NCBI GenBank assembly: GCA_903892645.1
Contig: CAITJF010000130.1
Span: 1-58,761 of the forward strand
DNA from: an uncultured Nitrosomonadales bacterium
GTDB lineage: Bacteria > Pseudomonadota > Gammaproteobacteria > Burkholderiales > Gallionellaceae
Reading direction: 5' to 3'
Length of the DNA: 58,761 bases
Made by a program: the position numbers and the translations under genes. The notes below the pieces were generated by a model. It had not been told where the DNA came from. It did no database searches and saw nothing but the letters and a program-made list of their open reading frames with translations. Positions 1 to 58,761 of this stretch are shown here, piece by piece. Position 1 is the stretch's first letter. Every line of letters begins with the position of its first letter.

Positions 1-149
1 ATGAAGGCATTATCCGTGCAACCTGGATGTCCCCGGAAGAAATTCGTGCAAGCCAGGCATATCATCGCAGCCCGCTGGTTTTACATTGTGTGGAAGATTG
101 CCTTTCCGGCAAACGCTATCCGCTGGAGCTGCTCGTGCACTATGACTAA
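1..149 (+). CDS. NUDIX hydrolase, C-terminal fragment (5' end outside window)
   Basis: The third reading frame is open from the window edge and ends in TAA at 147-149. The roughly 48 visible residues ([15 protein letters not shown] ... LELLVHYD) look like the C-terminal tail of an NudJ-type NUDIX hydrolase, a family often found directly upstream of mnmA. Its stop overlaps the mnmA start (ATGACTAA), so the two are probably co-transcribed and translationally coupled. The NUDIX box itself lies outside the window, so the family call rests on the tail and on context. Confidence 0.6.
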
Positions 150-1221
150 ACGCCGCATCGTGGTCGGCATGTCTGGCGGAGTGGATTCCGCCGTTTCCGC
201 CTTGTTGCTAAATCAGCAGGGCTATGAAGTCACCGGCCTGTTCATGAAGAACTGGGAAGACGACGATGACGACGAGCACTGCTCCTCGCGCGAAGACTTG
301 ATCGATGCGGTCGCAGTTGCCGATGTCATCGGCATTCCCATTGAGGCGGTGAATTTTTCCAAGGAGTACAAGGATCGTGTGTTCAGCTATTTCCTGCGCG
401 AGTACGAAGCCGGACGCACGCCCAACCCGGACATCCTGTGCAACTCCGAAATTAAGTTCAAGGCTTTTCTCGACCATGCCATGCGCTTGGGGGCGGATGC
501 GATTGCCATGGGGCATTACGCGCAGGTACACGAACAGGACAGCTTGTTTCAATTGCTCAAGGCGGACGACGCCAGCAAGGATCAGAGTTATTTTCTGCAC
601 CGCCTGAACCAGGCGCAATTATCCAAAACGATGTTCCCGCTAGGCAAGCTGCTGAAAACCAAGGTGCGAGAGATCGCGCGCAAACACGGCCTTGCCAACC
701 ACGCCAAGCGCGACAGCACCGGCATCTGCTTCATCGGCGAACGCCCGTTCCGCGAATTCCTTAGCCGTTACCTGCCCACCCAGCCCGGTGAGATGCGCAC
801 ACCGGAAGGCAAAGTGGTCGGCCAGCACCAGGGTTTGTCGTTCTATACCTTGGGGCAACGGCAGGGGCTGGGCATAGGCGGAGCAAAAGAATATTCCGGT
901 GAGCCATGGTTTGTGGCGGGCAAGGACATGACCAACAACCGTCTGATTGTTGTGCAGGGCCATGACCACCCCGCACTGCTGAGTAAGAATCTGGATGCGA
1001 TGGAAATGCACTGGATCAGCGGCCATGCACCCGATCTGACACGCGACTACGCCGCCAAGACGCGCTACCGCCAAGCCGATGCGGCATGCCATATCACAAT
1101 GCCATCCGGTGGCACTACGGCATTTTCTTTTCGCGAAGCGCAATGGGCAGTCACACCCGGCCAGTCTGTCGTGGTTTATGATGGAAAAGTTTGCCTGGGC
1201 GGCGGCATTATCACCAAGTAA
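142..1221 (+). CDS. mnmA: tRNA-specific 2-thiouridylase MnmA
   Basis: Cytoplasmic enzyme that puts sulfur on C2 of the wobble uridine of tRNA-Lys, -Glu and -Gln, using persulfide sulfur relayed by TusE or similar carriers. The 359-residue product has the PP-loop SGGVDS at 11-16, the catalytic Cys100 in NPDILCNSE and the second catalytic Cys196 in STGICFIGE, all at the normal family positions. I chose the ATG at 142 because the conserved N-terminus [13 protein letters not shown] begins there. The longer open frame from position 1 only reads the upstream NUDIX gene in the wrong phase. It overlaps that gene by 8 bases. Because MnmA draws on a TusA/TusE relay, it is a possible housekeeping user of sulfur carriers related to those encoded later in the window. 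Confidence 0.96.
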
Positions 1222-1240
1222 ATCGTAGGCTTTCACGTAA

Positions 1241-2647
<1,407 letters not shown>

Positions 2648-2653
2648 AGCTAC

Positions 2654-3034
2654 CTAAGCCGCTTGTGCGGGGATAGTGTCGCGCTGGGCGATGATGCGGT
2701 TGTGCTCGTCCACATAGACGAGGTGGGGGTGGAATTTCTGCAATTCAAGTTCGGAATACATCGCGTAGGTGGCGATGATTAGGATATCGCCCGGATTGGC
2801 CTTGTGCGCCGCCGCACCGTTCACCGAGATGACACCGGAGCCGCGTTGCGCGCGGATGGCGTAAGTGGTGAAGCGCTCACCGTTGGTGACGTTGTAGATG
2901 TCAATCTGCTGATATTCCTTGATGTCGGCGGCATCCAGCAAATCGTCGTCTATCGCGCACGAGCCTTCGTAATGCAGCTCCGAGCGCGTCACGCGCACAC
3001 GGTGCAGCTTGGATTTGAGCATGATACGTTGCAT
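2654..3034 (-). CDS. panD: Aspartate 1-decarboxylase proenzyme
   Basis: Makes beta-alanine from L-aspartate for pantothenate synthesis. The protein self-cleaves to form a pyruvoyl cofactor. In this 126-residue product the cleavage site is Gly24-Ser25 in EGSC, with Lys9, Tyr-containing IDIYNV and the pocket NGAAAHK in standard places. It is the last gene of the minus-strand run pcnB-folK-panB-panC-panD, 30 bases after panC. An AGGAGAATGACTTA ribosome-binding region precedes the ATG. Confidence 0.95.
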
Positions 3035-3064
3035 TAAGTCATTCTCCTGAAACTGAGGCGCGCA

Positions 3065-4687
<1,623 letters not shown>

Positions 4688-4698
<11 letters not shown>

Positions 4699-5179
4699 GC
4701 GCTATATTCTCCAGTTGCTGTTGCTGGCAGCCTTGCAACGCTTTCTCCGCCGGACCGATGCCGGGAATCACGCAGCCCGGCGCAATCTCCAGCAAGGGGC
4801 GCAGCACGAACGCACGAACGTGCATCTGCGGATGCGGGATGGTCAGGCCGTGTTCATGACAACATAAATCATCATACAGCAACACATCCAGATCCAATGT
4901 ACGCGGCGCGTTGCGGAATTCGCGTGTGCGCCCGCATTCGCGCTCCAGCCCAAGCAGTGCATCCAGCAAGGCGCGCGGACTCAATACCGTTTCCAGTTGC
5001 GCCACCGCGTTGATGAAATCCGGCTGCTCCAGATAACCGACCGGTGCGCTGCGATATAACGAGGAGCGTGCCAGTACCCGAATGTGCGGCAGGCCATCCA
5101 ACGCCTGCAAGGCCCGCAGAACCTGATCTTGTGGATCGTCCAGGTTGCTGCCCAAGCCGATGAAAGCCGTGTGCTTCAT
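4688..5179 (-). CDS. folK: 2-amino-4-hydroxy-6-hydroxymethyldihydropteridine pyrophosphokinase
   Basis: Transfers pyrophosphate from ATP to the pterin precursor of folate. The family signature [14 protein letters not shown] is present near residue 90, and the N-terminus [12 protein letters not shown] is typical, which is why I prefer the ATG at 5179. An in-frame ATG at 5200 would add seven residues and overlap pcnB. The gene begins 13 bases after pcnB and ends inside panB. The product is about 163 residues, the normal size. Confidence 0.93.
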
Positions 5180-5192
5180 TACTCGCCAACCA

Positions 5193-6569
5193 TTACTCAA
5201 TGGGCAGCGCTATCTGAACTGCCTCATCTGGTTGATCTTCTGCCGCTGGTTTGTCTGCTGTGCCCGATTTCTTGCGGCGGCGGCGCTTCTTGGGCACCTC
5301 GTCCGGCTGCAACATTTCGGCGCGACGTTCATCCGATGCATCCTGAAACTCATCCCACCACAAGCCCAAATCCGCATCCACCTCGCCACTCTCGCAACGC
5401 AGCAACAGGAAATCAAAAGCGGCGCGGAAGCGCGGCTGTGACAGCAGACGCACCGGGCGCTGTCCGCCGCGCTGCTCAAAACGCGGCTGCAACAGCCACA
5501 ATTCTTTCATGATCGCGTCGTAACGGCGCGGGATGGACAGTTGCTCGCGTTGCCGATTCAGCACCTCATCCATCGCCGCGTGCAGTGCCGCAACCGGGCG
5601 CTCGCCCGTCTCCTGAAGTATTTTCCACGCGGATAGCACCTCATGCCACAACAGCGCCGCAAACAGGAATGCGGGCGACACCGACTTTTCTTCACTGATA
5701 CGCTGATCGGTATTCTGCAACGCCAGCATGACGAATTTTTCGCCCATCGGCTGCTCCAGGATCACGTCCAGCATCGGCAGCAGGCCATGGTGCAAATCCA
5801 TCTCGCGCAACTTCTTGACGCACTCTACCGCGTGGCCGGACAGCAACAGCTTGAGCATCTCATCCAGCAGGCGCGCCTGCGGCACGTTGCCAAGCAACTC
5901 TTTCATGCCGAAGATAGGCGCGGCAGTGGCGGCATCCAGTTGCATGCCCAGCTTGGCCGACAGGCGCACCGCACGCAGCATGCGCACCGGGTCTTCGCGG
6001 TAGCGTACCGCCGGGTCGCCGATCACACGCAAGATGTTGGCGCGGGTGTCGGCATAGCCATCATGGTAATCAAAAATTTCCTGAGTGGCGGGATCGTAAA
6101 ACAGTGCATTGGCGGTAAAATCGCGCCGCGCCGCATCCTGCTCCTGGTCGCCGAACTCGTTGTCGCGCAACAGGCGCCCATGTTCGTCAGTCTCGGCGTC
6201 TTCCGCCTCGATCATGCGGCGGAAAGTGGAGGTCTCCACCACCTCCTCGCCGAACATCACATGCACCAGACGGAAACGCCGCCCGATGATGCGCGAACGG
6301 CGGAACACGCGGCGCACATCTTCCGGCGTGGCGTTGGTAGCAATATCGAAATCCTTCGGATGGCGGCCAAGCAGTAAGTCGCGCACCGCGCCGCCCACCA
6401 CAAAAGCCTTATAGCCAGCCGCTTGCAGACCATCCGTCACCCTGCGCGCGGCTGAGCTGATGCCGTCACTGCCGACTCCATGCACACCAAAAGGGATTAT
6501 GTGACACTTGCCTTCCACCCGGACTTGGGCGGGCTTGCGGAATACGCGCTGAAACAGTTTTTTTATCAT
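5193..6569 (-). CDS. pcnB: Poly(A) polymerase I
   Basis: Adds poly(A) tails to RNA 3' ends and so promotes decay by exonucleases. The N-terminal nucleotidyltransferase core has VVGGAVRDLLLG followed by the DxD pair in KDFDIATNATPEDV and then RIIGRRFRLVHV. The C-terminus is rich in basic residues (KKRRRRKK), as in betaproteobacterial PcnB. The length of 458 residues fits. It heads the pcnB-folK-panBCD operon. The paralogue CCA-adding enzyme is less likely given the GRRFRLVHV pattern and the basic tail. Confidence 0.92.
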   Translation of the reverse strand: MIKKLFQRVFRKPAQVRVEGKCHIIPFGVHGVGSDGISSAARRVTDGLQAAGYKAFVVGGAVRDLLLGRHPKDFDIATNATPEDVRRVFRRSRIIGRRFRLVHVMFGEEVVETSTFRRMIEAEDAETDEHGRLLRDNEFGDQEQDAARRDFTANALFYDPATQEIFDYHDGYADTRANILRVIGDPAVRYREDPVRMLRAVRLSAKLGMQLDAATAAPIFGMKELLGNVPQARLLDEMLKLLLSGHAVECVKKLREMDLHHGLLPMLDVILEQPMGEKFVMLALQNTDQRISEEKSVSPAFLFAALLWHEVLSAWKILQETGERPVAALHAAMDEVLNRQREQLSIPRRYDAIMKELWLLQPRFEQRGGQRPVRLLSQPRFRAAFDFLLLRCESGEVDADLGLWWDEFQDASDERRAEMLQPDEVPKKRRRRKKSGTADKPAAEDQPDEAVQIALPIE

Positions 6570-6753
6570 CGCCTGCTATGTAATTGAATGCCACGCGAAA
6601 TGTGCGGCATTTAAAGAAGCGCGGATTATACACCCGGCACAAAACTGTGCTTTCCTTCCATGGTTGGCTTGCGCAATGGGTATTGAATAACATGATGGCG
6701 TAAAAAAGGCGCACGGCTGGCGGGCACCTTCGGTCGGTACAAACAGCCGGTGA

Positions 6754-7080
6754 TTAACCCTTCAGGCATCCGCCCATAAATTTCTTGCGCTCATCGCCTT
6801 TCAGCGCTTTCTCCTTGGCTTCCTTGTTGCAGTTCTTCATTTTTTCGTGCTGCGCGGATTTTTTGTCCGCCAGTGCTGCGTCAGCTTTCTTTTCAGCGGG
6901 TGCTTCGGCCTTCTTGCTCAAGCATTCCTTCATGAACGCCTTGCGTTCATCGCCTTTCAAAGCTTTCTCCTTGGCATCCTTGTTGCAGTTCTTCATTTTT
7001 TCCTGCTGCGCCCCGGCAAAAGCGGGAGCGGATGCGGTAAACAGCAACCCCATACATGCGAGTGCGATCAGTTTTTTCAT
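6754..7080 (-). CDS. Exported PsiF-repeat protein
   Basis: A 108-residue secreted protein. It has a signal peptide (MKKLIALACMGLLFTASAPAFA) and then two copies of a roughly 33-residue PsiF repeat, each with the pattern KMKNCNK-AKEKALKGDERK-FM-CL. The repeats flank a Lys/Ala-rich linker. PsiF is named as a phosphate-starvation-inducible periplasmic protein in enterobacteria, and its molecular role is unknown. AAGGGG lies 7 bases before the ATG. The two repeats are nearly identical in DNA, which suggests recent internal duplication. A run of six Ts on the coding strand (plus-strand A-run near 6704) after a GC-rich stretch may be its terminator. Confidence 0.85.
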   Translation of the reverse strand: MKKLIALACMGLLFTASAPAFAGAQQEKMKNCNKDAKEKALKGDERKAFMKECLSKKAEAPAEKKADAALADKKSAQHEKMKNCNKEAKEKALKGDERKKFMGGCLKG

Positions 7081-7304
7081 TGCATTCCCCTTTGAATATA
7101 GTTAAGTTTGGCAAGTTGTTTCAACTCAGGCAACGCTTCCGTCGCTAGTTTTGCTAGACAGGAAACTTTATTATTATAATGCAGCAAGGGGATTGCAACC
7201 TCTTCCATTAACCCTATTCTGTGGTTGATTCTGTTTTCATAAATGAATGCCACAAAACAACCCAGGGAAGTCATTCGAGATGTGAAGTTAGAGGTTGCCA
7301 GATT

Positions 7305-7384
7305 GCCACTCATCCGAAAATTCTGCCGTTCATCCTGCCAATTTGCCAGTTATCCAAAAACTCAACCATTCGTCCCATAAGCGT
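7305..7384. repeat. 20-bp degenerate tandem repeat, about four units
   Basis: Units begin at 7305, 7325, 7345 and 7365 with exactly 20-bp spacing. They read GCCACTCATCC, GCCGTTCATCC, GCCAGTTATCC and ACCATTCGTCC, each followed by an A/T-rich half. The array lies in the 360-base gap between the divergent PsiF-repeat gene and the small membrane protein gene. There are no spacers, so it is not a CRISPR. Function is unknown; a microsatellite-like sequence or a protein-binding array are both possible. Confidence 0.6.
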
Positions 7385-7453
7385 TTGACCTTTGTGAGAT
7401 TAAACTCCAATATATAACCACTTCACAACAAACAAAGTATTTTGGATCTAAAG

Positions 7454-7654
7454 ATGAAAAAAGGGATAAGAGGCAGCTTCCCTATCGACAACAAAACAAT
7501 ATTGGAGCGCTTGCAAATGACTACCACATTTATCGGCATCATCATCACAGCCCTTGCCATTGAAGTAGACAAGGTAACGCAATACAAACACTACGGCTTT
7601 CCACTGATTGCTCTTGTGGGTGTGCTGACAGTCATCGTTTCCATCGTGTTGTAG
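7454..7654 (+). CDS. Small membrane protein of unknown function
   Basis: A 66-residue product with a short charged N-terminus and two hydrophobic stretches (TTTFIGIIITALAIEV and FPLIALVGVLTVIVSIVL), so probably two membrane helices. I recognise no family. I chose the ATG at 7454, where GGA sits 6 bases upstream; a TTG at 7442 would add four residues. Base use here is more A/T-rich than in neighbouring genes, and the same holds for the next gene, so this segment may be recently acquired. Confidence 0.5.
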   Translation: MKKGIRGSFPIDNKTILERLQMTTTFIGIIITALAIEVDKVTQYKHYGFPLIALVGVLTVIVSIVL

Positions 7655-7721
7655 CATATAACAATATTTGGCTTACTCTGACAGGTAAAGTTTAACTTAA
7701 TAATCAACAAGGAATTTGATC

Positions 7722-8147
7722 TTGAAAAGCAATATTCTTTTTACAATTGCAGGGCTATTGTCATTTTTGTCATCTGCTGCAATCGCAGACACACCCTTTA
7801 CTGAACAACATAGTTTGGAAAAAATGATCCGGGCAAATACTGAACAAAAACTTGCAGCAGAGGCTAAAAAATACGCTCAAATAATTGCACTTGCTGGAGA
7901 CAGACAAGATGAGTTGGCAAAAAGAAAAAATGAAGTTACCAGTACTTATAAAAAATGGCACAACTTAAGACTTGCTGTGGAGACATCCCCCAACAAAGCA
8001 AATTTGAATGATTTTAGGGCGGTTGAAGCAGCTGCACAGGCATACTCAGAAGCTAACAAGGCGTTTATCGACTTGCAGAAAGATATCCTCATGAACGCCA
8101 ATGTTTCATTTAAGGATCAAGCAGCATATCTGATTGTTACGCGGTAA
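7722..8147 (+). CDS. Exported protein of unknown function
   Basis: A 141-residue product with a clear signal peptide (hydrophobic ILFTIAGLLSFLSSAAIA, likely cleaved before DTPF) and a mature part predicted to be helical and charged (LEKMIRANTEQKLAAEAKKYAQ). TTG at 7722 is the best start because AAGGA lies 8 bases upstream; no ATG is available. No family recognised. It follows the small membrane protein by about 70 bases on the same strand and shares its A/T-rich composition. Confidence 0.55.
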   Translation: MKSNILFTIAGLLSFLSSAAIADTPFTEQHSLEKMIRANTEQKLAAEAKKYAQIIALAGDRQDELAKRKNEVTSTYKKWHNLRLAVETSPNKANLNDFRAVEAAAQAYSEANKAFIDLQKDILMNANVSFKDQAAYLIVTR

Positions 8148-8286
8148 TTTTTTCTGGATTAACGAAGCTGGGCATCTTATAGCAACTCCAGAGCACTTTC
8201 CGGGGGTGATTTTTCACCAGGCCAGAGCTGCTACTGCGGCGCTCGGCCAATCTGGAGTTCATTCTTGAAGGTCCGCTTGGCACTTT

Positions 8287-8310
8287 GCAGACATTTCGTC
8301 AAATGTCTGC
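8287..8310. terminator. Perfect inverted repeat, possible terminator
   Basis: GCAGACATTT, loop CGTC, then AAATGTCTGC: a perfect 10-bp stem followed on the plus strand by TTTACATT. It sits between the end of the exported-protein gene (plus) and the end of the convergent methyltransferase gene (minus), the usual place for a shared terminator. The T-run is short, so a protein-binding palindrome is an alternative. Confidence 0.45.
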
Positions 8311-8320
8311 TTTACATTCA

Positions 8321-8980
8321 CTAGTTGTGCAGTGTCAGCAGGAAGATATTTTCCTGCAACCGGCTCAGGCCGCGTTCTTGAAAGCGCGGATTTTGCGCCA
8401 GCACGTCCAGTTGCGCCAGCAGGCGTATCTCGGCGTGCTCGCGGTAGAGCGCCTCTACTTCGCCCGCAGAAACCGCAAACGGTGGGCCCGGCATTTCCGG
8501 CTGGAGATAGTCAAAAGTAATGAGCAGGATTTGCGTTGCGGGTGGCAGGATGCTCAGCAGGTGGCGTGCATAACGTTCGCGCATTCCTGGCGGCAGCGCG
8601 ACCAGTGATGCGCGGTCGTACACCGCGCTCACTTTCGCTAGGTCGTCTTTGCCCAAGTCGAAAAAATCGCCGCACAGGATGCGGGTGCCATTCGTTTCGC
8701 AGTGATCGAATTTTTCGCTGATAACGTGATGCGGGGTGTAGCCGTTTTCCTTGAAGAACGCTTGTACCGCGATTGCACTCAATTCCACACCCAGCACTGA
8801 ATGCCCCTGTTTGCGTAGCCATAGCATGTCGCGGCTTTTGCCGCACAGCGGCACGAACACCTCGCTGCCGTAGGCAAGATGTAATTTCTGCCAGTATTGG
8901 GGCAAATATGGATTGATCTCGTTTTGGTGAAAACCGGTCTCTTCCCGCTCCCAACGCTCCAGCCAAAAATCTTTTTCCAT
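8321..8980 (-). CDS. tpm: Thiopurine S-methyltransferase
   Basis: SAM-dependent methyltransferase. In bacteria this family methylates selenium and tellurium oxyanions and thiol compounds. The 219-residue product starts with MEKDFWLERWEREETGFHQ, the conserved N-terminus of the family, which sets the start at 8980; the open frame continues 50 codons further upstream without homology. The SAM-binding region is VFVPLCGKSRDMLWLRKQGH, followed by GVELS, and the acidic motif LCGDFFDL comes later. It is a monocistronic gene facing away from the hydrogenase region. Confidence 0.92.
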   Translation of the reverse strand: MEKDFWLERWEREETGFHQNEINPYLPQYWQKLHLAYGSEVFVPLCGKSRDMLWLRKQGHSVLGVELSAIAVQAFFKENGYTPHHVISEKFDHCETNGTRILCGDFFDLGKDDLAKVSAVYDRASLVALPPGMRERYARHLLSILPPATQILLITFDYLQPEMPGPPFAVSAGEVEALYREHAEIRLLAQLDVLAQNPRFQERGLSRLQENIFLLTLHN

Positions 8981-9202
8981 CTTTATACCCCAGCCAGCAT
9001 TATTCAAGAAACGACGGATGAACAGATAAAAAACCAGCCATACTTCGACAGGTTTAACGAGGCTGTACCAAGCACAACAATGTTTTTTGGTGATTGGATA
9101 CTTCACATTCGTCATGCGTACAGTGTGCATATTTTCGCAGCTGGGTGCAAGCGCCGCTCTGATGGCAGGCAGAGGGGGATCACAGGGGGTAGGTGGCTCA
9201 CA

Positions 9203-9322
9203 TCAGCTGCCGTAACCCTGATGTGCGAGTTTTTCGATGTTATGCACTAGGCAGTACAAATACCATTGCGTGTTCACCTTGGTGTGATCTCTGAGCGTGA
9301 TCGGCATGTTCCTGAAAGCGGA
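9203..9322 (-). pseudogene. Transposase C-terminal relic (IS1182/IS5-like)
   Basis: On the minus strand the frame SAFRNMPITLRDHTKVNTQW-YLYCLVHNIEKLAHQGYGS ends in TGA (plus 9203-9205). It reads like the last 40 or so residues of a DDE transposase, with the typical YCLVHNIEKLAH ending. An in-frame stop lies just upstream, and the rest of the element is missing. It sits about 45-60 bases beyond the 3' end of hynL and so marks one edge of the hydrogenase region. The exact IS family is uncertain. Confidence 0.65.
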
Positions 9323-9367
9323 TCAATTTGCGGTTTTTATTTTGATCCGGAAGCAAAACACTCTTCC

Positions 9368-11148
<1,781 letters not shown>

Positions 11149-11149
<1 letters not shown>

Positions 11150-11264
11150 GATGCATTTTCCTCAACTATTGATCCGGCATCAAAAAAGTATGAGGCCGTT
11201 AAGCCCCTCTCCCTTACCCTCTCCCGCTTACGGGAGAGGGGATTGGTGATGCGTTTTCCTCAAC
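11149..11264. repeat. Palindromic repeat insertion with 18-bp target duplication
   Basis: TGATGCATTTTCCTCAAC (11149-11166) and TGATGCGTTTTCCTCAAC (11247-11264) flank an 80-bp insert. The insert contains a perfect hairpin: CCCTCTCCCG (11217-11226), loop CTTA, CGGGAGAGGG (11231-11240). On the minus strand the copy next to hynL reads GAA AAT GCA TCA TGA, which would end Isp2 in an ATGA overlap with the hynL start. The distal copy now runs on into the insert, which supplies Isp2 with a new C-terminus and stop. Confidence 0.8.
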
Positions 11265-12512
11265 GAGATACTGAGCCAGCAATTCGGTGAGCCCGACCAC
11301 TTCGATCTTCATGTGGTAATGCTCAAGAGCTTCTTCAATCACGATGCGGCAGTTGGCGCAGGCGGTGACCAGCGTCTGCACGCCGGTGGCTTCGATCTGC
11401 CCCTTCTTGATCTTGAAAACCTGCAAGCGTAACGGTTCGGCGCGTGTGATGGCCGAGACGCCGCCACCGCCACCGCAGCACCAATTCATCACTCCGGCAT
11501 CGGGCATTTCGCGAAAATCCGCGGCGATTTCGGACAGCAAGCGGCGCGGCTGCTCCACCACCCCGCCGCGCCGGGCGATCTGGCAGGGATCGTGATAAGT
11601 CAGCGGACGATTATCCTTGCCCCTGGTCTTGAGTTTGCCAGCCGCGCGCAGTTCGTCCAGCACTTCGAGGATATGCTTGACCTCGAAGCCGAAGGGTCTG
11701 CCCATCAGGTTCGGCCCTTCCCAGCGCAGGGCGGTGAAGGCATGGCCGCATTCCGGGCTGATCACGCACTTGACCTTCAGGCGCTCGGCTGCCACCACGA
11801 TGCGGCTGACGATCTCGCGCGCCAGATCGGAAGAGCCGATCTGGATGCCGCTGTTGGTCGCTTCGAACGCGTCCGATGCCAGCGTCCAGCTCACCCCGGC
11901 CTGTTTGAAGATGCGGCTGAGCGCGGACAGGTATTCGGGAAAGTTGATGATCTCCATCGAGGACATCAACACCAGGTAGTCCGCGCCCTCGCGTTCCACC
12001 GGCACCTCGATGCCGGTGTCGGCCTGCACGTGTTTGATCTGCGCCTGCACCGCCGGCCACTTGATGCCCATCGGGCTGCCGATGGTGATGGCGCGTGTCG
12101 TCGCGGCGATCAGGTCTTCCGGCGCATGTCCCGAGGCTGCCATGCCTTCGCGCATCTTGCGGATCATGTAGGTGAGATCATTGCCCACCGGACACACCAT
12201 GGAACAACATCCGCACAGCGTGCAGCTGTCATAGACCAGCGGCTCCCACTCCGTCAGCTCCTCGTCCGTCACCGGTTTGGACAGACTGAGCAGTTTGCCC
12301 AAGCTGCCCAGCAGGGTGTATTCCTGCTGCCAGACGCGGCGCAACGGTTCCAGTTTGTGGATCGGCGTGTATTTTGCCTCGCCGGTTTCGGTGTAGAACA
12401 GGCACGCCTCGGCACACAGTCCGCAATGCACACAACTGGAGAAGAAGCTGGCAATCGGTGCGTCAATCACTTCCTTGAAAGCGTTGATGCCTTTGCTCAG
12501 GGATGCAGTCAC
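11214..12512 (-). CDS. isp2: Hydrogenase-linked HdrD-like iron-sulfur protein Isp2
   Basis: A 432-residue heterodisulfide-reductase-D-like subunit thought to carry electrons between HynS and the membrane cytochrome Isp1. Two 4Fe-4S ferredoxin motifs lie at the N-terminus (Cys27/30/33/37 and Cys97/100/103/107). CCG-type domains follow, including the CCGGGGG motif. Start and Isp1 stop overlap as ATGA. The last 11 residues (PIPSPVSGRG region) come from an inserted palindromic repeat, so they are not ancestral. It is a paralogue of DsrK, encoded at 48.4 kb. Confidence 0.9.
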   Translation of the reverse strand: MTASLSKGINAFKEVIDAPIASFFSSCVHCGLCAEACLFYTETGEAKYTPIHKLEPLRRVWQQEYTLLGSLGKLLSLSKPVTDEELTEWEPLVYDSCTLCGCCSMVCPVGNDLTYMIRKMREGMAASGHAPEDLIAATTRAITIGSPMGIKWPAVQAQIKHVQADTGIEVPVEREGADYLVLMSSMEIINFPEYLSALSRIFKQAGVSWTLASDAFEATNSGIQIGSSDLAREIVSRIVVAAERLKVKCVISPECGHAFTALRWEGPNLMGRPFGFEVKHILEVLDELRAAGKLKTRGKDNRPLTYHDPCQIARRGGVVEQPRRLLSEIAADFREMPDAGVMNWCCGGGGGVSAITRAEPLRLQVFKIKKGQIEATGVQTLVTACANCRIVIEEALEHYHMKIEVVGLTELLAQYLVEENASPIPSPVSGRG

Positions 12513-13168
12513 GAGGCCACTCCTTTCCTAGCGAACAAATCGCCGTTGTACCAGCGCGAGATGAACAAGGAGAAGGTGTGGAACAGTTTGGTGAACGGCA
12601 GCAATACCAGCAACAACTCTATCGAGAACAGGTGCAGCGCCAGCATCAGGGTGTATTCCAGCAATAGGTGGTGATAGGCCAGATAGCCGGTCAGCAATGG
12701 CAGAAGCGTCACCGTCCAAGCCAGGTAATCACCGATACCGGATAACATGCGCTTCACCAGGTTGTTGAGCCGGTGCGCCAGCAGGGTGCCCAAAGCTGCC
12801 ATCGCCGCCACCGCCAAGGCATCAACCAGCGCTGCAGGCAGCCCGGGCCAGCTGAGCCCCGTCATGCTGCGGATGAATTCGATGTGCGGCGCAAAAAAGA
12901 AGATCGTCACCAACAGTCCAAGATGGAACACATATCCGCCGATGTAAGTCACCGGGTCGTGTTTCAGCATGCCTTCTGGTGGTAGCGAGCGCGTGACCAT
13001 GGTGCGCCAGCCGCTGCCGGGTCTGGCCGCGCGAGGCTTTGCCAGATCGGCCTTGCGACCGAGCCCGAAGATCTCGAACAGGCGCAGCACGACACCCGCG
13101 ACGCACAGCATCAACGCCCAGTTCAACGCGCTGCCGCGCGCGAAAGTCAGGAGATCGAGATGGCTCAT
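12509..13168 (-). CDS. isp1: Hydrogenase membrane cytochrome b subunit Isp1
   Basis: A 219-residue integral membrane protein of the NarI/DsrM-like cytochrome b family, with about five hydrophobic helices and several helix histidines (YVFHLGLL, TLLAHRLNN, LAYHHLLLEY, LALHLFSIELL) that could bind haem b. It is expected to pass electrons from HynSL and Isp2 to the quinone pool. The start MSHLDLLTFARG overlaps the hynS stop as ATGA, so the longer open frame upstream is spurious. It also overlaps isp2 by four bases. Confidence 0.9.
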   Translation of the reverse strand: MSHLDLLTFARGSALNWALMLCVAGVVLRLFEIFGLGRKADLAKPRAARPGSGWRTMVTRSLPPEGMLKHDPVTYIGGYVFHLGLLVTIFFFAPHIEFIRSMTGLSWPGLPAALVDALAVAAMAALGTLLAHRLNNLVKRMLSGIGDYLAWTVTLLPLLTGYLAYHHLLLEYTLMLALHLFSIELLLVLLPFTKLFHTFSLFISRWYNGDLFARKGVAS

Positions 13169-14280
13169 TTTTTCTCCTGGGTCAGCTCTTGCACCGTCAC
13201 TTTTTCGTGTGCCGTATTTGCCGCAGCCTTGGTCGAACGGTTGTGCCAAGTAATGGCCACACCTGCTGCCGCGCCGACCGCTGCCGCCGCACCCAGCATC
13301 TCGGATGTTGCCGATGCCGGCACGGACAACGCTTTGTAGAGCGGCCCGGCATCCCAGAAATTCGGCTCGGAACAGCCGATACAGCCGTGGCCGGACTGGA
13401 TGGGGAAGCTGGTGCCATCGTTCCACTTAGTCGTGGCACAGGCGTTATAGGTCACCGGGCCTTTGCAGCCGAGCTTGAACAGGCACCAACCCTGCCGCGC
13501 AGCCTCATCGTCGAAACTCTGTGCAAACTTACCTTGGTCGTAGAACGGGCGGCGGTAACAACGGTCATGGATCGTTTCGCCGTAAAAAGATTTCGGGCGA
13601 CCCAACTCATCCAGCTCGGGGATGCTGCCGAAAGTCAGGAAGTGTACCAACACACCGGTCATCACCACCGGGATCGGCGGGCAGCCGGGGACGTTGATGA
13701 TGGGTTTGTCTTTGATGATGTCGCCCACCGCAACCGCACCCGTCGGGTTCGGGCCGGCCTTGGGGATGCCGCCGTAGGCCGCACAGGTTCCCACCGCGAC
13801 GATGGCTGCTGCACCCTTGGCCGTTTCCACCAGCATGTCGTGGTTGCTGATTCCGGCGATGGTAGAGAAACCGGGATTACCCAGCGGAACCGAACCATCG
13901 ACGATCAACAGATATTTGCCGGCATTGTCCTTCATCGCCTGTTCACGGGCGTGTTCCGCAGCCTCAGCCGAAGCGGCTTGCAGCGTGTGGTGATAGTCGA
14001 GCGATATCAGGTCGAAAATCAGATTCTCCAGCGTCGGCGAATGCGAACGCGTGATGGATTCGGTGCAGCCGGTGCATTCCTGGAAAGAAAGCCAGATCAC
14101 CGATTGCCGCCGCGCCTTGGAGATTGCCTCTGCCATCGCGCTCGCCATCGAAGGCGGCAACGCCAGCAGCGCGGTCAGAGAAGAGCAGAACTTGAGGAAT
14201 TCGCGGCGGCTGATGCCGCGCTGTGTCAAGCCTTCGCCAACGGTTCCGGGCAAGTTATCAAGTTGCTCTGCTTGCTTCAT
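13165..14280 (-). CDS. hynS: Uptake [NiFe] hydrogenase small subunit, Tat exported
   Basis: Iron-sulfur subunit that carries electrons away from the NiFe site through three clusters. It has a twin-arginine signal (SRREFLK at residues 24-30), the proximal-cluster motif ECTGC at 68-72, and distal and medial cluster ligands (DRCYRRPFYDQGKF, GWCLFKLGCKGP, NACATTKWNDG, GHGCIGCSEPNFWD). A C-terminal hydrophobic stretch (MLGAAAAVGAAAGVAITW) could anchor it in the membrane. AGGAGG directly upstream of the ATG at 14280 fixes the start. It lies 65 bases after the protease gene. Confidence 0.95.
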   Translation of the reverse strand: MKQAEQLDNLPGTVGEGLTQRGISRREFLKFCSSLTALLALPPSMASAMAEAISKARRQSVIWLSFQECTGCTESITRSHSPTLENLIFDLISLDYHHTLQAASAEAAEHAREQAMKDNAGKYLLIVDGSVPLGNPGFSTIAGISNHDMLVETAKGAAAIVAVGTCAAYGGIPKAGPNPTGAVAVGDIIKDKPIINVPGCPPIPVVMTGVLVHFLTFGSIPELDELGRPKSFYGETIHDRCYRRPFYDQGKFAQSFDDEAARQGWCLFKLGCKGPVTYNACATTKWNDGTSFPIQSGHGCIGCSEPNFWDAGPLYKALSVPASATSEMLGAAAAVGAAAGVAITWHNRSTKAAANTAHEKVTVQELTQEKK

Positions 14281-14345
14281 GTTGCCTCCTTGTGGTCGGT
14301 TAACCATGGAATGCGAAGGTATTCTGCGCGGCCGATCTGGCTGGG

Positions 14346-14846
14346 TCAACTCATATCATGATGCATTGCCGAATCTGGGTGACTGGCAAAACGTCCGATG
14401 ATCTCAGAGGCTGTGGCACATATTTCCGGTAGTGCTGCCGCGACCGCAGGCGTCAGCGCCTCGCCCCAATCCATCGAAGCTGGCTGGATGCCGATCAAGG
14501 CGCGTCGCTCCGGCCAGTGCCCGGTCAGGCGCGAGACGGACATCAGGTCGAGTAACCCCACTTCATGCACGCTGCTCTTGCGATTCTCACCAAGAAAACG
14601 ATCCATCTCCATACCCTCGAAGCTGCGTACCGAGCCCGGCGCAGCACCGAGCTCGGCGGCATCGATCACCAGCAAGGCGCTGCATTCGCTGATCGGTACG
14701 GCCAACGTGAAAGACAGCGTGCCGCCATCGAGGAATTCCATATCCTCGCGAGTGCTGAAGTGTGCTTCCAGTTCGCGCATGGCAACGATACCTACGCCTT
14801 CGTCGGTAAGCAGCGTGTTGCCGATGCCCAGCACGAGTACCTTCAT
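14346..14846 (-). CDS. Hydrogenase maturation protease
   Basis: Removes the C-terminal peptide of the large subunit once nickel is inserted. The 166-residue sequence starts MKVLVLGIGNTLLTDEGVG, the family hallmark with nickel-sensing Glu16, followed by VIDAAELG (Asp ligand) and the HEVGLLDLM His region. The start at 14846 overlaps the stop of the HupK-like gene as ATGA, which rules out the longer frame. The likely substrate is HynL, in the same operon. Confidence 0.93.
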   Translation of the reverse strand: MKVLVLGIGNTLLTDEGVGIVAMRELEAHFSTREDMEFLDGGTLSFTLAVPISECSALLVIDAAELGAAPGSVRSFEGMEMDRFLGENRKSSVHEVGLLDLMSVSRLTGHWPERRALIGIQPASMDWGEALTPAVAAALPEICATASEIIGRFASHPDSAMHHDMS

Positions 14847-15808
14847 ACCCATTCCAGTTCCCAGCGCACGCAGGGATCGAGCGCTGCAACAGCGTGTCGC
14901 ACGCGCTGTTGCAGCGCATCGCGATTCCTGGCTTCTTGCCCGAGCAGATGATTGGCCAGCATTCCCTGCGGATGGAAATTCCATTCGGTGGGTGCGACGA
15001 TCATATAGTCGGTGATGCGCTCTCCATCGAGCACGACCTCATGCATCAATAAACCGCGGGCGGTCTCCACGAGTGAGCGACCGATGCCCGGTGCCACGGG
15101 TGTCGCGCTCACGGCGCCCCCAGCCCCGACCTGCTCATCATCCGTCGCCCAATCCAGCAGTTCGTCGAAGCGTGCCAGCCAGCGGGCAGAAAGAAGCAAT
15201 GTTGAATTTTCAATTCTTTGTTGTTGCCGTGCGATGGCGCCGGTCTCTGCTGCATTGCCACACCAATCGGGCAGGCGACAGAATCCGGCAGTCAATCGCG
15301 GCCACTCGGCCAGCGAACTTCTCGCATCGAATGGGGGTAACAGACGGGGCTGAGGAGAAGGCGATTCATCTGCCTGTTGCAAACGCAAGCGAAGCGCCGC
15401 AATGCGCGGACTGGCCAGCAGCGCGTGCAGCTCGTCGCGACGTCCTTCTTCGATCCATCCTGCAGCGGTGACGAATTCATGCTGCAATGCCTTCTCCCCT
15501 AACAGCGGTGGCAGATCGAGCAACCAGTGCCAAAGATGCTCGCGCAACACTTCGCATTGAACGCTTGGATCGAGTCGCGGCACACATTCCTCTCCGCGCG
15601 CTGCGGCCAACGCCAGAATCCCCGCGCGCGCCTGCGCCTCACCACAAAGCGCGAACAGCAAGGGAACCAATTGCAGCGCTTGATCCGCTGTGTGGCCACG
15701 CAAGGCGAGCGCCACGTCCGGGCGTTCGCTGCCGACTTGTACTGCGCTGACCAGGTCATCGGCACAAGTCAGCCGCACTCGCACACAGCCGGTATCGAAG
15801 TTCGGCAT
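14843..15808 (-). CDS. HupK-like hydrogenase accessory protein
   Basis: A 321-residue protein related to the large subunit but not catalytic. Its C-terminal third matches the end of HynL in pattern (RGLLMHEVVLDGERITDYMIVAPTEWN ... ALDPCVRWELEWV), yet it keeps only the first cysteine of the DPCxxC motif and lacks the N-terminal RxCGxC. HupK proteins are proposed scaffolds for assembling the Fe(CN)2CO group. It starts one base inside hypC (TAATG) and ends overlapping the protease gene, which points to coupled translation. Confidence 0.8.
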   Translation of the reverse strand: MPNFDTGCVRVRLTCADDLVSAVQVGSERPDVALALRGHTADQALQLVPLLFALCGEAQARAGILALAAARGEECVPRLDPSVQCEVLREHLWHWLLDLPPLLGEKALQHEFVTAAGWIEEGRRDELHALLASPRIAALRLRLQQADESPSPQPRLLPPFDARSSLAEWPRLTAGFCRLPDWCGNAAETGAIARQQQRIENSTLLLSARWLARFDELLDWATDDEQVGAGGAVSATPVAPGIGRSLVETARGLLMHEVVLDGERITDYMIVAPTEWNFHPQGMLANHLLGQEARNRDALQQRVRHAVAALDPCVRWELEWV

Positions 15809-16077
15809 TATTGGTGTGTCGTGAGATCGGGAAAGTATGCATCGAGATTGGTCTCACCTTGCAATGCTGCCGCAAGGCCATCGAGTGCAAGGTTTATTTC
15901 GGCCGCACGCTGCACCGTCAGCTTTTCGCGAGCCTGTCCCAGCACGACATACACCAAGTCACCGGGTGATGTCTCTCCCAGCCAAAGGATATTGAGCCGT
16001 TCGCGCCGACCACGCCCCTCACACCAGGCAAACACGCCACCGACTTCGACAACTTGCATGGGGATGCCAAGACACAT
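15808..16077 (-). CDS. hypC: HypC/HupF-family hydrogenase assembly chaperone
   Basis: An 89-residue chaperone with the defining N-terminus MCLGIP, where Cys2 (after Met) carries the Fe(CN)2CO moiety with HypD. The start at 16077 is set by that motif; ten extra upstream codons are open but not conserved. It is the first gene of the hydrogenase operon. HypA, B, D, E and F are not in the window, so they must be encoded elsewhere. A dedicated HypC paralogue for one hydrogenase is common. Confidence 0.9.
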   Translation of the reverse strand: MCLGIPMQVVEVGGVFAWCEGRGRRERLNILWLGETSPGDLVYVVLGQAREKLTVQRAAEINLALDGLAAALQGETNLDAYFPDLTTHQ

Positions 16078-16116
16078 GGTGATGCTCCCTCGGTTTTTGT
16101 CTTCCAACGGGTGTGT

Positions 16117-16232
16117 TCATGCTACCAGTTTTTCATCTTGTTCAGCGATGAGCCAGTCATCCGGAAACTGCATCGGTGATTTAAAGCCCCGCGTAGAGCA
16201 TCGCCGTTTCCGGTTGTAGAATGGGCTGTACT
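16117..16232 (-). pseudogene. IS3-family transposase OrfB C-terminal relic
   Basis: The minus-strand frame SPFYNRKRRCSTRGFKSPMQ-FPDDWLIAEQDEKLVA ends in TGA at 16117-16119. YNRKRR followed by a K-SPMQF block is the classic C-terminus of IS3-family OrfB transposases. A stop codon interrupts the frame just upstream, and no terminal inverted repeats are evident. It lies only 40 bases upstream of hypC, so the hydrogenase promoter must lie within or just beyond this relic. Confidence 0.8.
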
Positions 16233-16472
16233 GCTATGTGTGGAATGCTCGACTGTCTGCCTCTGGCAGCACATTTGTGACATTCACATCATGGTAAATC
16301 AACCACAAACCAGAATTTCTGCGCAAGCTGATTTTTGACCCATATCAACTACGTAATACGGACAACTTTTTCCCGTGTAAATCTGCACCCGCAAGGGATA
16401 GGCCGTGGTTGTACAGCCGCTAACGCGGTAACAACCACGCTCTGAACATCAGTAGTGTGAGCCGTTCCAGGA
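16233..16472. other. Gene-free segment with long hairpin
   Basis: No coding frame is convincing here. A long imperfect hairpin lies at 16404-16439: CGTGGTTGT pairs with ACAACCACG, and an inner CCGC/GCGG pair surrounds a TAAC loop. It is just past the 3' end of the minus-strand HAD gene and could slow or end its transcription, though no T-run follows. The stretch 16330-16375 is A/T-rich and may hold the hydrogenase promoter. Confidence 0.4.
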
Positions 16473-17135
16473 TTAACGCAACGTCATAATGTGCCAGCCC
16501 TGCTGCTCGGCATGTGCGCGTAGCGTGGCATCGGGGTCAACCGCCACCGGGCTCTTCACTTTGCGCAGCAGCGGCAGGTCGTTCAGCGAGTCGCTGTAAA
16601 ACCAGCTGTTGGCAAAACTATTCCAGCCCCAACCATGTTGCGTCATCCAGCTTTCCAGGCGGGTAATCTTGCCCTCGCGGAAGCACGGCACGTCAGCCAC
16701 GCGCCCGGTGAATTCGCCATCCTTCTGTTCGGGCTCGGTGGCGATGAGGTGCTCCACGCCGAATTCGCGCGCAATCGGCGCAGTCACAAAACTATTGGTA
16801 GCGGTGATGATGACACACACGTCGCCCGCCGCACGGTGCCGAGCCACCAAATCGCGCGCGGCGGCACCCATCATGCCGCACACCTTGCGTTGCATAAATT
16901 CTTCGTGCCATGCGTCCAACACCTTGCGTGTATGGCGTGACAAGGGTTTCAACTGAAAGTCGAGGAACTCGTGAATATCCAGCGTTCCCGCCTTGTACTG
17001 CTCGTAAAAAGTCAGGTTTTTCGCTTCGAACAATTCGCGGTCAAGCACGCCCTGTTCGATGAGAAACTGTGCCCACTCGAAATCGCTGTCGCCACTCAAC
17101 AAGGTGTTGTCCAAATCAAATAGCGCCAAGTTCAC
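16473..17135 (-). CDS. HAD-superfamily IB phosphatase
   Basis: A 220-residue phosphoserine-phosphatase-like hydrolase. The nucleophile motif DLDNT is at residues 7-11, followed by the threonine/asparagine region IITATNSF and the motif YSDSLNDLPLL. Subfamily IB members dephosphorylate small metabolites; the substrate here cannot be read from sequence. GTG at 17135 is the start: GGAG lies 5 bases upstream and it overlaps the hda stop as GTGA. Pairing with hda is common in betaproteobacteria. Confidence 0.9.
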   Translation of the reverse strand: MNLALFDLDNTLLSGDSDFEWAQFLIEQGVLDRELFEAKNLTFYEQYKAGTLDIHEFLDFQLKPLSRHTRKVLDAWHEEFMQRKVCGMMGAAARDLVARHRAAGDVCVIITATNSFVTAPIAREFGVEHLIATEPEQKDGEFTGRVADVPCFREGKITRLESWMTQHGWGWNSFANSWFYSDSLNDLPLLRKVKSPVAVDPDATLRAHAEQQGWHIMTLR

Positions 17136-17803
17136 GATTGCTCCGGAATAAATGTTTGCATCACTTCTTTCAATAACGGCACGGACGCCCCGCGCTTCAA
17201 GCGCAGGCAATGCGCATCGAGTGCATCCAGCAGCGCCATCAGGCTTGGCAGGTCGCGCCGCCCGTGGCGCAGCAGATATTGCGTCACTTCGTGCGGCAGG
17301 GCAAAGCCGCGTGCTTGCGCGTGCCGCTCCAATGCTTGCGCCTTTTCTTCATCGCTCAAGCCATGCACCTGATACACCAGCCCCCAGCCCAGACGCGTGC
17401 GCAGGTCATCACGCAGATGCAGATGCGTGGGCGCTGCCGTGCCGCTCACCAGCAGCATGCCGCCACTTTCGCGCAGGCGGTTGTAGAGATCGAACAGCGC
17501 AACTTGAGCAGCGTCATCCAGAGTCTCCACATCATCCACGGCAATCACTGGTGCCGTATCCGGCACAGTGTTGCGAGCATAGGCTGCTGACTGTCCCAAC
17601 GCACGTGCCTGCCCTGCCACCGCTTGCAGCAGGTGGCTCTTGCCGCTGCCCGCCTCGCCCCACAGGTAAAAACACCGTTCGTTTGCCGTCCCCGCCAACG
17701 CATGACGCAACGCCGAGAGCAATTCCACATTGCGCCCGGCAACGAAATTATCCAGCGTGGGCAGCCACGCTGGTGCAATATCAAGTAGCAGTTGCTGTGT
17801 CAC
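17132..17803 (-). CDS. hda: DnaA regulatory inactivator Hda
   Basis: A 223-residue DnaA-like AAA+ protein that, bound to the DNA polymerase sliding clamp, stimulates ATP hydrolysis by DnaA and so limits replication initiation. It has a clamp-binding type motif at the N-terminus (QLLLDI, residues 4-9), Walker A GEAGSGKSH near 49-57, Walker B VIAVDDVE, and the sensor-2 region GRRDLPSLMALL. It lacks the DnaA DNA-binding domain IV. It diverges from purM across about 150 bases. Confidence 0.92.
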   Translation of the reverse strand: MTQQLLLDIAPAWLPTLDNFVAGRNVELLSALRHALAGTANERCFYLWGEAGSGKSHLLQAVAGQARALGQSAAYARNTVPDTAPVIAVDDVETLDDAAQVALFDLYNRLRESGGMLLVSGTAAPTHLHLRDDLRTRLGWGLVYQVHGLSDEEKAQALERHAQARGFALPHEVTQYLLRHGRRDLPSLMALLDALDAHCLRLKRGASVPLLKEVMQTFIPEQS

Positions 17804-17954
17804 GGTTGCCTTATATTTAGCCTACTGGAAGATTCCAATCCTTGGCATGGCGCAAGAAGATCAGTAGTGCGGTTAAACGTTACAGAGTCATTTGAGGTAA
17901 AATCCGCCAACCAAAATGGTCTGCACTTTATCCCGAAGAAAGCGAGAACTCAAC

Positions 17955-18969
<1,015 letters not shown>

Positions 18970-18995
<26 letters not shown>

Positions 18996-19644
18996 TATAA
19001 CGAGGAAGTCCATCGTTATTCTGATCTCCGGGCGCGGCAGCAACATGCAGGCGCTGCTGGAGGCCAACCTGCCCTGCCGCGTGGCGGCGGTCATCAGCAA
19101 TCGCGCCGATGTGCCGGGATTGGCCATCGCCGAACGGCATGGCATCGCAACACAAGTCGTGGCGCACCGCGACTACCCTGACCGCGAGTCGTTCGATGCC
19201 GCGCTTGCCGCTGCCATAGACCGCTACCAACCCGACCTCATCGCCCTCGCCGGATTCATGCGCATCCTCACCCCGAATTTTGTGGCGCGCTACCAGGGCA
19301 GGCTCATCAATATCCACCCCTCGTTGCTGCCCGCATACGGCGGTCTCGACACCCATGCGCGCGCGCTTAAGGACGGCGTAAAAACGCACGGCTGCACCGT
19401 ACATTTCGTCACCAGCGATCTTGACCACGGCCCCATCATCATCCAGGCCGCCGTGTCGGTACTGATGAACGACACCCCGGCAACCCTGGCTGCACGGGTG
19501 CTGCGAGAGGAGCATCGCATCTACCCGCAGGCCATTCGCTGGTTCTGCAACGAACTCCTCAGGTTGGACGCGGACGGCAAGAAAGTATTGCTGAACCGCG
19601 TTGAGCAGCCGGGCTCCGCCCTCATCACGCCGGGACTGGAATAG
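18970..19644 (+). CDS. purN: Phosphoribosylglycinamide formyltransferase
   Basis: Transfers the formyl group of 10-formyl-THF to GAR. It has the N-terminal loop [14 protein letters not shown], the catalytic region [23 protein letters not shown] with the active-site His, and a conserved downstream Asp in [10 protein letters not shown]. The only standard start in frame is ATG 18970, which overlaps the purM end by 26 bases and gives 224 residues, slightly long; homologous sequence starts at [11 protein letters not shown] about residue 13. Confidence 0.93.
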
Positions 19645-19648
19645 GTTT

Positions 19649-20521
19649 ATGCATAACATCGTGCGCCTCGCCGTCTGGCTGCTGTTGTGCAGCATGGCAA
19701 CTTTCGTTGGTGCTGCGGAAGGGGCGCTACGCACCCCCGTAAAGGGGACGTCACCAGACTCTCGCCCTTCGGGCGGTCTTGGCGCAGGCAGCGGGGCACC
19801 CACTGGCGGAGACGATCTTGCCCAGCCTTCGGCTGGAGGCAAGTCGCCTGCAAAGCTACCCCTTACGGGTGCTGTGGAGCCTCCCACACGCCTTCAGGTC
19901 AGTTACGATGTGCTTAAGGGCAACATCAGGGGCGCCACTATCACGGAAACCTATACCCGCACACAGGATCGCTATCACATCGAAAGCGTGAGCAAGGCTG
20001 TCGGTTTGGTCGCCATGATCAAGCCGGAAACCATCCGCGTCACCAGTGAGGGTGCCTTGACCGCAAAAGGACTGCGCCCACTCACCTTCACCAACGAGCG
20101 CAAACTCGACACCGAGCGGAATATACGCGCCGATTTCGACTGGGCCGCCAACAGCATCACCCTGACCGACCGCGCCGGAAAACACACTGTGCCGCTACCC
20201 GCAGGAACACAGGACAGGCTGAGCGCGATGTACCAGTTCATGTTCGCGCCGCTGAAGAATGCCGCCACGCTCGATTTCCACATGACCAACGGCAGCAAGG
20301 TGGATATTTATAATTACCGCATCACACCCAGCCAGAGCGTGACGGTTCCGCTCGGCACATTCAAGGCGCTGTATATCACCAGCCCGCCGAAAGCAGGCGA
20401 GAGCCGGACGGAAATCTGGCTGGCGACAGAGCACGCCAACTTTCCGTACAAGATGGTCATCACCGATCCGGACGGCGACAAGCTCACGCAGGTGCTGACC
20501 CAGTTTGATTTCGTGCCGTAA
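19649..20521 (+). CDS. DUF3108 periplasmic protein with palindrome-encoded insert
   Basis: A 290-residue exported protein. The signal peptide (VRLAVWLLLCSMATFVGAA) is followed by a low-complexity stretch of about 48 residues rich in Gly, Pro and Ser, then a DUF3108 domain from about residue 68 (PPTRLQVSYDVLKGNI) to the end. Homologues are cell-envelope proteins of unknown function often next to purN in betaproteobacteria. The start at 19649 follows purN by 4 bases. The Gly/Pro stretch is encoded by GC-rich palindromes (19725-19875) and looks like an in-frame repeat insertion. Confidence 0.85.
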   Translation: MHNIVRLAVWLLLCSMATFVGAAEGALRTPVKGTSPDSRPSGGLGAGSGAPTGGDDLAQPSAGGKSPAKLPLTGAVEPPTRLQVSYDVLKGNIRGATITETYTRTQDRYHIESVSKAVGLVAMIKPETIRVTSEGALTAKGLRPLTFTNERKLDTERNIRADFDWAANSITLTDRAGKHTVPLPAGTQDRLSAMYQFMFAPLKNAATLDFHMTNGSKVDIYNYRITPSQSVTVPLGTFKALYITSPPKAGESRTEIWLATEHANFPYKMVITDPDGDKLTQVLTQFDFVP

Positions 20522-20651
20522 TGGCACGCCACCATTCATTCTTAAAGCGCAGTTCAGCCACTTTTACGGGTCTGAATTTTCCGTGTCATCCGTAAACATC
20601 TTCGGGTAATTGCCGTTTCCCGGCTAACAATTTTTATACTGATTAATAACC

Positions 20652-21974
20652 ATGTTACTCACCGAATACCGCTTTGACCTTGTTACCCAAGCCCTGCGCA
20701 GCATCCTGCCGCTGGCGCATCCGGCCGATGCCATGCTGCGCCAATTCTTCCAGCAGGAGCGCATCGGCTCCAACGAGCGCGCGGTGGTAGCGGAAACCGT
20801 ATTCGGCGTGCTGCGCCATCGCCTGTTTCTGGAATACGCCTGTGCCGACAAATCTGCAACCTCTAATCGGGCCACGCCGCGCCGCATGGCGCTGGCCTAC
20901 TGGATCCGGTTCGGCGGCTACAACCTGCGCGAACTCACCCCGCTGCTAAAACGTGAGGAGGAGAAATGGCTGGGCCAGATCAAGGGCATCAACATCGACG
21001 AACTGCCTTTATCGGTGCAGGCCGAACTGCCGGACTGGCTGGTCACAGAGTTGCAGAACACGATGACAGACGATGCCATCCTCACGCTGGGCCGCTCCAT
21101 GCAGCAGCCCGCTGCGCTGGATTTGCGCGTCAACACGCTGCTCGCCAACCGCGATGAAGTGCTGCAATCCATGCAGGCGGAAGGCTTTGACGTGCAGGCC
21201 ACGCCGTATTCGCCCATCGGCATCCGCCTCAAGAACAAGCCCTCGCTCACCCGGCACGCACTGTTCCTCACCGGAAAATTTGAAGTGCAGGACGAAGGCA
21301 GTCAGCTGCTGGGGTTCTTGCTCGCCCCAAAACGCAACGACATGGCGGTGGATTTCTGCGCCGGCGCAGGCGGCAAGGCACTGATGCTGGGCGCCATGAT
21401 GCGCTCGCAGGGCAGGCTGTATGCTTTTGACGTATCCGAAAAGCGGCTGACCAATCTCAAACCCAGATTGAAGCGTTCCGGACTCAGCAACCTGCACCCG
21501 CAGCTCATCGCACATGAAAACGACAGCAAGGTTAAACGCCTGGCCGGCAAAATAGACCGCGTGCTGGTGGACGCACCGTGCAGCGGGCTGGGTACGCTGC
21601 GCCGCAACCCGGATATCAAGTTCCGCCAGTCGCCGCAAAGCGTAATCGAACTCACGCAGAAACAGGCCGCCATCCTCGCCGCAGCCAGCAAGCTGGTCAA
21701 ACCCGGCGGACGCCTGGTGTATGCCACCTGCAGCCTGTTGCCGCAGGAAAACCGCGCTATCGTTGATGACTTCTTGTCCAGTCATCCCAATTTCGTCCTG
21801 CGCCCTGCGGCAGAAATTCTCGCACAGCAATTGATTCCCCTGGATACAGGCGAATGCCTGCAACTGCTGCCGCAATTACACGGCACCGATGCCTTTTTTG
21901 CGGCAGTGCTGGAACGGGCCAAGCCGATTGCTCAGGACGATGCTGCCACTGCCACTCTTCCCCAAGAAGAATAA
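20652..21974 (+). CDS. RsmB/NOP-family RNA m5C methyltransferase
   Basis: A 440-residue SAM-dependent rRNA/tRNA cytosine methyltransferase. The SAM-binding motif is VDFCAGAGGKALMLGAMM near residue 235. The two catalytic cysteines are in DAPCSGLGTLRRNPDIK and YATCSLLPQEN, the pairing that defines the NSUN/RsmB/RsmF group. The N-terminal NusB-like helical part suggests RsmB-like substrate use, but the sequence does not show whether the target is 16S C967 or another base. A TATACT box sits 20 bases upstream of the ATG. Confidence 0.9.
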   Translation: MLLTEYRFDLVTQALRSILPLAHPADAMLRQFFQQERIGSNERAVVAETVFGVLRHRLFLEYACADKSATSNRATPRRMALAYWIRFGGYNLRELTPLLKREEEKWLGQIKGINIDELPLSVQAELPDWLVTELQNTMTDDAILTLGRSMQQPAALDLRVNTLLANRDEVLQSMQAEGFDVQATPYSPIGIRLKNKPSLTRHALFLTGKFEVQDEGSQLLGFLLAPKRNDMAVDFCAGAGGKALMLGAMMRSQGRLYAFDVSEKRLTNLKPRLKRSGLSNLHPQLIAHENDSKVKRLAGKIDRVLVDAPCSGLGTLRRNPDIKFRQSPQSVIELTQKQAAILAAASKLVKPGGRLVYATCSLLPQENRAIVDDFLSSHPNFVLRPAAEILAQQLIPLDTGECLQLLPQLHGTDAFFAAVLERAKPIAQDDAATATLPQEE

Positions 21975-22086
21975 CGGCCAATTTGTGCGCTTGCTTTGTC
22001 GCTTGCGTTGCGAATATGCTATGGCTATTCGACGCAACTCATGCCGGACTTAACCAAAGATTTCTTAGCGCTGATACACCCATTCG

Positions 22087-23718
22087 ATGCCTTCCTGGTT
22101 CAAAATACTGGACGACAAGCCGGACCATCCCATGTACGACGTGGCGGAAGCCAGGAAGCTTCTCGCCGACCTGCCGAAGGACAACCCCTTCAAGGCACTG
22201 GATGACATCACCTCCTGGCTGACTTCAGTCAAGGACACGCCCGGCTTCCGCCTCGAGCGCCGCATTGGCGTCATTATGCTGCTGGATGAAACCGGCCAGC
22301 CGCTCCATGCGGAATTGCTGCGGCAATATCTGGCTGCGCCCCATTTGCAGGATTTCCAAGGTATGCACCTGTGGCAGGGCATGCATGGTTTTATGCGAGC
22401 GCTGGCCGAAGCTTATGCCGCATGCGTTCATGAATACCAGCAGGCAGAAAAAAAACCGTTGGGCCTCAAGGAACAGATGCCGATCATCTGCGTCAGATTG
22501 CTGCGTGCTGTCGCCGAGCAGATGAAGCTGGAGCTGATGCGCTATCTGGATGTGGAACAGGTTGTCTGGGATCAGTTGTATACACATTACAGTTTTGCCG
22601 AGATCAGCCAGTTTGCCGACACCATGATCCACGCCTACCCTGGGCACATCATCCACACCAACCCGCAAAGGGAGCTGCTGCGGGCGATAATGTTATATGT
22701 TTCCTCACCCGCGACTTTGGCGCCAAATCAGATCGAAGTGAGTTACCGCATTTCCGCGCGCCTGGTAAGCCTTTTCGATTTCAAGGAAATGCCCGATGCT
22801 GATTGCCCATATTTTCTTGACCTCTCCAAGCCATGTGCCCCAAGTCATGCGGATGACAAGCTCCAGGCAACTCCTGCCATGCGCTTCTTCGGGGCAGTCA
22901 GGGCGGTTCCCAAGGTGGGGGAAATAACCCATCAGAACGAACGGGGCATGATCAATGAGGAACGCCGCTTCGGCAACGAATTCACCCCGGATGGCAAGCT
23001 TACCGTACTCAAACATCTGCAACTGTATTGGGGCAAGGAGCATCCGCACCGGCATCAGGAGCGGAAAGGTATTAGCACCGCCATCGAAGTGGTGCATGGC
23101 TTCAAGGTCATCAGCCAACTGGTCACACGCATCGAGCTGGACCAGATGGTTAACCTTTCCGAAGAAGACACGGCCATGCTAAAAGAGCGCTCCAAAATCG
23201 GCATTGTCGATGAGACAATCGATTACACCACGGAAACCTGGGATATCCTGGATGTGAGCATCGGCGGGATTGGAGGAGTGCTTCCAAGGGCCGCTGGCGC
23301 CTGGGCCAAAATCGGAGCCCTATGCGGCCTCAAGGCTCAGAACAGCAACTTGTGGTGGGTCGGCATGATCCGGCGCATGCACACCGATCACCAAAACAAG
23401 GTGCACGTGGGGATTGAAATTCTCGCCAAGAGACCTTTGTCGGTGTGGCTGCGTTCCCTCGGCAAGGGCGCTGAGCGAGTGTCCAACTGGGAAACCAGCT
23501 CAGGATCTTTTGCTTATGATTACCTGCCGGTCATTCTGTTGCCGGACGCCCATAACTCCTATGTGAACGCCACCATGCTGATGGAATCCGGCAGTTATGT
23601 GCCGGGTTGCATACATGAAGCAATGATGGGGGAAAAAAGCCGCAACATGGAACTCACCGGCCTGCTGGCGGAGGGCGACGATTATGAACAGGCGAGCTTC
23701 CGGTGGCTGGTGGCCTGA
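22087..23718 (+). CDS. Conserved protein with PilZ-like C-terminal domain
   Basis: A 543-residue soluble protein. The N-terminal 330 residues are helical and resemble no family I can name. From about residue 350 there is a PilZ-like pattern: a DVSIGGIGG turn (the DxSxxG half of the c-di-GMP site) followed by beta-rich GALCGLK...WWVGMIRRM...KVHVGIEIL. The usual RxxxR is not clear; KERSK just before it could be a degenerate form, so c-di-GMP binding is unproven. No good ribosome-binding site precedes the ATG at 22087. It stands alone after the RsmB-like gene. Confidence 0.6.
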   Translation: MPSWFKILDDKPDHPMYDVAEARKLLADLPKDNPFKALDDITSWLTSVKDTPGFRLERRIGVIMLLDETGQPLHAELLRQYLAAPHLQDFQGMHLWQGMHGFMRALAEAYAACVHEYQQAEKKPLGLKEQMPIICVRLLRAVAEQMKLELMRYLDVEQVVWDQLYTHYSFAEISQFADTMIHAYPGHIIHTNPQRELLRAIMLYVSSPATLAPNQIEVSYRISARLVSLFDFKEMPDADCPYFLDLSKPCAPSHADDKLQATPAMRFFGAVRAVPKVGEITHQNERGMINEERRFGNEFTPDGKLTVLKHLQLYWGKEHPHRHQERKGISTAIEVVHGFKVISQLVTRIELDQMVNLSEEDTAMLKERSKIGIVDETIDYTTETWDILDVSIGGIGGVLPRAAGAWAKIGALCGLKAQNSNLWWVGMIRRMHTDHQNKVHVGIEILAKRPLSVWLRSLGKGAERVSNWETSSGSFAYDYLPVILLPDAHNSYVNATMLMESGSYVPGCIHEAMMGEKSRNMELTGLLAEGDDYEQASFRWLVA

Positions 23719-24024
23719 CAACCTCTCCCAGGATCATGTGCTCAGTTGTATTAATCCAGGCTTGATCTGACAGAAAGTATCTGACCCAACTGAATCTTCC
23801 CCCAATAAAATTGACACCTGATTGTGCCAACTGATTTTCATCGTATAGGCGAACCAGAGGTTTTACAACGAACGATCAGACAAAATGGAGCCCCCTATAT
23901 CCTTCGAAATACAACTTGCCTAAGAGACTTAAATTATTTTTAGCACCCTGGAAAAAGAGTTTTTCAACAGATATAGACACAAACCGGACGACGTCCAACC
24001 TCCCGAAGGCTGGCATTTATAAAC
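23719..24024. other. Gene-free segment
   Basis: No coding frame or RNA gene is supported. One feature is TTGATCTGACA at 23762-23772, which recurs as its reverse complement at 24547-24557 on the other side of the HU gene. It could be a leftover of terminal repeats or chance. The rest is A/T-rich. Confidence 0.35.
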
Positions 24025-24052
24025 GCAACCACCAAGATGCCCTGGTGGTTGC
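24025..24052 (-). terminator. Rho-independent terminator of the HU gene
   Basis: GCAACCACCA (24025-24034) and TGGTGGTTGC (24043-24052) form a perfect 10-bp stem with an 8-base loop. Read on the minus strand the stem lies 11 bases after the HU stop and is followed by GTTTATAAAT. Confidence 0.75.
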
Positions 24053-24063
24053 TATTGGAACAA

Positions 24064-24348
24064 TTATTTCTTGCCGCCATTTACAGCTGTCTTGAGAGTA
24101 GCGCCAGCCTTGAATGCTGGAGCCTTGGATGCTTTGATCTTCAGTTCTGCTCCAGTCTGAGGATTGCGACCGGTGCGCGCTGCACGCTTGCGTACTTCAA
24201 AAGTACCGAAGCCAACCAATGCAACGTTGTCACCCTTCTTTAGTGTGGCAGTGATGATGTCAATCAGTGCTGCAATGTTGCGGTCAGCGTCAGCCTTGGT
24301 GCTGCCTGTCTTTGTTGCCAGTGCGTCGATCAGTTCTTTGCGGTTCAT
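24064..24348 (-). CDS. hup: DNA-binding protein HU
   Basis: A 94-residue histone-like protein that bends and compacts DNA as a dimer. MNRKELIDALATKTGSTKADAD begins the helical dimerisation part, and the beta-arm signature is GFGTFEVRKRAARTGRNPQTG. The more basic N-terminal MN-KELI and the lack of the IHF-specific arm sequence favour HU over IHF. The 5' leader has the palindrome ACTGCA-CTA-TGCAGT at 24373-24387. A strong hairpin terminator follows the gene. Confidence 0.95.
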   Translation of the reverse strand: MNRKELIDALATKTGSTKADADRNIAALIDIITATLKKGDNVALVGFGTFEVRKRAARTGRNPQTGAELKIKASKAPAFKAGATLKTAVNGGKK

Positions 24349-24632
24349 GTGATTTATCCCCTGTAGATGGTTACTGCACTATGCAGTGGTTGAAGTTTAG
24401 CATTAAATATAGTAACTAGCCCTGTCCTCATATCCCCCGTATGACGCTGCCCAGCACACCTACCATTGTTTCCAGCCTTTAGTTACCAGTTCGGCTTGCT
24501 GGTTGTTGGGCTTGCCGCTTTAAGATGCTGATGACCTGACAGGTAGTGTCAGATCAAATCGCAACTACTACGCATAATGGAGAAAATATTTTTCTGAGAC
24601 AGTAACTTTAAGGGTCGCTTGGATGTTTGCCC
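24349..24632. other. Upstream region of HU gene
   Basis: Holds the HU leader and promoter area on the minus strand (A/T-rich around 24400-24416) and two short inverted repeats: ACTGCA/TGCAGT at 24373-24387 and CTGACA/TGTCAG at 24536-24552. No coding frame is supported. Confidence 0.4.
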
Positions 24633-25055
24633 TCAATTTGCCTTTGCGTCAGCCCTCAAAATTTCACACAAAGGGCTGTTCTTGGGATTCAGTGCGCTGC
24701 GTACGACGGCGTCGAATAGCGCCTGTATTTCTTCGAAGCTGAAACAGGAAAGCAGGCGATTAGCCACATCATGTTGCAAAGGCACCATGCAGGTTTGCCC
24801 ATCCGGCAGAACAAGTTGAAATCCGGCCAGCCGCTTGAGCCCGCCTTCAGACTGGGACATAAGGTCAGATTGCGTTTCCTGTAATTCGTCATAGTGCGCT
24901 TCCAACGATTCCACTAGGTCATCAGCCAAATCCTCCGGCACCGCGACAACCCATCCCATATTGTCATCCTGCAAATCACACGCCACGCCCAAGCCCTTGG
25001 CGTGTTCCACAAACCTGTCGCGCAGGCTGGCGTCAAAGAAAATATATTCCATCAT
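24633..25055 (-). CDS. Conserved protein of unknown function
   Basis: A 140-residue, acidic, soluble product starting MMEYIFFDASLRDRFVEHAK. The first 60 residues have a small alpha/beta (ACT-like) feel, with two short strands and amphipathic helices, but I cannot assign a family. AGGA lies 9 bases before the first ATG of the MM pair at 25055, which is why I do not use the earlier GTG/ATG options. It follows the YkgJ-like gene by 44 bases on the same strand, so the two probably form an operon. Confidence 0.6.
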   Translation of the reverse strand: MMEYIFFDASLRDRFVEHAKGLGVACDLQDDNMGWVVAVPEDLADDLVESLEAHYDELQETQSDLMSQSEGGLKRLAGFQLVLPDGQTCMVPLQHDVANRLLSCFSFEEIQALFDAVVRSALNPKNSPLCEILRADAKAN

Positions 25056-25099
25056 GGCGTTAGTTCCTGTTGGTTGTGGCTCTTGCAAAACACCTTGGC

Positions 25100-26005
25100 T
25101 CAGTCATCCGGGTTTCCGTACATGCTGTCCTGTTCAGCCGCACACTTTTCTCTGGCCTCACGCTCGATCTGCTGTGCTTTTTCTTGAACACGTTCCTGGC
25201 GTTTTTCGGCGGCAGCCTTTTTTAAGGCAACACTGTTTTCGCCGAATAGCACCTGCCTGAGAAAGCGGAAGCCGAACAGCATCAGCGCGGTATCGTCGGC
25301 GAGAATTTCTTTGGTTTCATCTGCGGGCAGGTCATAGAGCTCGTTGAACCCCTCGCTGGTTACGAAGCTGCGGAAGGTGTCGAGGTCGTAGCAGACCATG
25401 AAATACAGTTGCAGGCTGCGTTTGGATGGCTTGCCCACGCTGGGGCCGGAGGATTTTTTCTTGAGTATCAGCTGCCGCCAGCCGCGTGCCAGTTCGTCGT
25501 ATTCTTCCAGCCCCTGCTCCTTGCGGTAAGCGTCTATGGTGATTTCCCTCGGCTCGTTGTGGCCCAGGCAATGCTCTTCTTTGACCAGCGCGTAGGATTG
25601 GGTGTCGGTATATTCGTCCTGCTTGCGCATCGACAGCAGCGCCACCGGGTAGTAGCGGCAGGCCGTCGGCCTGTCGTCATAGACGCTGCAACCTTCTGGC
25701 GTCATGAACTGGCAGGCCGTTCCGTTTTCCACCGGGCGCAGCTTCACTCCGGCGATGCCGTTCTGCTCCATCTCGTAGGGCAGGGTGTAGTGCAGCAGAA
25801 AATTGTTCGAGGTGATTCCCAGGCGTTGTTTCAGGCGCAGGATGTCGTAGGGGGTCAGCGAGATGTCGATGTTGCTGCAACAGGTATTCCAGCAGGCGAT
25901 GCCCTTGCGGCAGCGGAACTGTATCGGTTTGCTGCCGTCGCACATCTGCGGTATGACCGGGCTGCCGGAGAACGGTAGATCGGCTGCCATGTAGGTGTCG
26001 GTCAT
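25100..26005 (-). CDS. YkgJ-family cysteine-cluster protein
   Basis: A 301-residue cytoplasmic protein with the cysteine pattern of the YkgJ/CxxCxxCC family: CRKGIACWNTCCSNIDI near residues 32-48, then CQFMTPEGCSVYDDRPTACRYYP near 98-120. These cysteines are thought to bind Zn or an Fe-S cluster. The C-terminus ends in a long charged helix (AEKRQERVQEKAQQIERE). The function of the family is unknown. It lies directly downstream of aprA in the same direction, but a terminator separates them. Confidence 0.8.
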   Translation of the reverse strand: MTDTYMAADLPFSGSPVIPQMCDGSKPIQFRCRKGIACWNTCCSNIDISLTPYDILRLKQRLGITSNNFLLHYTLPYEMEQNGIAGVKLRPVENGTACQFMTPEGCSVYDDRPTACRYYPVALLSMRKQDEYTDTQSYALVKEEHCLGHNEPREITIDAYRKEQGLEEYDELARGWRQLILKKKSSGPSVGKPSKRSLQLYFMVCYDLDTFRSFVTSEGFNELYDLPADETKEILADDTALMLFGFRFLRQVLFGENSVALKKAAAEKRQERVQEKAQQIEREAREKCAAEQDSMYGNPDD

Positions 26006-26044
26006 CTAAATTCTCTTCGAGTATGTAGGGTAGGGTTGCAAAAG

Positions 26045-26068
26045 ACTGGGCACCTTGCGGTGCCCAGT
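26045..26068 (-). terminator. Rho-independent terminator after aprA
   Basis: ACTGGGCACC, loop of 4, GGTGCCCAGT: a perfect 10-bp stem. On the minus strand it lies 26 bases beyond the aprA stop and is followed by CTTTTGC. It should end the sat-aprBA transcript. Confidence 0.8.
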
Positions 26069-26094
26069 TATCTTACGCGATTTTCGCAGGTAGT

Positions 26095-28131
26095 TTAATG
26101 CGCGGCAGGTTTGAACAGCTTGGACTTGTCCACCAGGTCAACATGCTTGCGCTTGAAGCAAGTCCACTTGTGGGTGGTTTTGTCGTACACCGAATTCACG
26201 AAGCAGTGCCAGTTTTTTTCGTCCACAAAGTTTTTGTCGGTGCGGTAGTAGAAGCCCGGATAGCGGGATTCCTCGCGAAACTGGATGTGCTTCATATGCG
26301 CTTCCGCTGTCAAAATACGATGGTAGTTTTCCCATGCGCGCAGCAGCTCGTGCAGGTCTTTAGCGCGCATTTTGCCAGCGTCTTCCTTAAGCATCTCCAG
26401 CTTCTCTTCGGCCACCGCCAGCATCTTGTCGTTGGTGTTGTAGTAAGTTGCGACACCTGCCACGTACTCGTCCATGATCTTCTGCAGGCGCATTTGCAGC
26501 ATCTTGGGCGTGATGTAGTGCGGGTTGATGTCGATGGCGGTGGTGTAGTCCTTGTGCTCCAGGAAGTTGCGCACCGGTTTGTAGATTTCCTCGGCCAGCA
26601 CTTCAGGGGCAGTATCCAGTTCGACTTTCCAGTCCTTGTTGTCGAGTGCGTATTTGACCATCGCCTTCGAAGCCAAGCGGCCTTCGGTGTGCGAACCGGA
26701 AGAGAACTTGTGGCCAGAGGCGCCGACGCCGTCACCCGCAGTGAACAAGCCCTTGACCGTGGTCATGGAGCGGTAGCCCCAGTTCCAGCCCTTGGGCAGG
26801 TGCGCAGGAATCTTGCCCTTGTCTTCGTGTTCCTCATCCGTCGGTGCGCCGAGATCCTCTGGACCCGATACCCAGATGCCGCAGCAGCCGGAGTGCGAAC
26901 CAAGCAGGTAAGGTTCGGTCGGCATCAGCTCGGACATCTTTTTTTCCGGCTCGATGTTTTCACCGACCCAGATGCCGCACTGGCCGATGCACATATCGAG
27001 GAAATCTTCCCATGCTTCCGCTTCGAGGTGCTTCACTTCCTTCGGCGATAGGGTTTCCTTCAGCTTGGCCATGGCCGTGACGGTGTCCATGTAAATCGGG
27101 CCGTGGCCGTCTTTCATTTCCTTGAGCATCAGGTGATTGCGCAGGCAGGAGGCAGGCACGGCGGCCTGGCCGTAAGGCGGGTAGTCGTTCAGCATCTCCT
27201 TGTTCTTGACCATGTAGTCTTCACCGTAGGCATTCACAGCCTTGGCCTTGAACAGCAGGAACCATGCGCCGACCGGGCCGTAACCATCCTTGAAACGTGC
27301 CGGGACGAAACGGTTTTCCATCATGGTCATTTCCGCGCCGGCCTCGGCGGCCATGGCGTAGGTCGAGCCTGCATTCCACACAGGATACCAAGCCCGCCCG
27401 CTGCCTTCACCTACCGAACGGGGGCGGAACAGGTTCACGCAACCACCCGCCGCGAGCAGGACAGCCTTGGCTTTGTAGATGTGGATGGTGTTGTCGCGCA
27501 CCGAGAAGCCGACTGCACCGGCGATGCGGTTGGGGTCGTTCTTGTCGTTGACCAGCTTAACGATGAAAATGCGTTCTTCGATGCGGCTCAACCCCAAGGC
27601 CTTCTTGGCAGCTTCGGCAACAATCCACTTGTAGGACTCGCCGTTAATCATGATCTGCCATTTGCCGGAACGTACTGGTTTGCCGCCGTCCTTGAGTAAA
27701 GGCAGGCCTTCCTTGATCGATTGCGCACCGTCATGGCGCACACCTTCCGCATCGGTCTTCCAGATCGGCAGGCCCCATTCCTCGAACAGGTGCACCGAAT
27801 CGTCCACGTTGCGCCCCAGGTCATAAGCCAAGTCGTCGCGGGTGATACCCATCAGGTCGTTGGAGACCATGCGCGTGTAGTCAGCCGGATCCTGATCCGG
27901 GCCGATATAAGTGTTGATCGCTGACAGGCCCTGCGCGACCGCGCCAGAGCGATCCATCGCAGCCTTGTCCACCAGTTTGATTTTGAGTTCCATGCCGGTC
28001 TCGGCTTTGACCGCATCCGCCCAGCGCATGATTTCGTAGCCAGCACCGCAACAAGCCATGCCGCCGCCGATCAGGAGAATATCCAGCTCCTCCTGAACAA
28101 TTTTTGGATTACCGAAAGTTCCTTCAGACAT
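26095..28131 (-). CDS. aprA: Adenylylsulfate reductase alpha subunit (oxidative direction)
   Basis: FAD-containing catalytic subunit of APS reductase. In sulfur oxidisers it converts sulfite plus AMP to APS. The 678-residue product has the FAD dinucleotide motif LLIGGGMACCGAGYE near residue 19 and the conserved AVAQGLSAINTYIG loop. The start at 28131 (MSEGTFGNPK) follows GGAG by 8 bases. It is the last gene of sat-aprB-aprA. No aprM or qmoABC gene for the electron partner lies next to it. Confidence 0.95.
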   Translation of the reverse strand: MSEGTFGNPKIVQEELDILLIGGGMACCGAGYEIMRWADAVKAETGMELKIKLVDKAAMDRSGAVAQGLSAINTYIGPDQDPADYTRMVSNDLMGITRDDLAYDLGRNVDDSVHLFEEWGLPIWKTDAEGVRHDGAQSIKEGLPLLKDGGKPVRSGKWQIMINGESYKWIVAEAAKKALGLSRIEERIFIVKLVNDKNDPNRIAGAVGFSVRDNTIHIYKAKAVLLAAGGCVNLFRPRSVGEGSGRAWYPVWNAGSTYAMAAEAGAEMTMMENRFVPARFKDGYGPVGAWFLLFKAKAVNAYGEDYMVKNKEMLNDYPPYGQAAVPASCLRNHLMLKEMKDGHGPIYMDTVTAMAKLKETLSPKEVKHLEAEAWEDFLDMCIGQCGIWVGENIEPEKKMSELMPTEPYLLGSHSGCCGIWVSGPEDLGAPTDEEHEDKGKIPAHLPKGWNWGYRSMTTVKGLFTAGDGVGASGHKFSSGSHTEGRLASKAMVKYALDNKDWKVELDTAPEVLAEEIYKPVRNFLEHKDYTTAIDINPHYITPKMLQMRLQKIMDEYVAGVATYYNTNDKMLAVAEEKLEMLKEDAGKMRAKDLHELLRAWENYHRILTAEAHMKHIQFREESRYPGFYYRTDKNFVDEKNWHCFVNSVYDKTTHKWTCFKRKHVDLVDKSKLFKPAAH

Positions 28132-28167
28132 TTTGCGCACTCCAGTTCATTAGTTGATTGATCATCA

Positions 28168-28644
28168 TTATTTGCGGCGGATCAGCTCTTCCGGTTTGCC
28201 GGCGCGATAGCCGCCCATGACTTCCTTGGTGAATACACCGGGAGCGGTGAGTTCGGATACCTTGGGCATCGGCTTGCCACCGTACGGATTGATTGAACCT
28301 TCGGACGTGGTACGAATCGGGAATTTGAAGCGCTTCAGTGTGCCGTTACGGAACTTGATCGTCCACATGATCGAGTCGGAGCCGCGCATCGGCTGCACCG
28401 AGCCGCCCAGCGGCACGATGTCGGCGTAGTGGCGCACCTCGATCGCGCCCTGCGGGCAAATCTTGACGCAGGAATAACATTCCCAGCATTGCTCGGGTTC
28501 TTGATTGAAAGCTTTCATCGCGTGGCCGGTTTCGGAGCCGTCCTTGTCCAGCTTCATCAAGTCGTGCGGACAAATATACATGCAGGCAGTTTTATCCTGT
28601 CCCTTGCAGCCATCACATTTTTCGGTACGTACAAAAGTTGGCAT
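28168..28644 (-). CDS. aprB: Adenylylsulfate reductase beta subunit
   Basis: A 158-residue ferredoxin-like subunit that carries electrons from the AprA flavin. One [4Fe-4S] cluster is bound by Cys10/13/21/25 (the family's unusual C-x2-C-x7-C-x3-C) and the other by Cys53/56/59/63. The C-terminal tail that wraps around AprA is present. It lies 36 bases before aprA and about 100 after sat. Confidence 0.95.
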   Translation of the reverse strand: MPTFVRTEKCDGCKGQDKTACMYICPHDLMKLDKDGSETGHAMKAFNQEPEQCWECYSCVKICPQGAIEVRHYADIVPLGGSVQPMRGSDSIMWTIKFRNGTLKRFKFPIRTTSEGSINPYGGKPMPKVSELTAPGVFTKEVMGGYRAGKPEELIRRK

Positions 28645-28747
28645 TCGCTATACTCCTCTGAAAAAAACACAACAAAACAAATCACAACATAACTGTCCAC
28701 CCATTGCGTGGAAAACCTCAATTCAGCAGGCCGGAGGCCGCCAAGCT

Positions 28748-29935
28748 TTAACTTTTCTTTTCGCTTTTGCCGAGCCCCGTGTAATAAGAGCGCAATATTT
28801 TCAGCACTTCAGGCCGGCTGAATTCGGCGGGGATATCAGAGCCTTCCGAAAGCATCTCGCGTAGTCTGGTACCGGACACCAGCAGGCGATCGGCATCGCC
28901 GTGCGGACAGGTGCGCGCCGAAGCCATGCCGCCGCAACGATAGCACCAGAACGTCCAGTCGATTTTTAGCGGTTGCGTTTCCAGCGCATCTTCCGGAATC
29001 CTGTCAAAAATGTGATGCGCGTCGAACGGGCCGTAATAGCTGCCGACGCCTGCGTGGTCACGCCCCACGATCAGGTGCGAGCAGCCGTAATTCTGGCGAA
29101 ACAGCGCATGCAGCAGCGCTTCGCGCGGGCCTGCATAGCGCATGTCGAGCGGATAACCGGCCTGCGCCACGGTATGTTTGACGAAATAGTTTTCGGTCAG
29201 GGCGGCAATAGCCTGGGTGCGCACTTCGGCGGGAATGTCGCCCGGTTTAAGGTTGCCAAGCAGAGAGTGGATCAACACGCCATCGCACACCTCGATGGCA
29301 ATCTTGGCGAGGTATTCATGCGAACGGTGCATCGGGTTGCGCGTCTGAAATGCAGCGACCTTGCTCCAGCCCATGATCTCAAACAGTTCGCGCGTTTCGC
29401 GCGGTGTCATGAACAGTGCGCCGTATTTCCGGTCGAAACCGCCCATCGACAGTACCTTGACCGGGCCGGCAAGGTTGATGTCGCCCTGCGCCATCACCAT
29501 TTTTACGCCGGGATGGTTGATGTCGGCTGTCTGGAACACCGTTGCGCATTCGTGCGCCTTGTCGATGGTGTATTTTTCGGTGATGCGCATCGTCGCCAGA
29601 ATGCTGTCGTCGCTCGGGTCAAGCAAGGCAATTTCGCTGCCGGTATTGATGGAATCTGCGGTGAGGTAATCGGTGGAAAGGGTGATAGGGATAGGCCAAA
29701 ACAAGCCGTTTGTCATGCGCATGCCCGCACACACACCCTGCCAATCGGTAAACGACATGAAGCCGTCAAGTGGTGTAAAACCGCCGATGCCGAGCATCAC
29801 CAGATCACCCTTCTCGCGCGAACTGACTCTGACTTGCGGCAACGTCCGCGCCCGTTCCAGTTCGTCCGCAAGGACTCTCCCCTTGAGCAGCAAGGGATTG
29901 AGTTCGCCTCTACCGTGCGGTCTTACGAGTGCCAT
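28748..29935 (-). CDS. sat: ATP sulfurylase (dissimilatory type)
   Basis: Homomeric Sat that here would make ATP and sulfate from APS and pyrophosphate. The 395-residue product has the [11 protein letters not shown] motif (substrate-binding QxRNP and HxxH), [12 protein letters not shown], and a C-terminal zinc-type motif [16 protein letters not shown] seen in dissimilatory enzymes. The ATG at 29935 has GGGA 7 bases upstream and gives the usual start MALVRPHG. It heads the sat-aprBA operon, divergent from soeA. Confidence 0.95.
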
Positions 29936-30008
29936 AATCTTATCCCTTTCATCAATTACTTGAACTGACTGCCCGATCATGCTAGAACTTTCGGCACCAA
30001 ACCACGAT

Positions 30009-30077
30009 ACCCCTTATGGGTTATGCCCTAATAGCTCATCACGGCTATGGATAGCGGGTCTATCAGCTGTGCATACT
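30009..30077 (+). promoter_or_regulatory. Candidate activator sites and -10 box upstream of soeA
   Basis: Site 1 is ACCCCTTATGGGTTAT (30009-30024), an ACCC/GGGT palindrome. Site 2 is TCATCACGGCTATGG (30036-30050), 24 bases further in phase. A -10-like CATACT starts at 30072, 21 bases after the ATGG. No good -35 is present. The same layout occurs upstream of tusA and dsrA. The element lies between the divergent sat and soeA genes, so it could control both. Confidence 0.55.
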
Positions 30078-30155
30078 GGCACACCATTTAAGAATGGCCG
30101 TTGTTTCGCCCAGAATGGCCGCGATTGAGCAAATCAACCATCAATAAGATATTTA

Positions 30156-33098
30156 ATGAAAACCCATAATTTTGGCGACTCACAGAGCACAATATCCCCG
30201 CTGCACGATCCCGTGGCATCACCTGTGCCGGATGCCAAGATCGAGGTGCGCAACACGACTTGTTATATGTGCGCGTGCCGCTGCGGGATACGCGTCCACC
30301 TGCGCAATGGCGAGGTGCGCTACATAGACGGCAACCCGGATCATCCGCTCAACCACGGCGTGATCTGCGCCAAGGGCAGTGCCGGCATCATGAAACAGTA
30401 CTCTCCCGCGCGGCTGACCAAGCCGTTGCGGCGCAAGCCGGGGGCGGAGCGCGGCACGGGCGAATTCGAGGAGATCAGCTGGGAAGAAACTTTCAGCATC
30501 CTCGCCGAACGGATGGGAAAGATACGCGCCACCGATCCGAAGAAATTCGCGCTGTTCACCGGACGCGACCAGATGCAGGCGCTGACCGGATTGTTCGCGC
30601 GCCAGTTCGGCACGCCCAACTACGCGGCGCACGGCGGCTTCTGTTCGGTGAACATGGCGGCCGGGATGATCTATACCATCGGCGGTTCGTTCTGGGAATT
30701 CGGAGGGCCTGACCTGGAGCGCGCCAAGCTGTTTGTGATGATCGGCACGGCCGAGGATCACCACTCCAACCCGATGAAGATCGCGATCTCGAAATTCAAG
30801 CGCGAGGGCGGACGCTTCATCTCGATCAATCCGGTGCGTAGCGGCTACTCGGCGATTGCCGATGAATGGGTGGGTATCCGTCCCGGCACCGATGGCGCGC
30901 TGCTGCTTGCGCTGACCCACGAAATCATCGCGCTCGGTCTGTATGACCGCGATTTTCTGGTGCGCTACACCAACTCCGGCCAATTGGTGAATCTCGACGA
31001 CACGCACGACGAGTTCGGCATGTTCGTGCGCACCGAGGTGCCGGAAGAGGAGGGATGTTATGACCCGCAAAACAAACTGTGGTGGGATCGCAACAGCGAC
31101 AAGCCGGTAGTCACGCACGCGGAGGGAGCCGACCCGTTCCTGTTCGGCGAATTCGAACTGCCCGACGGCACACCGGTCAAGCCCGCGTTTCAGTTGTTGC
31201 AGGAACGGGTAAAGGACTACACCCCGGAATGGGCGAGCCAGGTCACCGGTGTTCCGGCCGAGACCATCCGCCGCCTCGCCTGTGAGATGGGCATCACGGC
31301 GCGCGACCAGAAGATCGAATTGCCGATCGCCTGGACGGACTCGTGGGGCAAGGAACACGACAGCGTGACCGGCAACCCGGTGGCCTTTCATGCGATGCGC
31401 GGCTTGGCGGCACATTCCAACGGCTTCCAGACGATACGCTCGCTGGCGATTCTGATGTCGCTGCTCGGCACCATCGACAGGCCCGGCGGTTTCCGGCACA
31501 AAGCGCCTTTCCCGCGCCCTATTCCGCCCTGCGCGCGCACGCCCAATACGCCGCTGGCGATCAAGCCGAACACGCCGCTGGACGGCATGCCGCTGGGTTG
31601 GCCGTCCGATCCGGACGATCTGTTCGTCAATACGGATGGCAGCCCGGTGCGCATCGACAAGGCATTCTCGTGGGAATATCCGCTGTCGGTGCACGGGTTG
31701 ATGCACAACGTCATCACCAATGCCTGGCGCGGAGATCCGTATCCGATAGACACGCTGCTGATCTTCATGGCAAACATGGCATGGAACTCGACGATGAATA
31801 CGGTCGAGGTCAGAAAAATGCTCTGCGATAAAGACGAAAATGGTGAACACAAAATTCCGTTTCTTGTCGTCTGCGACGCCTTCCATTCCGAGACGACGGC
31901 ATTCGCCGATCTTGTTTTGCCGGACACCACCTATCTGGAGCGCCATGATGTGATGTCAATGCTGGACCGGCCGATTTCGGAATTCGACGGCCCGGTGGAT
32001 GCGGTGCGCATCCCGGTGTTGCCGCCGACAGGCGAATGCAAGCCTTTTCAGGAAGTGCTGATCGAACTCGGCACGCGTTTGCAACTGCCCGCCTTCGTCA
32101 CTAGGGAAGGTCAGCGTAAATTCAGCGACTACCCAGATTTCATCGTGAACTGGGAAACCGAGCCGGGGTCGGGAATCGGATTCCTGTCGGGCTGGCGCGG
32201 CAAGGATGGCGATAAATTCCTGCGCGGCGAACCCAATCCGAAGCAGTGGGAGATGTACGCGCAAAACAATTGCGTGTATCACCACAAGCTGCCGCGTTCC
32301 TACCAGTACATGCGCAACTGGAACAAGGGTTATCTGGAATGGTCGCAGCGCAACCGCATCACGCGCTATGCCGAGCCGATCCTGATTCACGTGTATTCCG
32401 AAGTGCTGCAAAAATTTCGCCTCGCCGCACAAGGCCGTGGTATCACGCGCAAGCCGCCTCCTCATCTGGCCAAGCGCATCGAAACTTATTTCGATCCGCT
32501 GCCGTTTTTCTATGAACCGCTGGAAACCCAATCCAGCGACAAGAACAAGTATCCGCTTGCGGCCGTGACGCAGCGGCCGATGGCCATGTACCACTCCTGG
32601 GATTCGCAGAATGCCTGGTTGCGCCAGATCCATGCGCACAATTATCTGTACGTGAATCCGCTCGCCGCACAGGACGCAGGCATCGCGGACGGCGGCTGGA
32701 TGTGGGTGGAATCGCAGTGGGGCAAGGTGCGCTGCATGGCGAGATATTCCGAGGCGGTCGAGCCGGGTACGGTGTGGACCTGGAATGCCATCGGCAAGGC
32801 GGCGGGCGCGTGGAACTTATCGCCCGACGCGAACGAGTCGCAGAAGGGTTTTTTGCTCAATCACCTGATCTCCGAGGAGCTGCCGGCCAATCCTGACGGC
32901 ACGCACTATTCCAATTCTGATCCAATCACCGGGCAGGCTGCCTGGTACGATGTGCGAGTGCGCATTTATCCGGCCGGGGCCGATGAACCGCAACAGACCT
33001 CGCCGCAGTTCAAGCCGTATAACCCGGTGCCGGGCATGAGCAAGCGTCCAAGTTGGCTGGCTTATTTTGGCGGTGGCAAGAAGGGCGAAAAAAAATAG
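30156..33098 (+). CDS. soeA: Sulfite dehydrogenase molybdoprotein SoeA
   Basis: Catalytic molybdenum subunit (980 residues) of the membrane-bound cytoplasmic sulfite-oxidising enzyme SoeABC, which oxidises sulfite straight to sulfate. A [4Fe-4S] cluster is bound by Cys36/39/43 (CYMCACRC) and Cys71. Molybdopterin oxidoreductase domains follow (FTGRDQMQAL, NGFQTIRSLAILMSLLGTIDRPGG) and the C-terminal dinucleotide-binding domain starts near residue 790. There is no Tat signal, consistent with a cytoplasmic site. Polysulfide reductase PsrA-type enzymes are related, but the soeBC context and the sulfur-oxidation locus favour SoeA. soeB is displaced 570 bases by an inserted cassette. Confidence 0.88.
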   Translation: MKTHNFGDSQSTISPLHDPVASPVPDAKIEVRNTTCYMCACRCGIRVHLRNGEVRYIDGNPDHPLNHGVICAKGSAGIMKQYSPARLTKPLRRKPGAERGTGEFEEISWEETFSILAERMGKIRATDPKKFALFTGRDQMQALTGLFARQFGTPNYAAHGGFCSVNMAAGMIYTIGGSFWEFGGPDLERAKLFVMIGTAEDHHSNPMKIAISKFKREGGRFISINPVRSGYSAIADEWVGIRPGTDGALLLALTHEIIALGLYDRDFLVRYTNSGQLVNLDDTHDEFGMFVRTEVPEEEGCYDPQNKLWWDRNSDKPVVTHAEGADPFLFGEFELPDGTPVKPAFQLLQERVKDYTPEWASQVTGVPAETIRRLACEMGITARDQKIELPIAWTDSWGKEHDSVTGNPVAFHAMRGLAAHSNGFQTIRSLAILMSLLGTIDRPGGFRHKAPFPRPIPPCARTPNTPLAIKPNTPLDGMPLGWPSDPDDLFVNTDGSPVRIDKAFSWEYPLSVHGLMHNVITNAWRGDPYPIDTLLIFMANMAWNSTMNTVEVRKMLCDKDENGEHKIPFLVVCDAFHSETTAFADLVLPDTTYLERHDVMSMLDRPISEFDGPVDAVRIPVLPPTGECKPFQEVLIELGTRLQLPAFVTREGQRKFSDYPDFIVNWETEPGSGIGFLSGWRGKDGDKFLRGEPNPKQWEMYAQNNCVYHHKLPRSYQYMRNWNKGYLEWSQRNRITRYAEPILIHVYSEVLQKFRLAAQGRGITRKPPPHLAKRIETYFDPLPFFYEPLETQSSDKNKYPLAAVTQRPMAMYHSWDSQNAWLRQIHAHNYLYVNPLAAQDAGIADGGWMWVESQWGKVRCMARYSEAVEPGTVWTWNAIGKAAGAWNLSPDANESQKGFLLNHLISEELPANPDGTHYSNSDPITGQAAWYDVRVRIYPAGADEPQQTSPQFKPYNPVPGMSKRPSWLAYFGGGKKGEKK

Positions 33099-33100
33099 TT

Positions 33101-33134
33101 GCCTCACCCTTGCAGGGGGAGGGTTAGGGTGGCG
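33101..33134. repeat. Palindromic intergenic repeat (left of DUF559 gene)
   Basis: CACCCT at 33105-33110 and AGGGTG at 33126-33131 enclose TGCAGGGGGAGGGTT, resembling a partly deleted copy of the C/G-rich palindrome found at 33620-33642, 46033-46055 and elsewhere. It starts two bases after the soeA stop. Confidence 0.5.
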
Positions 33135-33247
33135 GCTATGACACGGCGTTGCGAAGCATCCGGGGCGGGAATGACCGCCTCACACCCGCTCCCGCAAACG
33201 GCTGGCTGCGCCAGTAACGTGTCGCGGGATGTGGGGGTAGAAATTTC

Positions 33248-33670
33248 ATGAGCGGAACGACGCGGATCAGGGCAAAAACAAAGCAACACTCCCGCAGTCT
33301 GCGACGTGAAATGACCGACGCTGAAAAACTGCTCTGGCGGCATTTGCGCATGGAGCAGTTTGCGGGACACAAGTTTCGCCGACAGCATCCCATCGGAAAT
33401 TACATCGCCGATTTTGTATGTCTGGAAGCGGCGTTGGTATTGGAGGTTGACGGTGGACAACACGCAGATCATTCAGATAGCGATGACATCAGGACACGAA
33501 GGCTGGAAGGAAAAGGTTTTCGCATAATGCGATTCTGGAACAATGAAGTGCTGAGCAATATTGAAGGAGTGAAGCTTGCAATTTGGAATTGTCTATTGGG
33601 GGTTCAACCCTCATCCCGACCTTCCCCCTGCCAGGGGGAAGGAGAAGGTCTGCGGCGCGAGGATGCGTAA
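33248..33670 (+). CDS. DUF559 endonuclease-fold protein
   Basis: A 140-residue protein of the DUF559 family, which has a PD-(D/E)XK, Vsr-like nuclease fold. It has the usual start LRREMTDAEKLLWRHLR, the core KFRRQHPIGNYIADFVC, and LVLEVDGGQH (acidic and Glu residues), then GFRIMRFWNNEVLSN. The last 20 or so residues (SSRPSPCQGEGEGLRRED) are encoded by a palindromic repeat. It separates soeA from soeB, and its stop is directly adjacent to the soeB ATG (TAAATG). Such genes are often seen inside repeat-flanked cassettes. Its role is unknown. Confidence 0.85.
   Translation: MSGTTRIRAKTKQHSRSLRREMTDAEKLLWRHLRMEQFAGHKFRRQHPIGNYIADFVCLEAALVLEVDGGQHADHSDSDDIRTRRLEGKGFRIMRFWNNEVLSNIEGVKLAIWNCLLGVQPSSRPSPCQGEGEGLRREDA
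33611..33650. repeat. Palindromic repeat at 3' end of DUF559 gene
   Basis: CCTTCCCCCT (33620-33629), loop GCC, AGGGGGAAGG (33633-33642): a perfect 10-bp stem. It belongs to the same family as the repeat at 46033-46055, which has the same CCTTCCCCC stem. It encodes the C-terminus of the DUF559 protein. Confidence 0.75.
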
Positions 33671-34402
33671 ATGACCCAACTTGCTCTGGTTATCGATCTC
33701 AATGTCTGCGTCGGTTGCCATGCCTGCGTGACCAGCTGCAAGGAATGGAACACCTCCGGCGCAGCCGGGCCGCTGTGCGACGAGAATCCTTATGGCGCTG
33801 ATCCGACCGGCACGTTTTTCAATCGGGTGCAGACCTTTGAGGTTGGGCAGTATCCCAGCACGGATACGGTGCATTTCCCCAAGTCCTGTCTGCATTGCGA
33901 AGACCCGCCGTGCGTGCCGGTCTGTCCGACGGGGGCCTCGTACAAGCGCAAGCAGGATGGCATCGTGCTGGTGGATTACGACAAGTGTATCGGCTGCAAG
34001 TATTGCACTTGGGCCTGCCCTTACGGTGCGCGCGAAATAGATGAACAGCAGAAAGTGATGAAGAAATGCACCCTGTGTGTGGATCGCATTTACGATACCT
34101 CGCTGGCGGAAATTGACCGCAAGCCGTCCTGCGTCAAGGCCTGCCCGACCAGCGCACGGTTATTCGGCGATATCCATGACCCCGAATCGGAGGTATCGAA
34201 AGCGATACGCGAGAACGGCGGTTACGCGCTGATGCCGGAATGGGGCACGCATCCGGCCAACCATTATCTGCCGCGCCGCAAGACCCATCTCAAGATACAC
34301 AAGGATGAACTCGAGCGTGCCGATAACCCGCTTAAGGTTGACGGACAACTACCCAAGCCGGGCAAGAACGAGCCGACGCTCGACGATGTCACCTCCTGGT
34401 AA
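33671..34402 (+). CDS. soeB: Sulfite dehydrogenase iron-sulfur subunit SoeB
   Basis: A 243-residue DmsB/NrfC-type protein with four [4Fe-4S] cluster motifs: Cys13/16/19/23, then CLHCEDPPCVPVCP, CIGCKYCTWACP, and CTLC with CVKACP. It carries electrons from SoeA to SoeC. No signal peptide, so cytoplasmic. Its ribosome-binding site (GAGGA about 10 bases upstream) lies within the last codons of the DUF559 gene, so the inserted cassette now supplies its translation start context. Confidence 0.9.
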   Translation: MTQLALVIDLNVCVGCHACVTSCKEWNTSGAAGPLCDENPYGADPTGTFFNRVQTFEVGQYPSTDTVHFPKSCLHCEDPPCVPVCPTGASYKRKQDGIVLVDYDKCIGCKYCTWACPYGAREIDEQQKVMKKCTLCVDRIYDTSLAEIDRKPSCVKACPTSARLFGDIHDPESEVSKAIRENGGYALMPEWGTHPANHYLPRRKTHLKIHKDELERADNPLKVDGQLPKPGKNEPTLDDVTSW

Positions 34403-34413
34403 CTACTCACATC

Positions 34414-35391
34414 ATGAATCCAGCCTTCTCAGTTATTTTTCTCACCACCTTGATCGGCATCGGCCAAGGTTTGTTTCTGGCTCTGTTTACCCAGCAATCC
34501 TACGCGCTGTTTGATCTGTTGCCGCATCAGGATGCACGCTTTTATGGATGGGGCAGCCTGTTGGCACTACTCTTCACGACGGCAGGATTGGTCGCCTCAT
34601 TTTTTCACCTGGGGCGCCCGGAACGTGCCTGGCGTTCGGCGGCACAGTGGCGCACTTCGTGGCTTTCGCGCGAAGTCATCGTGTTGCCCGCGTTCATGGG
34701 AATATTGTTTCTGTATGGGGCGTCCCATTTGATCGGGCTCGATCCGGTGCTGTTGACGCTGCCCAGCGGACTGGGTATCAATGCCACGGTCATCCTGGGC
34801 GGCATCGCTACAATATTGGCATTTGCCCTGTTCGTGAGTACCGGCATGATTTACGCCTGTTTACGTTTTTTGCAGGAATGGCATTCACCGCTGACGGTAA
34901 TCAATTTCACACTACTTGGCGGCGCATCCGGTTTCACACTGGCGACACTGTACGCCACCATGGTTGCACCCACGCAAACCGGCTTCCTCGGCGGGTGGGC
35001 GATCATCATTACCTTGCTGGGTCTGCTTGGACGCAGTTCGTCATTGTGGCGTAATGCACGGCTAAGGCCGAAATCGACACTACAAACGGCGATTGGCATC
35101 AAGCATCCGCGCATCGTGCAGACAGCGCAGGGCGCGATGGGTGGCTCATTCAGCACGCGGGAGTTTTTCCACGGCAAGAGTGAGGCGTTTCTAGGCAGGA
35201 TGAAAGCGAGCTTCCTGCTGCTGGCGTTTGCCCTCCCGCTACTGTTGCTGGCCTCCAATTTGTCCTATCCTTCCGCATTGTTGCTGTGTGTCGCATTCGT
35301 CTCGCAATTTGCCGGCCTGCTGGCGGAACGCTGGTATTTTTTCGCGGAAGCGAAACACCCGCAAAATCTCTACTATCAAGGGATGTCGTGA
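34414..35391 (+). CDS. soeC: Sulfite dehydrogenase membrane anchor SoeC
   Basis: A 325-residue DmsC-family membrane protein with about eight hydrophobic helices. It anchors SoeAB at the inner face of the membrane and passes electrons to quinone. Visible segments include FSVIFLTTLIGIGQGLFLAL at the N-terminus and a conserved REVIVLPAF region. It follows soeB by 11 bases, and its stop overlaps the next start as TGATG. Confidence 0.9.
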   Translation: MNPAFSVIFLTTLIGIGQGLFLALFTQQSYALFDLLPHQDARFYGWGSLLALLFTTAGLVASFFHLGRPERAWRSAAQWRTSWLSREVIVLPAFMGILFLYGASHLIGLDPVLLTLPSGLGINATVILGGIATILAFALFVSTGMIYACLRFLQEWHSPLTVINFTLLGGASGFTLATLYATMVAPTQTGFLGGWAIIITLLGLLGRSSSLWRNARLRPKSTLQTAIGIKHPRIVQTAQGAMGGSFSTREFFHGKSEAFLGRMKASFLLLAFALPLLLLASNLSYPSALLLCVAFVSQFAGLLAERWYFFAEAKHPQNLYYQGMS

Positions 35392-36371
35392 TGCTCAGAA
35401 ATGCAGTGTTGGCGATTAGAGAAACGGGTGGCTTGGTCAAGACAAACTTGTTGCCGGTTTTGCTTGTCCTGACGATTTTTGCAGGCAGCACTTATGCCGC
35501 AGAGGTTGCCCCATCAGCTTCAGCTATGCCTTGGTGGGGCTGGCCGCTGGCACTGTTCATCACCTGTTTTTTTCTTGGAATAGTCGCCGTGCCATCCGGT
35601 GTGGGTGGCGGCGTGCTCTTCGTTCCTATCGTGGGCGGTTTTTTCCCCTTTCATCTCGACTTTGTGCGTGGCGCAGGATTGCTGGTCGCCCTGGCCAGTG
35701 CTTTGGCAGCAGGACCATCGCTGCTGCGTGTCGGGCTTGCCGATTTGCGGCTGGCGCTGCCGCTGGCTTTGCTGGCATCAGCCAGCTCGATAGCGGGGGC
35801 CATGATAGGACTCGCCATTCCCGCATCACTGGTGCAAATCGCCTTGGGCATCACCATTCTTGGCATTGTCGTTCTTATGGCATCAGCCAAAAAATCCGAA
35901 TTCCCAGATGTTGTCGCCCCCGATAGGCTTTCCGCCGCATTGTCTATGCATGGAATTTTCCATGATGCTTCGCAAGGAAAAAATATCCATTGGCAGGTTC
36001 ATCGTACACCACTCGGATTATTGCTTTTTGTGGGTATTGGCTTCTTGGCAGGGCTATTTGGCATGGGCGCAGGCTGGGCTAATGTACCCGTGCTCAATTT
36101 GCTGATGGGCGCACCACTCAAGGTTTCTGCCGGCACATCCAGTTTTATTCTGACGCTGGTGGATTCATCGGCTGCCTGGATTTATCTCAACAAGGGTGCA
36201 GTGCTGGCAATGATCGCCGTCCCATCAGTCATCGGCATGATGCTGGGTGCCTTTATCGGCGCACGTCTGTTGCACGTACTCAAGGCCTCGGTGGTGCGCA
36301 AGCTGGTCATTTCACTGTTGCTGTTCGCCGGTTTACGTGCCCTGCTCAAGGGCTTGGGTATCTGGATGTAG
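35391..36371 (+). CDS. TauE/SafE-family sulfite exporter
   Basis: A 326-residue membrane protein of the TauE/SafE permease family, with about eight to nine helices and the repeated Gly-rich motifs FFLGIVAVPSGVGGGVLFVP and GFLAGLFGMGAGWANVPVL. Members export sulfite or sulfur-containing anions. The start at 35391 overlaps the soeC stop by one base, which makes a role in sulfite handling next to SoeABC likely. Upstream in-frame codons belong to the soeC region and are not used. Confidence 0.88.
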   Translation: MLRNAVLAIRETGGLVKTNLLPVLLVLTIFAGSTYAAEVAPSASAMPWWGWPLALFITCFFLGIVAVPSGVGGGVLFVPIVGGFFPFHLDFVRGAGLLVALASALAAGPSLLRVGLADLRLALPLALLASASSIAGAMIGLAIPASLVQIALGITILGIVVLMASAKKSEFPDVVAPDRLSAALSMHGIFHDASQGKNIHWQVHRTPLGLLLFVGIGFLAGLFGMGAGWANVPVLNLLMGAPLKVSAGTSSFILTLVDSSAAWIYLNKGAVLAMIAVPSVIGMMLGAFIGARLLHVLKASVVRKLVISLLLFAGLRALLKGLGIWM

Positions 36372-36376
36372 TTATC

Positions 36377-36790
36377 ATGGACAACAATCATATTTCCGTC
36401 GAACAACAACGCTATGCCACCTTGCTGAGCTGGGGTGCGCGCTCTGGCTTGGTACTGCTGATCGTCTGCTTTCTTGCTTATGTGTTCGGCTGGATGCCCG
36501 CACATGTACCGGTCGATCAACTTCCTTATCTGTGGAATCTGCCAGTAGAGGAATATCTTAAACAAACAAACACCACCACCGGTTGGAGTTGGCTGAAAAT
36601 GATTGGTGAAGGAGATTTTGCCAGCCTTGTGGGTATCGCCTGGTTGTCCAGCTGCTCACTGATTTGCCTGTTAGCCATTATTCCGGTTTACGCCCGTCGC
36701 CGAGACAAGGTTTTTGTGATGATTTGCGTGATTGCATTAGCCGTACAACTACTAGCCGCATCCGGTATTCTGGGCGGTGGACATCATTGA
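36377..36790 (+). CDS. DUF1634 membrane protein
   Basis: A 137-residue protein with three hydrophobic helices (GLVLLIVCFLAYVFGW, FASLVGIAWLSSCSLICLLAIIPV, VFVMICVIALAVQLLAASGIL), matching the DUF1634 pattern. This family commonly follows TauE/SafE permeases and may be a partner subunit. It begins 6 bases after the exporter. Confidence 0.8.
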   Translation: MDNNHISVEQQRYATLLSWGARSGLVLLIVCFLAYVFGWMPAHVPVDQLPYLWNLPVEEYLKQTNTTTGWSWLKMIGEGDFASLVGIAWLSSCSLICLLAIIPVYARRRDKVFVMICVIALAVQLLAASGILGGGHH

Positions 36791-36797
36791 GGTAAAC

Positions 36798-37625
36798 ATG
36801 CACAACACACCTTTCAAGCGGATATTGCTAGCGACCGAACACACCGAATTCGATACTGGCGCGGAACGGCTGGCTTTCGAAATGGCACGTCGCTGCGGGT
36901 TGCCGTTGATGGCGGTGCTGCCGGTGGTGAGCAACCCGGAATTCGAGATTGCGGCTCCGCAACTCGCCGCGCGGAATGACCGTGAAGCCGCTAGCAAAGT
37001 TGATGCCCTGCGCAGTACCGCCATGCAGCTCGGCGTTCAGCTCGAAATCCATGTTCGGCGTGGCGAGGAGCCGTACCGTGAGATTCTGAACGAGGCCAAG
37101 GAAAAGCAGGCCGATTTGATTATTACGCGCCGGCGCGGCAAGCGCAGTTTCCTGGCAAAATTACTGGTTGGTGAAATGGTCAGCAAGGTGGCCGGACACG
37201 CGCCATGCAGTGTGTTGCTGGCGCCGCGCAATGGCGCCATGTGGTCGAACGGTGTGCTCGCAGCAGTAGATGATTCCGAACACTCCCTGAGAATTACTTC
37301 CACGGCGGCTAGCATTGCCAGGGAATGCGCTTTGCCGCTAACCATCTTGAGCGTAGCCGAAACTGCAGCGTTGCACGAAAAGGCAGAGGTGATTGTATCT
37401 CGCCATGCCGGAACAGTTGCCGGACTTAATGTTGTTGTCCGCCAGCTCGTTCTGACAGGTTCTCCACACGAGCAGATTCTCGCAGCCAGCAAGTCTGTAG
37501 GTGCAGACCTGATTGTGGTGGGACGGCTTGGCGAAAGCAATGCCGTGGTGCGTATGTTGCTGGGCAGCACCATGCAGAAGGTAGTGGGGATGGCTAACCA
37601 GCCGGTATTGGTTGTACCAGCATAA
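36798..37625 (+). CDS. Tandem universal stress protein
   Basis: A 275-residue protein with two UspA domains (about 1-145 and 150-275). The second has the ATP-binding pattern GRLGESNAVVRMLLGSTMQKVV, and the first ends with a related SFLAKLLVGEMVSKVAGHAPCSVLL. GAGGT lies just before the ATG at 36798. It closes the soeABC-tauE-DUF1634 gene run with no gap. Usp proteins are stress-related nucleotide binders; the specific role here is unknown. Confidence 0.87.
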   Translation: MHNTPFKRILLATEHTEFDTGAERLAFEMARRCGLPLMAVLPVVSNPEFEIAAPQLAARNDREAASKVDALRSTAMQLGVQLEIHVRRGEEPYREILNEAKEKQADLIITRRRGKRSFLAKLLVGEMVSKVAGHAPCSVLLAPRNGAMWSNGVLAAVDDSEHSLRITSTAASIARECALPLTILSVAETAALHEKAEVIVSRHAGTVAGLNVVVRQLVLTGSPHEQILAASKSVGADLIVVGRLGESNAVVRMLLGSTMQKVVGMANQPVLVVPA

Positions 37626-37647
37626 GCAATGAAAGGTTTGAAAAATA

Positions 37648-37714
37648 ACCCTAATGGGCTATTCTGACCACTCTTAGTGGGTATGGACGCTGATAGGCTG
37701 GTTATTCCTATAAT
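37648..37714 (+). promoter_or_regulatory. Candidate activator sites and -10 box upstream of tusA-dsrE2
   Basis: Site 1 ACCCTAATGGGCTAT (37648-37662); site 2 CCACTCTTAGTGGGTATGG (37668-37686), 23 bases further in phase; TATAAT at 37709-37714, 22 bases after ATGG. There is no recognisable -35, as expected for an activator-dependent promoter. The architecture matches those before soeA and dsrA. Confidence 0.6.
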
Positions 37715-37788
37715 GCGCCGCGAGTGGTTCCATATGATGGCAAATCAGTTTTGGCGGTAATTCTAATTAAGTTGCGGGAGATGAAGCG

Positions 37789-38016
37789 ATGAATTTTGAC
37801 AAGGAATTGGATGCACGCGGCATGAACTGCCCGTTGCCTATCCTGAAAACCAAGAAATCACTGACCGATATGGTCTCCGGGCAGGTATTGAAAGTGATCT
37901 CCACCGACTGCGGTTCGGTGAAAGATATGCAAGCCTTTGCAGATCAGACCGGGAATACGCTGGTTTCACAAACCGAGGAAAATGGCGAATACATTTTCTT
38001 CATGCAGAAAAAATAA
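37789..38016 (+). CDS. tusA: Sulfur carrier protein TusA
   Basis: A 75-residue sulfurtransferase carrier. The active Cys14 lies in the CPxP motif (GMNCPLPILKTKKSL). In sulfur oxidisers TusA takes persulfide sulfur from rhodanese or DsrE2 and passes it to DsrEFH. GGGAG lies about 9 bases upstream. The downstream neighbour dsrE2 starts 26 bases later; no rhodanese gene accompanies them here. Confidence 0.93.
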   Translation: MNFDKELDARGMNCPLPILKTKKSLTDMVSGQVLKVISTDCGSVKDMQAFADQTGNTLVSQTEENGEYIFFMQKK

Positions 38017-38041
38017 TCAACTCACCGCATAAGGGAATATC

Positions 38042-38506
38042 ATGAAAAAAATGGCTATCATTGCCACCAAAGGTACGCTGGATATGGCCTACCCGCCATT
38101 CATCCTCGCCTCCACCGCCGCTGCTCTTGGCTACGAGGTACAGGTGTTCTTTACCTTCTACGGCTTGCAGTTGCTGCGCAAGGATTTGTCCAGTGTGATG
38201 ATCAGCCCGCTGGCCAATCCGGCCATGCCGATGCCCGTGCCGATGCCGGTGATGGTGCAGATGCTGCCTGGAATGGAATCCATGGCAACCATGATGATGA
38301 AGCAAAAGTTGAAAAAGCATGGCGTGGCCTCGCTGCAAGAGTTGCGCGATCTGTGTCTGGAAGCCGAAGTGAAATTCGTTGCCTGCCAGATGACGGTTGA
38401 TTTGTTCGAATTCGACAAGAGCGAATTTATCGACAACATCGAATACGGCGGAGCGGCTACGTTCTTGGGTTTTGCGGGAGATACCGACATCTGTCTGTTT
38501 GTTTAA
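38042..38506 (+). CDS. dsrE2: DsrE2-family sulfur trafficking protein
   Basis: A 154-residue DsrE/F/H-like protein of the DsrE2A type, encoded next to tusA as in other sulfur oxidisers. The Met/Pro-rich loop (MPMPVPMPVMVQMLPGM, about 62-78) is characteristic. Cys115 (KFVACQMTVD) and Cys151 (DICLFV) correspond to the two cysteines considered functional in the family. It is probably membrane-associated and feeds persulfide sulfur to or from TusA. Confidence 0.88.
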   Translation: MKKMAIIATKGTLDMAYPPFILASTAAALGYEVQVFFTFYGLQLLRKDLSSVMISPLANPAMPMPVPMPVMVQMLPGMESMATMMMKQKLKKHGVASLQELRDLCLEAEVKFVACQMTVDLFEFDKSEFIDNIEYGGAATFLGFAGDTDICLFV

Positions 38507-38577
38507 AATGGGGAGTTGCACAGCCGTGCAGTAGTTGCGTGTGGGTTCGTTTCATCAATCAATCAGGGAGACTTTTT

Positions 38578-39828
38578 GTGAGAATAAAGAAAATTGTTGC
38601 TTCATTGCTCGCCGCTGGCGTGATGGTGTCACCACTTGCTCATGCGACTGACGGGTATTTTGCGCACGGTTATGGTATGAAAGCGAAAGGTATGGGGGGC
38701 GTAGGGATTGCGCTACCGCAGGATGCCCTTGCCGCCGCGACCAACCCAGCAGGTATGGTCATGATAGGTGACCGGATTGATTTCGGCGTGGACTGGTTCA
38801 AACCAACCAGGGGCGCGGATATAGCGGGCAGCCCTGTTCCCGGCATGAATGGTACATACAGCGGGAACGGCACGAGCAACTTTCTCATTCCGGAATTCGG
38901 CTACAACAAGATGATGAATCCGGATATGTCGTTCGGCGTATCGGTTTATGGCAACGGCGGCATGAATACCGATTACACCAGCAGCCCGTTTGCGGCAATT
39001 GGCGGCACAAACCCAGCTGGTATAAATCTGGAACAGCTATTCATCGCTCCGACTTGGGCGATGAAGCTTAACCCAAGCAACTTCATAGGAGTATCCTTGA
39101 ATCTAGCCTACCAAAGCTTTGAGGCCAAAGGATTGGAAGGCTTTGGACTTGCAGGCTGGTCGAGCGATCCGACCAAGTTAACCAACAATGGCAAGGATAC
39201 TTCCACGGGATATGGCCTGCGCTTAGGCTGGACAGGACAGGTTTCCCCTACGGTAACATTGGGTGCGACCTACCAGACCAAAACCAAAATGGGCAAATTC
39301 AGCAAGTATGCTGGTCTGTTTGCCGAACAGGGTGGTTTTGACATCCCCGCCAACTATGGGGTAGGAATTGCGGTAAAGCTTAGCGACACAACCACCGTTG
39401 CTGCCGATATTGAGCAAATCCAATACAGTGGAGTTCCGTCGGTTGCAAATTCATTGGCTAGCCCCGGATTGCTGGGGAACAGTAACGGCCCCGGCTTTGG
39501 CTGGCGTGATATGACTGTGTTCAAGCTGGGCGTAAGCCACCAGTATGATAGCGGCTTGGTGGTGCGTGCTGGCTATAACACCGGTCGTCAGCCGGTCCCG
39601 GAAACTGAAACCTTATTTAATATTCTGGCACCGGGTGTCGTTCAGGATCATTTGACCTTGGGTGCTACGTGGATATTGCCCAGCAAATCAGAGTTGACGC
39701 TCGGCTACATGCATGCGTTCAAGAAAACAATCAATGGCGCTAACTCTATGACTCCTTTAGGCGGCGGCGAAGCAAACCTCAATATGTATCAGGACTCTTT
39801 GGGTATTGCCTACGGCTGGAAGATGTAA
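38578..39828 (+). CDS. FadL/OmpP1-family outer-membrane transport protein
   Basis: A 416-residue beta-barrel precursor with a signal peptide (KKIVASLLAAGVMVSPLAHA) and the family N-terminal pattern ATDGYFAHGYG-KAKGMGGVGIA...NPAG. GTG 38578 is the start, with AGGGAG 7 bases upstream. FadL relatives carry hydrophobic molecules across the outer membrane. It is 71 bases downstream of dsrE2 and ends in a good terminator, so it is probably in the tusA-dsrE2 transcript. Import of a hydrophobic sulfur species is an inference from context only. Confidence 0.85.
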   Translation: MRIKKIVASLLAAGVMVSPLAHATDGYFAHGYGMKAKGMGGVGIALPQDALAAATNPAGMVMIGDRIDFGVDWFKPTRGADIAGSPVPGMNGTYSGNGTSNFLIPEFGYNKMMNPDMSFGVSVYGNGGMNTDYTSSPFAAIGGTNPAGINLEQLFIAPTWAMKLNPSNFIGVSLNLAYQSFEAKGLEGFGLAGWSSDPTKLTNNGKDTSTGYGLRLGWTGQVSPTVTLGATYQTKTKMGKFSKYAGLFAEQGGFDIPANYGVGIAVKLSDTTTVAADIEQIQYSGVPSVANSLASPGLLGNSNGPGFGWRDMTVFKLGVSHQYDSGLVVRAGYNTGRQPVPETETLFNILAPGVVQDHLTLGATWILPSKSELTLGYMHAFKKTINGANSMTPLGGGEANLNMYQDSLGIAYGWKM

Positions 39829-39855
39829 ACAACAAACTGGAATAAGAGTTTCACC

Positions 39856-39883
39856 AGCCCGCCACACTAGGCGGGCTTTTTTT
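39856..39883 (+). terminator. Rho-independent terminator after fadL-like gene
   Basis: AGCCCGCC (39856-39863), loop ACACTA, GGCGGGCT (39870-39877) followed by a run of Ts. Strong bidirectional-looking stem with the T-run on the plus strand; ends the tusA-dsrE2-fadL unit. Confidence 0.9.
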
Positions 39884-39904
39884 CGGGTGTCGCTTTCGTC
39901 GTGA

Positions 39905-40783
39905 TCAACTCCCCTCGATGCGGTCGTAAAAGCGCGCGCGGTAGAGCAGGCGCGGATGTGCCTGGTTGTCGCTAAAAGCAGTCCGATCATGCAGCACGTT
40001 GTTGCACAACAGCCCCATGCCGTCCTCAAGCCGCGCGCAGTGGATATGCGGCATATCCGCGGCAAGCAGTTCTTCCAGCATCGCAACGGCAGCCAGCGTG
40101 GTTGCATCCTGCTTCCATTCGATGCTGCGGGTGCGTGCGGTATAGCGCATGTGCAGATTACAGTTTGCCGGAGCTATGGAGAATACTGGGCCGGTCTGCG
40201 CGGGGCGCGCTATGCCCTGTTCGCCGATGCGTTCCGGAATGGTCATCGCATCCGGTGCGGAAAGTACGCGGATAAGATCGCTATTCGCATCACGCAGCAT
40301 CAAATAAACGATTTCATGATCCAGCAGGCGGTTTTCGCCGCCTTGCCCTGCACTCTGCGCACAATGCAGTACCATGCCGCGCACCTGCTGTTCGGGAGAA
40401 TTGTAATAGCCGTCGGTATGCCATTTTATGGCACGGTCGGTATAGGGAATATAAGCCTGCTGTTGGCCGTCGCCAGCACACATGGTGATGTGTGTTATGC
40501 CTTGCTCACTCGCCAGCCAGTTTGCATCCAGGCGATTCAAGCCGAACTGCTGTCCGAGTTGACGCACCATATTTTCATCGGCACGCCCGGCTCGGGTTGC
40601 ATAAATCGCCATGTTGCTGCGACGGCAACGCGCCAACAGTGCGGTGTGTTCAGCCGCAGTCAGTGCGTGCGGATTATTGATTTCGACGATCAGTTCACTG
40701 GTGTTGGTGATGGCGTGTGCCAGCTTGCGATCACGCCAGTACAGGTAAGCCGTTGGGTTATTAAGATCGAATGGATTTTGCAT
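39905..40783 (-). CDS. TauD/TfdA-like Fe(II)/2-oxoglutarate dioxygenase
   Basis: A 292-residue protein with the family's iron-binding triad: His122 and Asp124 in WHTDGYY and a distal His265 in NNVLHDR, with Arg residues (RLLYRARF) near 280 for 2-oxoglutarate. Family members hydroxylate sulfonates and other small substrates, releasing sulfite in the case of taurine. The substrate here is unknown. It is the last gene of the minus-strand accessory operon opposite dsrAB, 27 bases after the preceding gene. Confidence 0.78.
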   Translation of the reverse strand: MQNPFDLNNPTAYLYWRDRKLAHAITNTSELIVEINNPHALTAAEHTALLARCRRSNMAIYATRAGRADENMVRQLGQQFGLNRLDANWLASEQGITHITMCAGDGQQQAYIPYTDRAIKWHTDGYYNSPEQQVRGMVLHCAQSAGQGGENRLLDHEIVYLMLRDANSDLIRVLSAPDAMTIPERIGEQGIARPAQTGPVFSIAPANCNLHMRYTARTRSIEWKQDATTLAAVAMLEELLAADMPHIHCARLEDGMGLLCNNVLHDRTAFSDNQAHPRLLYRARFYDRIEGS

Positions 40784-40810
40784 TAATTGCCCAGTACAAA
40801 TCTGCGCATT

Positions 40811-41407
40811 TCAATCCACGCTAGCGGTCTTGCGGGTACGTGGTTGCCCCGGTTCTGTCTCGAACAGGTCACGCATGGTTTTTTCTACCATGATTACGGC
40901 TTCCGGTGCCTCGATGCTCATCATCTGGTCAATGACCCAAGTGATATCTTGCTCATCCATGATTTCGCGCATGCAGTAGGCCAGGTAACGGGTAAACGCA
41001 AACCCCGGGCCATCGCTGCCGTAATCGAACTCGGCGTATTCCCCTGCGCGTTGGTTGAGTTTGTCGATGAAGTGCTGCTTATGTTTGCTGATGCTGTTAC
41101 CCATCAGCCTGCCTTGATTTTCAGCCAGCGTTTCCGCCACGCGGTTTGCCAATGTGCTGGTGAATACAAAGCGCACTTCAGCGGGTAATTGGCGATAGGC
41201 GATGCGGTCTGCAACCTGAATCAGAAATACCAGAAATTCGGTGAGGAAGGCAAAATACTGCGTGCCGATGGCGATCTCAAAATCTGCTTTGCGGGTATTC
41301 TTGAGCGCGTTGTCGCCGATGCGCCAGATGACAAAAGCCAACGCCCCCGCTATTTCTTGCGGCGTTTTTTCACGTTCACTCTTGAACCAATGGCTTTTGA
41401 TGCGCAT
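40811..41407 (-). CDS. Conserved protein of unknown function in sulfur operon
   Basis: A 198-residue, mostly helical soluble protein with no signal peptide. Conserved-looking stretches are AFVIWRIGDNALKNTRKADFEIA and FAFTRYLAYCMREIMDEQD. I recognise no family. The start is uncertain: ATG 41407 is used here, while TTG 41434 overlaps the tandem TusA stop (TTGA) and would add nine residues; neither has a clear ribosome-binding site. Its place between a two-domain TusA and a TauD-like enzyme suggests a sulfur-related role, not a known one. Confidence 0.65.
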   Translation of the reverse strand: MRIKSHWFKSEREKTPQEIAGALAFVIWRIGDNALKNTRKADFEIAIGTQYFAFLTEFLVFLIQVADRIAYRQLPAEVRFVFTSTLANRVAETLAENQGRLMGNSISKHKQHFIDKLNQRAGEYAEFDYGSDGPGFAFTRYLAYCMREIMDEQDITWVIDQMMSIEAPEAVIMVEKTMRDLFETEPGQPRTRKTASVD

Positions 41408-41430
41408 GTCGGGTGAGCCGAAGGTTCGGG

Positions 41431-41916
41431 TCAACCCTTTTGCAGGAAAAACTCATACTCGCCCGCAGATCCTTCAATAGTGTCGAGGATTTTTACGCCG
41501 GTCACGCTTGCCCAGCCGACGATGTCGGAATGTATTCCAGGGCAGTTGCTGACGAGCTTGAGAATCTCGCCAGAATTCATGCCGTTCAGCAGCTTCTTGG
41601 CCTCCACGATTGGCCCGGGGCATACAACACCGCGAATATCCAGAATCACATTTGCCTCGCGCGCTTTCCCCTTGCCCTTCATGATGTAATAACCCGTGCC
41701 GCCATCTGCTATCGCCTCCGTTTTCAATACGTGATTGTGGGTCTGTTCCGCCCAGGCGAAAAGATCATCCCGGGTACCCGGGCAATCCGAGAGTAACAGC
41801 AGTATTTGTTCATTTTTTAGATCATCGACCACGCGCTTGGCACCGAGCAGCGGCGCGGGGCAGCTCAGGCCGCGCAAATCCAGTTTTACATTGGCATGAA
41901 AGTCTTGAGTGCTCAT
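41431..41916 (-). CDS. Two-domain TusA-like sulfur carrier
   Basis: A 161-residue protein made of two TusA/SirA-like domains in one chain. Domain 1 has Cys19 in LSCPAP, domain 2 has Cys99 in VVCPGP, and each has a second cysteine in a matching DCPG/NCPG turn (Cys45, Cys125). Both CPxP motifs are intact, so both halves could carry sulfur. Start at 41916 (MSTQDFHANVKLDLRG), with GAGGA about 10 bases upstream. It is flanked by the cysteine-free DsrC homologue and a protein of unknown function. Confidence 0.87.
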   Translation of the reverse strand: MSTQDFHANVKLDLRGLSCPAPLLGAKRVVDDLKNEQILLLLSDCPGTRDDLFAWAEQTHNHVLKTEAIADGGTGYYIMKGKGKAREANVILDIRGVVCPGPIVEAKKLLNGMNSGEILKLVSNCPGIHSDIVGWASVTGVKILDTIEGSAGEYEFFLQKG

Positions 41917-41985
41917 TTTTAGATATCCTCTTGGTTTCTGAACCGTCATTTCTGTAGCCGGCATGCCGGATACGTTCTGCGTTTT

Positions 41986-42315
41986 TCAATACCCGCCCTT
42001 GCCCAGCGGTTGCGGTAATCCGGCAACTTTCGCGCCTTGTTTGGCCGGGCCTGTCGGAAATAAATCATACAGCGCTTTGCTATCCGCCTCTGGCCAGAAT
42101 TCATTAATGCCTTTCAGCATATTGCGAAAATTGGGCGTGTGTCCATGTTCACGGTATTCATCACGCAAATAATTTATGACCTGCCAGTGCTTGGGTGTTA
42201 ACTCAATGTTTTCTGCCGCAGCAATGATGCCAACTATTTCTTCACTGTAATCTGGCTCCAACAAGTAGCCTTCCGCATCGGTTTCAAGTTCAGTGCCCGC
42301 AACCAGGTATCCCAT
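41986..42315 (-). CDS. rspA: DsrC/TusE-family protein without active cysteines (RspA-like)
   Basis: A 109-residue DsrC/TusE-fold protein: EGYLLEPDYSEEIVGIIAAAENIELTPKHW aligns with the true DsrC at 47.3 kb, and the C-terminal arm (KQGAKVAGLPQPLGKGGY) aligns with KQACKIGGLPKPTGCV. Both arm cysteines (99 and 110 in DsrC) are replaced, by Gly and Lys. Homologues lacking both cysteines have been called RspA and proposed to be regulatory. It cannot form the DsrC trisulfide. GGAGG lies 6 bases before the ATG. Confidence 0.85.
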   Translation of the reverse strand: MGYLVAGTELETDAEGYLLEPDYSEEIVGIIAAAENIELTPKHWQVINYLRDEYREHGHTPNFRNMLKGINEFWPEADSKALYDLFPTGPAKQGAKVAGLPQPLGKGGY

Positions 42316-42350
42316 GATCAGCCTCCGTTAAAAAACTCTTTGATTAGCCA

Positions 42351-42932
42351 TCATTCCAAACCGGAGATGACTTTGTAAGGTACAAAAATACCACAGCCAA
42401 ATTGACGGCCTTCTCCCAGCCCGGCATATTGTAATTGTAGAGATGCTTCTGGTTTCAGACCATGTATAACCAAACTATAACCGTGAATGGATTGCTGAGT
42501 ACATGCAAGGGTACGACGCATGCCACAGATCAATCCAGCAGCAATCCCCATCTGGCTTAACTGTGCATTGATGCCATTCAGGAAAAGCACTTCGTCGGTT
42601 GCGCCTGTTACCAGCTGCGCGTGAATAGTGGGGTAGGATTGAATTGGGCGCAGCTTACCTTTGCCTAACTGCAGGGTGTTTTCCGCCATATCTAGTTGTT
42701 GTCCTGACAGGGCGGTGGCGCGGGCGGCAAGCGCTAGCGGCAAGCGCAGCACCAGCTTGGCGCGTTTGGGAAGCAGCATCCCTTCGTTATTTTCTGCCGT
42801 GCGCAACGGCAATACCCCGACAGACTTTTCTTCCGCGAGTTGTGGAACATGGCGTATCAGTGCCTCCCACAGCGCAAAGGGATAAGCAGCGGGAAGTATT
42901 CCACCGCCAAGATCGAACACCATGTCGATCAT
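42351..42932 (-). CDS. Cas6-like RAMP-fold protein (Cmx6-like), no CRISPR nearby
   Basis: A 193-residue protein whose pattern matches the MYXAN-type Cas6/Cmx6 proteins as I know them: MIDMVFDLGGGILPAAYPFA at the N-terminus, a central GLICGMRR segment, and a C-terminal glycine-rich loop GLGEGRQFGCGIFVPYK. Cas6 enzymes cut CRISPR precursor RNA; RAMP-fold relatives bind structured RNA. There is no repeat-spacer array and no other cas gene in this window. It lies between a small conserved gene and rspA. ATG 42932 is used; GTG 42953 would add seven residues. Confidence 0.65.
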   Translation of the reverse strand: MIDMVFDLGGGILPAAYPFALWEALIRHVPQLAEEKSVGVLPLRTAENNEGMLLPKRAKLVLRLPLALAARATALSGQQLDMAENTLQLGKGKLRPIQSYPTIHAQLVTGATDEVLFLNGINAQLSQMGIAAGLICGMRRTLACTQQSIHGYSLVIHGLKPEASLQLQYAGLGEGRQFGCGIFVPYKVISGLE

Positions 42933-42966
42933 CTCTGGGATTTTATTAGTCACTTGCCTGTTGTTG

Positions 42967-43185
42967 CTACGCAGCTTGTTTTTGGGAATCTGCCCAGATT
43001 TGCATGGCAGTCGCCCACTGTTGCGCTGTGGCAGGGTCAATATCGAAAATCGTAAAACGTCTGTTCTCACGAATGCGGATGCGCAGCAGGCTCATCCCGC
43101 CTTCGGCATGATCTATTTGTTGCAATTCAATTTCCTGATTACCCAAGGGAACCCTGATCTTTGATAATTGACTGATTTGTGCCAT
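42967..43185 (-). CDS. Small conserved protein, first gene of accessory operon
   Basis: A 72-residue protein (MAQISQLSKIRVPLGNQEIE...) with a likely all-beta core (RIRIRENRRFTIFDIDP) followed by a helix (TAQQWATAMQIWADSQ). It may correspond to a small domain of unknown function (possibly DUF6967) found beside sulfur genes; I am not certain. It ends 34 bases before the Cas6-like start and is transcribed away from dsrA across the regulatory region. Confidence 0.65.
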   Translation of the reverse strand: MAQISQLSKIRVPLGNQEIELQQIDHAEGGMSLLRIRIRENRRFTIFDIDPATAQQWATAMQIWADSQKQAA

Positions 43186-43283
43186 TATAAATTTCTCCCA
43201 TTTAGACAGATCGCAATGTTCCCAGAGTATTCTGAACAGGATTTTATAGATAGTTAAGTCTATCGCTAATGTACTTGGAAATG

Positions 43284-43376
43284 AAATACTACCGGGGAAG
43301 ACAAAATACTACCCTTTAGGGTTATTGAAGATAGCCACTAAAGGTGATGGAATGCATGGGGGATGCACCGTATAGT
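43284..43376 (+). promoter_or_regulatory. dsr promoter with candidate activator sites
   Basis: Site 1 ACCCTTTAGGGTTAT (43311-43325), site 2 CCACTAAAGGTGATGG (43335-43350), and TATAGT at 43371-43376, 20 bases after ATGG. Two further copies of AAATACTACC start at 43284 and 43304, 20 bases apart. The region lies between dsrA (plus) and the accessory operon (minus), a 346-base gap otherwise without genes. A GCCCCG...CGGGC inverted repeat at 43457-43473 lies in the dsrA leader. Confidence 0.6.
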
Positions 43377-43531
43377 GCACAGAACCATTAGGAAATTGGG
43401 TGGCTGCGGGATTGAAAGTGCTAGAGTTCAGATGGGTTATCCAGATAAAAAAACAAGCCCCGCCTCTGCCGGGCCATTAAATCGATTGCCGACAGTAAGT
43501 ACTAGTCAATACGACTGAAAGGAAGATTATT

Positions 43532-44830
43532 ATGGCGAAGAAGATGCATGACACCCCAAATCTTGATCAACTCGAGGATGGTCCATGGCCCAGTTTTGTG
43601 ACTGGCTTGAAAGCGTTGGCAAAAGACAAGGACTATGTGGTTGACCTTCTTGGGCAGCTTGAGACTTCGTACAGAACAAAAAAAGGCTACTGGAAGGGCG
43701 GTACGGTCGGTGTGTTTGGCTATGGCGGTGGCGTTATTCCGCGTTTTACCGAACTCAAGGATGAAAACGGTCAGCCGGTGTTCAAGGATGCGGCCGAGTT
43801 CCACACCCTGCGCATCATGCCTCCGCCCGGCATGCACTACGATACCGATACGCTGCGCAAGTTCTGCGACATCTGGGAGAGGCATGGCTCCGGTTTGATC
43901 GCATTACACGGCCAGTCCGGCGACATCATGATGCAGGGCTGCACCACCGAGAACGTGCAGAAGGCTTGGGACGAAATCAACGAAATGGGCTTCGACATGG
44001 GCGGCGCCGGCCCGGCGGTACGTACCTCAATGTCCTGCGTCGGTGCGGCGCGTTGCGAGCAATCCTGTTATGACGAGGCCAAGGCACATCGCGTTGTATT
44101 GAACACTTTTCTGGATGACATCCATCGTCCTTCCTTGCCGTACAAGTTCAAATTCAAATTTTCCGGCTGCCCGAACGATTGCATGAACTCCATACAACGT
44201 TCTGACATGGCCGTGATCGGAACTTGGCGCGATAATATCCGCACCGACGAAGCACTGGCGAAAAAATGGTTTGCCAAGCACGGCATGGACGAGTTGGTAA
44301 ATGACATTGTTGCGCGTTGCCCGACCAAAACATTTCAGCTCAAACAGATCAAGGATCTTAAGAGCGGCCCGAGCATTTCCAGCGTTGCGGTCAATGACGT
44401 CCATGCGATAGAAATTGATAACCACGAATGTGTGCGCTGCATGCACTGCATCAATGTAATGACTGGGGCATTGGCTCCCGGTGAAGATAAGGGCGCAACC
44501 ATTCTGGTGGGGGGCAAGCGTACCCTCAAGATCGGCGACCTGATGGGCACGGTGGTCGTTCCATTCATGAAGCTGGAAACAGATGAAGACATGAAAAAAT
44601 TGGTCGATCTCGGCCAGCGCATCATTGACTTCTTCGCAGAAAACGCGCTCGAGCATGAACGCACCGGTGAAATGATCGAGCGTATTGGCTTGGTGAGTTT
44701 CCTCGAGGCGATGGAAATTGAAGTGGATTCAAATATGGTGTCCACCCCGCGCACGAACCCATACGTCCGTACCGACGGATGGGATGACGAAGTTGCCAGG
44801 ATCAATGCCAAAAAACAAGCCGCTGTCTGA
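43532..44830 (+). CDS. dsrA: Reverse dissimilatory sulfite reductase alpha subunit
   Basis: Sirohaem/Fe-S subunit that, with DsrB, oxidises DsrC-bound sulfur to sulfite in the cytoplasm. The 432-residue product has the catalytic-cluster cysteines in CVGAARCEQSCYDEA and FSGCPNDCMNS, and an inserted ferredoxin domain (HECVRCMHCINVM). AAAGGAAG lies 6 bases before the ATG. The presence of dsrEFH and dsrL and the absence of dsrD mark it as the oxidative type. Confidence 0.96.
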   Translation: MAKKMHDTPNLDQLEDGPWPSFVTGLKALAKDKDYVVDLLGQLETSYRTKKGYWKGGTVGVFGYGGGVIPRFTELKDENGQPVFKDAAEFHTLRIMPPPGMHYDTDTLRKFCDIWERHGSGLIALHGQSGDIMMQGCTTENVQKAWDEINEMGFDMGGAGPAVRTSMSCVGAARCEQSCYDEAKAHRVVLNTFLDDIHRPSLPYKFKFKFSGCPNDCMNSIQRSDMAVIGTWRDNIRTDEALAKKWFAKHGMDELVNDIVARCPTKTFQLKQIKDLKSGPSISSVAVNDVHAIEIDNHECVRCMHCINVMTGALAPGEDKGATILVGGKRTLKIGDLMGTVVVPFMKLETDEDMKKLVDLGQRIIDFFAENALEHERTGEMIERIGLVSFLEAMEIEVDSNMVSTPRTNPYVRTDGWDDEVARINAKKQAAV

Positions 44831-44842
44831 GGAGAATAGAAC

Positions 44843-45922
44843 ATGAATCAACCTGTTCAAATGCGTCGCCCAAAAGAAACCGGGGTGCCGGACAACAAAC
44901 CCTATCTGCATCCGGTTCTGGCTAAAAATTATGGCCAATGGAAATATCATGACCGTCCCCGCCCTGGCGTACTTCATCATGTGGCGAAAAGCGGCGACGA
45001 GGTTTGGACGGTGCGTGCCGGCACGCAGCGGCAAATGGACATTCATACCATCCGCAGGCTATGCGATATCGCGGACAAATACGCGGAAAGCCGCGTGCGT
45101 TTTACTATCCGTTCCAACATCGAGTTCATGGTATCCAGCGCGGAGAAGGTGAATCCGCTGATTGCAGAACTGGAAAAGCACGGCTTCCCGGTGGGTGGTA
45201 CAGGCAATTCAATTTCGATGATTTCCCATACCCAGGGTTGGCTGCACTGCGACATCCCGGGTACCGATGCTTCCGGCGCAGTCAAGGCTTTGATGGACGA
45301 GCTGATCGTGGAATTCAAACGTGAGGAAATGCCCAACCGCGTGCATATTTCCACGTCCTGCTGCGAAATCAACTGCGGCGGACAGGCGGACATCGCGATC
45401 ATCATTCAACATACCAAACCACCGGTGATTAACCACGACTTGGTGGCCAACGTATGCGAGCGCCCGGCAGTAGTCGCGCGTTGCCCTGTGGCGGCGATTC
45501 GCCCGGCGATGGTAAACGGCAAGCCGTCCCTGGAGATTGATGAATCAAAATGCATGTGCTGCGGAGCATGCTATCCACCCTGCCCGCCGATGCAGATCAA
45601 TGATCCGGAGTATTCCAAGCTGGCGATTTGGGTAGGCGGCAAGAATTCCAATGCACGCGGCAAGCCGACGTTCATGAAAATGGTGACTTCCGGCTTGCCA
45701 AACAATCCACCAAGATGGCCCGAAGTCACTGAGGTGGTGAAGCGGATTCTGCACGTTTACAAGGAAGATGGCCGCCCGTGGGAACGCATGGCAGACTGGA
45801 TAGAGCGCATCGGCTGGCAGCGCTTTTTTGAAATGACCGAGCTGCCGTTTACCAAATATCTGATTGACGATTGGCGTGGTTCCCGTGCCACTCTCAATGC
45901 TTCAACCCATATCCGTTTCTGA
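44843..45922 (+). CDS. dsrB: Reverse dissimilatory sulfite reductase beta subunit
   Basis: A 359-residue partner of DsrA that binds the catalytically active sirohaem amide. It has the cluster-binding region STSCCEINCGGQADIAI and the ferredoxin motif CMCCGACYPPCP. It starts 12 bases after dsrA with GAGGAGA upstream. About 160 bases containing two palindromic repeats separate it from dsrE, whereas most later dsr genes are tightly packed. Confidence 0.96.
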   Translation: MNQPVQMRRPKETGVPDNKPYLHPVLAKNYGQWKYHDRPRPGVLHHVAKSGDEVWTVRAGTQRQMDIHTIRRLCDIADKYAESRVRFTIRSNIEFMVSSAEKVNPLIAELEKHGFPVGGTGNSISMISHTQGWLHCDIPGTDASGAVKALMDELIVEFKREEMPNRVHISTSCCEINCGGQADIAIIIQHTKPPVINHDLVANVCERPAVVARCPVAAIRPAMVNGKPSLEIDESKCMCCGACYPPCPPMQINDPEYSKLAIWVGGKNSNARGKPTFMKMVTSGLPNNPPRWPEVTEVVKRILHVYKEDGRPWERMADWIERIGWQRFFEMTELPFTKYLIDDWRGSRATLNASTHIRF

Positions 45923-45956
45923 TTCGAGGGGCCGTATGGACAAGGCATACAACACA

Positions 45957-46058
45957 GCCCCTCCCCCATGCAGCGGGAGGGCTAGGGAGGGGGCAGAGGC
46001 GTCAATGCTCCACTGTTCTACCCCCATCCTAACCTTCCCCCTGCATGGGGGAAGGAAT
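45957..46058. repeat. Pair of palindromic repeats between dsrB and dsrE
   Basis: Copy 1 (45957-45994): GCCCCTCCC pairs with GGGAGGGGGC. Copy 2 (46033-46055): CCTTCCCCC, TGCAT, GGGGGAAGG, a perfect 9-bp stem. The sequence before them (GAGGGGCCGTATGGA, from 45926) resembles the sequence before and at the dsrE start (GAGGTGGCCCTATGAA), as if the insertion had duplicated the dsrE start region. Confidence 0.75.
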
Positions 46059-46084
46059 GAGTTTGATCTCTAAGAGGTGGCCCT

Positions 46085-46444
46085 ATGAAGTTTGGAATCG
46101 TAGTCAACGAAGGCCCTTATCAGCATCAGGCCAGTGACTCGGCCTATATGTTCTGCAAGGCTGCCATTGGTAAAGGCCATGAAGTGTGGCGTGTGTTTTT
46201 CTATCACGACGGGGTGAATAACGCATCGAGATTGACCGAGCCGCCACAGGATGATCGCAATATAGTCAATCGCTGGAGCAAACTCAACGAGGAACATGGT
46301 GTGGACTTGGTGGTTTGCGTAGCGGCAGCTTTGCGCCGCGGTATCAAGGAAGAAAATTTGGCGCAAGGCTTCCGTATTTCCGGACTGGGGCAGTTGGTGG
46401 AAGCGGGTATTAAAACTGACCGTTTGGTTGTATTTGGCGATTAG
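46085..46444 (+). CDS. dsrE: Sulfurtransferase subunit DsrE
   Basis: A 119-residue subunit of the DsrE2F2H2 hexamer that receives sulfur from TusA and hands it to DsrC. The active cysteine is Cys78 in DLVVCVAAALRRG, the position known for the Allochromatium protein. RGIKEENLAQGFRISGLGQL near the C-terminus is typical and separates it from E. coli TusD only by context. Ribosome-binding site GAGG is about 12 bases upstream. Confidence 0.94.
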   Translation: MKFGIVVNEGPYQHQASDSAYMFCKAAIGKGHEVWRVFFYHDGVNNASRLTEPPQDDRNIVNRWSKLNEEHGVDLVVCVAAALRRGIKEENLAQGFRISGLGQLVEAGIKTDRLVVFGD

Positions 46445-46452
46445 GGGGCGGG

Positions 46453-46818
46453 ATGAGTAATATCAAAAAATTCATGTTCGTTAACCGCAAAGCCCCGCAC
46501 GGTACGATCTATGCGCTGGAAGCGCTCGAAGTAGTGCTGATTACCGCCGCGTTTGACCAGGACGTTTCTCTGGTTTTTCTGGATGATGGTGTGTATCAGC
46601 TGAAAAAAGGACAACAGACCAAGGGCATAGAAACCAAAAATTTCTCGTCTGCCTATCGTGCGCTGGAAGGCTACGACATTGAAAAACTGTATGTCGAAAA
46701 AGAGTCGCTGGAAGCGCGTGGTCTCGGTGAGGAAGACTTACTGGTGGATGTTACCGTGCTTGGTCGTGCGGAAATGGGCGAATTGATGGATCAGCAAGAT
46801 GTGGTCTTGAGTTTCTAA
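46453..46818 (+). CDS. dsrF: Sulfurtransferase subunit DsrF
   Basis: A 121-residue subunit of DsrEFH, with the pattern KKFMFVNRKAPHGTIYALEALEVVL and VFLDDGVYQLKKGQ. It has no cysteine, consistent with a structural role. It starts 8 bases after dsrE. Confidence 0.94.
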   Translation: MSNIKKFMFVNRKAPHGTIYALEALEVVLITAAFDQDVSLVFLDDGVYQLKKGQQTKGIETKNFSSAYRALEGYDIEKLYVEKESLEARGLGEEDLLVDVTVLGRAEMGELMDQQDVVLSF

Positions 46819-46832
46819 AGGAGAACCGTTAA

Positions 46833-47129
46833 ATGCTGCACATCATCAACAAATCTCCGCTGACCAATAGTGCACTCGATAGCTGCTTGCGCGTCGCCCA
46901 ATCAGGAGAAATTCTGCTTATCGAAGACGCCGTCTATGCCGCCACATCGGGCAATGCGTTCGAGGGCAAGATACGCGAGGCGATGGGGCGTTTCAGAATC
47001 TATGTCCTGCAACCGGACCTCGATGCACGCGGGCTTGCCGATCGCATCATAGAGGGGGTTTTGCCCGTGGATTACGGTGGCTTCGTTGAACTCACGACCA
47101 CAAATAAAACCTGCCAATCCTGGCTGTGA
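46833..47129 (+). CDS. dsrH: Sulfurtransferase subunit DsrH
   Basis: A 98-residue subunit of DsrEFH. Its conserved cysteine is Cys18 (SALDSCLRV), matching the conserved N-terminal cysteine of DsrH/TusB, and LLIEDAVYAA follows. AAAGGAG lies 8-9 bases upstream. A palindromic repeat separates it from dsrC. Confidence 0.92.
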   Translation: MLHIINKSPLTNSALDSCLRVAQSGEILLIEDAVYAATSGNAFEGKIREAMGRFRIYVLQPDLDARGLADRIIEGVLPVDYGGFVELTTTNKTCQSWL

Positions 47130-47156
47130 GGTGAAATTCGCGTAGCGATTCGTTTG

Positions 47157-47195
47157 CTCCCGCTCGCGGGAGAGGGTTGGGGAGAGGGGATTCTC
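47157..47195. repeat. Palindromic repeat between dsrH and dsrC
   Basis: CTCCCG (47157-47162), loop CTCG, CGGGAG (47167-47172), followed by AGGGTTGGGGAGAGGGGATT. It is the same core as the hydrogenase-operon copy (CTCCCG-N4-CGGGAG at 11221-11236). It stands in the 125-base gap just upstream of dsrC. Confidence 0.7.
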
Positions 47196-47254
47196 TCCTG
47201 CGACAAGAAACTGTAGTTGTGCATAACCAACCGATTTTCAAAAGGAGAAACACC

Positions 47255-47590
47255 ATGCCCAGCATCGAAGTTGACGGTAAGACTTATGAAACAGATGAAG
47301 AGGGTTACCTCACCAACCTGGCCGACTGGAATAAAGAAATCGCCAATTACATCGCGCAGACTGAAAATATCAACATGACCGAGCAGCATTGGGAAGTGAT
47401 TAATTTTCTGCGGGAGTATTTTGAAGAATACCAAATTGCACCAGCGGTTCGTGTGCTGACAAAGGCCATAGGCAAGAAACTTGGCCCCGAGAAGGGTAAT
47501 AGCGAATATCTGTACAGTCTGTTCCCCTACGGCCCAGGAAAGCAGGCTTGCAAGATTGGCGGCTTGCCGAAGCCGACAGGTTGCGTCTAA
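47255..47590 (+). CDS. dsrC: Sulfur carrier DsrC
   Basis: A 111-residue protein that carries the sulfur substrate of DsrAB as a persulfide/trisulfide and is the substrate of DsrMKJOP. The flexible C-terminal arm has both cysteines, Cys99 and Cys110 (KQACKIGGLPKPTGCV), which defines a true DsrC rather than TusE. The ATG at 47255 has AAAGGAG 7 bases upstream; upstream in-frame codons come from the repeat. Confidence 0.96.
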   Translation: MPSIEVDGKTYETDEEGYLTNLADWNKEIANYIAQTENINMTEQHWEVINFLREYFEEYQIAPAVRVLTKAIGKKLGPEKGNSEYLYSLFPYGPGKQACKIGGLPKPTGCV

Positions 47591-47631
47591 TTTTTTGCAT
47601 TAACTAATGTTGTTAATACCAGGACCGCACC

Positions 47632-48390
47632 ATGGTAGGCACCTTGTTCGCAATCCTGCTTTACCTCGCTACCTTGTTGTTTGTCGTGGGGGTGCTCTAC
47701 CGTATCAGAGTTTATTCACGCACGCCGGCCCCGCTTAAAATACCCACTACGCCCGCCCCCATTAATACTGGCGGCGTAGTGTTGCGTATGACACGCGAAG
47801 TTTTGTTTTTTGAAAGTCTGTTTAAAGCGAATTTATGGACTTGGGGCTTGGGCTGGTTGTTTCATGCCAGCCTGGCACTCGTCCTGTTGCGCCACTTACG
47901 CTACTTCACCGAACCTGTTTGGTCCTGGGTGGCGCTCATTCAACCCTTTGGTGTGTATGCGGGCATTGCCATGCTGCTCGGCTTGGCTGGATTGTGGGTA
48001 CGGCGTTTATTTGTCGAGCGTATCCGTTACATCTCCACCCCTTCCGACCACCTGATGTTGGTACTGCTCATGGTGATTGCCGCGTCCGGTCTGTTGATGA
48101 AATTCCTTGCGCATACCGATGTGATCGCGGTCAAAGGTTTCATTCTCGGCTTGATGTACTTCAACTGGCAACCTTTGCCTGCGCACTTTGGCTTGTATGT
48201 GCATCTATTCCTGGTGGCTGTGCTGTTGCTGATTTTCCCGATCAGCAAGTTGTTGCATGCCCCCGGTGTATTTTTTTCCCCCAGCCGCAACCAGGCAGAT
48301 AATCCTCGTGAAAAACGTCATATTTCTGCCTGGGCCAAACAACTGGATACTAGCCAACTTGGGCCCAATGACATGGGTAACGCCAAATGA
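47632..48390 (+). CDS. dsrM: Membrane cytochrome b subunit DsrM
   Basis: A 252-residue NarI-like membrane protein with five to six helices, carrying haem-b ligand histidines (WLFHASLALVLLRHLRYF, PAHFGLYVHLFLVAV). It moves electrons between DsrK and quinone within DsrMKJOP. It overlaps dsrK by four bases (ATGA). It is related to Isp1 of the hydrogenase operon. Confidence 0.92.
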   Translation: MVGTLFAILLYLATLLFVVGVLYRIRVYSRTPAPLKIPTTPAPINTGGVVLRMTREVLFFESLFKANLWTWGLGWLFHASLALVLLRHLRYFTEPVWSWVALIQPFGVYAGIAMLLGLAGLWVRRLFVERIRYISTPSDHLMLVLLMVIAASGLLMKFLAHTDVIAVKGFILGLMYFNWQPLPAHFGLYVHLFLVAVLLLIFPISKLLHAPGVFFSPSRNQADNPREKRHISAWAKQLDTSQLGPNDMGNAK

Positions 48391-49919
48391 GCGCCACGAT
48401 TACCGCCCCGGCATATCGCATCATTCCCATTATTCCGGCCTTAAAACCGGGGGCGATGGAAGATAGCAAGCCGTTTGTCGCGAACGATAAAATTCAGGAA
48501 GCACTGGGTTTTCCCGGGCAACTGGTGGAGGACTGGCATGATCGTGCAATAGCCAGGATGGGCGAGCTGCTTGGCAAATACCGCTCGCTCAAAGTGTATA
48601 TGGATGCCTGTGTGCACTGCGGCGCGTGCTCGGATAAGTGCCATTATTTTATCGGCACACAAGACCCAAAAAACATGCCGGTGGCGCGTCAGGATTTACT
48701 GCGCAGTGTTTATCGCCGTTATTTCACCTTGCCGGGGAAATTTTTTCCAAAACTGGTCGGGGCGCGTGATTTAACCCGCGAAGTGCTCGACGAGTGGTAC
48801 ACCTATTTCAACCAGTGCTCGGAGTGCCGCCGTTGTTCGGTATTTTGCCCTTACGGCATTGACACCGCAGAAGTCACTATGGCTGCGCGCGAAATTCTGG
48901 ACTGCGTGGGTTACGGTCAGAAATACTCAAACGAGATCATCGGCAAAGTACACCGTATCGGCAATAACCTCGGGCTGCCCGGCCCGGCACTGCTGGATAC
49001 GCTGGAGGGGCTGGAAGAAGACGTCAAAGAGGGCACCGGCATTGATGTGCGTTTCCCGCTCGATGTGAAGGGTGCGGAAGTGCTGCTAATTACGCCTTCC
49101 GCCGACTTCTTTGCCGAGCCGCATATTGACAGCCTGATCGGCTACGCCAAGGTTTTTCATGCCACGGGCACCAGCTGGACGCTGTCCTCTATGGCTTCCG
49201 AGGCAGGCAATTTCGGCATGTTCATCGGCAATTACGAGCAACTGCGCAAGATCGCCATGCGCATCCGCGAAGCCGCGCTGGAATTGGGTGTAAAGCGCAT
49301 TATAGTGGGCGAGTGCGGCCATGCATGGCGCGTTGCCTACAGCTTCTGGAATACCCTGACCGGCGTGGGAGATGGGGCAGATGCAAACGACCGGTTTGCC
49401 ATGATGTTGCAGAAGCAGCTCGACCATCGCTACAAACAGCCGATGCATATTTGCGAATTCACTTGGGACATGATCGAACAGGGCGCGCTGTCCTTCGACA
49501 AGGAAGCCAATGACAAACACATCATTACCTTTCACGATTCCTGCAATGTGGCGCGCGGTTCACGCATGGGTAATTTTGCCGGTGGGCAGTTTGAAATCCC
49601 GCGCAATATCATCAAGGCAGTGGCGAACAATTTTGTCGAGATGCCGTCCTCAACCACGCGCGAACAGACCTTCTGTTGCGGTGGCGGTGGGGGACTGTTG
49701 ACCGATGACCTGCTGGATTTGCGCGTCAAGGGTGCGTTGCCGCGCATGGAAGTGTTGCAGCAGGTGGTGGACGAACACGGGGTCAATTTCATGGCATGTA
49801 TATGCGCTATCTGCAAGGCGCAATTCACCAAGGTAATGCCCATTTACGGGTTCGACAGAAGAATGATTGGTGGGGTTCACCAATTGGTCAGCAATGCGAT
49901 CAGGCTGGACAACAAATAA
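48387..49919 (+). CDS. dsrK: HdrD-like iron-sulfur subunit DsrK
   Basis: A 510-residue subunit proposed to act on the DsrC disulfide/trisulfide. Two [4Fe-4S] ferredoxin motifs are at Cys75/78/81/85 and Cys144/147/150/154. CCG-domain cysteines for the catalytic cluster follow, including TFCCGGGGGLL and CICAICKAQF near the C-terminus. It is encoded between dsrM and dsrL. Confidence 0.93.
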   Translation: MSATITAPAYRIIPIIPALKPGAMEDSKPFVANDKIQEALGFPGQLVEDWHDRAIARMGELLGKYRSLKVYMDACVHCGACSDKCHYFIGTQDPKNMPVARQDLLRSVYRRYFTLPGKFFPKLVGARDLTREVLDEWYTYFNQCSECRRCSVFCPYGIDTAEVTMAAREILDCVGYGQKYSNEIIGKVHRIGNNLGLPGPALLDTLEGLEEDVKEGTGIDVRFPLDVKGAEVLLITPSADFFAEPHIDSLIGYAKVFHATGTSWTLSSMASEAGNFGMFIGNYEQLRKIAMRIREAALELGVKRIIVGECGHAWRVAYSFWNTLTGVGDGADANDRFAMMLQKQLDHRYKQPMHICEFTWDMIEQGALSFDKEANDKHIITFHDSCNVARGSRMGNFAGGQFEIPRNIIKAVANNFVEMPSSTTREQTFCCGGGGGLLTDDLLDLRVKGALPRMEVLQQVVDEHGVNFMACICAICKAQFTKVMPIYGFDRRMIGGVHQLVSNAIRLDNK

Positions 49920-49931
49920 AGGAGGCAGGCA

Positions 49932-51899
49932 ATGTCATCAACCATTGAAGTAACCCAAAAAATCACGTTCCGCCGCTATAAAGACGGGGACAGCAAGGTT
50001 CGCAGATTAAGCGAAAAAATATTCCAGGCGAGCCATACGCACAAATGCCCGACCTACATTCAATCCACCCCGCCTTGCCAAGCCAGTTGCCCGGCGGGTG
50101 AAGATATTCGCGGCTACCTGGCCATCGTGCGCGGCACGGAAAAGCCGCCGCTTGGAGCTGATGGCAAGCCAGCGATGCCTTGGCAGGAATATGCCTGGCG
50201 GCGCTTGACCGAGGCCAATCCTTTCCCGTCGGTAATGGGTCGCGTTTGCCCTGCGCCATGCGAGACCGGCTGTAACCGCAACGAAGTGGATGATCACATC
50301 GGCATCAACTCGGTGGAACATTTCCTCGGCGAATATGCGATTGCCAATAATCTTGCCTATCGCAAGACGGCCCAGCCAACTGGTAAAAAAGTTGCGGTCA
50401 TTGGTGGTGGCCCAGCCAGCTTGTCCTGCGCCTATCAACTGGCATTGAAGGGGCATGAGGTTACGGTGTTTGATGAGCATGAGTATCTCGGCGGCATGAT
50501 GCGCTACGGCATTCCGGGTTTTCGCACGCCGCGCGATGTGCTGGATGCGGAAATTAAACGCATCACAGATTTGGGCGTAAAAACTCGTTTGCAATGCCGC
50601 GTCGGCAAAGACATTACACTGGAGCAAATCCGCAAGGAGTTTGATGCGGTGTTCCTCGGCATGGGGGCGCAATCTGGCCGTGCCTTGCCTATTGCGGATA
50701 GCGCAGCCCCGAATGTGGTAACAGCGACTGCTTTCCTCAAGGCTTTTAACGAGGGACGCCTCCAGTATGTTGGCAAGCGTGTGGTGGTAGTCGGCGGGGG
50801 TGACACCTCGATTGACGTCGCGACCGTGGCGCGTCGTCTCGGCCATATCGCACATGCAAAGCCGACCGATACCGAGCATGCCATTGCCGGGCGCATGGCG
50901 CACGACGTGGCGGAGATTTCGGTCAAGCAGGGTGCTGAAGTGACACTGACTTCCATCTTTAACATTGACAAGATGCAGGCCAATAAACACGAAATCGAAC
51001 AGGCGCTCGCCGAAGGCATCGAAATCCGCGGCAGCCTGGCACCCATCGGTATCGTGCGCAGCGCGGACGGACGCGCCACGGCGTTACGCGTCAGCCAGTG
51101 CGAAGCAAAGCTGGCCGGCGGCAAACTGGATGTCAAAAATATCGAGGGAACCGAGCAGGATATTCCGGCTGACCTGATCGTTTCCGCAATTGGCCAAGCG
51201 GTGGATTTTGCCGGGCTGGAGGAATTTAATAATGGCAAGGGTGCGGTATCAACGGATCGCAACTATCTGGTTGCCGGACAAAAGGGTGTGTTCGCGGGCG
51301 GCGACGTCATTCGCCCACATCTGCTGACCACTGCTATCGGCCACGGCTCTATTGCGGCGGATGGCATCCATCATTACCTGAATGGCCGGGATTTGGAAAA
51401 ACGCCCCAAGATCGACGCGCATCAATTCGACCTGATGCGCAAGATGACGGAGAAGGGGCTGGAAATAAAGGAAATGCACGAACCGTTGCGCGGCACATAC
51501 AGCTCCAACGTGGCCGTACACAATTTCGACAATCGTTCGGATCGCTATGTGATTCCGCACGACAAGCTGTTCCTGGGGCATTTTTCCCAAGTTGCGCGTA
51601 ATCAACGCAACGTCATTACACTCAGCAAAGAAACCGCGCTGGGCAATTTTGACGAACGGCTGGGTGCGCTCAGCCAGGAAAAAGCGGTGGCGGAAGCAAA
51701 GCGTTGCATGAGCTGCGGCATGTGTTTTGAATGCGACAATTGCGTGGTGTATTGCCCGCAAACCGCTGTATTCCGTGTTCCCAAGGCCAAAGCCACGCTC
51801 GGTCGCTATGTGGATACCGATTACAACAAGTGCATTGGTTGCCATATCTGCGCGGACGTTTGCCCGACGGGGTATATCCAGATGGGTTTGGGCGAGTAA
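49932..51899 (+). CDS. dsrL: DsrL, NAD(P)-linked flavoprotein partner of DsrAB
   Basis: A 655-residue iron-sulfur flavoprotein related to the small subunit of glutamate synthase. It has N-terminal cluster cysteines (PPCQASCPAGED, CPAPCETGCNRN), an FAD fold VAVIGGGPASLSCAYQ near 154, an NAD(P) fold VVVVGGGDTSID near 289, and two C-terminal ferredoxin motifs (CMSCGMCFECDNCVVYCP, CIGCHICADVCP). It is the proposed electron acceptor for DsrAB in sulfur oxidisers and a marker of the oxidative pathway. Confidence 0.93.
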   Translation: MSSTIEVTQKITFRRYKDGDSKVRRLSEKIFQASHTHKCPTYIQSTPPCQASCPAGEDIRGYLAIVRGTEKPPLGADGKPAMPWQEYAWRRLTEANPFPSVMGRVCPAPCETGCNRNEVDDHIGINSVEHFLGEYAIANNLAYRKTAQPTGKKVAVIGGGPASLSCAYQLALKGHEVTVFDEHEYLGGMMRYGIPGFRTPRDVLDAEIKRITDLGVKTRLQCRVGKDITLEQIRKEFDAVFLGMGAQSGRALPIADSAAPNVVTATAFLKAFNEGRLQYVGKRVVVVGGGDTSIDVATVARRLGHIAHAKPTDTEHAIAGRMAHDVAEISVKQGAEVTLTSIFNIDKMQANKHEIEQALAEGIEIRGSLAPIGIVRSADGRATALRVSQCEAKLAGGKLDVKNIEGTEQDIPADLIVSAIGQAVDFAGLEEFNNGKGAVSTDRNYLVAGQKGVFAGGDVIRPHLLTTAIGHGSIAADGIHHYLNGRDLEKRPKIDAHQFDLMRKMTEKGLEIKEMHEPLRGTYSSNVAVHNFDNRSDRYVIPHDKLFLGHFSQVARNQRNVITLSKETALGNFDERLGALSQEKAVAEAKRCMSCGMCFECDNCVVYCPQTAVFRVPKAKATLGRYVDTDYNKCIGCHICADVCPTGYIQMGLGE

Positions 51900-51902
51900 G
51901 CG

Positions 51903-52274
51903 ATGTCAAGGCTGATTGCGCTGCTGGCTATGCTCTTCTGCTTGAGTGCTTTTGCAGGAGCTGCAGAAAGTTTACTGGTGCCAAAGCTCGATATCGGCAA
52001 GGGTGGACAGTGTGTGGAAGACACGCAGTGGATGCGTAAAAATCACATGCATCTGCTCATCCAACAACGCGATGAAACGGTGCATAAAGGCATGCGCGAC
52101 GAGAAACACAGCCTGAAAAATTGTATCGAGTGCCATGCCAGTTTGCGCGATAACAGCGTAATCGGTCGCGATGACAGCTTCTGCCAAGGATGCCATCGCT
52201 ATGAAGCGGTCAAGATCGATTGCTTTGAATGCCATTCCAGCAAACGAAAATCCGCTTGGGCGCAGAGTAAATGA
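51903..52274 (+). CDS. dsrJ: Periplasmic trihaem cytochrome c DsrJ
   Basis: A 123-residue protein with a signal peptide or N-terminal anchor (LIALLAMLFCLSAFAGAA) and three haem-binding motifs: CIECH, CQGCH and CFECH. Cys37 (GGQCVEDTQ) matches the conserved cysteine that serves as an unusual haem ligand in the Allochromatium protein. It is part of DsrMKJOP. Its stop overlaps dsrO (ATGA). Confidence 0.93.
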   Translation: MSRLIALLAMLFCLSAFAGAAESLLVPKLDIGKGGQCVEDTQWMRKNHMHLLIQQRDETVHKGMRDEKHSLKNCIECHASLRDNSVIGRDDSFCQGCHRYEAVKIDCFECHSSKRKSAWAQSK

Positions 52275-53002
52275 GCGACATCAATGTGCAGCGCAGGCAA
52301 TTCCTGAAAACCTCTGCGGGGCTGGCAGCGGTTGCCATCGCTCCGGGAATGCTGCTGTTCGAAGTGGCACACGGTAAACCCGAGGCCGTTTCCAACAAGG
52401 TGCGCTGGGGCATGTTAATCAACACCGCAAACTGCGTGGACGGTTGCAACGATTGTGTAACCGCATGCAACAAGGAAAACGGCTTGGCTGGCGGATTAAA
52501 TTCTGGCGGGTTAAGCCCAACCGACTCGCAATGGATACGAAAAATTGAGCTCAAGGACATGCGCGGTGGCCGTACGCTGTCGCTGCCGATGATGTGCCAG
52601 CATTGCGAACATCCTCCCTGTGTGGATGTTTGCCCGACGGGTGCTTCCTTCAAGCGCGCTGACGGCATCGTGCTGGTTGACAAACATCGCTGCATCGGCT
52701 GCCGCTATTGCATGATGGCCTGCCCGTACAAGGCGCGTTCTTTTGTGCATGAACCGCTGCACGACCAGAACCCCGATGTGCCGCGCGGCAAGGGCACGGT
52801 GGAGAGCTGCACGATGTGTGTGCATCGCATTGATCGCGGCCAGCAACCAGCTTGTGCCGAAGCCTGTCCGAACAAGGCCATCCTGTTCGGCAACCTTAAC
52901 GATCCGGATAGCGAAATTGCCATAAAGATACGCACCGTCGCATCCACTCAGGTGCGGGCTGATCTGGGGCTTAATACCGGCATCCGTTATCAAGGGCTAT
53001 AA
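52271..53002 (+). CDS. dsrO: Periplasmic iron-sulfur subunit DsrO
   Basis: A 243-residue Tat-exported ferredoxin-like protein. The twin-arginine motif QRRQFLK lies at residues 7-13. Four cluster motifs follow (CVDGCNDCVTACNKE, CQHCEHPPCVDVCP, CIGCRYCMMACP, CTMC with CAEACP). It links DsrJ to DsrP. Its fold is shared with SoeB, but unlike SoeB it has a Tat signal. Confidence 0.93.
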   Translation: MSDINVQRRQFLKTSAGLAAVAIAPGMLLFEVAHGKPEAVSNKVRWGMLINTANCVDGCNDCVTACNKENGLAGGLNSGGLSPTDSQWIRKIELKDMRGGRTLSLPMMCQHCEHPPCVDVCPTGASFKRADGIVLVDKHRCIGCRYCMMACPYKARSFVHEPLHDQNPDVPRGKGTVESCTMCVHRIDRGQQPACAEACPNKAILFGNLNDPDSEIAIKIRTVASTQVRADLGLNTGIRYQGL

Positions 53003-53005
53003 ACC

Positions 53006-54187
53006 ATGCCAACCAGCTCGTTTAACAAAAATGAACAACGCTATTTTTACAGCCTGGTTGCGGCAGGGTTGTTAGTGGTGCTAACGGGATTGTTCGCCGC
53101 ACATTTGATGGAAGAGCACGGCCATATCATCACTGGCATGAACAACCAGATCGTCTGGGGCATTCCGCATGTTTTCGCTATTTTCATGATTGTTGCCGCC
53201 TCCGGGGTGCTCAACGTGGCTTCGATCGGCTCGGTCTTTGGCAAACCCATTTATAAGGCCAGGGCGCCACTGTCGAGCTTGCTCTCCATAGCATTGCTGG
53301 CGGGCGGCTTGACCGTGCTGATGCTCGACCTGGGGCGGCCGGATCGGGTAATAGTCGCCGCGACCAACTACAACCCAACCTCGGTATTCGCCTGGAACGT
53401 CTTGCTCTACTCCGGGTTGTTTGGCCTGGTAAGCGTTTATCTCTGGACCATGATGGAACAGCGCATGAACCCATGGTCCAAGCCGGTTGGTTTGGCCGTA
53501 TTCGCCTGGCGGATCATTCTTACCACCTGCACCGGCCTGATCTTCGCATTTCTGGTTGCCCGTCAGGCTTACGGATCAGCTTTGCTGCCGCCCATGTTCA
53601 TTGTGATTTCATTCGCTTGGGGATTGGCGGTTTTTCATGTTGTTCAGTCGGCCATTTATGCATGGAATGGAAAAACACACGCTCCGGACATCGTGAAACG
53701 TATGAAAAACCTGCTGGGTATTTTTGTGATGGCGGCCCTTTATTTTGTTGCGGCCTATCATCTGACCAACTTGTATTTTGCGCATCAGTCCGGTTTCGAG
53801 CGATTTATCCTGATTGACGGCGGCCTCTACCCCAGGCTCTTCTGGTGGGGTTATGGCTTGCTCGGCAATCTTCTACCACTGGTGTTGATCTTTCATCCGG
53901 GCCTGGGCAAGACCAGGAACGTGGTAGCCGCATCGCTGTTGGTTATTCTGGGTGGGTTCGCGCTGCTCTATGTGTTCGTCATTGGCGGCCAGGCTTATCC
54001 GCTGTCTATTTTTCCCGGCTATGCGGCAAGCAGCAGTTTTGGCGATGGCCAAATCGCGCAATACAGCCCCTCGCTACCGGAAATCCTGCTGGGTTTTGGT
54101 GGATTGGGAATGGCTTTTTTGATTACCACCGTCAGCGTCCGGGCGCTTAATTTCATGCCGCATGACAAGCCATACATCGCCGATTGA
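53006..54187 (+). CDS. dsrP: NrfD-like membrane subunit DsrP
   Basis: A 393-residue integral membrane protein of the NrfD/PsrC family with about ten helices, thought to bind quinone for DsrJO. Visible helices include FYSLVAAGLLVVLTGLFAA and VFAIFMIVAASGVLNVASIG. It follows dsrO by 3 bases. Its end lies 7 bases before the preferred dsrN start. Confidence 0.93.
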   Translation: MPTSSFNKNEQRYFYSLVAAGLLVVLTGLFAAHLMEEHGHIITGMNNQIVWGIPHVFAIFMIVAASGVLNVASIGSVFGKPIYKARAPLSSLLSIALLAGGLTVLMLDLGRPDRVIVAATNYNPTSVFAWNVLLYSGLFGLVSVYLWTMMEQRMNPWSKPVGLAVFAWRIILTTCTGLIFAFLVARQAYGSALLPPMFIVISFAWGLAVFHVVQSAIYAWNGKTHAPDIVKRMKNLLGIFVMAALYFVAAYHLTNLYFAHQSGFERFILIDGGLYPRLFWWGYGLLGNLLPLVLIFHPGLGKTRNVVAASLLVILGGFALLYVFVIGGQAYPLSIFPGYAASSSFGDGQIAQYSPSLPEILLGFGGLGMAFLITTVSVRALNFMPHDKPYIAD

Positions 54188-54194
54188 TCTTTCC

Positions 54195-55613
54195 ATGAAC
54201 CGGATGCTGATTTCCGCGGCACACAAGTCTTCCGGGAAGACGATGGTCAGCATAGGGCTGTGTGCCGCGTTGAAACAACGCGGGCACGTTGTCCAGCCGT
54301 TCAAGAAAGGCCCCGATTACATCGATCCGATGTGGCTCAGCCTGGCATCTGGAAACGGGGCCGCAGGGCGTGCCTGCCGCAACCTCGATTTGTACCTGAT
54401 GGAACGCGATGACGTTGTAGCCACCTTCGTGCGGCATAGCGCCGAGATCAATCTGGTCGAGGGCAACAAAGGGCTCTACGACGGCTTGGCGTTGGACGGC
54501 AGCAACAGCAACGCCGCACTGGCAAAACTGCTCGACCTGCCGGTGTTTCTGGTAATTGATGCACGCGGCATGACGCGTGGCATTGCACCGCTGATTCTCG
54601 GTTATCAGGCATTTGACCGTGACATAAATATCGCCGGAGTGATTCTCAACAATCTGGGTGGCAGCCGCCACGAAGCCAAGCTGCGCAGTGTCATCGAGCA
54701 CTATACTGATGTGCCGGTACTCGGCGCGATTCATCACGATGTACAACTCAGCATCATCGAACGCCATCTTGGGCTGATGCCCAGCAATGAATCGGAAGCG
54801 GCTTCAGCCAAAATCAAACAAATAGGCGAGGTCATTGAGCGCCAAATTGATTTGGACAGGCTGCTCGCACTCTCTCAAAAAGAGCCACTCAATACGCCGT
54901 ATAAAGCCGAAGTGAGAGCGCTGCCCCGTGGGAATAAAATAAGGATAGGCGTTGCGCGCGACCGGGCTTTTGGTTTCTATTACGCCGACGATCTGGATGC
55001 GCTGGAAGCGGCGGGAGCAGAAATTGTGCCGTTTGACACCCTTGGCGATGCACAGCTGCCCGATGTGGATGCGCTGTATATCGGCGGCGGATTCCCGGAA
55101 GTATTTGCCGCAGAGCTGGAAAACAACATCGCGATGCGCAGCCAAATAAATCGGGCTATCGTAGGCGGCATGCCGGTATATGCGGAGTGCGGCGGGTTGA
55201 TGTATTTGTCGCGCAGCATTGCTTATCAAGGCCGGTCTTACCAGATGGTCGGCGCAATACCCGGCGATGTGCAAATGCACGACAAACCTGTCGGGCGTGG
55301 CTATGTGCATCTGGCAGAAAGTCCGACCCATCCCTGGCCGCGCCCGAATGATTTGGCCAAACAAATCAGGGCGCACGAATTTCATTATTCAAGTCTGGAA
55401 AATCTTCCGCCTGACAGCCAGTTCGCTTACCATGTTGCGCGTGGGTACGGCATCAATGGGCAACAGGACGGCCTCATCCTGAACAACCTGCTGGCTTCAT
55501 ACACACATCTGCGCACCATTGGCAATTGCTACTGGGCTGCCCGTTTTGTCGCTTTTATTCAGCGTGTCAAAACTGAAAAATCAACCGGCCTGATGCGTGC
55601 GGCAGTTAACTGA
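54195..55613 (+). CDS. dsrN: Sirohaem amidase DsrN (CbiA-like)
   Basis: Glutamine-dependent amidotransferase that makes the sirohaem amide cofactor of DsrAB. The 472-residue product has the P-loop-like [17 protein letters not shown] and [11 protein letters not shown] at the N-terminus, and the C-terminal glutaminase domain with the nucleophile in [11 protein letters not shown]. It resembles cobyrinate a,c-diamide synthase, but the dsr context decides. ATG 54195 is preferred; ATG 54162 would overlap dsrP by 26 bases. Neither has a clear ribosome-binding site. Confidence 0.92.
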
Positions 55614-55660
55614 ATTTTTTAAACACAAGCGCGGTTTTTTCGATAAGCGCAAGGATAGAC

Positions 55661-57055
55661 ATGGATTTTCTGCCGATTTTTTTGAATGTTAAAGGCAAGC
55701 TGTGCCTGGTTGTTGGCGGCGGCGAGATTGCCCATCGCAAGGCGTCTGTGTTGCGTGATGCGGGCGCGACAGTAAAAGTAATCGCGCCAGAGCTTTCAGC
55801 GGCCTTTGCCGGTATGCCTGGCATTGAGCATGTCGCGGAATGCTTTCAGCCCGCACACCTGGACGGAGCAATATTGGTGATTGCCGCGACCAACGACAGC
55901 GCAGTCAACCAGCAGGTTTCACAACAGGCGCACGCGCGAAATATTCCGGTGAACGTGGTGGACAGCCCCGATCTATGCACGTTCATCATGCCGTCGATTC
56001 TGGACCGCTCGCCGCTGATGGTGGCATTTTCCAGCGGCGGCGCATCCCCTGTGCTGACCAGAATGCTGCGTGGCAAGCTGGAGACGCTGATTCCGCAAGG
56101 CTATGGCCGCCTGGCTGCATTTTCTGCACGGCTCCGCGACACCATCAAGGCGCGTATTGCCAATCCTGGCAAGCGGCGCATCTTTTGGGAAAATGTACTG
56201 GAAGGGGTGGTCGCCGAAAAAGTATTGGCGGGCGACGAGGCTAGCGCAGAAGCCATGCTGTTCAGCCTGCTGGAAAGTGAAAGGCCGGAACAAACAGGTG
56301 AAGTGTATTTGGTCGGGGCGGGTCCCGGCGATCCGGATTTACTGACGTTTCGCGCCTTGCGGCTGATGCAAAAAGCTGACGTGGTGGTTTATGACAACCT
56401 GGTATCCAAGCCGGTACTCGAAATGACGCGGCGTGATGCGACACGAATTTTTGTCGGTAAAAAACGTGATAACCACACCATGCCGCAGGAAGAAATCAAC
56501 GAACTTCTGGTGCGGCTGGCCAAGCAAGGCAAGCGCGTGGTGCGCCTCAAGGGTGGCGACCCGTTCATTTTTGGGCGCGGTGGTGAAGAAATAGAAACCC
56601 TCGCCGAGCATGGTATCCTGTTCCAGGTTGTGCCTGGTATTACGGCAGCATCAGGTGTTTCCACCTACGCCGGCATTCCACTGACACATCGCGACCATGC
56701 GCAGTCCTGCATATTTGTTACCGGGCACTTGAAAGACGGCAGCATGAATCTCGACTGGGACGCGCTGGCCCGCCCAAAACAGACCATCGTGGTTTATATG
56801 GGCTTGCATGGCTTGGCAACACTCTGCACCGAACTCATCGCGCACGGCCTGCCAGACAGCACCCCAGCCGCCATCGTGCAGCAGGGAACCACACAAAATC
56901 AGCGCGTCATCACCGGCACGTTAGCGACGCTGCCCGGAATCGCACAGGTTGAGAAACTGCAAGCGCCAACCTTGATTATTGTCGGCGGGGTTGTCACGCT
57001 CAGGGAAAAACTGGCCTGGTTTAACCCAAAAAAACCTGAGAGCCTGGCAAGTTAA
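55661..57055 (+). CDS. cysG: Sirohaem synthase CysG
   Basis: Trifunctional enzyme from uroporphyrinogen III to sirohaem. The N-terminal dehydrogenase/ferrochelatase part has the NAD motif [15 protein letters not shown]. The C-terminal SAM methyltransferase part begins [18 protein letters not shown] near 217 and continues with [18 protein letters not shown]. At 464 residues it is full length. Placed straight after dsrN, it supplies the sirohaem that DsrN amidates, so the pair provides the DsrAB cofactor. Confidence 0.95.
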
Positions 57056-57090
57056 TAACCGTAGCCAAACAACCCGTGAGGAGAAGCCTG

Positions 57091-57996
57091 ATGAAACGAA
57101 TGACATTCCAGAATATATTGTTGTCGGCATTGCTGCTGTTCAGCATAAGCAACGCGACGGCCGATGACGAGAAGTTGAAACCATTTGTACTTGCTTCAAA
57201 AGGCGCGGGAAAGGTTGCCGAAAAATCCGAGCAAGCAAAAACCGCGTTGACAGCAGGTGGTTTTACCGTGGTCGGAGACTATTCACCTTACCCTGATGCC
57301 ACCATTTTAATTGTCACCAACGAAGAATTGAAAAAGAATGCAGCAGCCTCTGAACATGGTGGTTTTGGCGCGATACAGAGGGTGTCTGTCACCAAGGTAA
57401 ATGACGAGGTGCAGGTGAGCTATACCAACCCCGTTTACATGGCGAATGTGTATCGCATGAAAGGCGACTTGAGCAGTGTTGCCGCAGGATTGGCTGCTGC
57501 GCTGGGTAAGGTGGAAGAGTTCGGTGCGCAGGGAATGACCGCCAGCCAGGCGCGCAAGTATCACTATATGATGGGGATGGAATATTTCGACGAGCCCAGC
57601 ATATTGGCTGAATATGCCAGCTACGAAGAGGCTGTTCAGTCAGTGGATGCAAAACTGGCCTCCAATAAAAACGGGGTAACCAAAGTTTATCGTGTAGACG
57701 TGCCTGGGAAAAATGAGAGTGTGTTCGGGGTTGCCATGAAAGCTACCAAAGAAGTTGACAACTACATGGATGATCAATTCATCATGAAAGAAATTGATTT
57801 CCGTGATGTTAAATCTACCGCTCATTTGCCTTACGAAATTCTGGTTTCAGGCAACAAGGTTTATGCGCTGTATGCCCGTTTTCGTATTGCAATTAATTTC
57901 CCCGATTTGAGCATGATGGGTAAAAACAGTTTCATGAACATCATGAAAACACCGGATGCGATTCGTTATGTTCTGCGGAAAACCGTACAGAAATAG
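57091..57996 (+). CDS. Exported DUF302-like protein at end of dsr cluster
   Basis: A 301-residue protein with a signal peptide (FQNILLSALLLFSISNATA). The segment KTALTAGGFTVVGDYSPYPDATILIVTN...GAIQRVSVTKVNDEVQVSYTNP has the beta-rich pattern of DUF302, and a second, looser copy may follow. The function is unknown. Start at 57091 with GAGGAGA 8 bases upstream. It follows cysG by 35 bases and is probably the last gene of the dsr transcript. Confidence 0.65.
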   Translation: MKRMTFQNILLSALLLFSISNATADDEKLKPFVLASKGAGKVAEKSEQAKTALTAGGFTVVGDYSPYPDATILIVTNEELKKNAAASEHGGFGAIQRVSVTKVNDEVQVSYTNPVYMANVYRMKGDLSSVAAGLAAALGKVEEFGAQGMTASQARKYHYMMGMEYFDEPSILAEYASYEEAVQSVDAKLASNKNGVTKVYRVDVPGKNESVFGVAMKATKEVDNYMDDQFIMKEIDFRDVKSTAHLPYEILVSGNKVYALYARFRIAINFPDLSMMGKNSFMNIMKTPDAIRYVLRKTVQK

Positions 57997-58015
57997 TGGG
58001 CGTAGTTTGCCAACC

Positions 58016-58087
58016 TATAACCAGCCACTTGGCAACCGTCTTTCGGTTGCTTATAACCAGCGACTTGGCTGGCGTCTTTTGACAGCC
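58016..58087. repeat. Two 36-bp direct repeats, each able to form a hairpin
   Basis: TATAACCAGCCACTTGGC (58016-58033) recurs as TATAACCAGCGACTTGGC (58052-58069). The second half differs between copies but keeps a stem in both: GCAACCG/CGGTTGC in copy 1 and GGCTG/CAGCC in copy 2, each around a TCTTT-type loop. The region follows the DUF302-like gene and may act as a double terminator or a structured RNA. Confidence 0.6.
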
Positions 58088-58096
58088 TAGTCGAAT

Positions 58097-58173
58097 GGCT
58101 AATTAGTTCATCAGTGGGAGGGCTAGTCGTTTAATTAGTGAAATGGCTAGGGGTTTCATCAGTCAGATGGCTA
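58097..58173. repeat. 24-bp tandem repeat
   Basis: GGCTA begins units at 58097, 58121, 58145 and 58169, exactly 24 bases apart. The body reads approximately GGCTAGTCGTTTCATCAGTGAAAT with variations. No spacers. It lies between the DUF302-like gene and the lipoprotein gene. Function unknown. Confidence 0.65.
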
Positions 58174-58267
58174 CACAAAGCCTTTGGGTGGCCGATATCT
58201 GAAACCGCTATTGACTGATTGCGGTTCCACCCCTTACGCTAACTGTCAATTATGCTCAGGAGAAACA

Positions 58268-58684
58268 ATGCCACGGATGCAAATGTACTCTCTCGCAATC
58301 ACTGCCGCTCTGATGGTTGGTTGCGCAACCAGTCCTCTCATTCCTCAGCAAGCTGTGCCGATTTCAACGCCTGACCTTTGCTACAGGGTTATTAAGTACC
58401 CCGGCCATCATGTATATTATGAAACATGGCGTAATGAATTGAAAAAACGGGGAGAAGATTGTTCAAAGGTTCGCGAACAGATTACCCAGCAAGTAAAAAC
58501 AGAGAATGAGGTAGAGCGTCTGCGAAATGAAGAATATGAAAGGCATCAACGTCAGTTAGAACTTGAGGCGGCAAAAGCCCCAAAAGTTATTATCAATCAG
58601 CCGGCTCCTGTTTACATACCTGACCCAACCCACACAAACTGCCGACCCGATGGATGGGGTGGCTTTTACTGCGATACCTTTTGA
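58268..58684 (+). CDS. Small lipoprotein of unknown function
   Basis: A 138-residue precursor with a lipobox (ALMVGCATS), so the mature N-terminus should be a lipidated Cys. The middle is a charged helix (QITQQVKTENEVERLRNEEYERHQRQLELEAAK, likely coiled coil) and the C-terminus is short and Cys-containing (TNCRPDGWGGFYCDTF). AGGAG lies 6 bases before the ATG at 58268, which rules out the longer frame. I recognise no family. Confidence 0.7.
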   Translation: MPRMQMYSLAITAALMVGCATSPLIPQQAVPISTPDLCYRVIKYPGHHVYYETWRNELKKRGEDCSKVREQITQQVKTENEVERLRNEEYERHQRQLELEAAKAPKVIINQPAPVYIPDPTHTNCRPDGWGGFYCDTF

Positions 58685-58738
58685 TTCAACATAAATCAAA
58701 ATCGTGATTTATTGAAAAGAGTATCTTGAACTTGTAAT

Positions 58739-58761
58739 TCCCCGCAGTCTTGCTGCGGGGA
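58739..58761 (+). terminator. Hairpin at window end, probable terminator
   Basis: TCCCCGCAG (58739-58747), loop TCTTG, CTGCGGGGA (58753-58761): a perfect 9-bp stem ending at the window edge, 54 bases after the lipoprotein stop. Any T-run lies outside the window. Confidence 0.7.

Follow-up and report, generated by a model that had tools for sequence, protein, structure and literature searches.

A conserved accessory operon of reverse Dsr sulfur oxidation containing a Cas6-family protein and a cysteine-less DsrC paralogue

Introduction

Why should a gene for a protein resembling Cas6, a CRISPR protein, lie among variants of sulfur carriers directly opposite dsrAB? Among the biological routes of sulfur oxidation, the reverse Dsr (rDsr) pathway is one of the main ones, and its parts list is, to our knowledge, treated as essentially complete. 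The locus was found in a 58,761-nucleotide contig of an uncultured Nitrosomonadales bacterium of the Gallionellaceae (the window, analysed as a whole), in which the dsr genes themselves are the standard set of the rDsr cluster dsrABEFHCMKLJOPNRS of Allochromatium vinosum. The latter organism has five DsrC-family genes (Alvin_0028, 0345, 0732, 1256 and 1508; PMC3368242), none of which lies just upstream of dsrA, and the description of its dsr cluster does not mention the accessory operon. A literature search, with subscription journals largely outside its reach, found nothing relevant linking Cas6, RspA, PF09559, DUF6967 or I-MYXAN to dsr, and the gene set is apparently undescribed so far.

Results

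Six genes diverge from dsrA

The analysis recovered the six minus-strand open reading frames of the original prediction, at 39905–43185 opposite dsrA (Table 1). In gene order they are separated by 34, 35, 21, 23 and 27 bases, the third gap becoming 69 instead of 21 bases if an inner ATG is the start of the double TusA, and the first gene is 346 bases away from the dsrA start. Siroheme and DsrN-type genes are located in the same island. Nearby clusters of same-strand open reading frames gave no useful Pfam match and may be shadow frames, and Rfam and tRNA scans of the whole window returned no match.

Table 1. Features of the operon and its surroundings, in window coordinates.
Feature	Positions	Strand	Remarks
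DUF6967 (PF22295) small protein, 72 aa	42967–43185	-	First gene of the operon; 106 bits
Cas6-family RAMP protein (PF09559/TIGR02807), 193 aa	42351–42932	-	Profile matches, AlphaFold, Foldseek, residue comparison
DsrC-family paralogue, no Cys, conserved C-terminal KGGY tail, 109 aa	41986–42315	-	PF04358
Double TusA	41431–41964	-	Two TusA domains, both keeping their two Cys motifs
Orf5, all-helical, 198 aa counted from its conserved MRIK start	40811–41407	-	Without family
TauD/TfdA-family 2-oxoglutarate Fe(II) dioxygenase	39905–40783	-	TauD match, 59 bits
Divergent intergenic region common to operon and dsrA	43186–43531		Contains dyad ACCCTTTAGGGT
dsrA, opening the divergent dsr cluster (dsrA B E F H C ...)	43532–44830	+	
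Terminator-like hairpin of a FadL-like gene	39856–39877	+	That gene ends just past the last gene of the operon

The operon is a conserved companion of dsrAB

The linkage between the operon and dsrAB is far beyond chance. Among 300 genomes of the order, 64 of them with dsrA, all 58 that have a Cas6-like gene also carry dsrA (Fisher 1e-55, with species counted as samples that are not independent), and across the class dsrA is present in 111 of the 118 genomes with a Cas6-like gene. Orf5 occurs in 62 genomes of the order, every one of them dsrA-positive, and in none of the 236 others. Of 96 Cas6-like loci examined, 89 have dsrAB within the fetched stretch, and in every one of these it is encoded on the other strand. 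Outside the class, a phylum sample of 218 genomes contained no PF09559 protein. The class genomes with a Cas6-like gene and no dsrA are mostly fragmented.

The linkage extends to gene order within the operon. At 87 of the 96 loci the Cas6-like gene is followed directly by the DsrC paralogue (median gap 54 bases), which is nearly always paired with it; the two are still adjacent in two small genomes where dsrA lies elsewhere (L169, L170), and both are missing from the dsr loci G083, G217 and G277. In G132, which also has no Cas6-like gene, the DsrC relative lacks the KGGY tail. Distances are correlated as well (Mantel r 0.54–0.76), which shared ancestry alone may explain. Some dsr-bearing genomes have no Cas6-like gene, but the module is present in about nine of ten of those sampled and is retained in genomes of 1.0–1.1 Mb (G338, G440, G552, G584, G647). 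The most constant elements are the Cas6-like protein with the KGGY-tailed paralogue, Orf5 and the TauD-like dioxygenase, joined in most of the betaproteobacteria sampled by a two-domain sulfurtransferase; in the gene-order comparison DUF6967 occurs at betaproteobacterial loci. What the operon encodes is a conserved accessory module for sulfur oxidation by the oxidative (reverse) Dsr pathway, not a component of a CRISPR system. An accessory set of dsr had been proposed from the window alone on the understanding that it should be found beyond close relatives; it extends far beyond them, to numerous families within the order and the class.

Annotation models do name the protein Cas6/Cmx6, as would be expected of a misannotated or stray cas6 that came to lie beside dsrA by chance. 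We give this explanation practically no credence: the dsr-linked proteins form one group (100/98 in the tree) apart from CRISPR Cas6, Cas1 is found neither in the source genome nor in 37 of 66 relatives, a profile search found no other cas families among the operon proteins, and the partners are conserved across the class. An ordinary CRISPR remnant is refuted by this distribution.

The Cas6-like protein keeps the fold and has lost the PfCas6 histidine

The Cas6-like protein matches PF09559 with 182 bits (cut-off 26.7), scores above the TIGR02807 (Cas6/Cmx6) equivalog cut-off, and has a confidently predicted structure (AlphaFold pLDDT 95.5) which Foldseek aligns to Cas6 of a type I-B CAST (8fcu_B) with a TM-score of 0.88 and 28% identity. 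Its assignment to the Cas6 family was correct. With Type I-MYXAN Cas6/Cmx6 and type I-B CAST Cas6 (8fcj/8fcu) it has in common fold, sequence family and a glycine-rich loop (G171, G173, R176, G179 and G181). Unlike them, the dsr-linked proteins have no adjoining CRISPR locus or cas genes, and they combine fixed dsr partners with invariant residues of their own (R57, E114 and G137) and a (H/Y)-K tail. The column aligned with His46 of PfCas6 holds histidine in none of the 96 dsr-linked members, as against six of eight CRISPR relatives, an alignment on which three MAFFT modes agree and for which hhalign against both profiles did not reach the N-terminal half of PfCas6. The median pI is 6.9, compared with 9.3–9.6 in CRISPR-linked relatives, and an Arg-bearing insert found in all eight CRISPR relatives is missing. 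The protein is probably no longer a Cas6-type ribonuclease, and we infer that its RAMP fold has been given a new use, as a partner of or scaffold for other proteins.

These observations also weaken the RNA-processing reading of the original prediction, of which the Cas6/RAMP family assignment stands. According to that reading the Cas6-like protein would bind or cut RNA, for example dsr transcripts, with the DsrC paralogue coupling this activity to carrier status. The closeness of fold and sequence to a CAST Cas6 favours it, and since the glycine-rich loop, which binds RNA in Cas6 proteins, is retained, the protein may still bind RNA. An alternative active site could be made by H17 (77/96) and H41 (74/96), and SsoCas6 cleaves RNA although its catalytic histidine is missing (PMC3652601). 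However, both H17 and H41 are missing in 14 of the 96 members, including the protein in the window (Y17, L41), and the absent His46 equivalent, the lost basic charge and the lost insert all count against it. The intergenic region adds a further objection: RNAalifold on ten Gallionellaceae-type regions found only a trivial hairpin as a conserved fold, and we therefore claim no leader RNA target. Taken together, we regard an RNA-acting regulator as rather unlikely.

The same region contains the dyad ACCCTTTAGGGT at 43311–43322, whose symmetry is largely retained in Gallionellaceae relatives and which is a possible operator. The dyad ACCCTNNAGGGT has two sites in the genome, about the number expected by chance, and no regulon is therefore claimed.

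A DsrC paralogue in which both redox cysteines are replaced

The third gene encodes a member of the DsrC family (PF04358, 114 bits; TIGR03342, 96 bits) with no cysteine at all, as had been read from the window; it is presumably of the kind called 'RspA', the name used in that first reading. It belongs to the same fold family as the DsrC/TusE/DsvC carriers and retains their conserved arm motif FP..P.KQ...AGLP. It differs from them in the replacement of both redox cysteines, in a tail extended to KGGY and in its Cas6-like neighbour. The tail lysine (92/95; GG and Y at least 91/95) occupies the site of the invariant last cysteine of DsrC, and the second arm cysteine site is mostly Ala or Gly. The penultimate cysteine is strictly conserved in all DsrC proteins (PMC3397948). 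In A. vinosum growing on pyrite, the transcript of one DsrC relative, Alvin_1508, drops about 7-fold, and the dsr transcripts drop as well (PMC11267869).

Sulfurtransferases share a slot in the operon

The CPxP-motif cysteine of the double TusA is invariant in both domains among 13 non-redundant members. The two domains are as predicted here, but the double TusA is lineage-specific, and in many other betaproteobacteria its slot is held by a two-domain rhodanese; the two forms stand at 34 against 21 loci, with one locus holding both. Both belong to known sulfurtransferase families (the rhodanese with a mercaptopyruvate-type CGSGVTAC loop) and have their cysteines intact, differing from those families in being two-domain forms that substitute for each other at one place.

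TusA and DsrC/TusE are members of the s2U34 pathway in E. coli, which, with the RAMP fold, brings to mind a branch of tRNA thiolation or hydroxylation in which TusA, a TusE-like DsrC, an RNA-binding RAMP and the dioxygenase modify tRNA. We consider this very improbable: no MnmA-like enzyme was found in the operon, the DsrC/TusE paralogue has lost its transfer cysteine, and the set is strictly tied to dsrA.

Orf5 and the TauD-like dioxygenase

Orf5 has no Pfam family (a scan of 40 members gave scattered chance matches only), and its predicted structure (pLDDT 92) has no significant match in the PDB (best E 0.38). Residues E57, N97, N118 and Y124 are invariant. Orf5 thus represents a family specific to dsr whose fold has no counterpart among solved structures. 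The TauD-like protein has the HxD...H...R active site of TauD/TfdA dioxygenases: the iron-site residues H122, D124 and H265, and the 2-oxoglutarate arginine R278, are invariant in 46 non-redundant members. It scores far below the cut-offs of named equivalogs, those for taurine- or trimethyl-lysine-type substrates among them, and its similarity to the nearest solved structure, TmpA (6npb), is weak (E 0.0057).

An intact dioxygenase triad would suit a set for the maturation or assembly of rDsrAB or of the siroheme-amide cofactor that it carries. The dioxygenase would then modify protein or cofactor, with the cysteine-less paralogue holding the DsrC channel as assembly proceeds. The constant proximity to dsrAB, the shared DsrC arm motif, and the siroheme and DsrN-type genes of the island are consistent with such a role. 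We nevertheless think it unlikely, several dsr-bearing genomes keeping dsrAB without the Cas6-like gene and the paralogue.

Discussion

We tentatively favour an accessory rDsr module that acts on sulfur-carrier proteins, with the Cas6-like protein as partner or scaffold. The latter would bind the DsrC paralogue through its KGGY tail. Because the paralogue keeps the DsrC arm motif and could not carry sulfur on the usual cysteines, it could fill DsrC-binding sites, possibly on DsrEFH or on DsrAB, and in this way gate, chaperone or report the passage of DsrC in its persulfidated form. The sulfurtransferase slot may provide or withdraw sulfane sulfur, and the dioxygenase may carry out an oxygen-dependent modification or degrade a side product.

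The broader proposal, whose chances we judge evenly balanced, is that a Cas6-family RAMP left CRISPR and lost Cas6-type catalysis and, together with the KGGY-tailed cysteine-less paralogue and Orf5, makes up a near-universal, unrecognised reverse-Dsr component in beta- and gammaproteobacteria, acting on sulfur-carrier proteins and not on foreign RNA. If true, a CRISPR protein family is employed in energy metabolism. When 'Cas6' is annotated on its own in a sulfur bacterium, it should not be taken as CRISPR, and the prevalence of the module among dsr-bearing genomes, with its retention at 1 Mb, implies a missing step or control in the rDsr pathway.

A six-gene operon facing dsrA

Annotation of the window confirmed the six minus-strand genes of the original prediction, which are separated by gaps of 21-35 bases (69 in one case if an inner start is taken). 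The second gene is also Cas6/Cmx6 by NCBIfam, scoring over the equivalog cut-off, and its nearest named relatives are mostly from Gallionella/Sideroxydans-type MAGs. Upstream, a 980-aa ORF, a 4Fe-4S protein and a DmsC/NrfD-type membrane subunit resemble SoeABC (sulfite oxidation) in gene order; with a TauE-type exporter, a universal stress protein (Usp), a single TusA and DsrE2, they place the operon within a sulfur-oxidation island.

Features of the operon and its surroundings
Feature	Position	Strand	Family or remark
Genes in SoeABC-like order, on to dsrE2	30156-38506		upstream
137-aa ORF	36377-36790		adjoins TauE and Usp genes; no Pfam match
FadL/TodX-family outer membrane protein gene	38539-39828		between dsrE2 and operon; relatives near operon in about ten fetched loci
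TauD-like dioxygenase gene	39905-40783	-	PF02668 (Pfam); sixth from dsrA
Orf5 gene	40811-41407	-	no Pfam family; fifth from dsrA
Double TusA gene	41431-41964	-	two PF01206 (Pfam); fourth from dsrA
Cys-less DsrC paralogue gene	41986-42315	-	PF04358 (Pfam); third from dsrA
Cas6-family protein gene	42351-42932	-	PF09559, 182 bits (Pfam); second from dsrA
DUF6967 protein gene	42967-43185	-	PF22295 (Pfam); nearest dsrA
Dyad ACCCTTTAGGGT	43311-43322		mid divergent region; symmetry largely retained among Gallionellaceae-type relatives, once via paired changes (ACTCTTTAGAGT in locus L210)
dsrA	start 43532	+	divergent from operon
DsrN-like glutamine amidotransferase and CysG-type siroheme synthase genes	54162-57055		downstream of dsr genes

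Distribution and gene order

Conservation past close relatives, fixed beforehand as a test, was found: counts in the order, class and phylum show that the module occurs widely among beta- and gammaproteobacteria, in close association with dsr. Within the order, PF09559 occurs in 58 of 300 genomes and dsrA in 64 (fragments only in three); all 58 carry dsrA (Fisher 1e-55, an overstated value since species are not independent samples), and the 62 genomes matched by the Orf5 profile all fall among the 64. The class sample (n=369; dsrA threshold E < 1e-20, our choice) contained PF09559 in 118 genomes, dsrA in 119 and both in 111. Fragmented MAGs are among the seven genomes with Cas6 only, and in one of the seven (G425) a contig end adjoins the operon. 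PF09559 was not found in 218 further genomes of the phylum. The Cas6-like gene is kept in genomes of 1.0-1.1 Mb, which argues for an important function. The operon is almost certainly a dsr module.

Gene order was compared in 100 regions of at most 20 kb, annotated by means of profiles built up from the proteins of the window. The recurrent betaproteobacterial layout is [DUF6967]-Cas6-DsrC paralogue-[sulfurtransferase]-Orf5-TauD, divergent from dsrAB. Many other gammaproteobacteria have TauD between the Cas6-like gene and dsrA. The fetched stretch includes dsrAB in 89 of 96 Cas6-like loci, always on the opposite strand (89/89). Operon-bearing examples include Ferriphaselus sp. R-1 (L224), a Thiobacillus MAG (L249) and a Dechloromonas MAG (L219). 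The slot after the DsrC paralogue is occupied by a double TusA in 21 loci and by a two-domain rhodanese (CGSGVTAC loop) in 34, with both in L086. One sulfurtransferase thus seems to have taken the place of another, which points to a sulfur-transfer role for this position.

The DsrC paralogue and its Cas6-like partner

DsrC homologues without cysteines have been proposed as regulators (RspA) and are not new in themselves. The predicted loss of active cysteines was borne out by comparison with the 85 genuine DsrC that these loci also encode: the two arm cysteines, present in 85/85, are replaced in the paralogue, and the arm motif FP..P.KQ...AGLP is common to both. The last DsrC cysteine is lysine in 92 of 95 paralogues and the tail is lengthened to GGY. 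KGGY is a conserved new tail, and decay was rejected as its explanation.

The paralogue lies directly downstream of the Cas6-like gene in 87 of 96 loci. Three dsr loci lacking the Cas6-like gene (G083, G217, G277) also lack the paralogue, a fourth (G132) has a DsrC relative ending RKPRAWSTG without the KGGY tail, and two small genomes (L169, L170) keep the pair together apart from dsrA. The two proteins probably work as a unit.

A Cas6-family protein outside CRISPR

Cas1 is absent from the organism's own genome and from 37 of 66 near-complete Cas6-like genomes. Cyanobacterial plasmids supplied CRISPR-linked Cmx6 genes for comparison; other cas genes adjoin six of these seven. In an IQ-TREE phylogeny of 69 sequences, one branch (100/98) separates 61 dsr-linked from eight CRISPR-type proteins, and with Cas1 missing so often we rejected the operon gene as a CRISPR component. 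The dsr-linked proteins share R57 (95/96), E114 (95/96), G137 (96/96) and a C-terminal (H/Y)-K. Separately, a Gloeobacter plasmid gene annotated cas6/cmx6 (L260, 3971-4762) has hypothetical proteins, a PAPS-reductase-family protein and a cupin as neighbours; the stretch contains no further cas genes, and the family may here have a second use outside CRISPR.

The predicted resemblance to an RNA-processing RAMP held for family and fold. The AlphaFold model (pLDDT 95.5) matches type I-B CAST Cas6 (TM 0.88), and the glycine-rich loop is retained. PfCas6 requires Tyr31 and His46 (PMC3652601); under three MAFFT modes the His46 column holds His in 6/8 CRISPR members but in 0/96 of the dsr-linked proteins, which also lack an insert bearing an Arg kept in 8/8 CRISPR members. 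Their median pI is 6.9 versus 9.3-9.6 in CRISPR relatives, a difference no more than suggestive since the proteomes differ. SsoCas6 is reported to cleave RNA without the His (PMC3652601), so the sequence leaves room for catalysis. Cas6-type cleavage is unlikely, and RNA binding may persist. That the operon regulates RNA, as the retained fold and loop might suggest, appears rather improbable.

A possible role in sulfur oxidation

TauD is very likely an active oxygenase, since H122xD124, H265 and R278 are intact in 46/46 non-redundant members; its nearest solved relative, TmpA, is only weakly similar. The Orf5 model is all-helical (pLDDT 92), with no match in the PDB. To our knowledge the module as a whole matches no described system, and the literature searched did not link PF09559, Cas6/Cmx6 or DUF6967 with dsr. 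We tentatively favour, at somewhat short of even chances, a mechanism in which the Cas6-like protein would be a scaffold binding the KGGY-tailed DsrC paralogue, which may compete with or mimic DsrC at DsrEFH or DsrAB, while the sulfurtransferase and dioxygenase would act alongside them.
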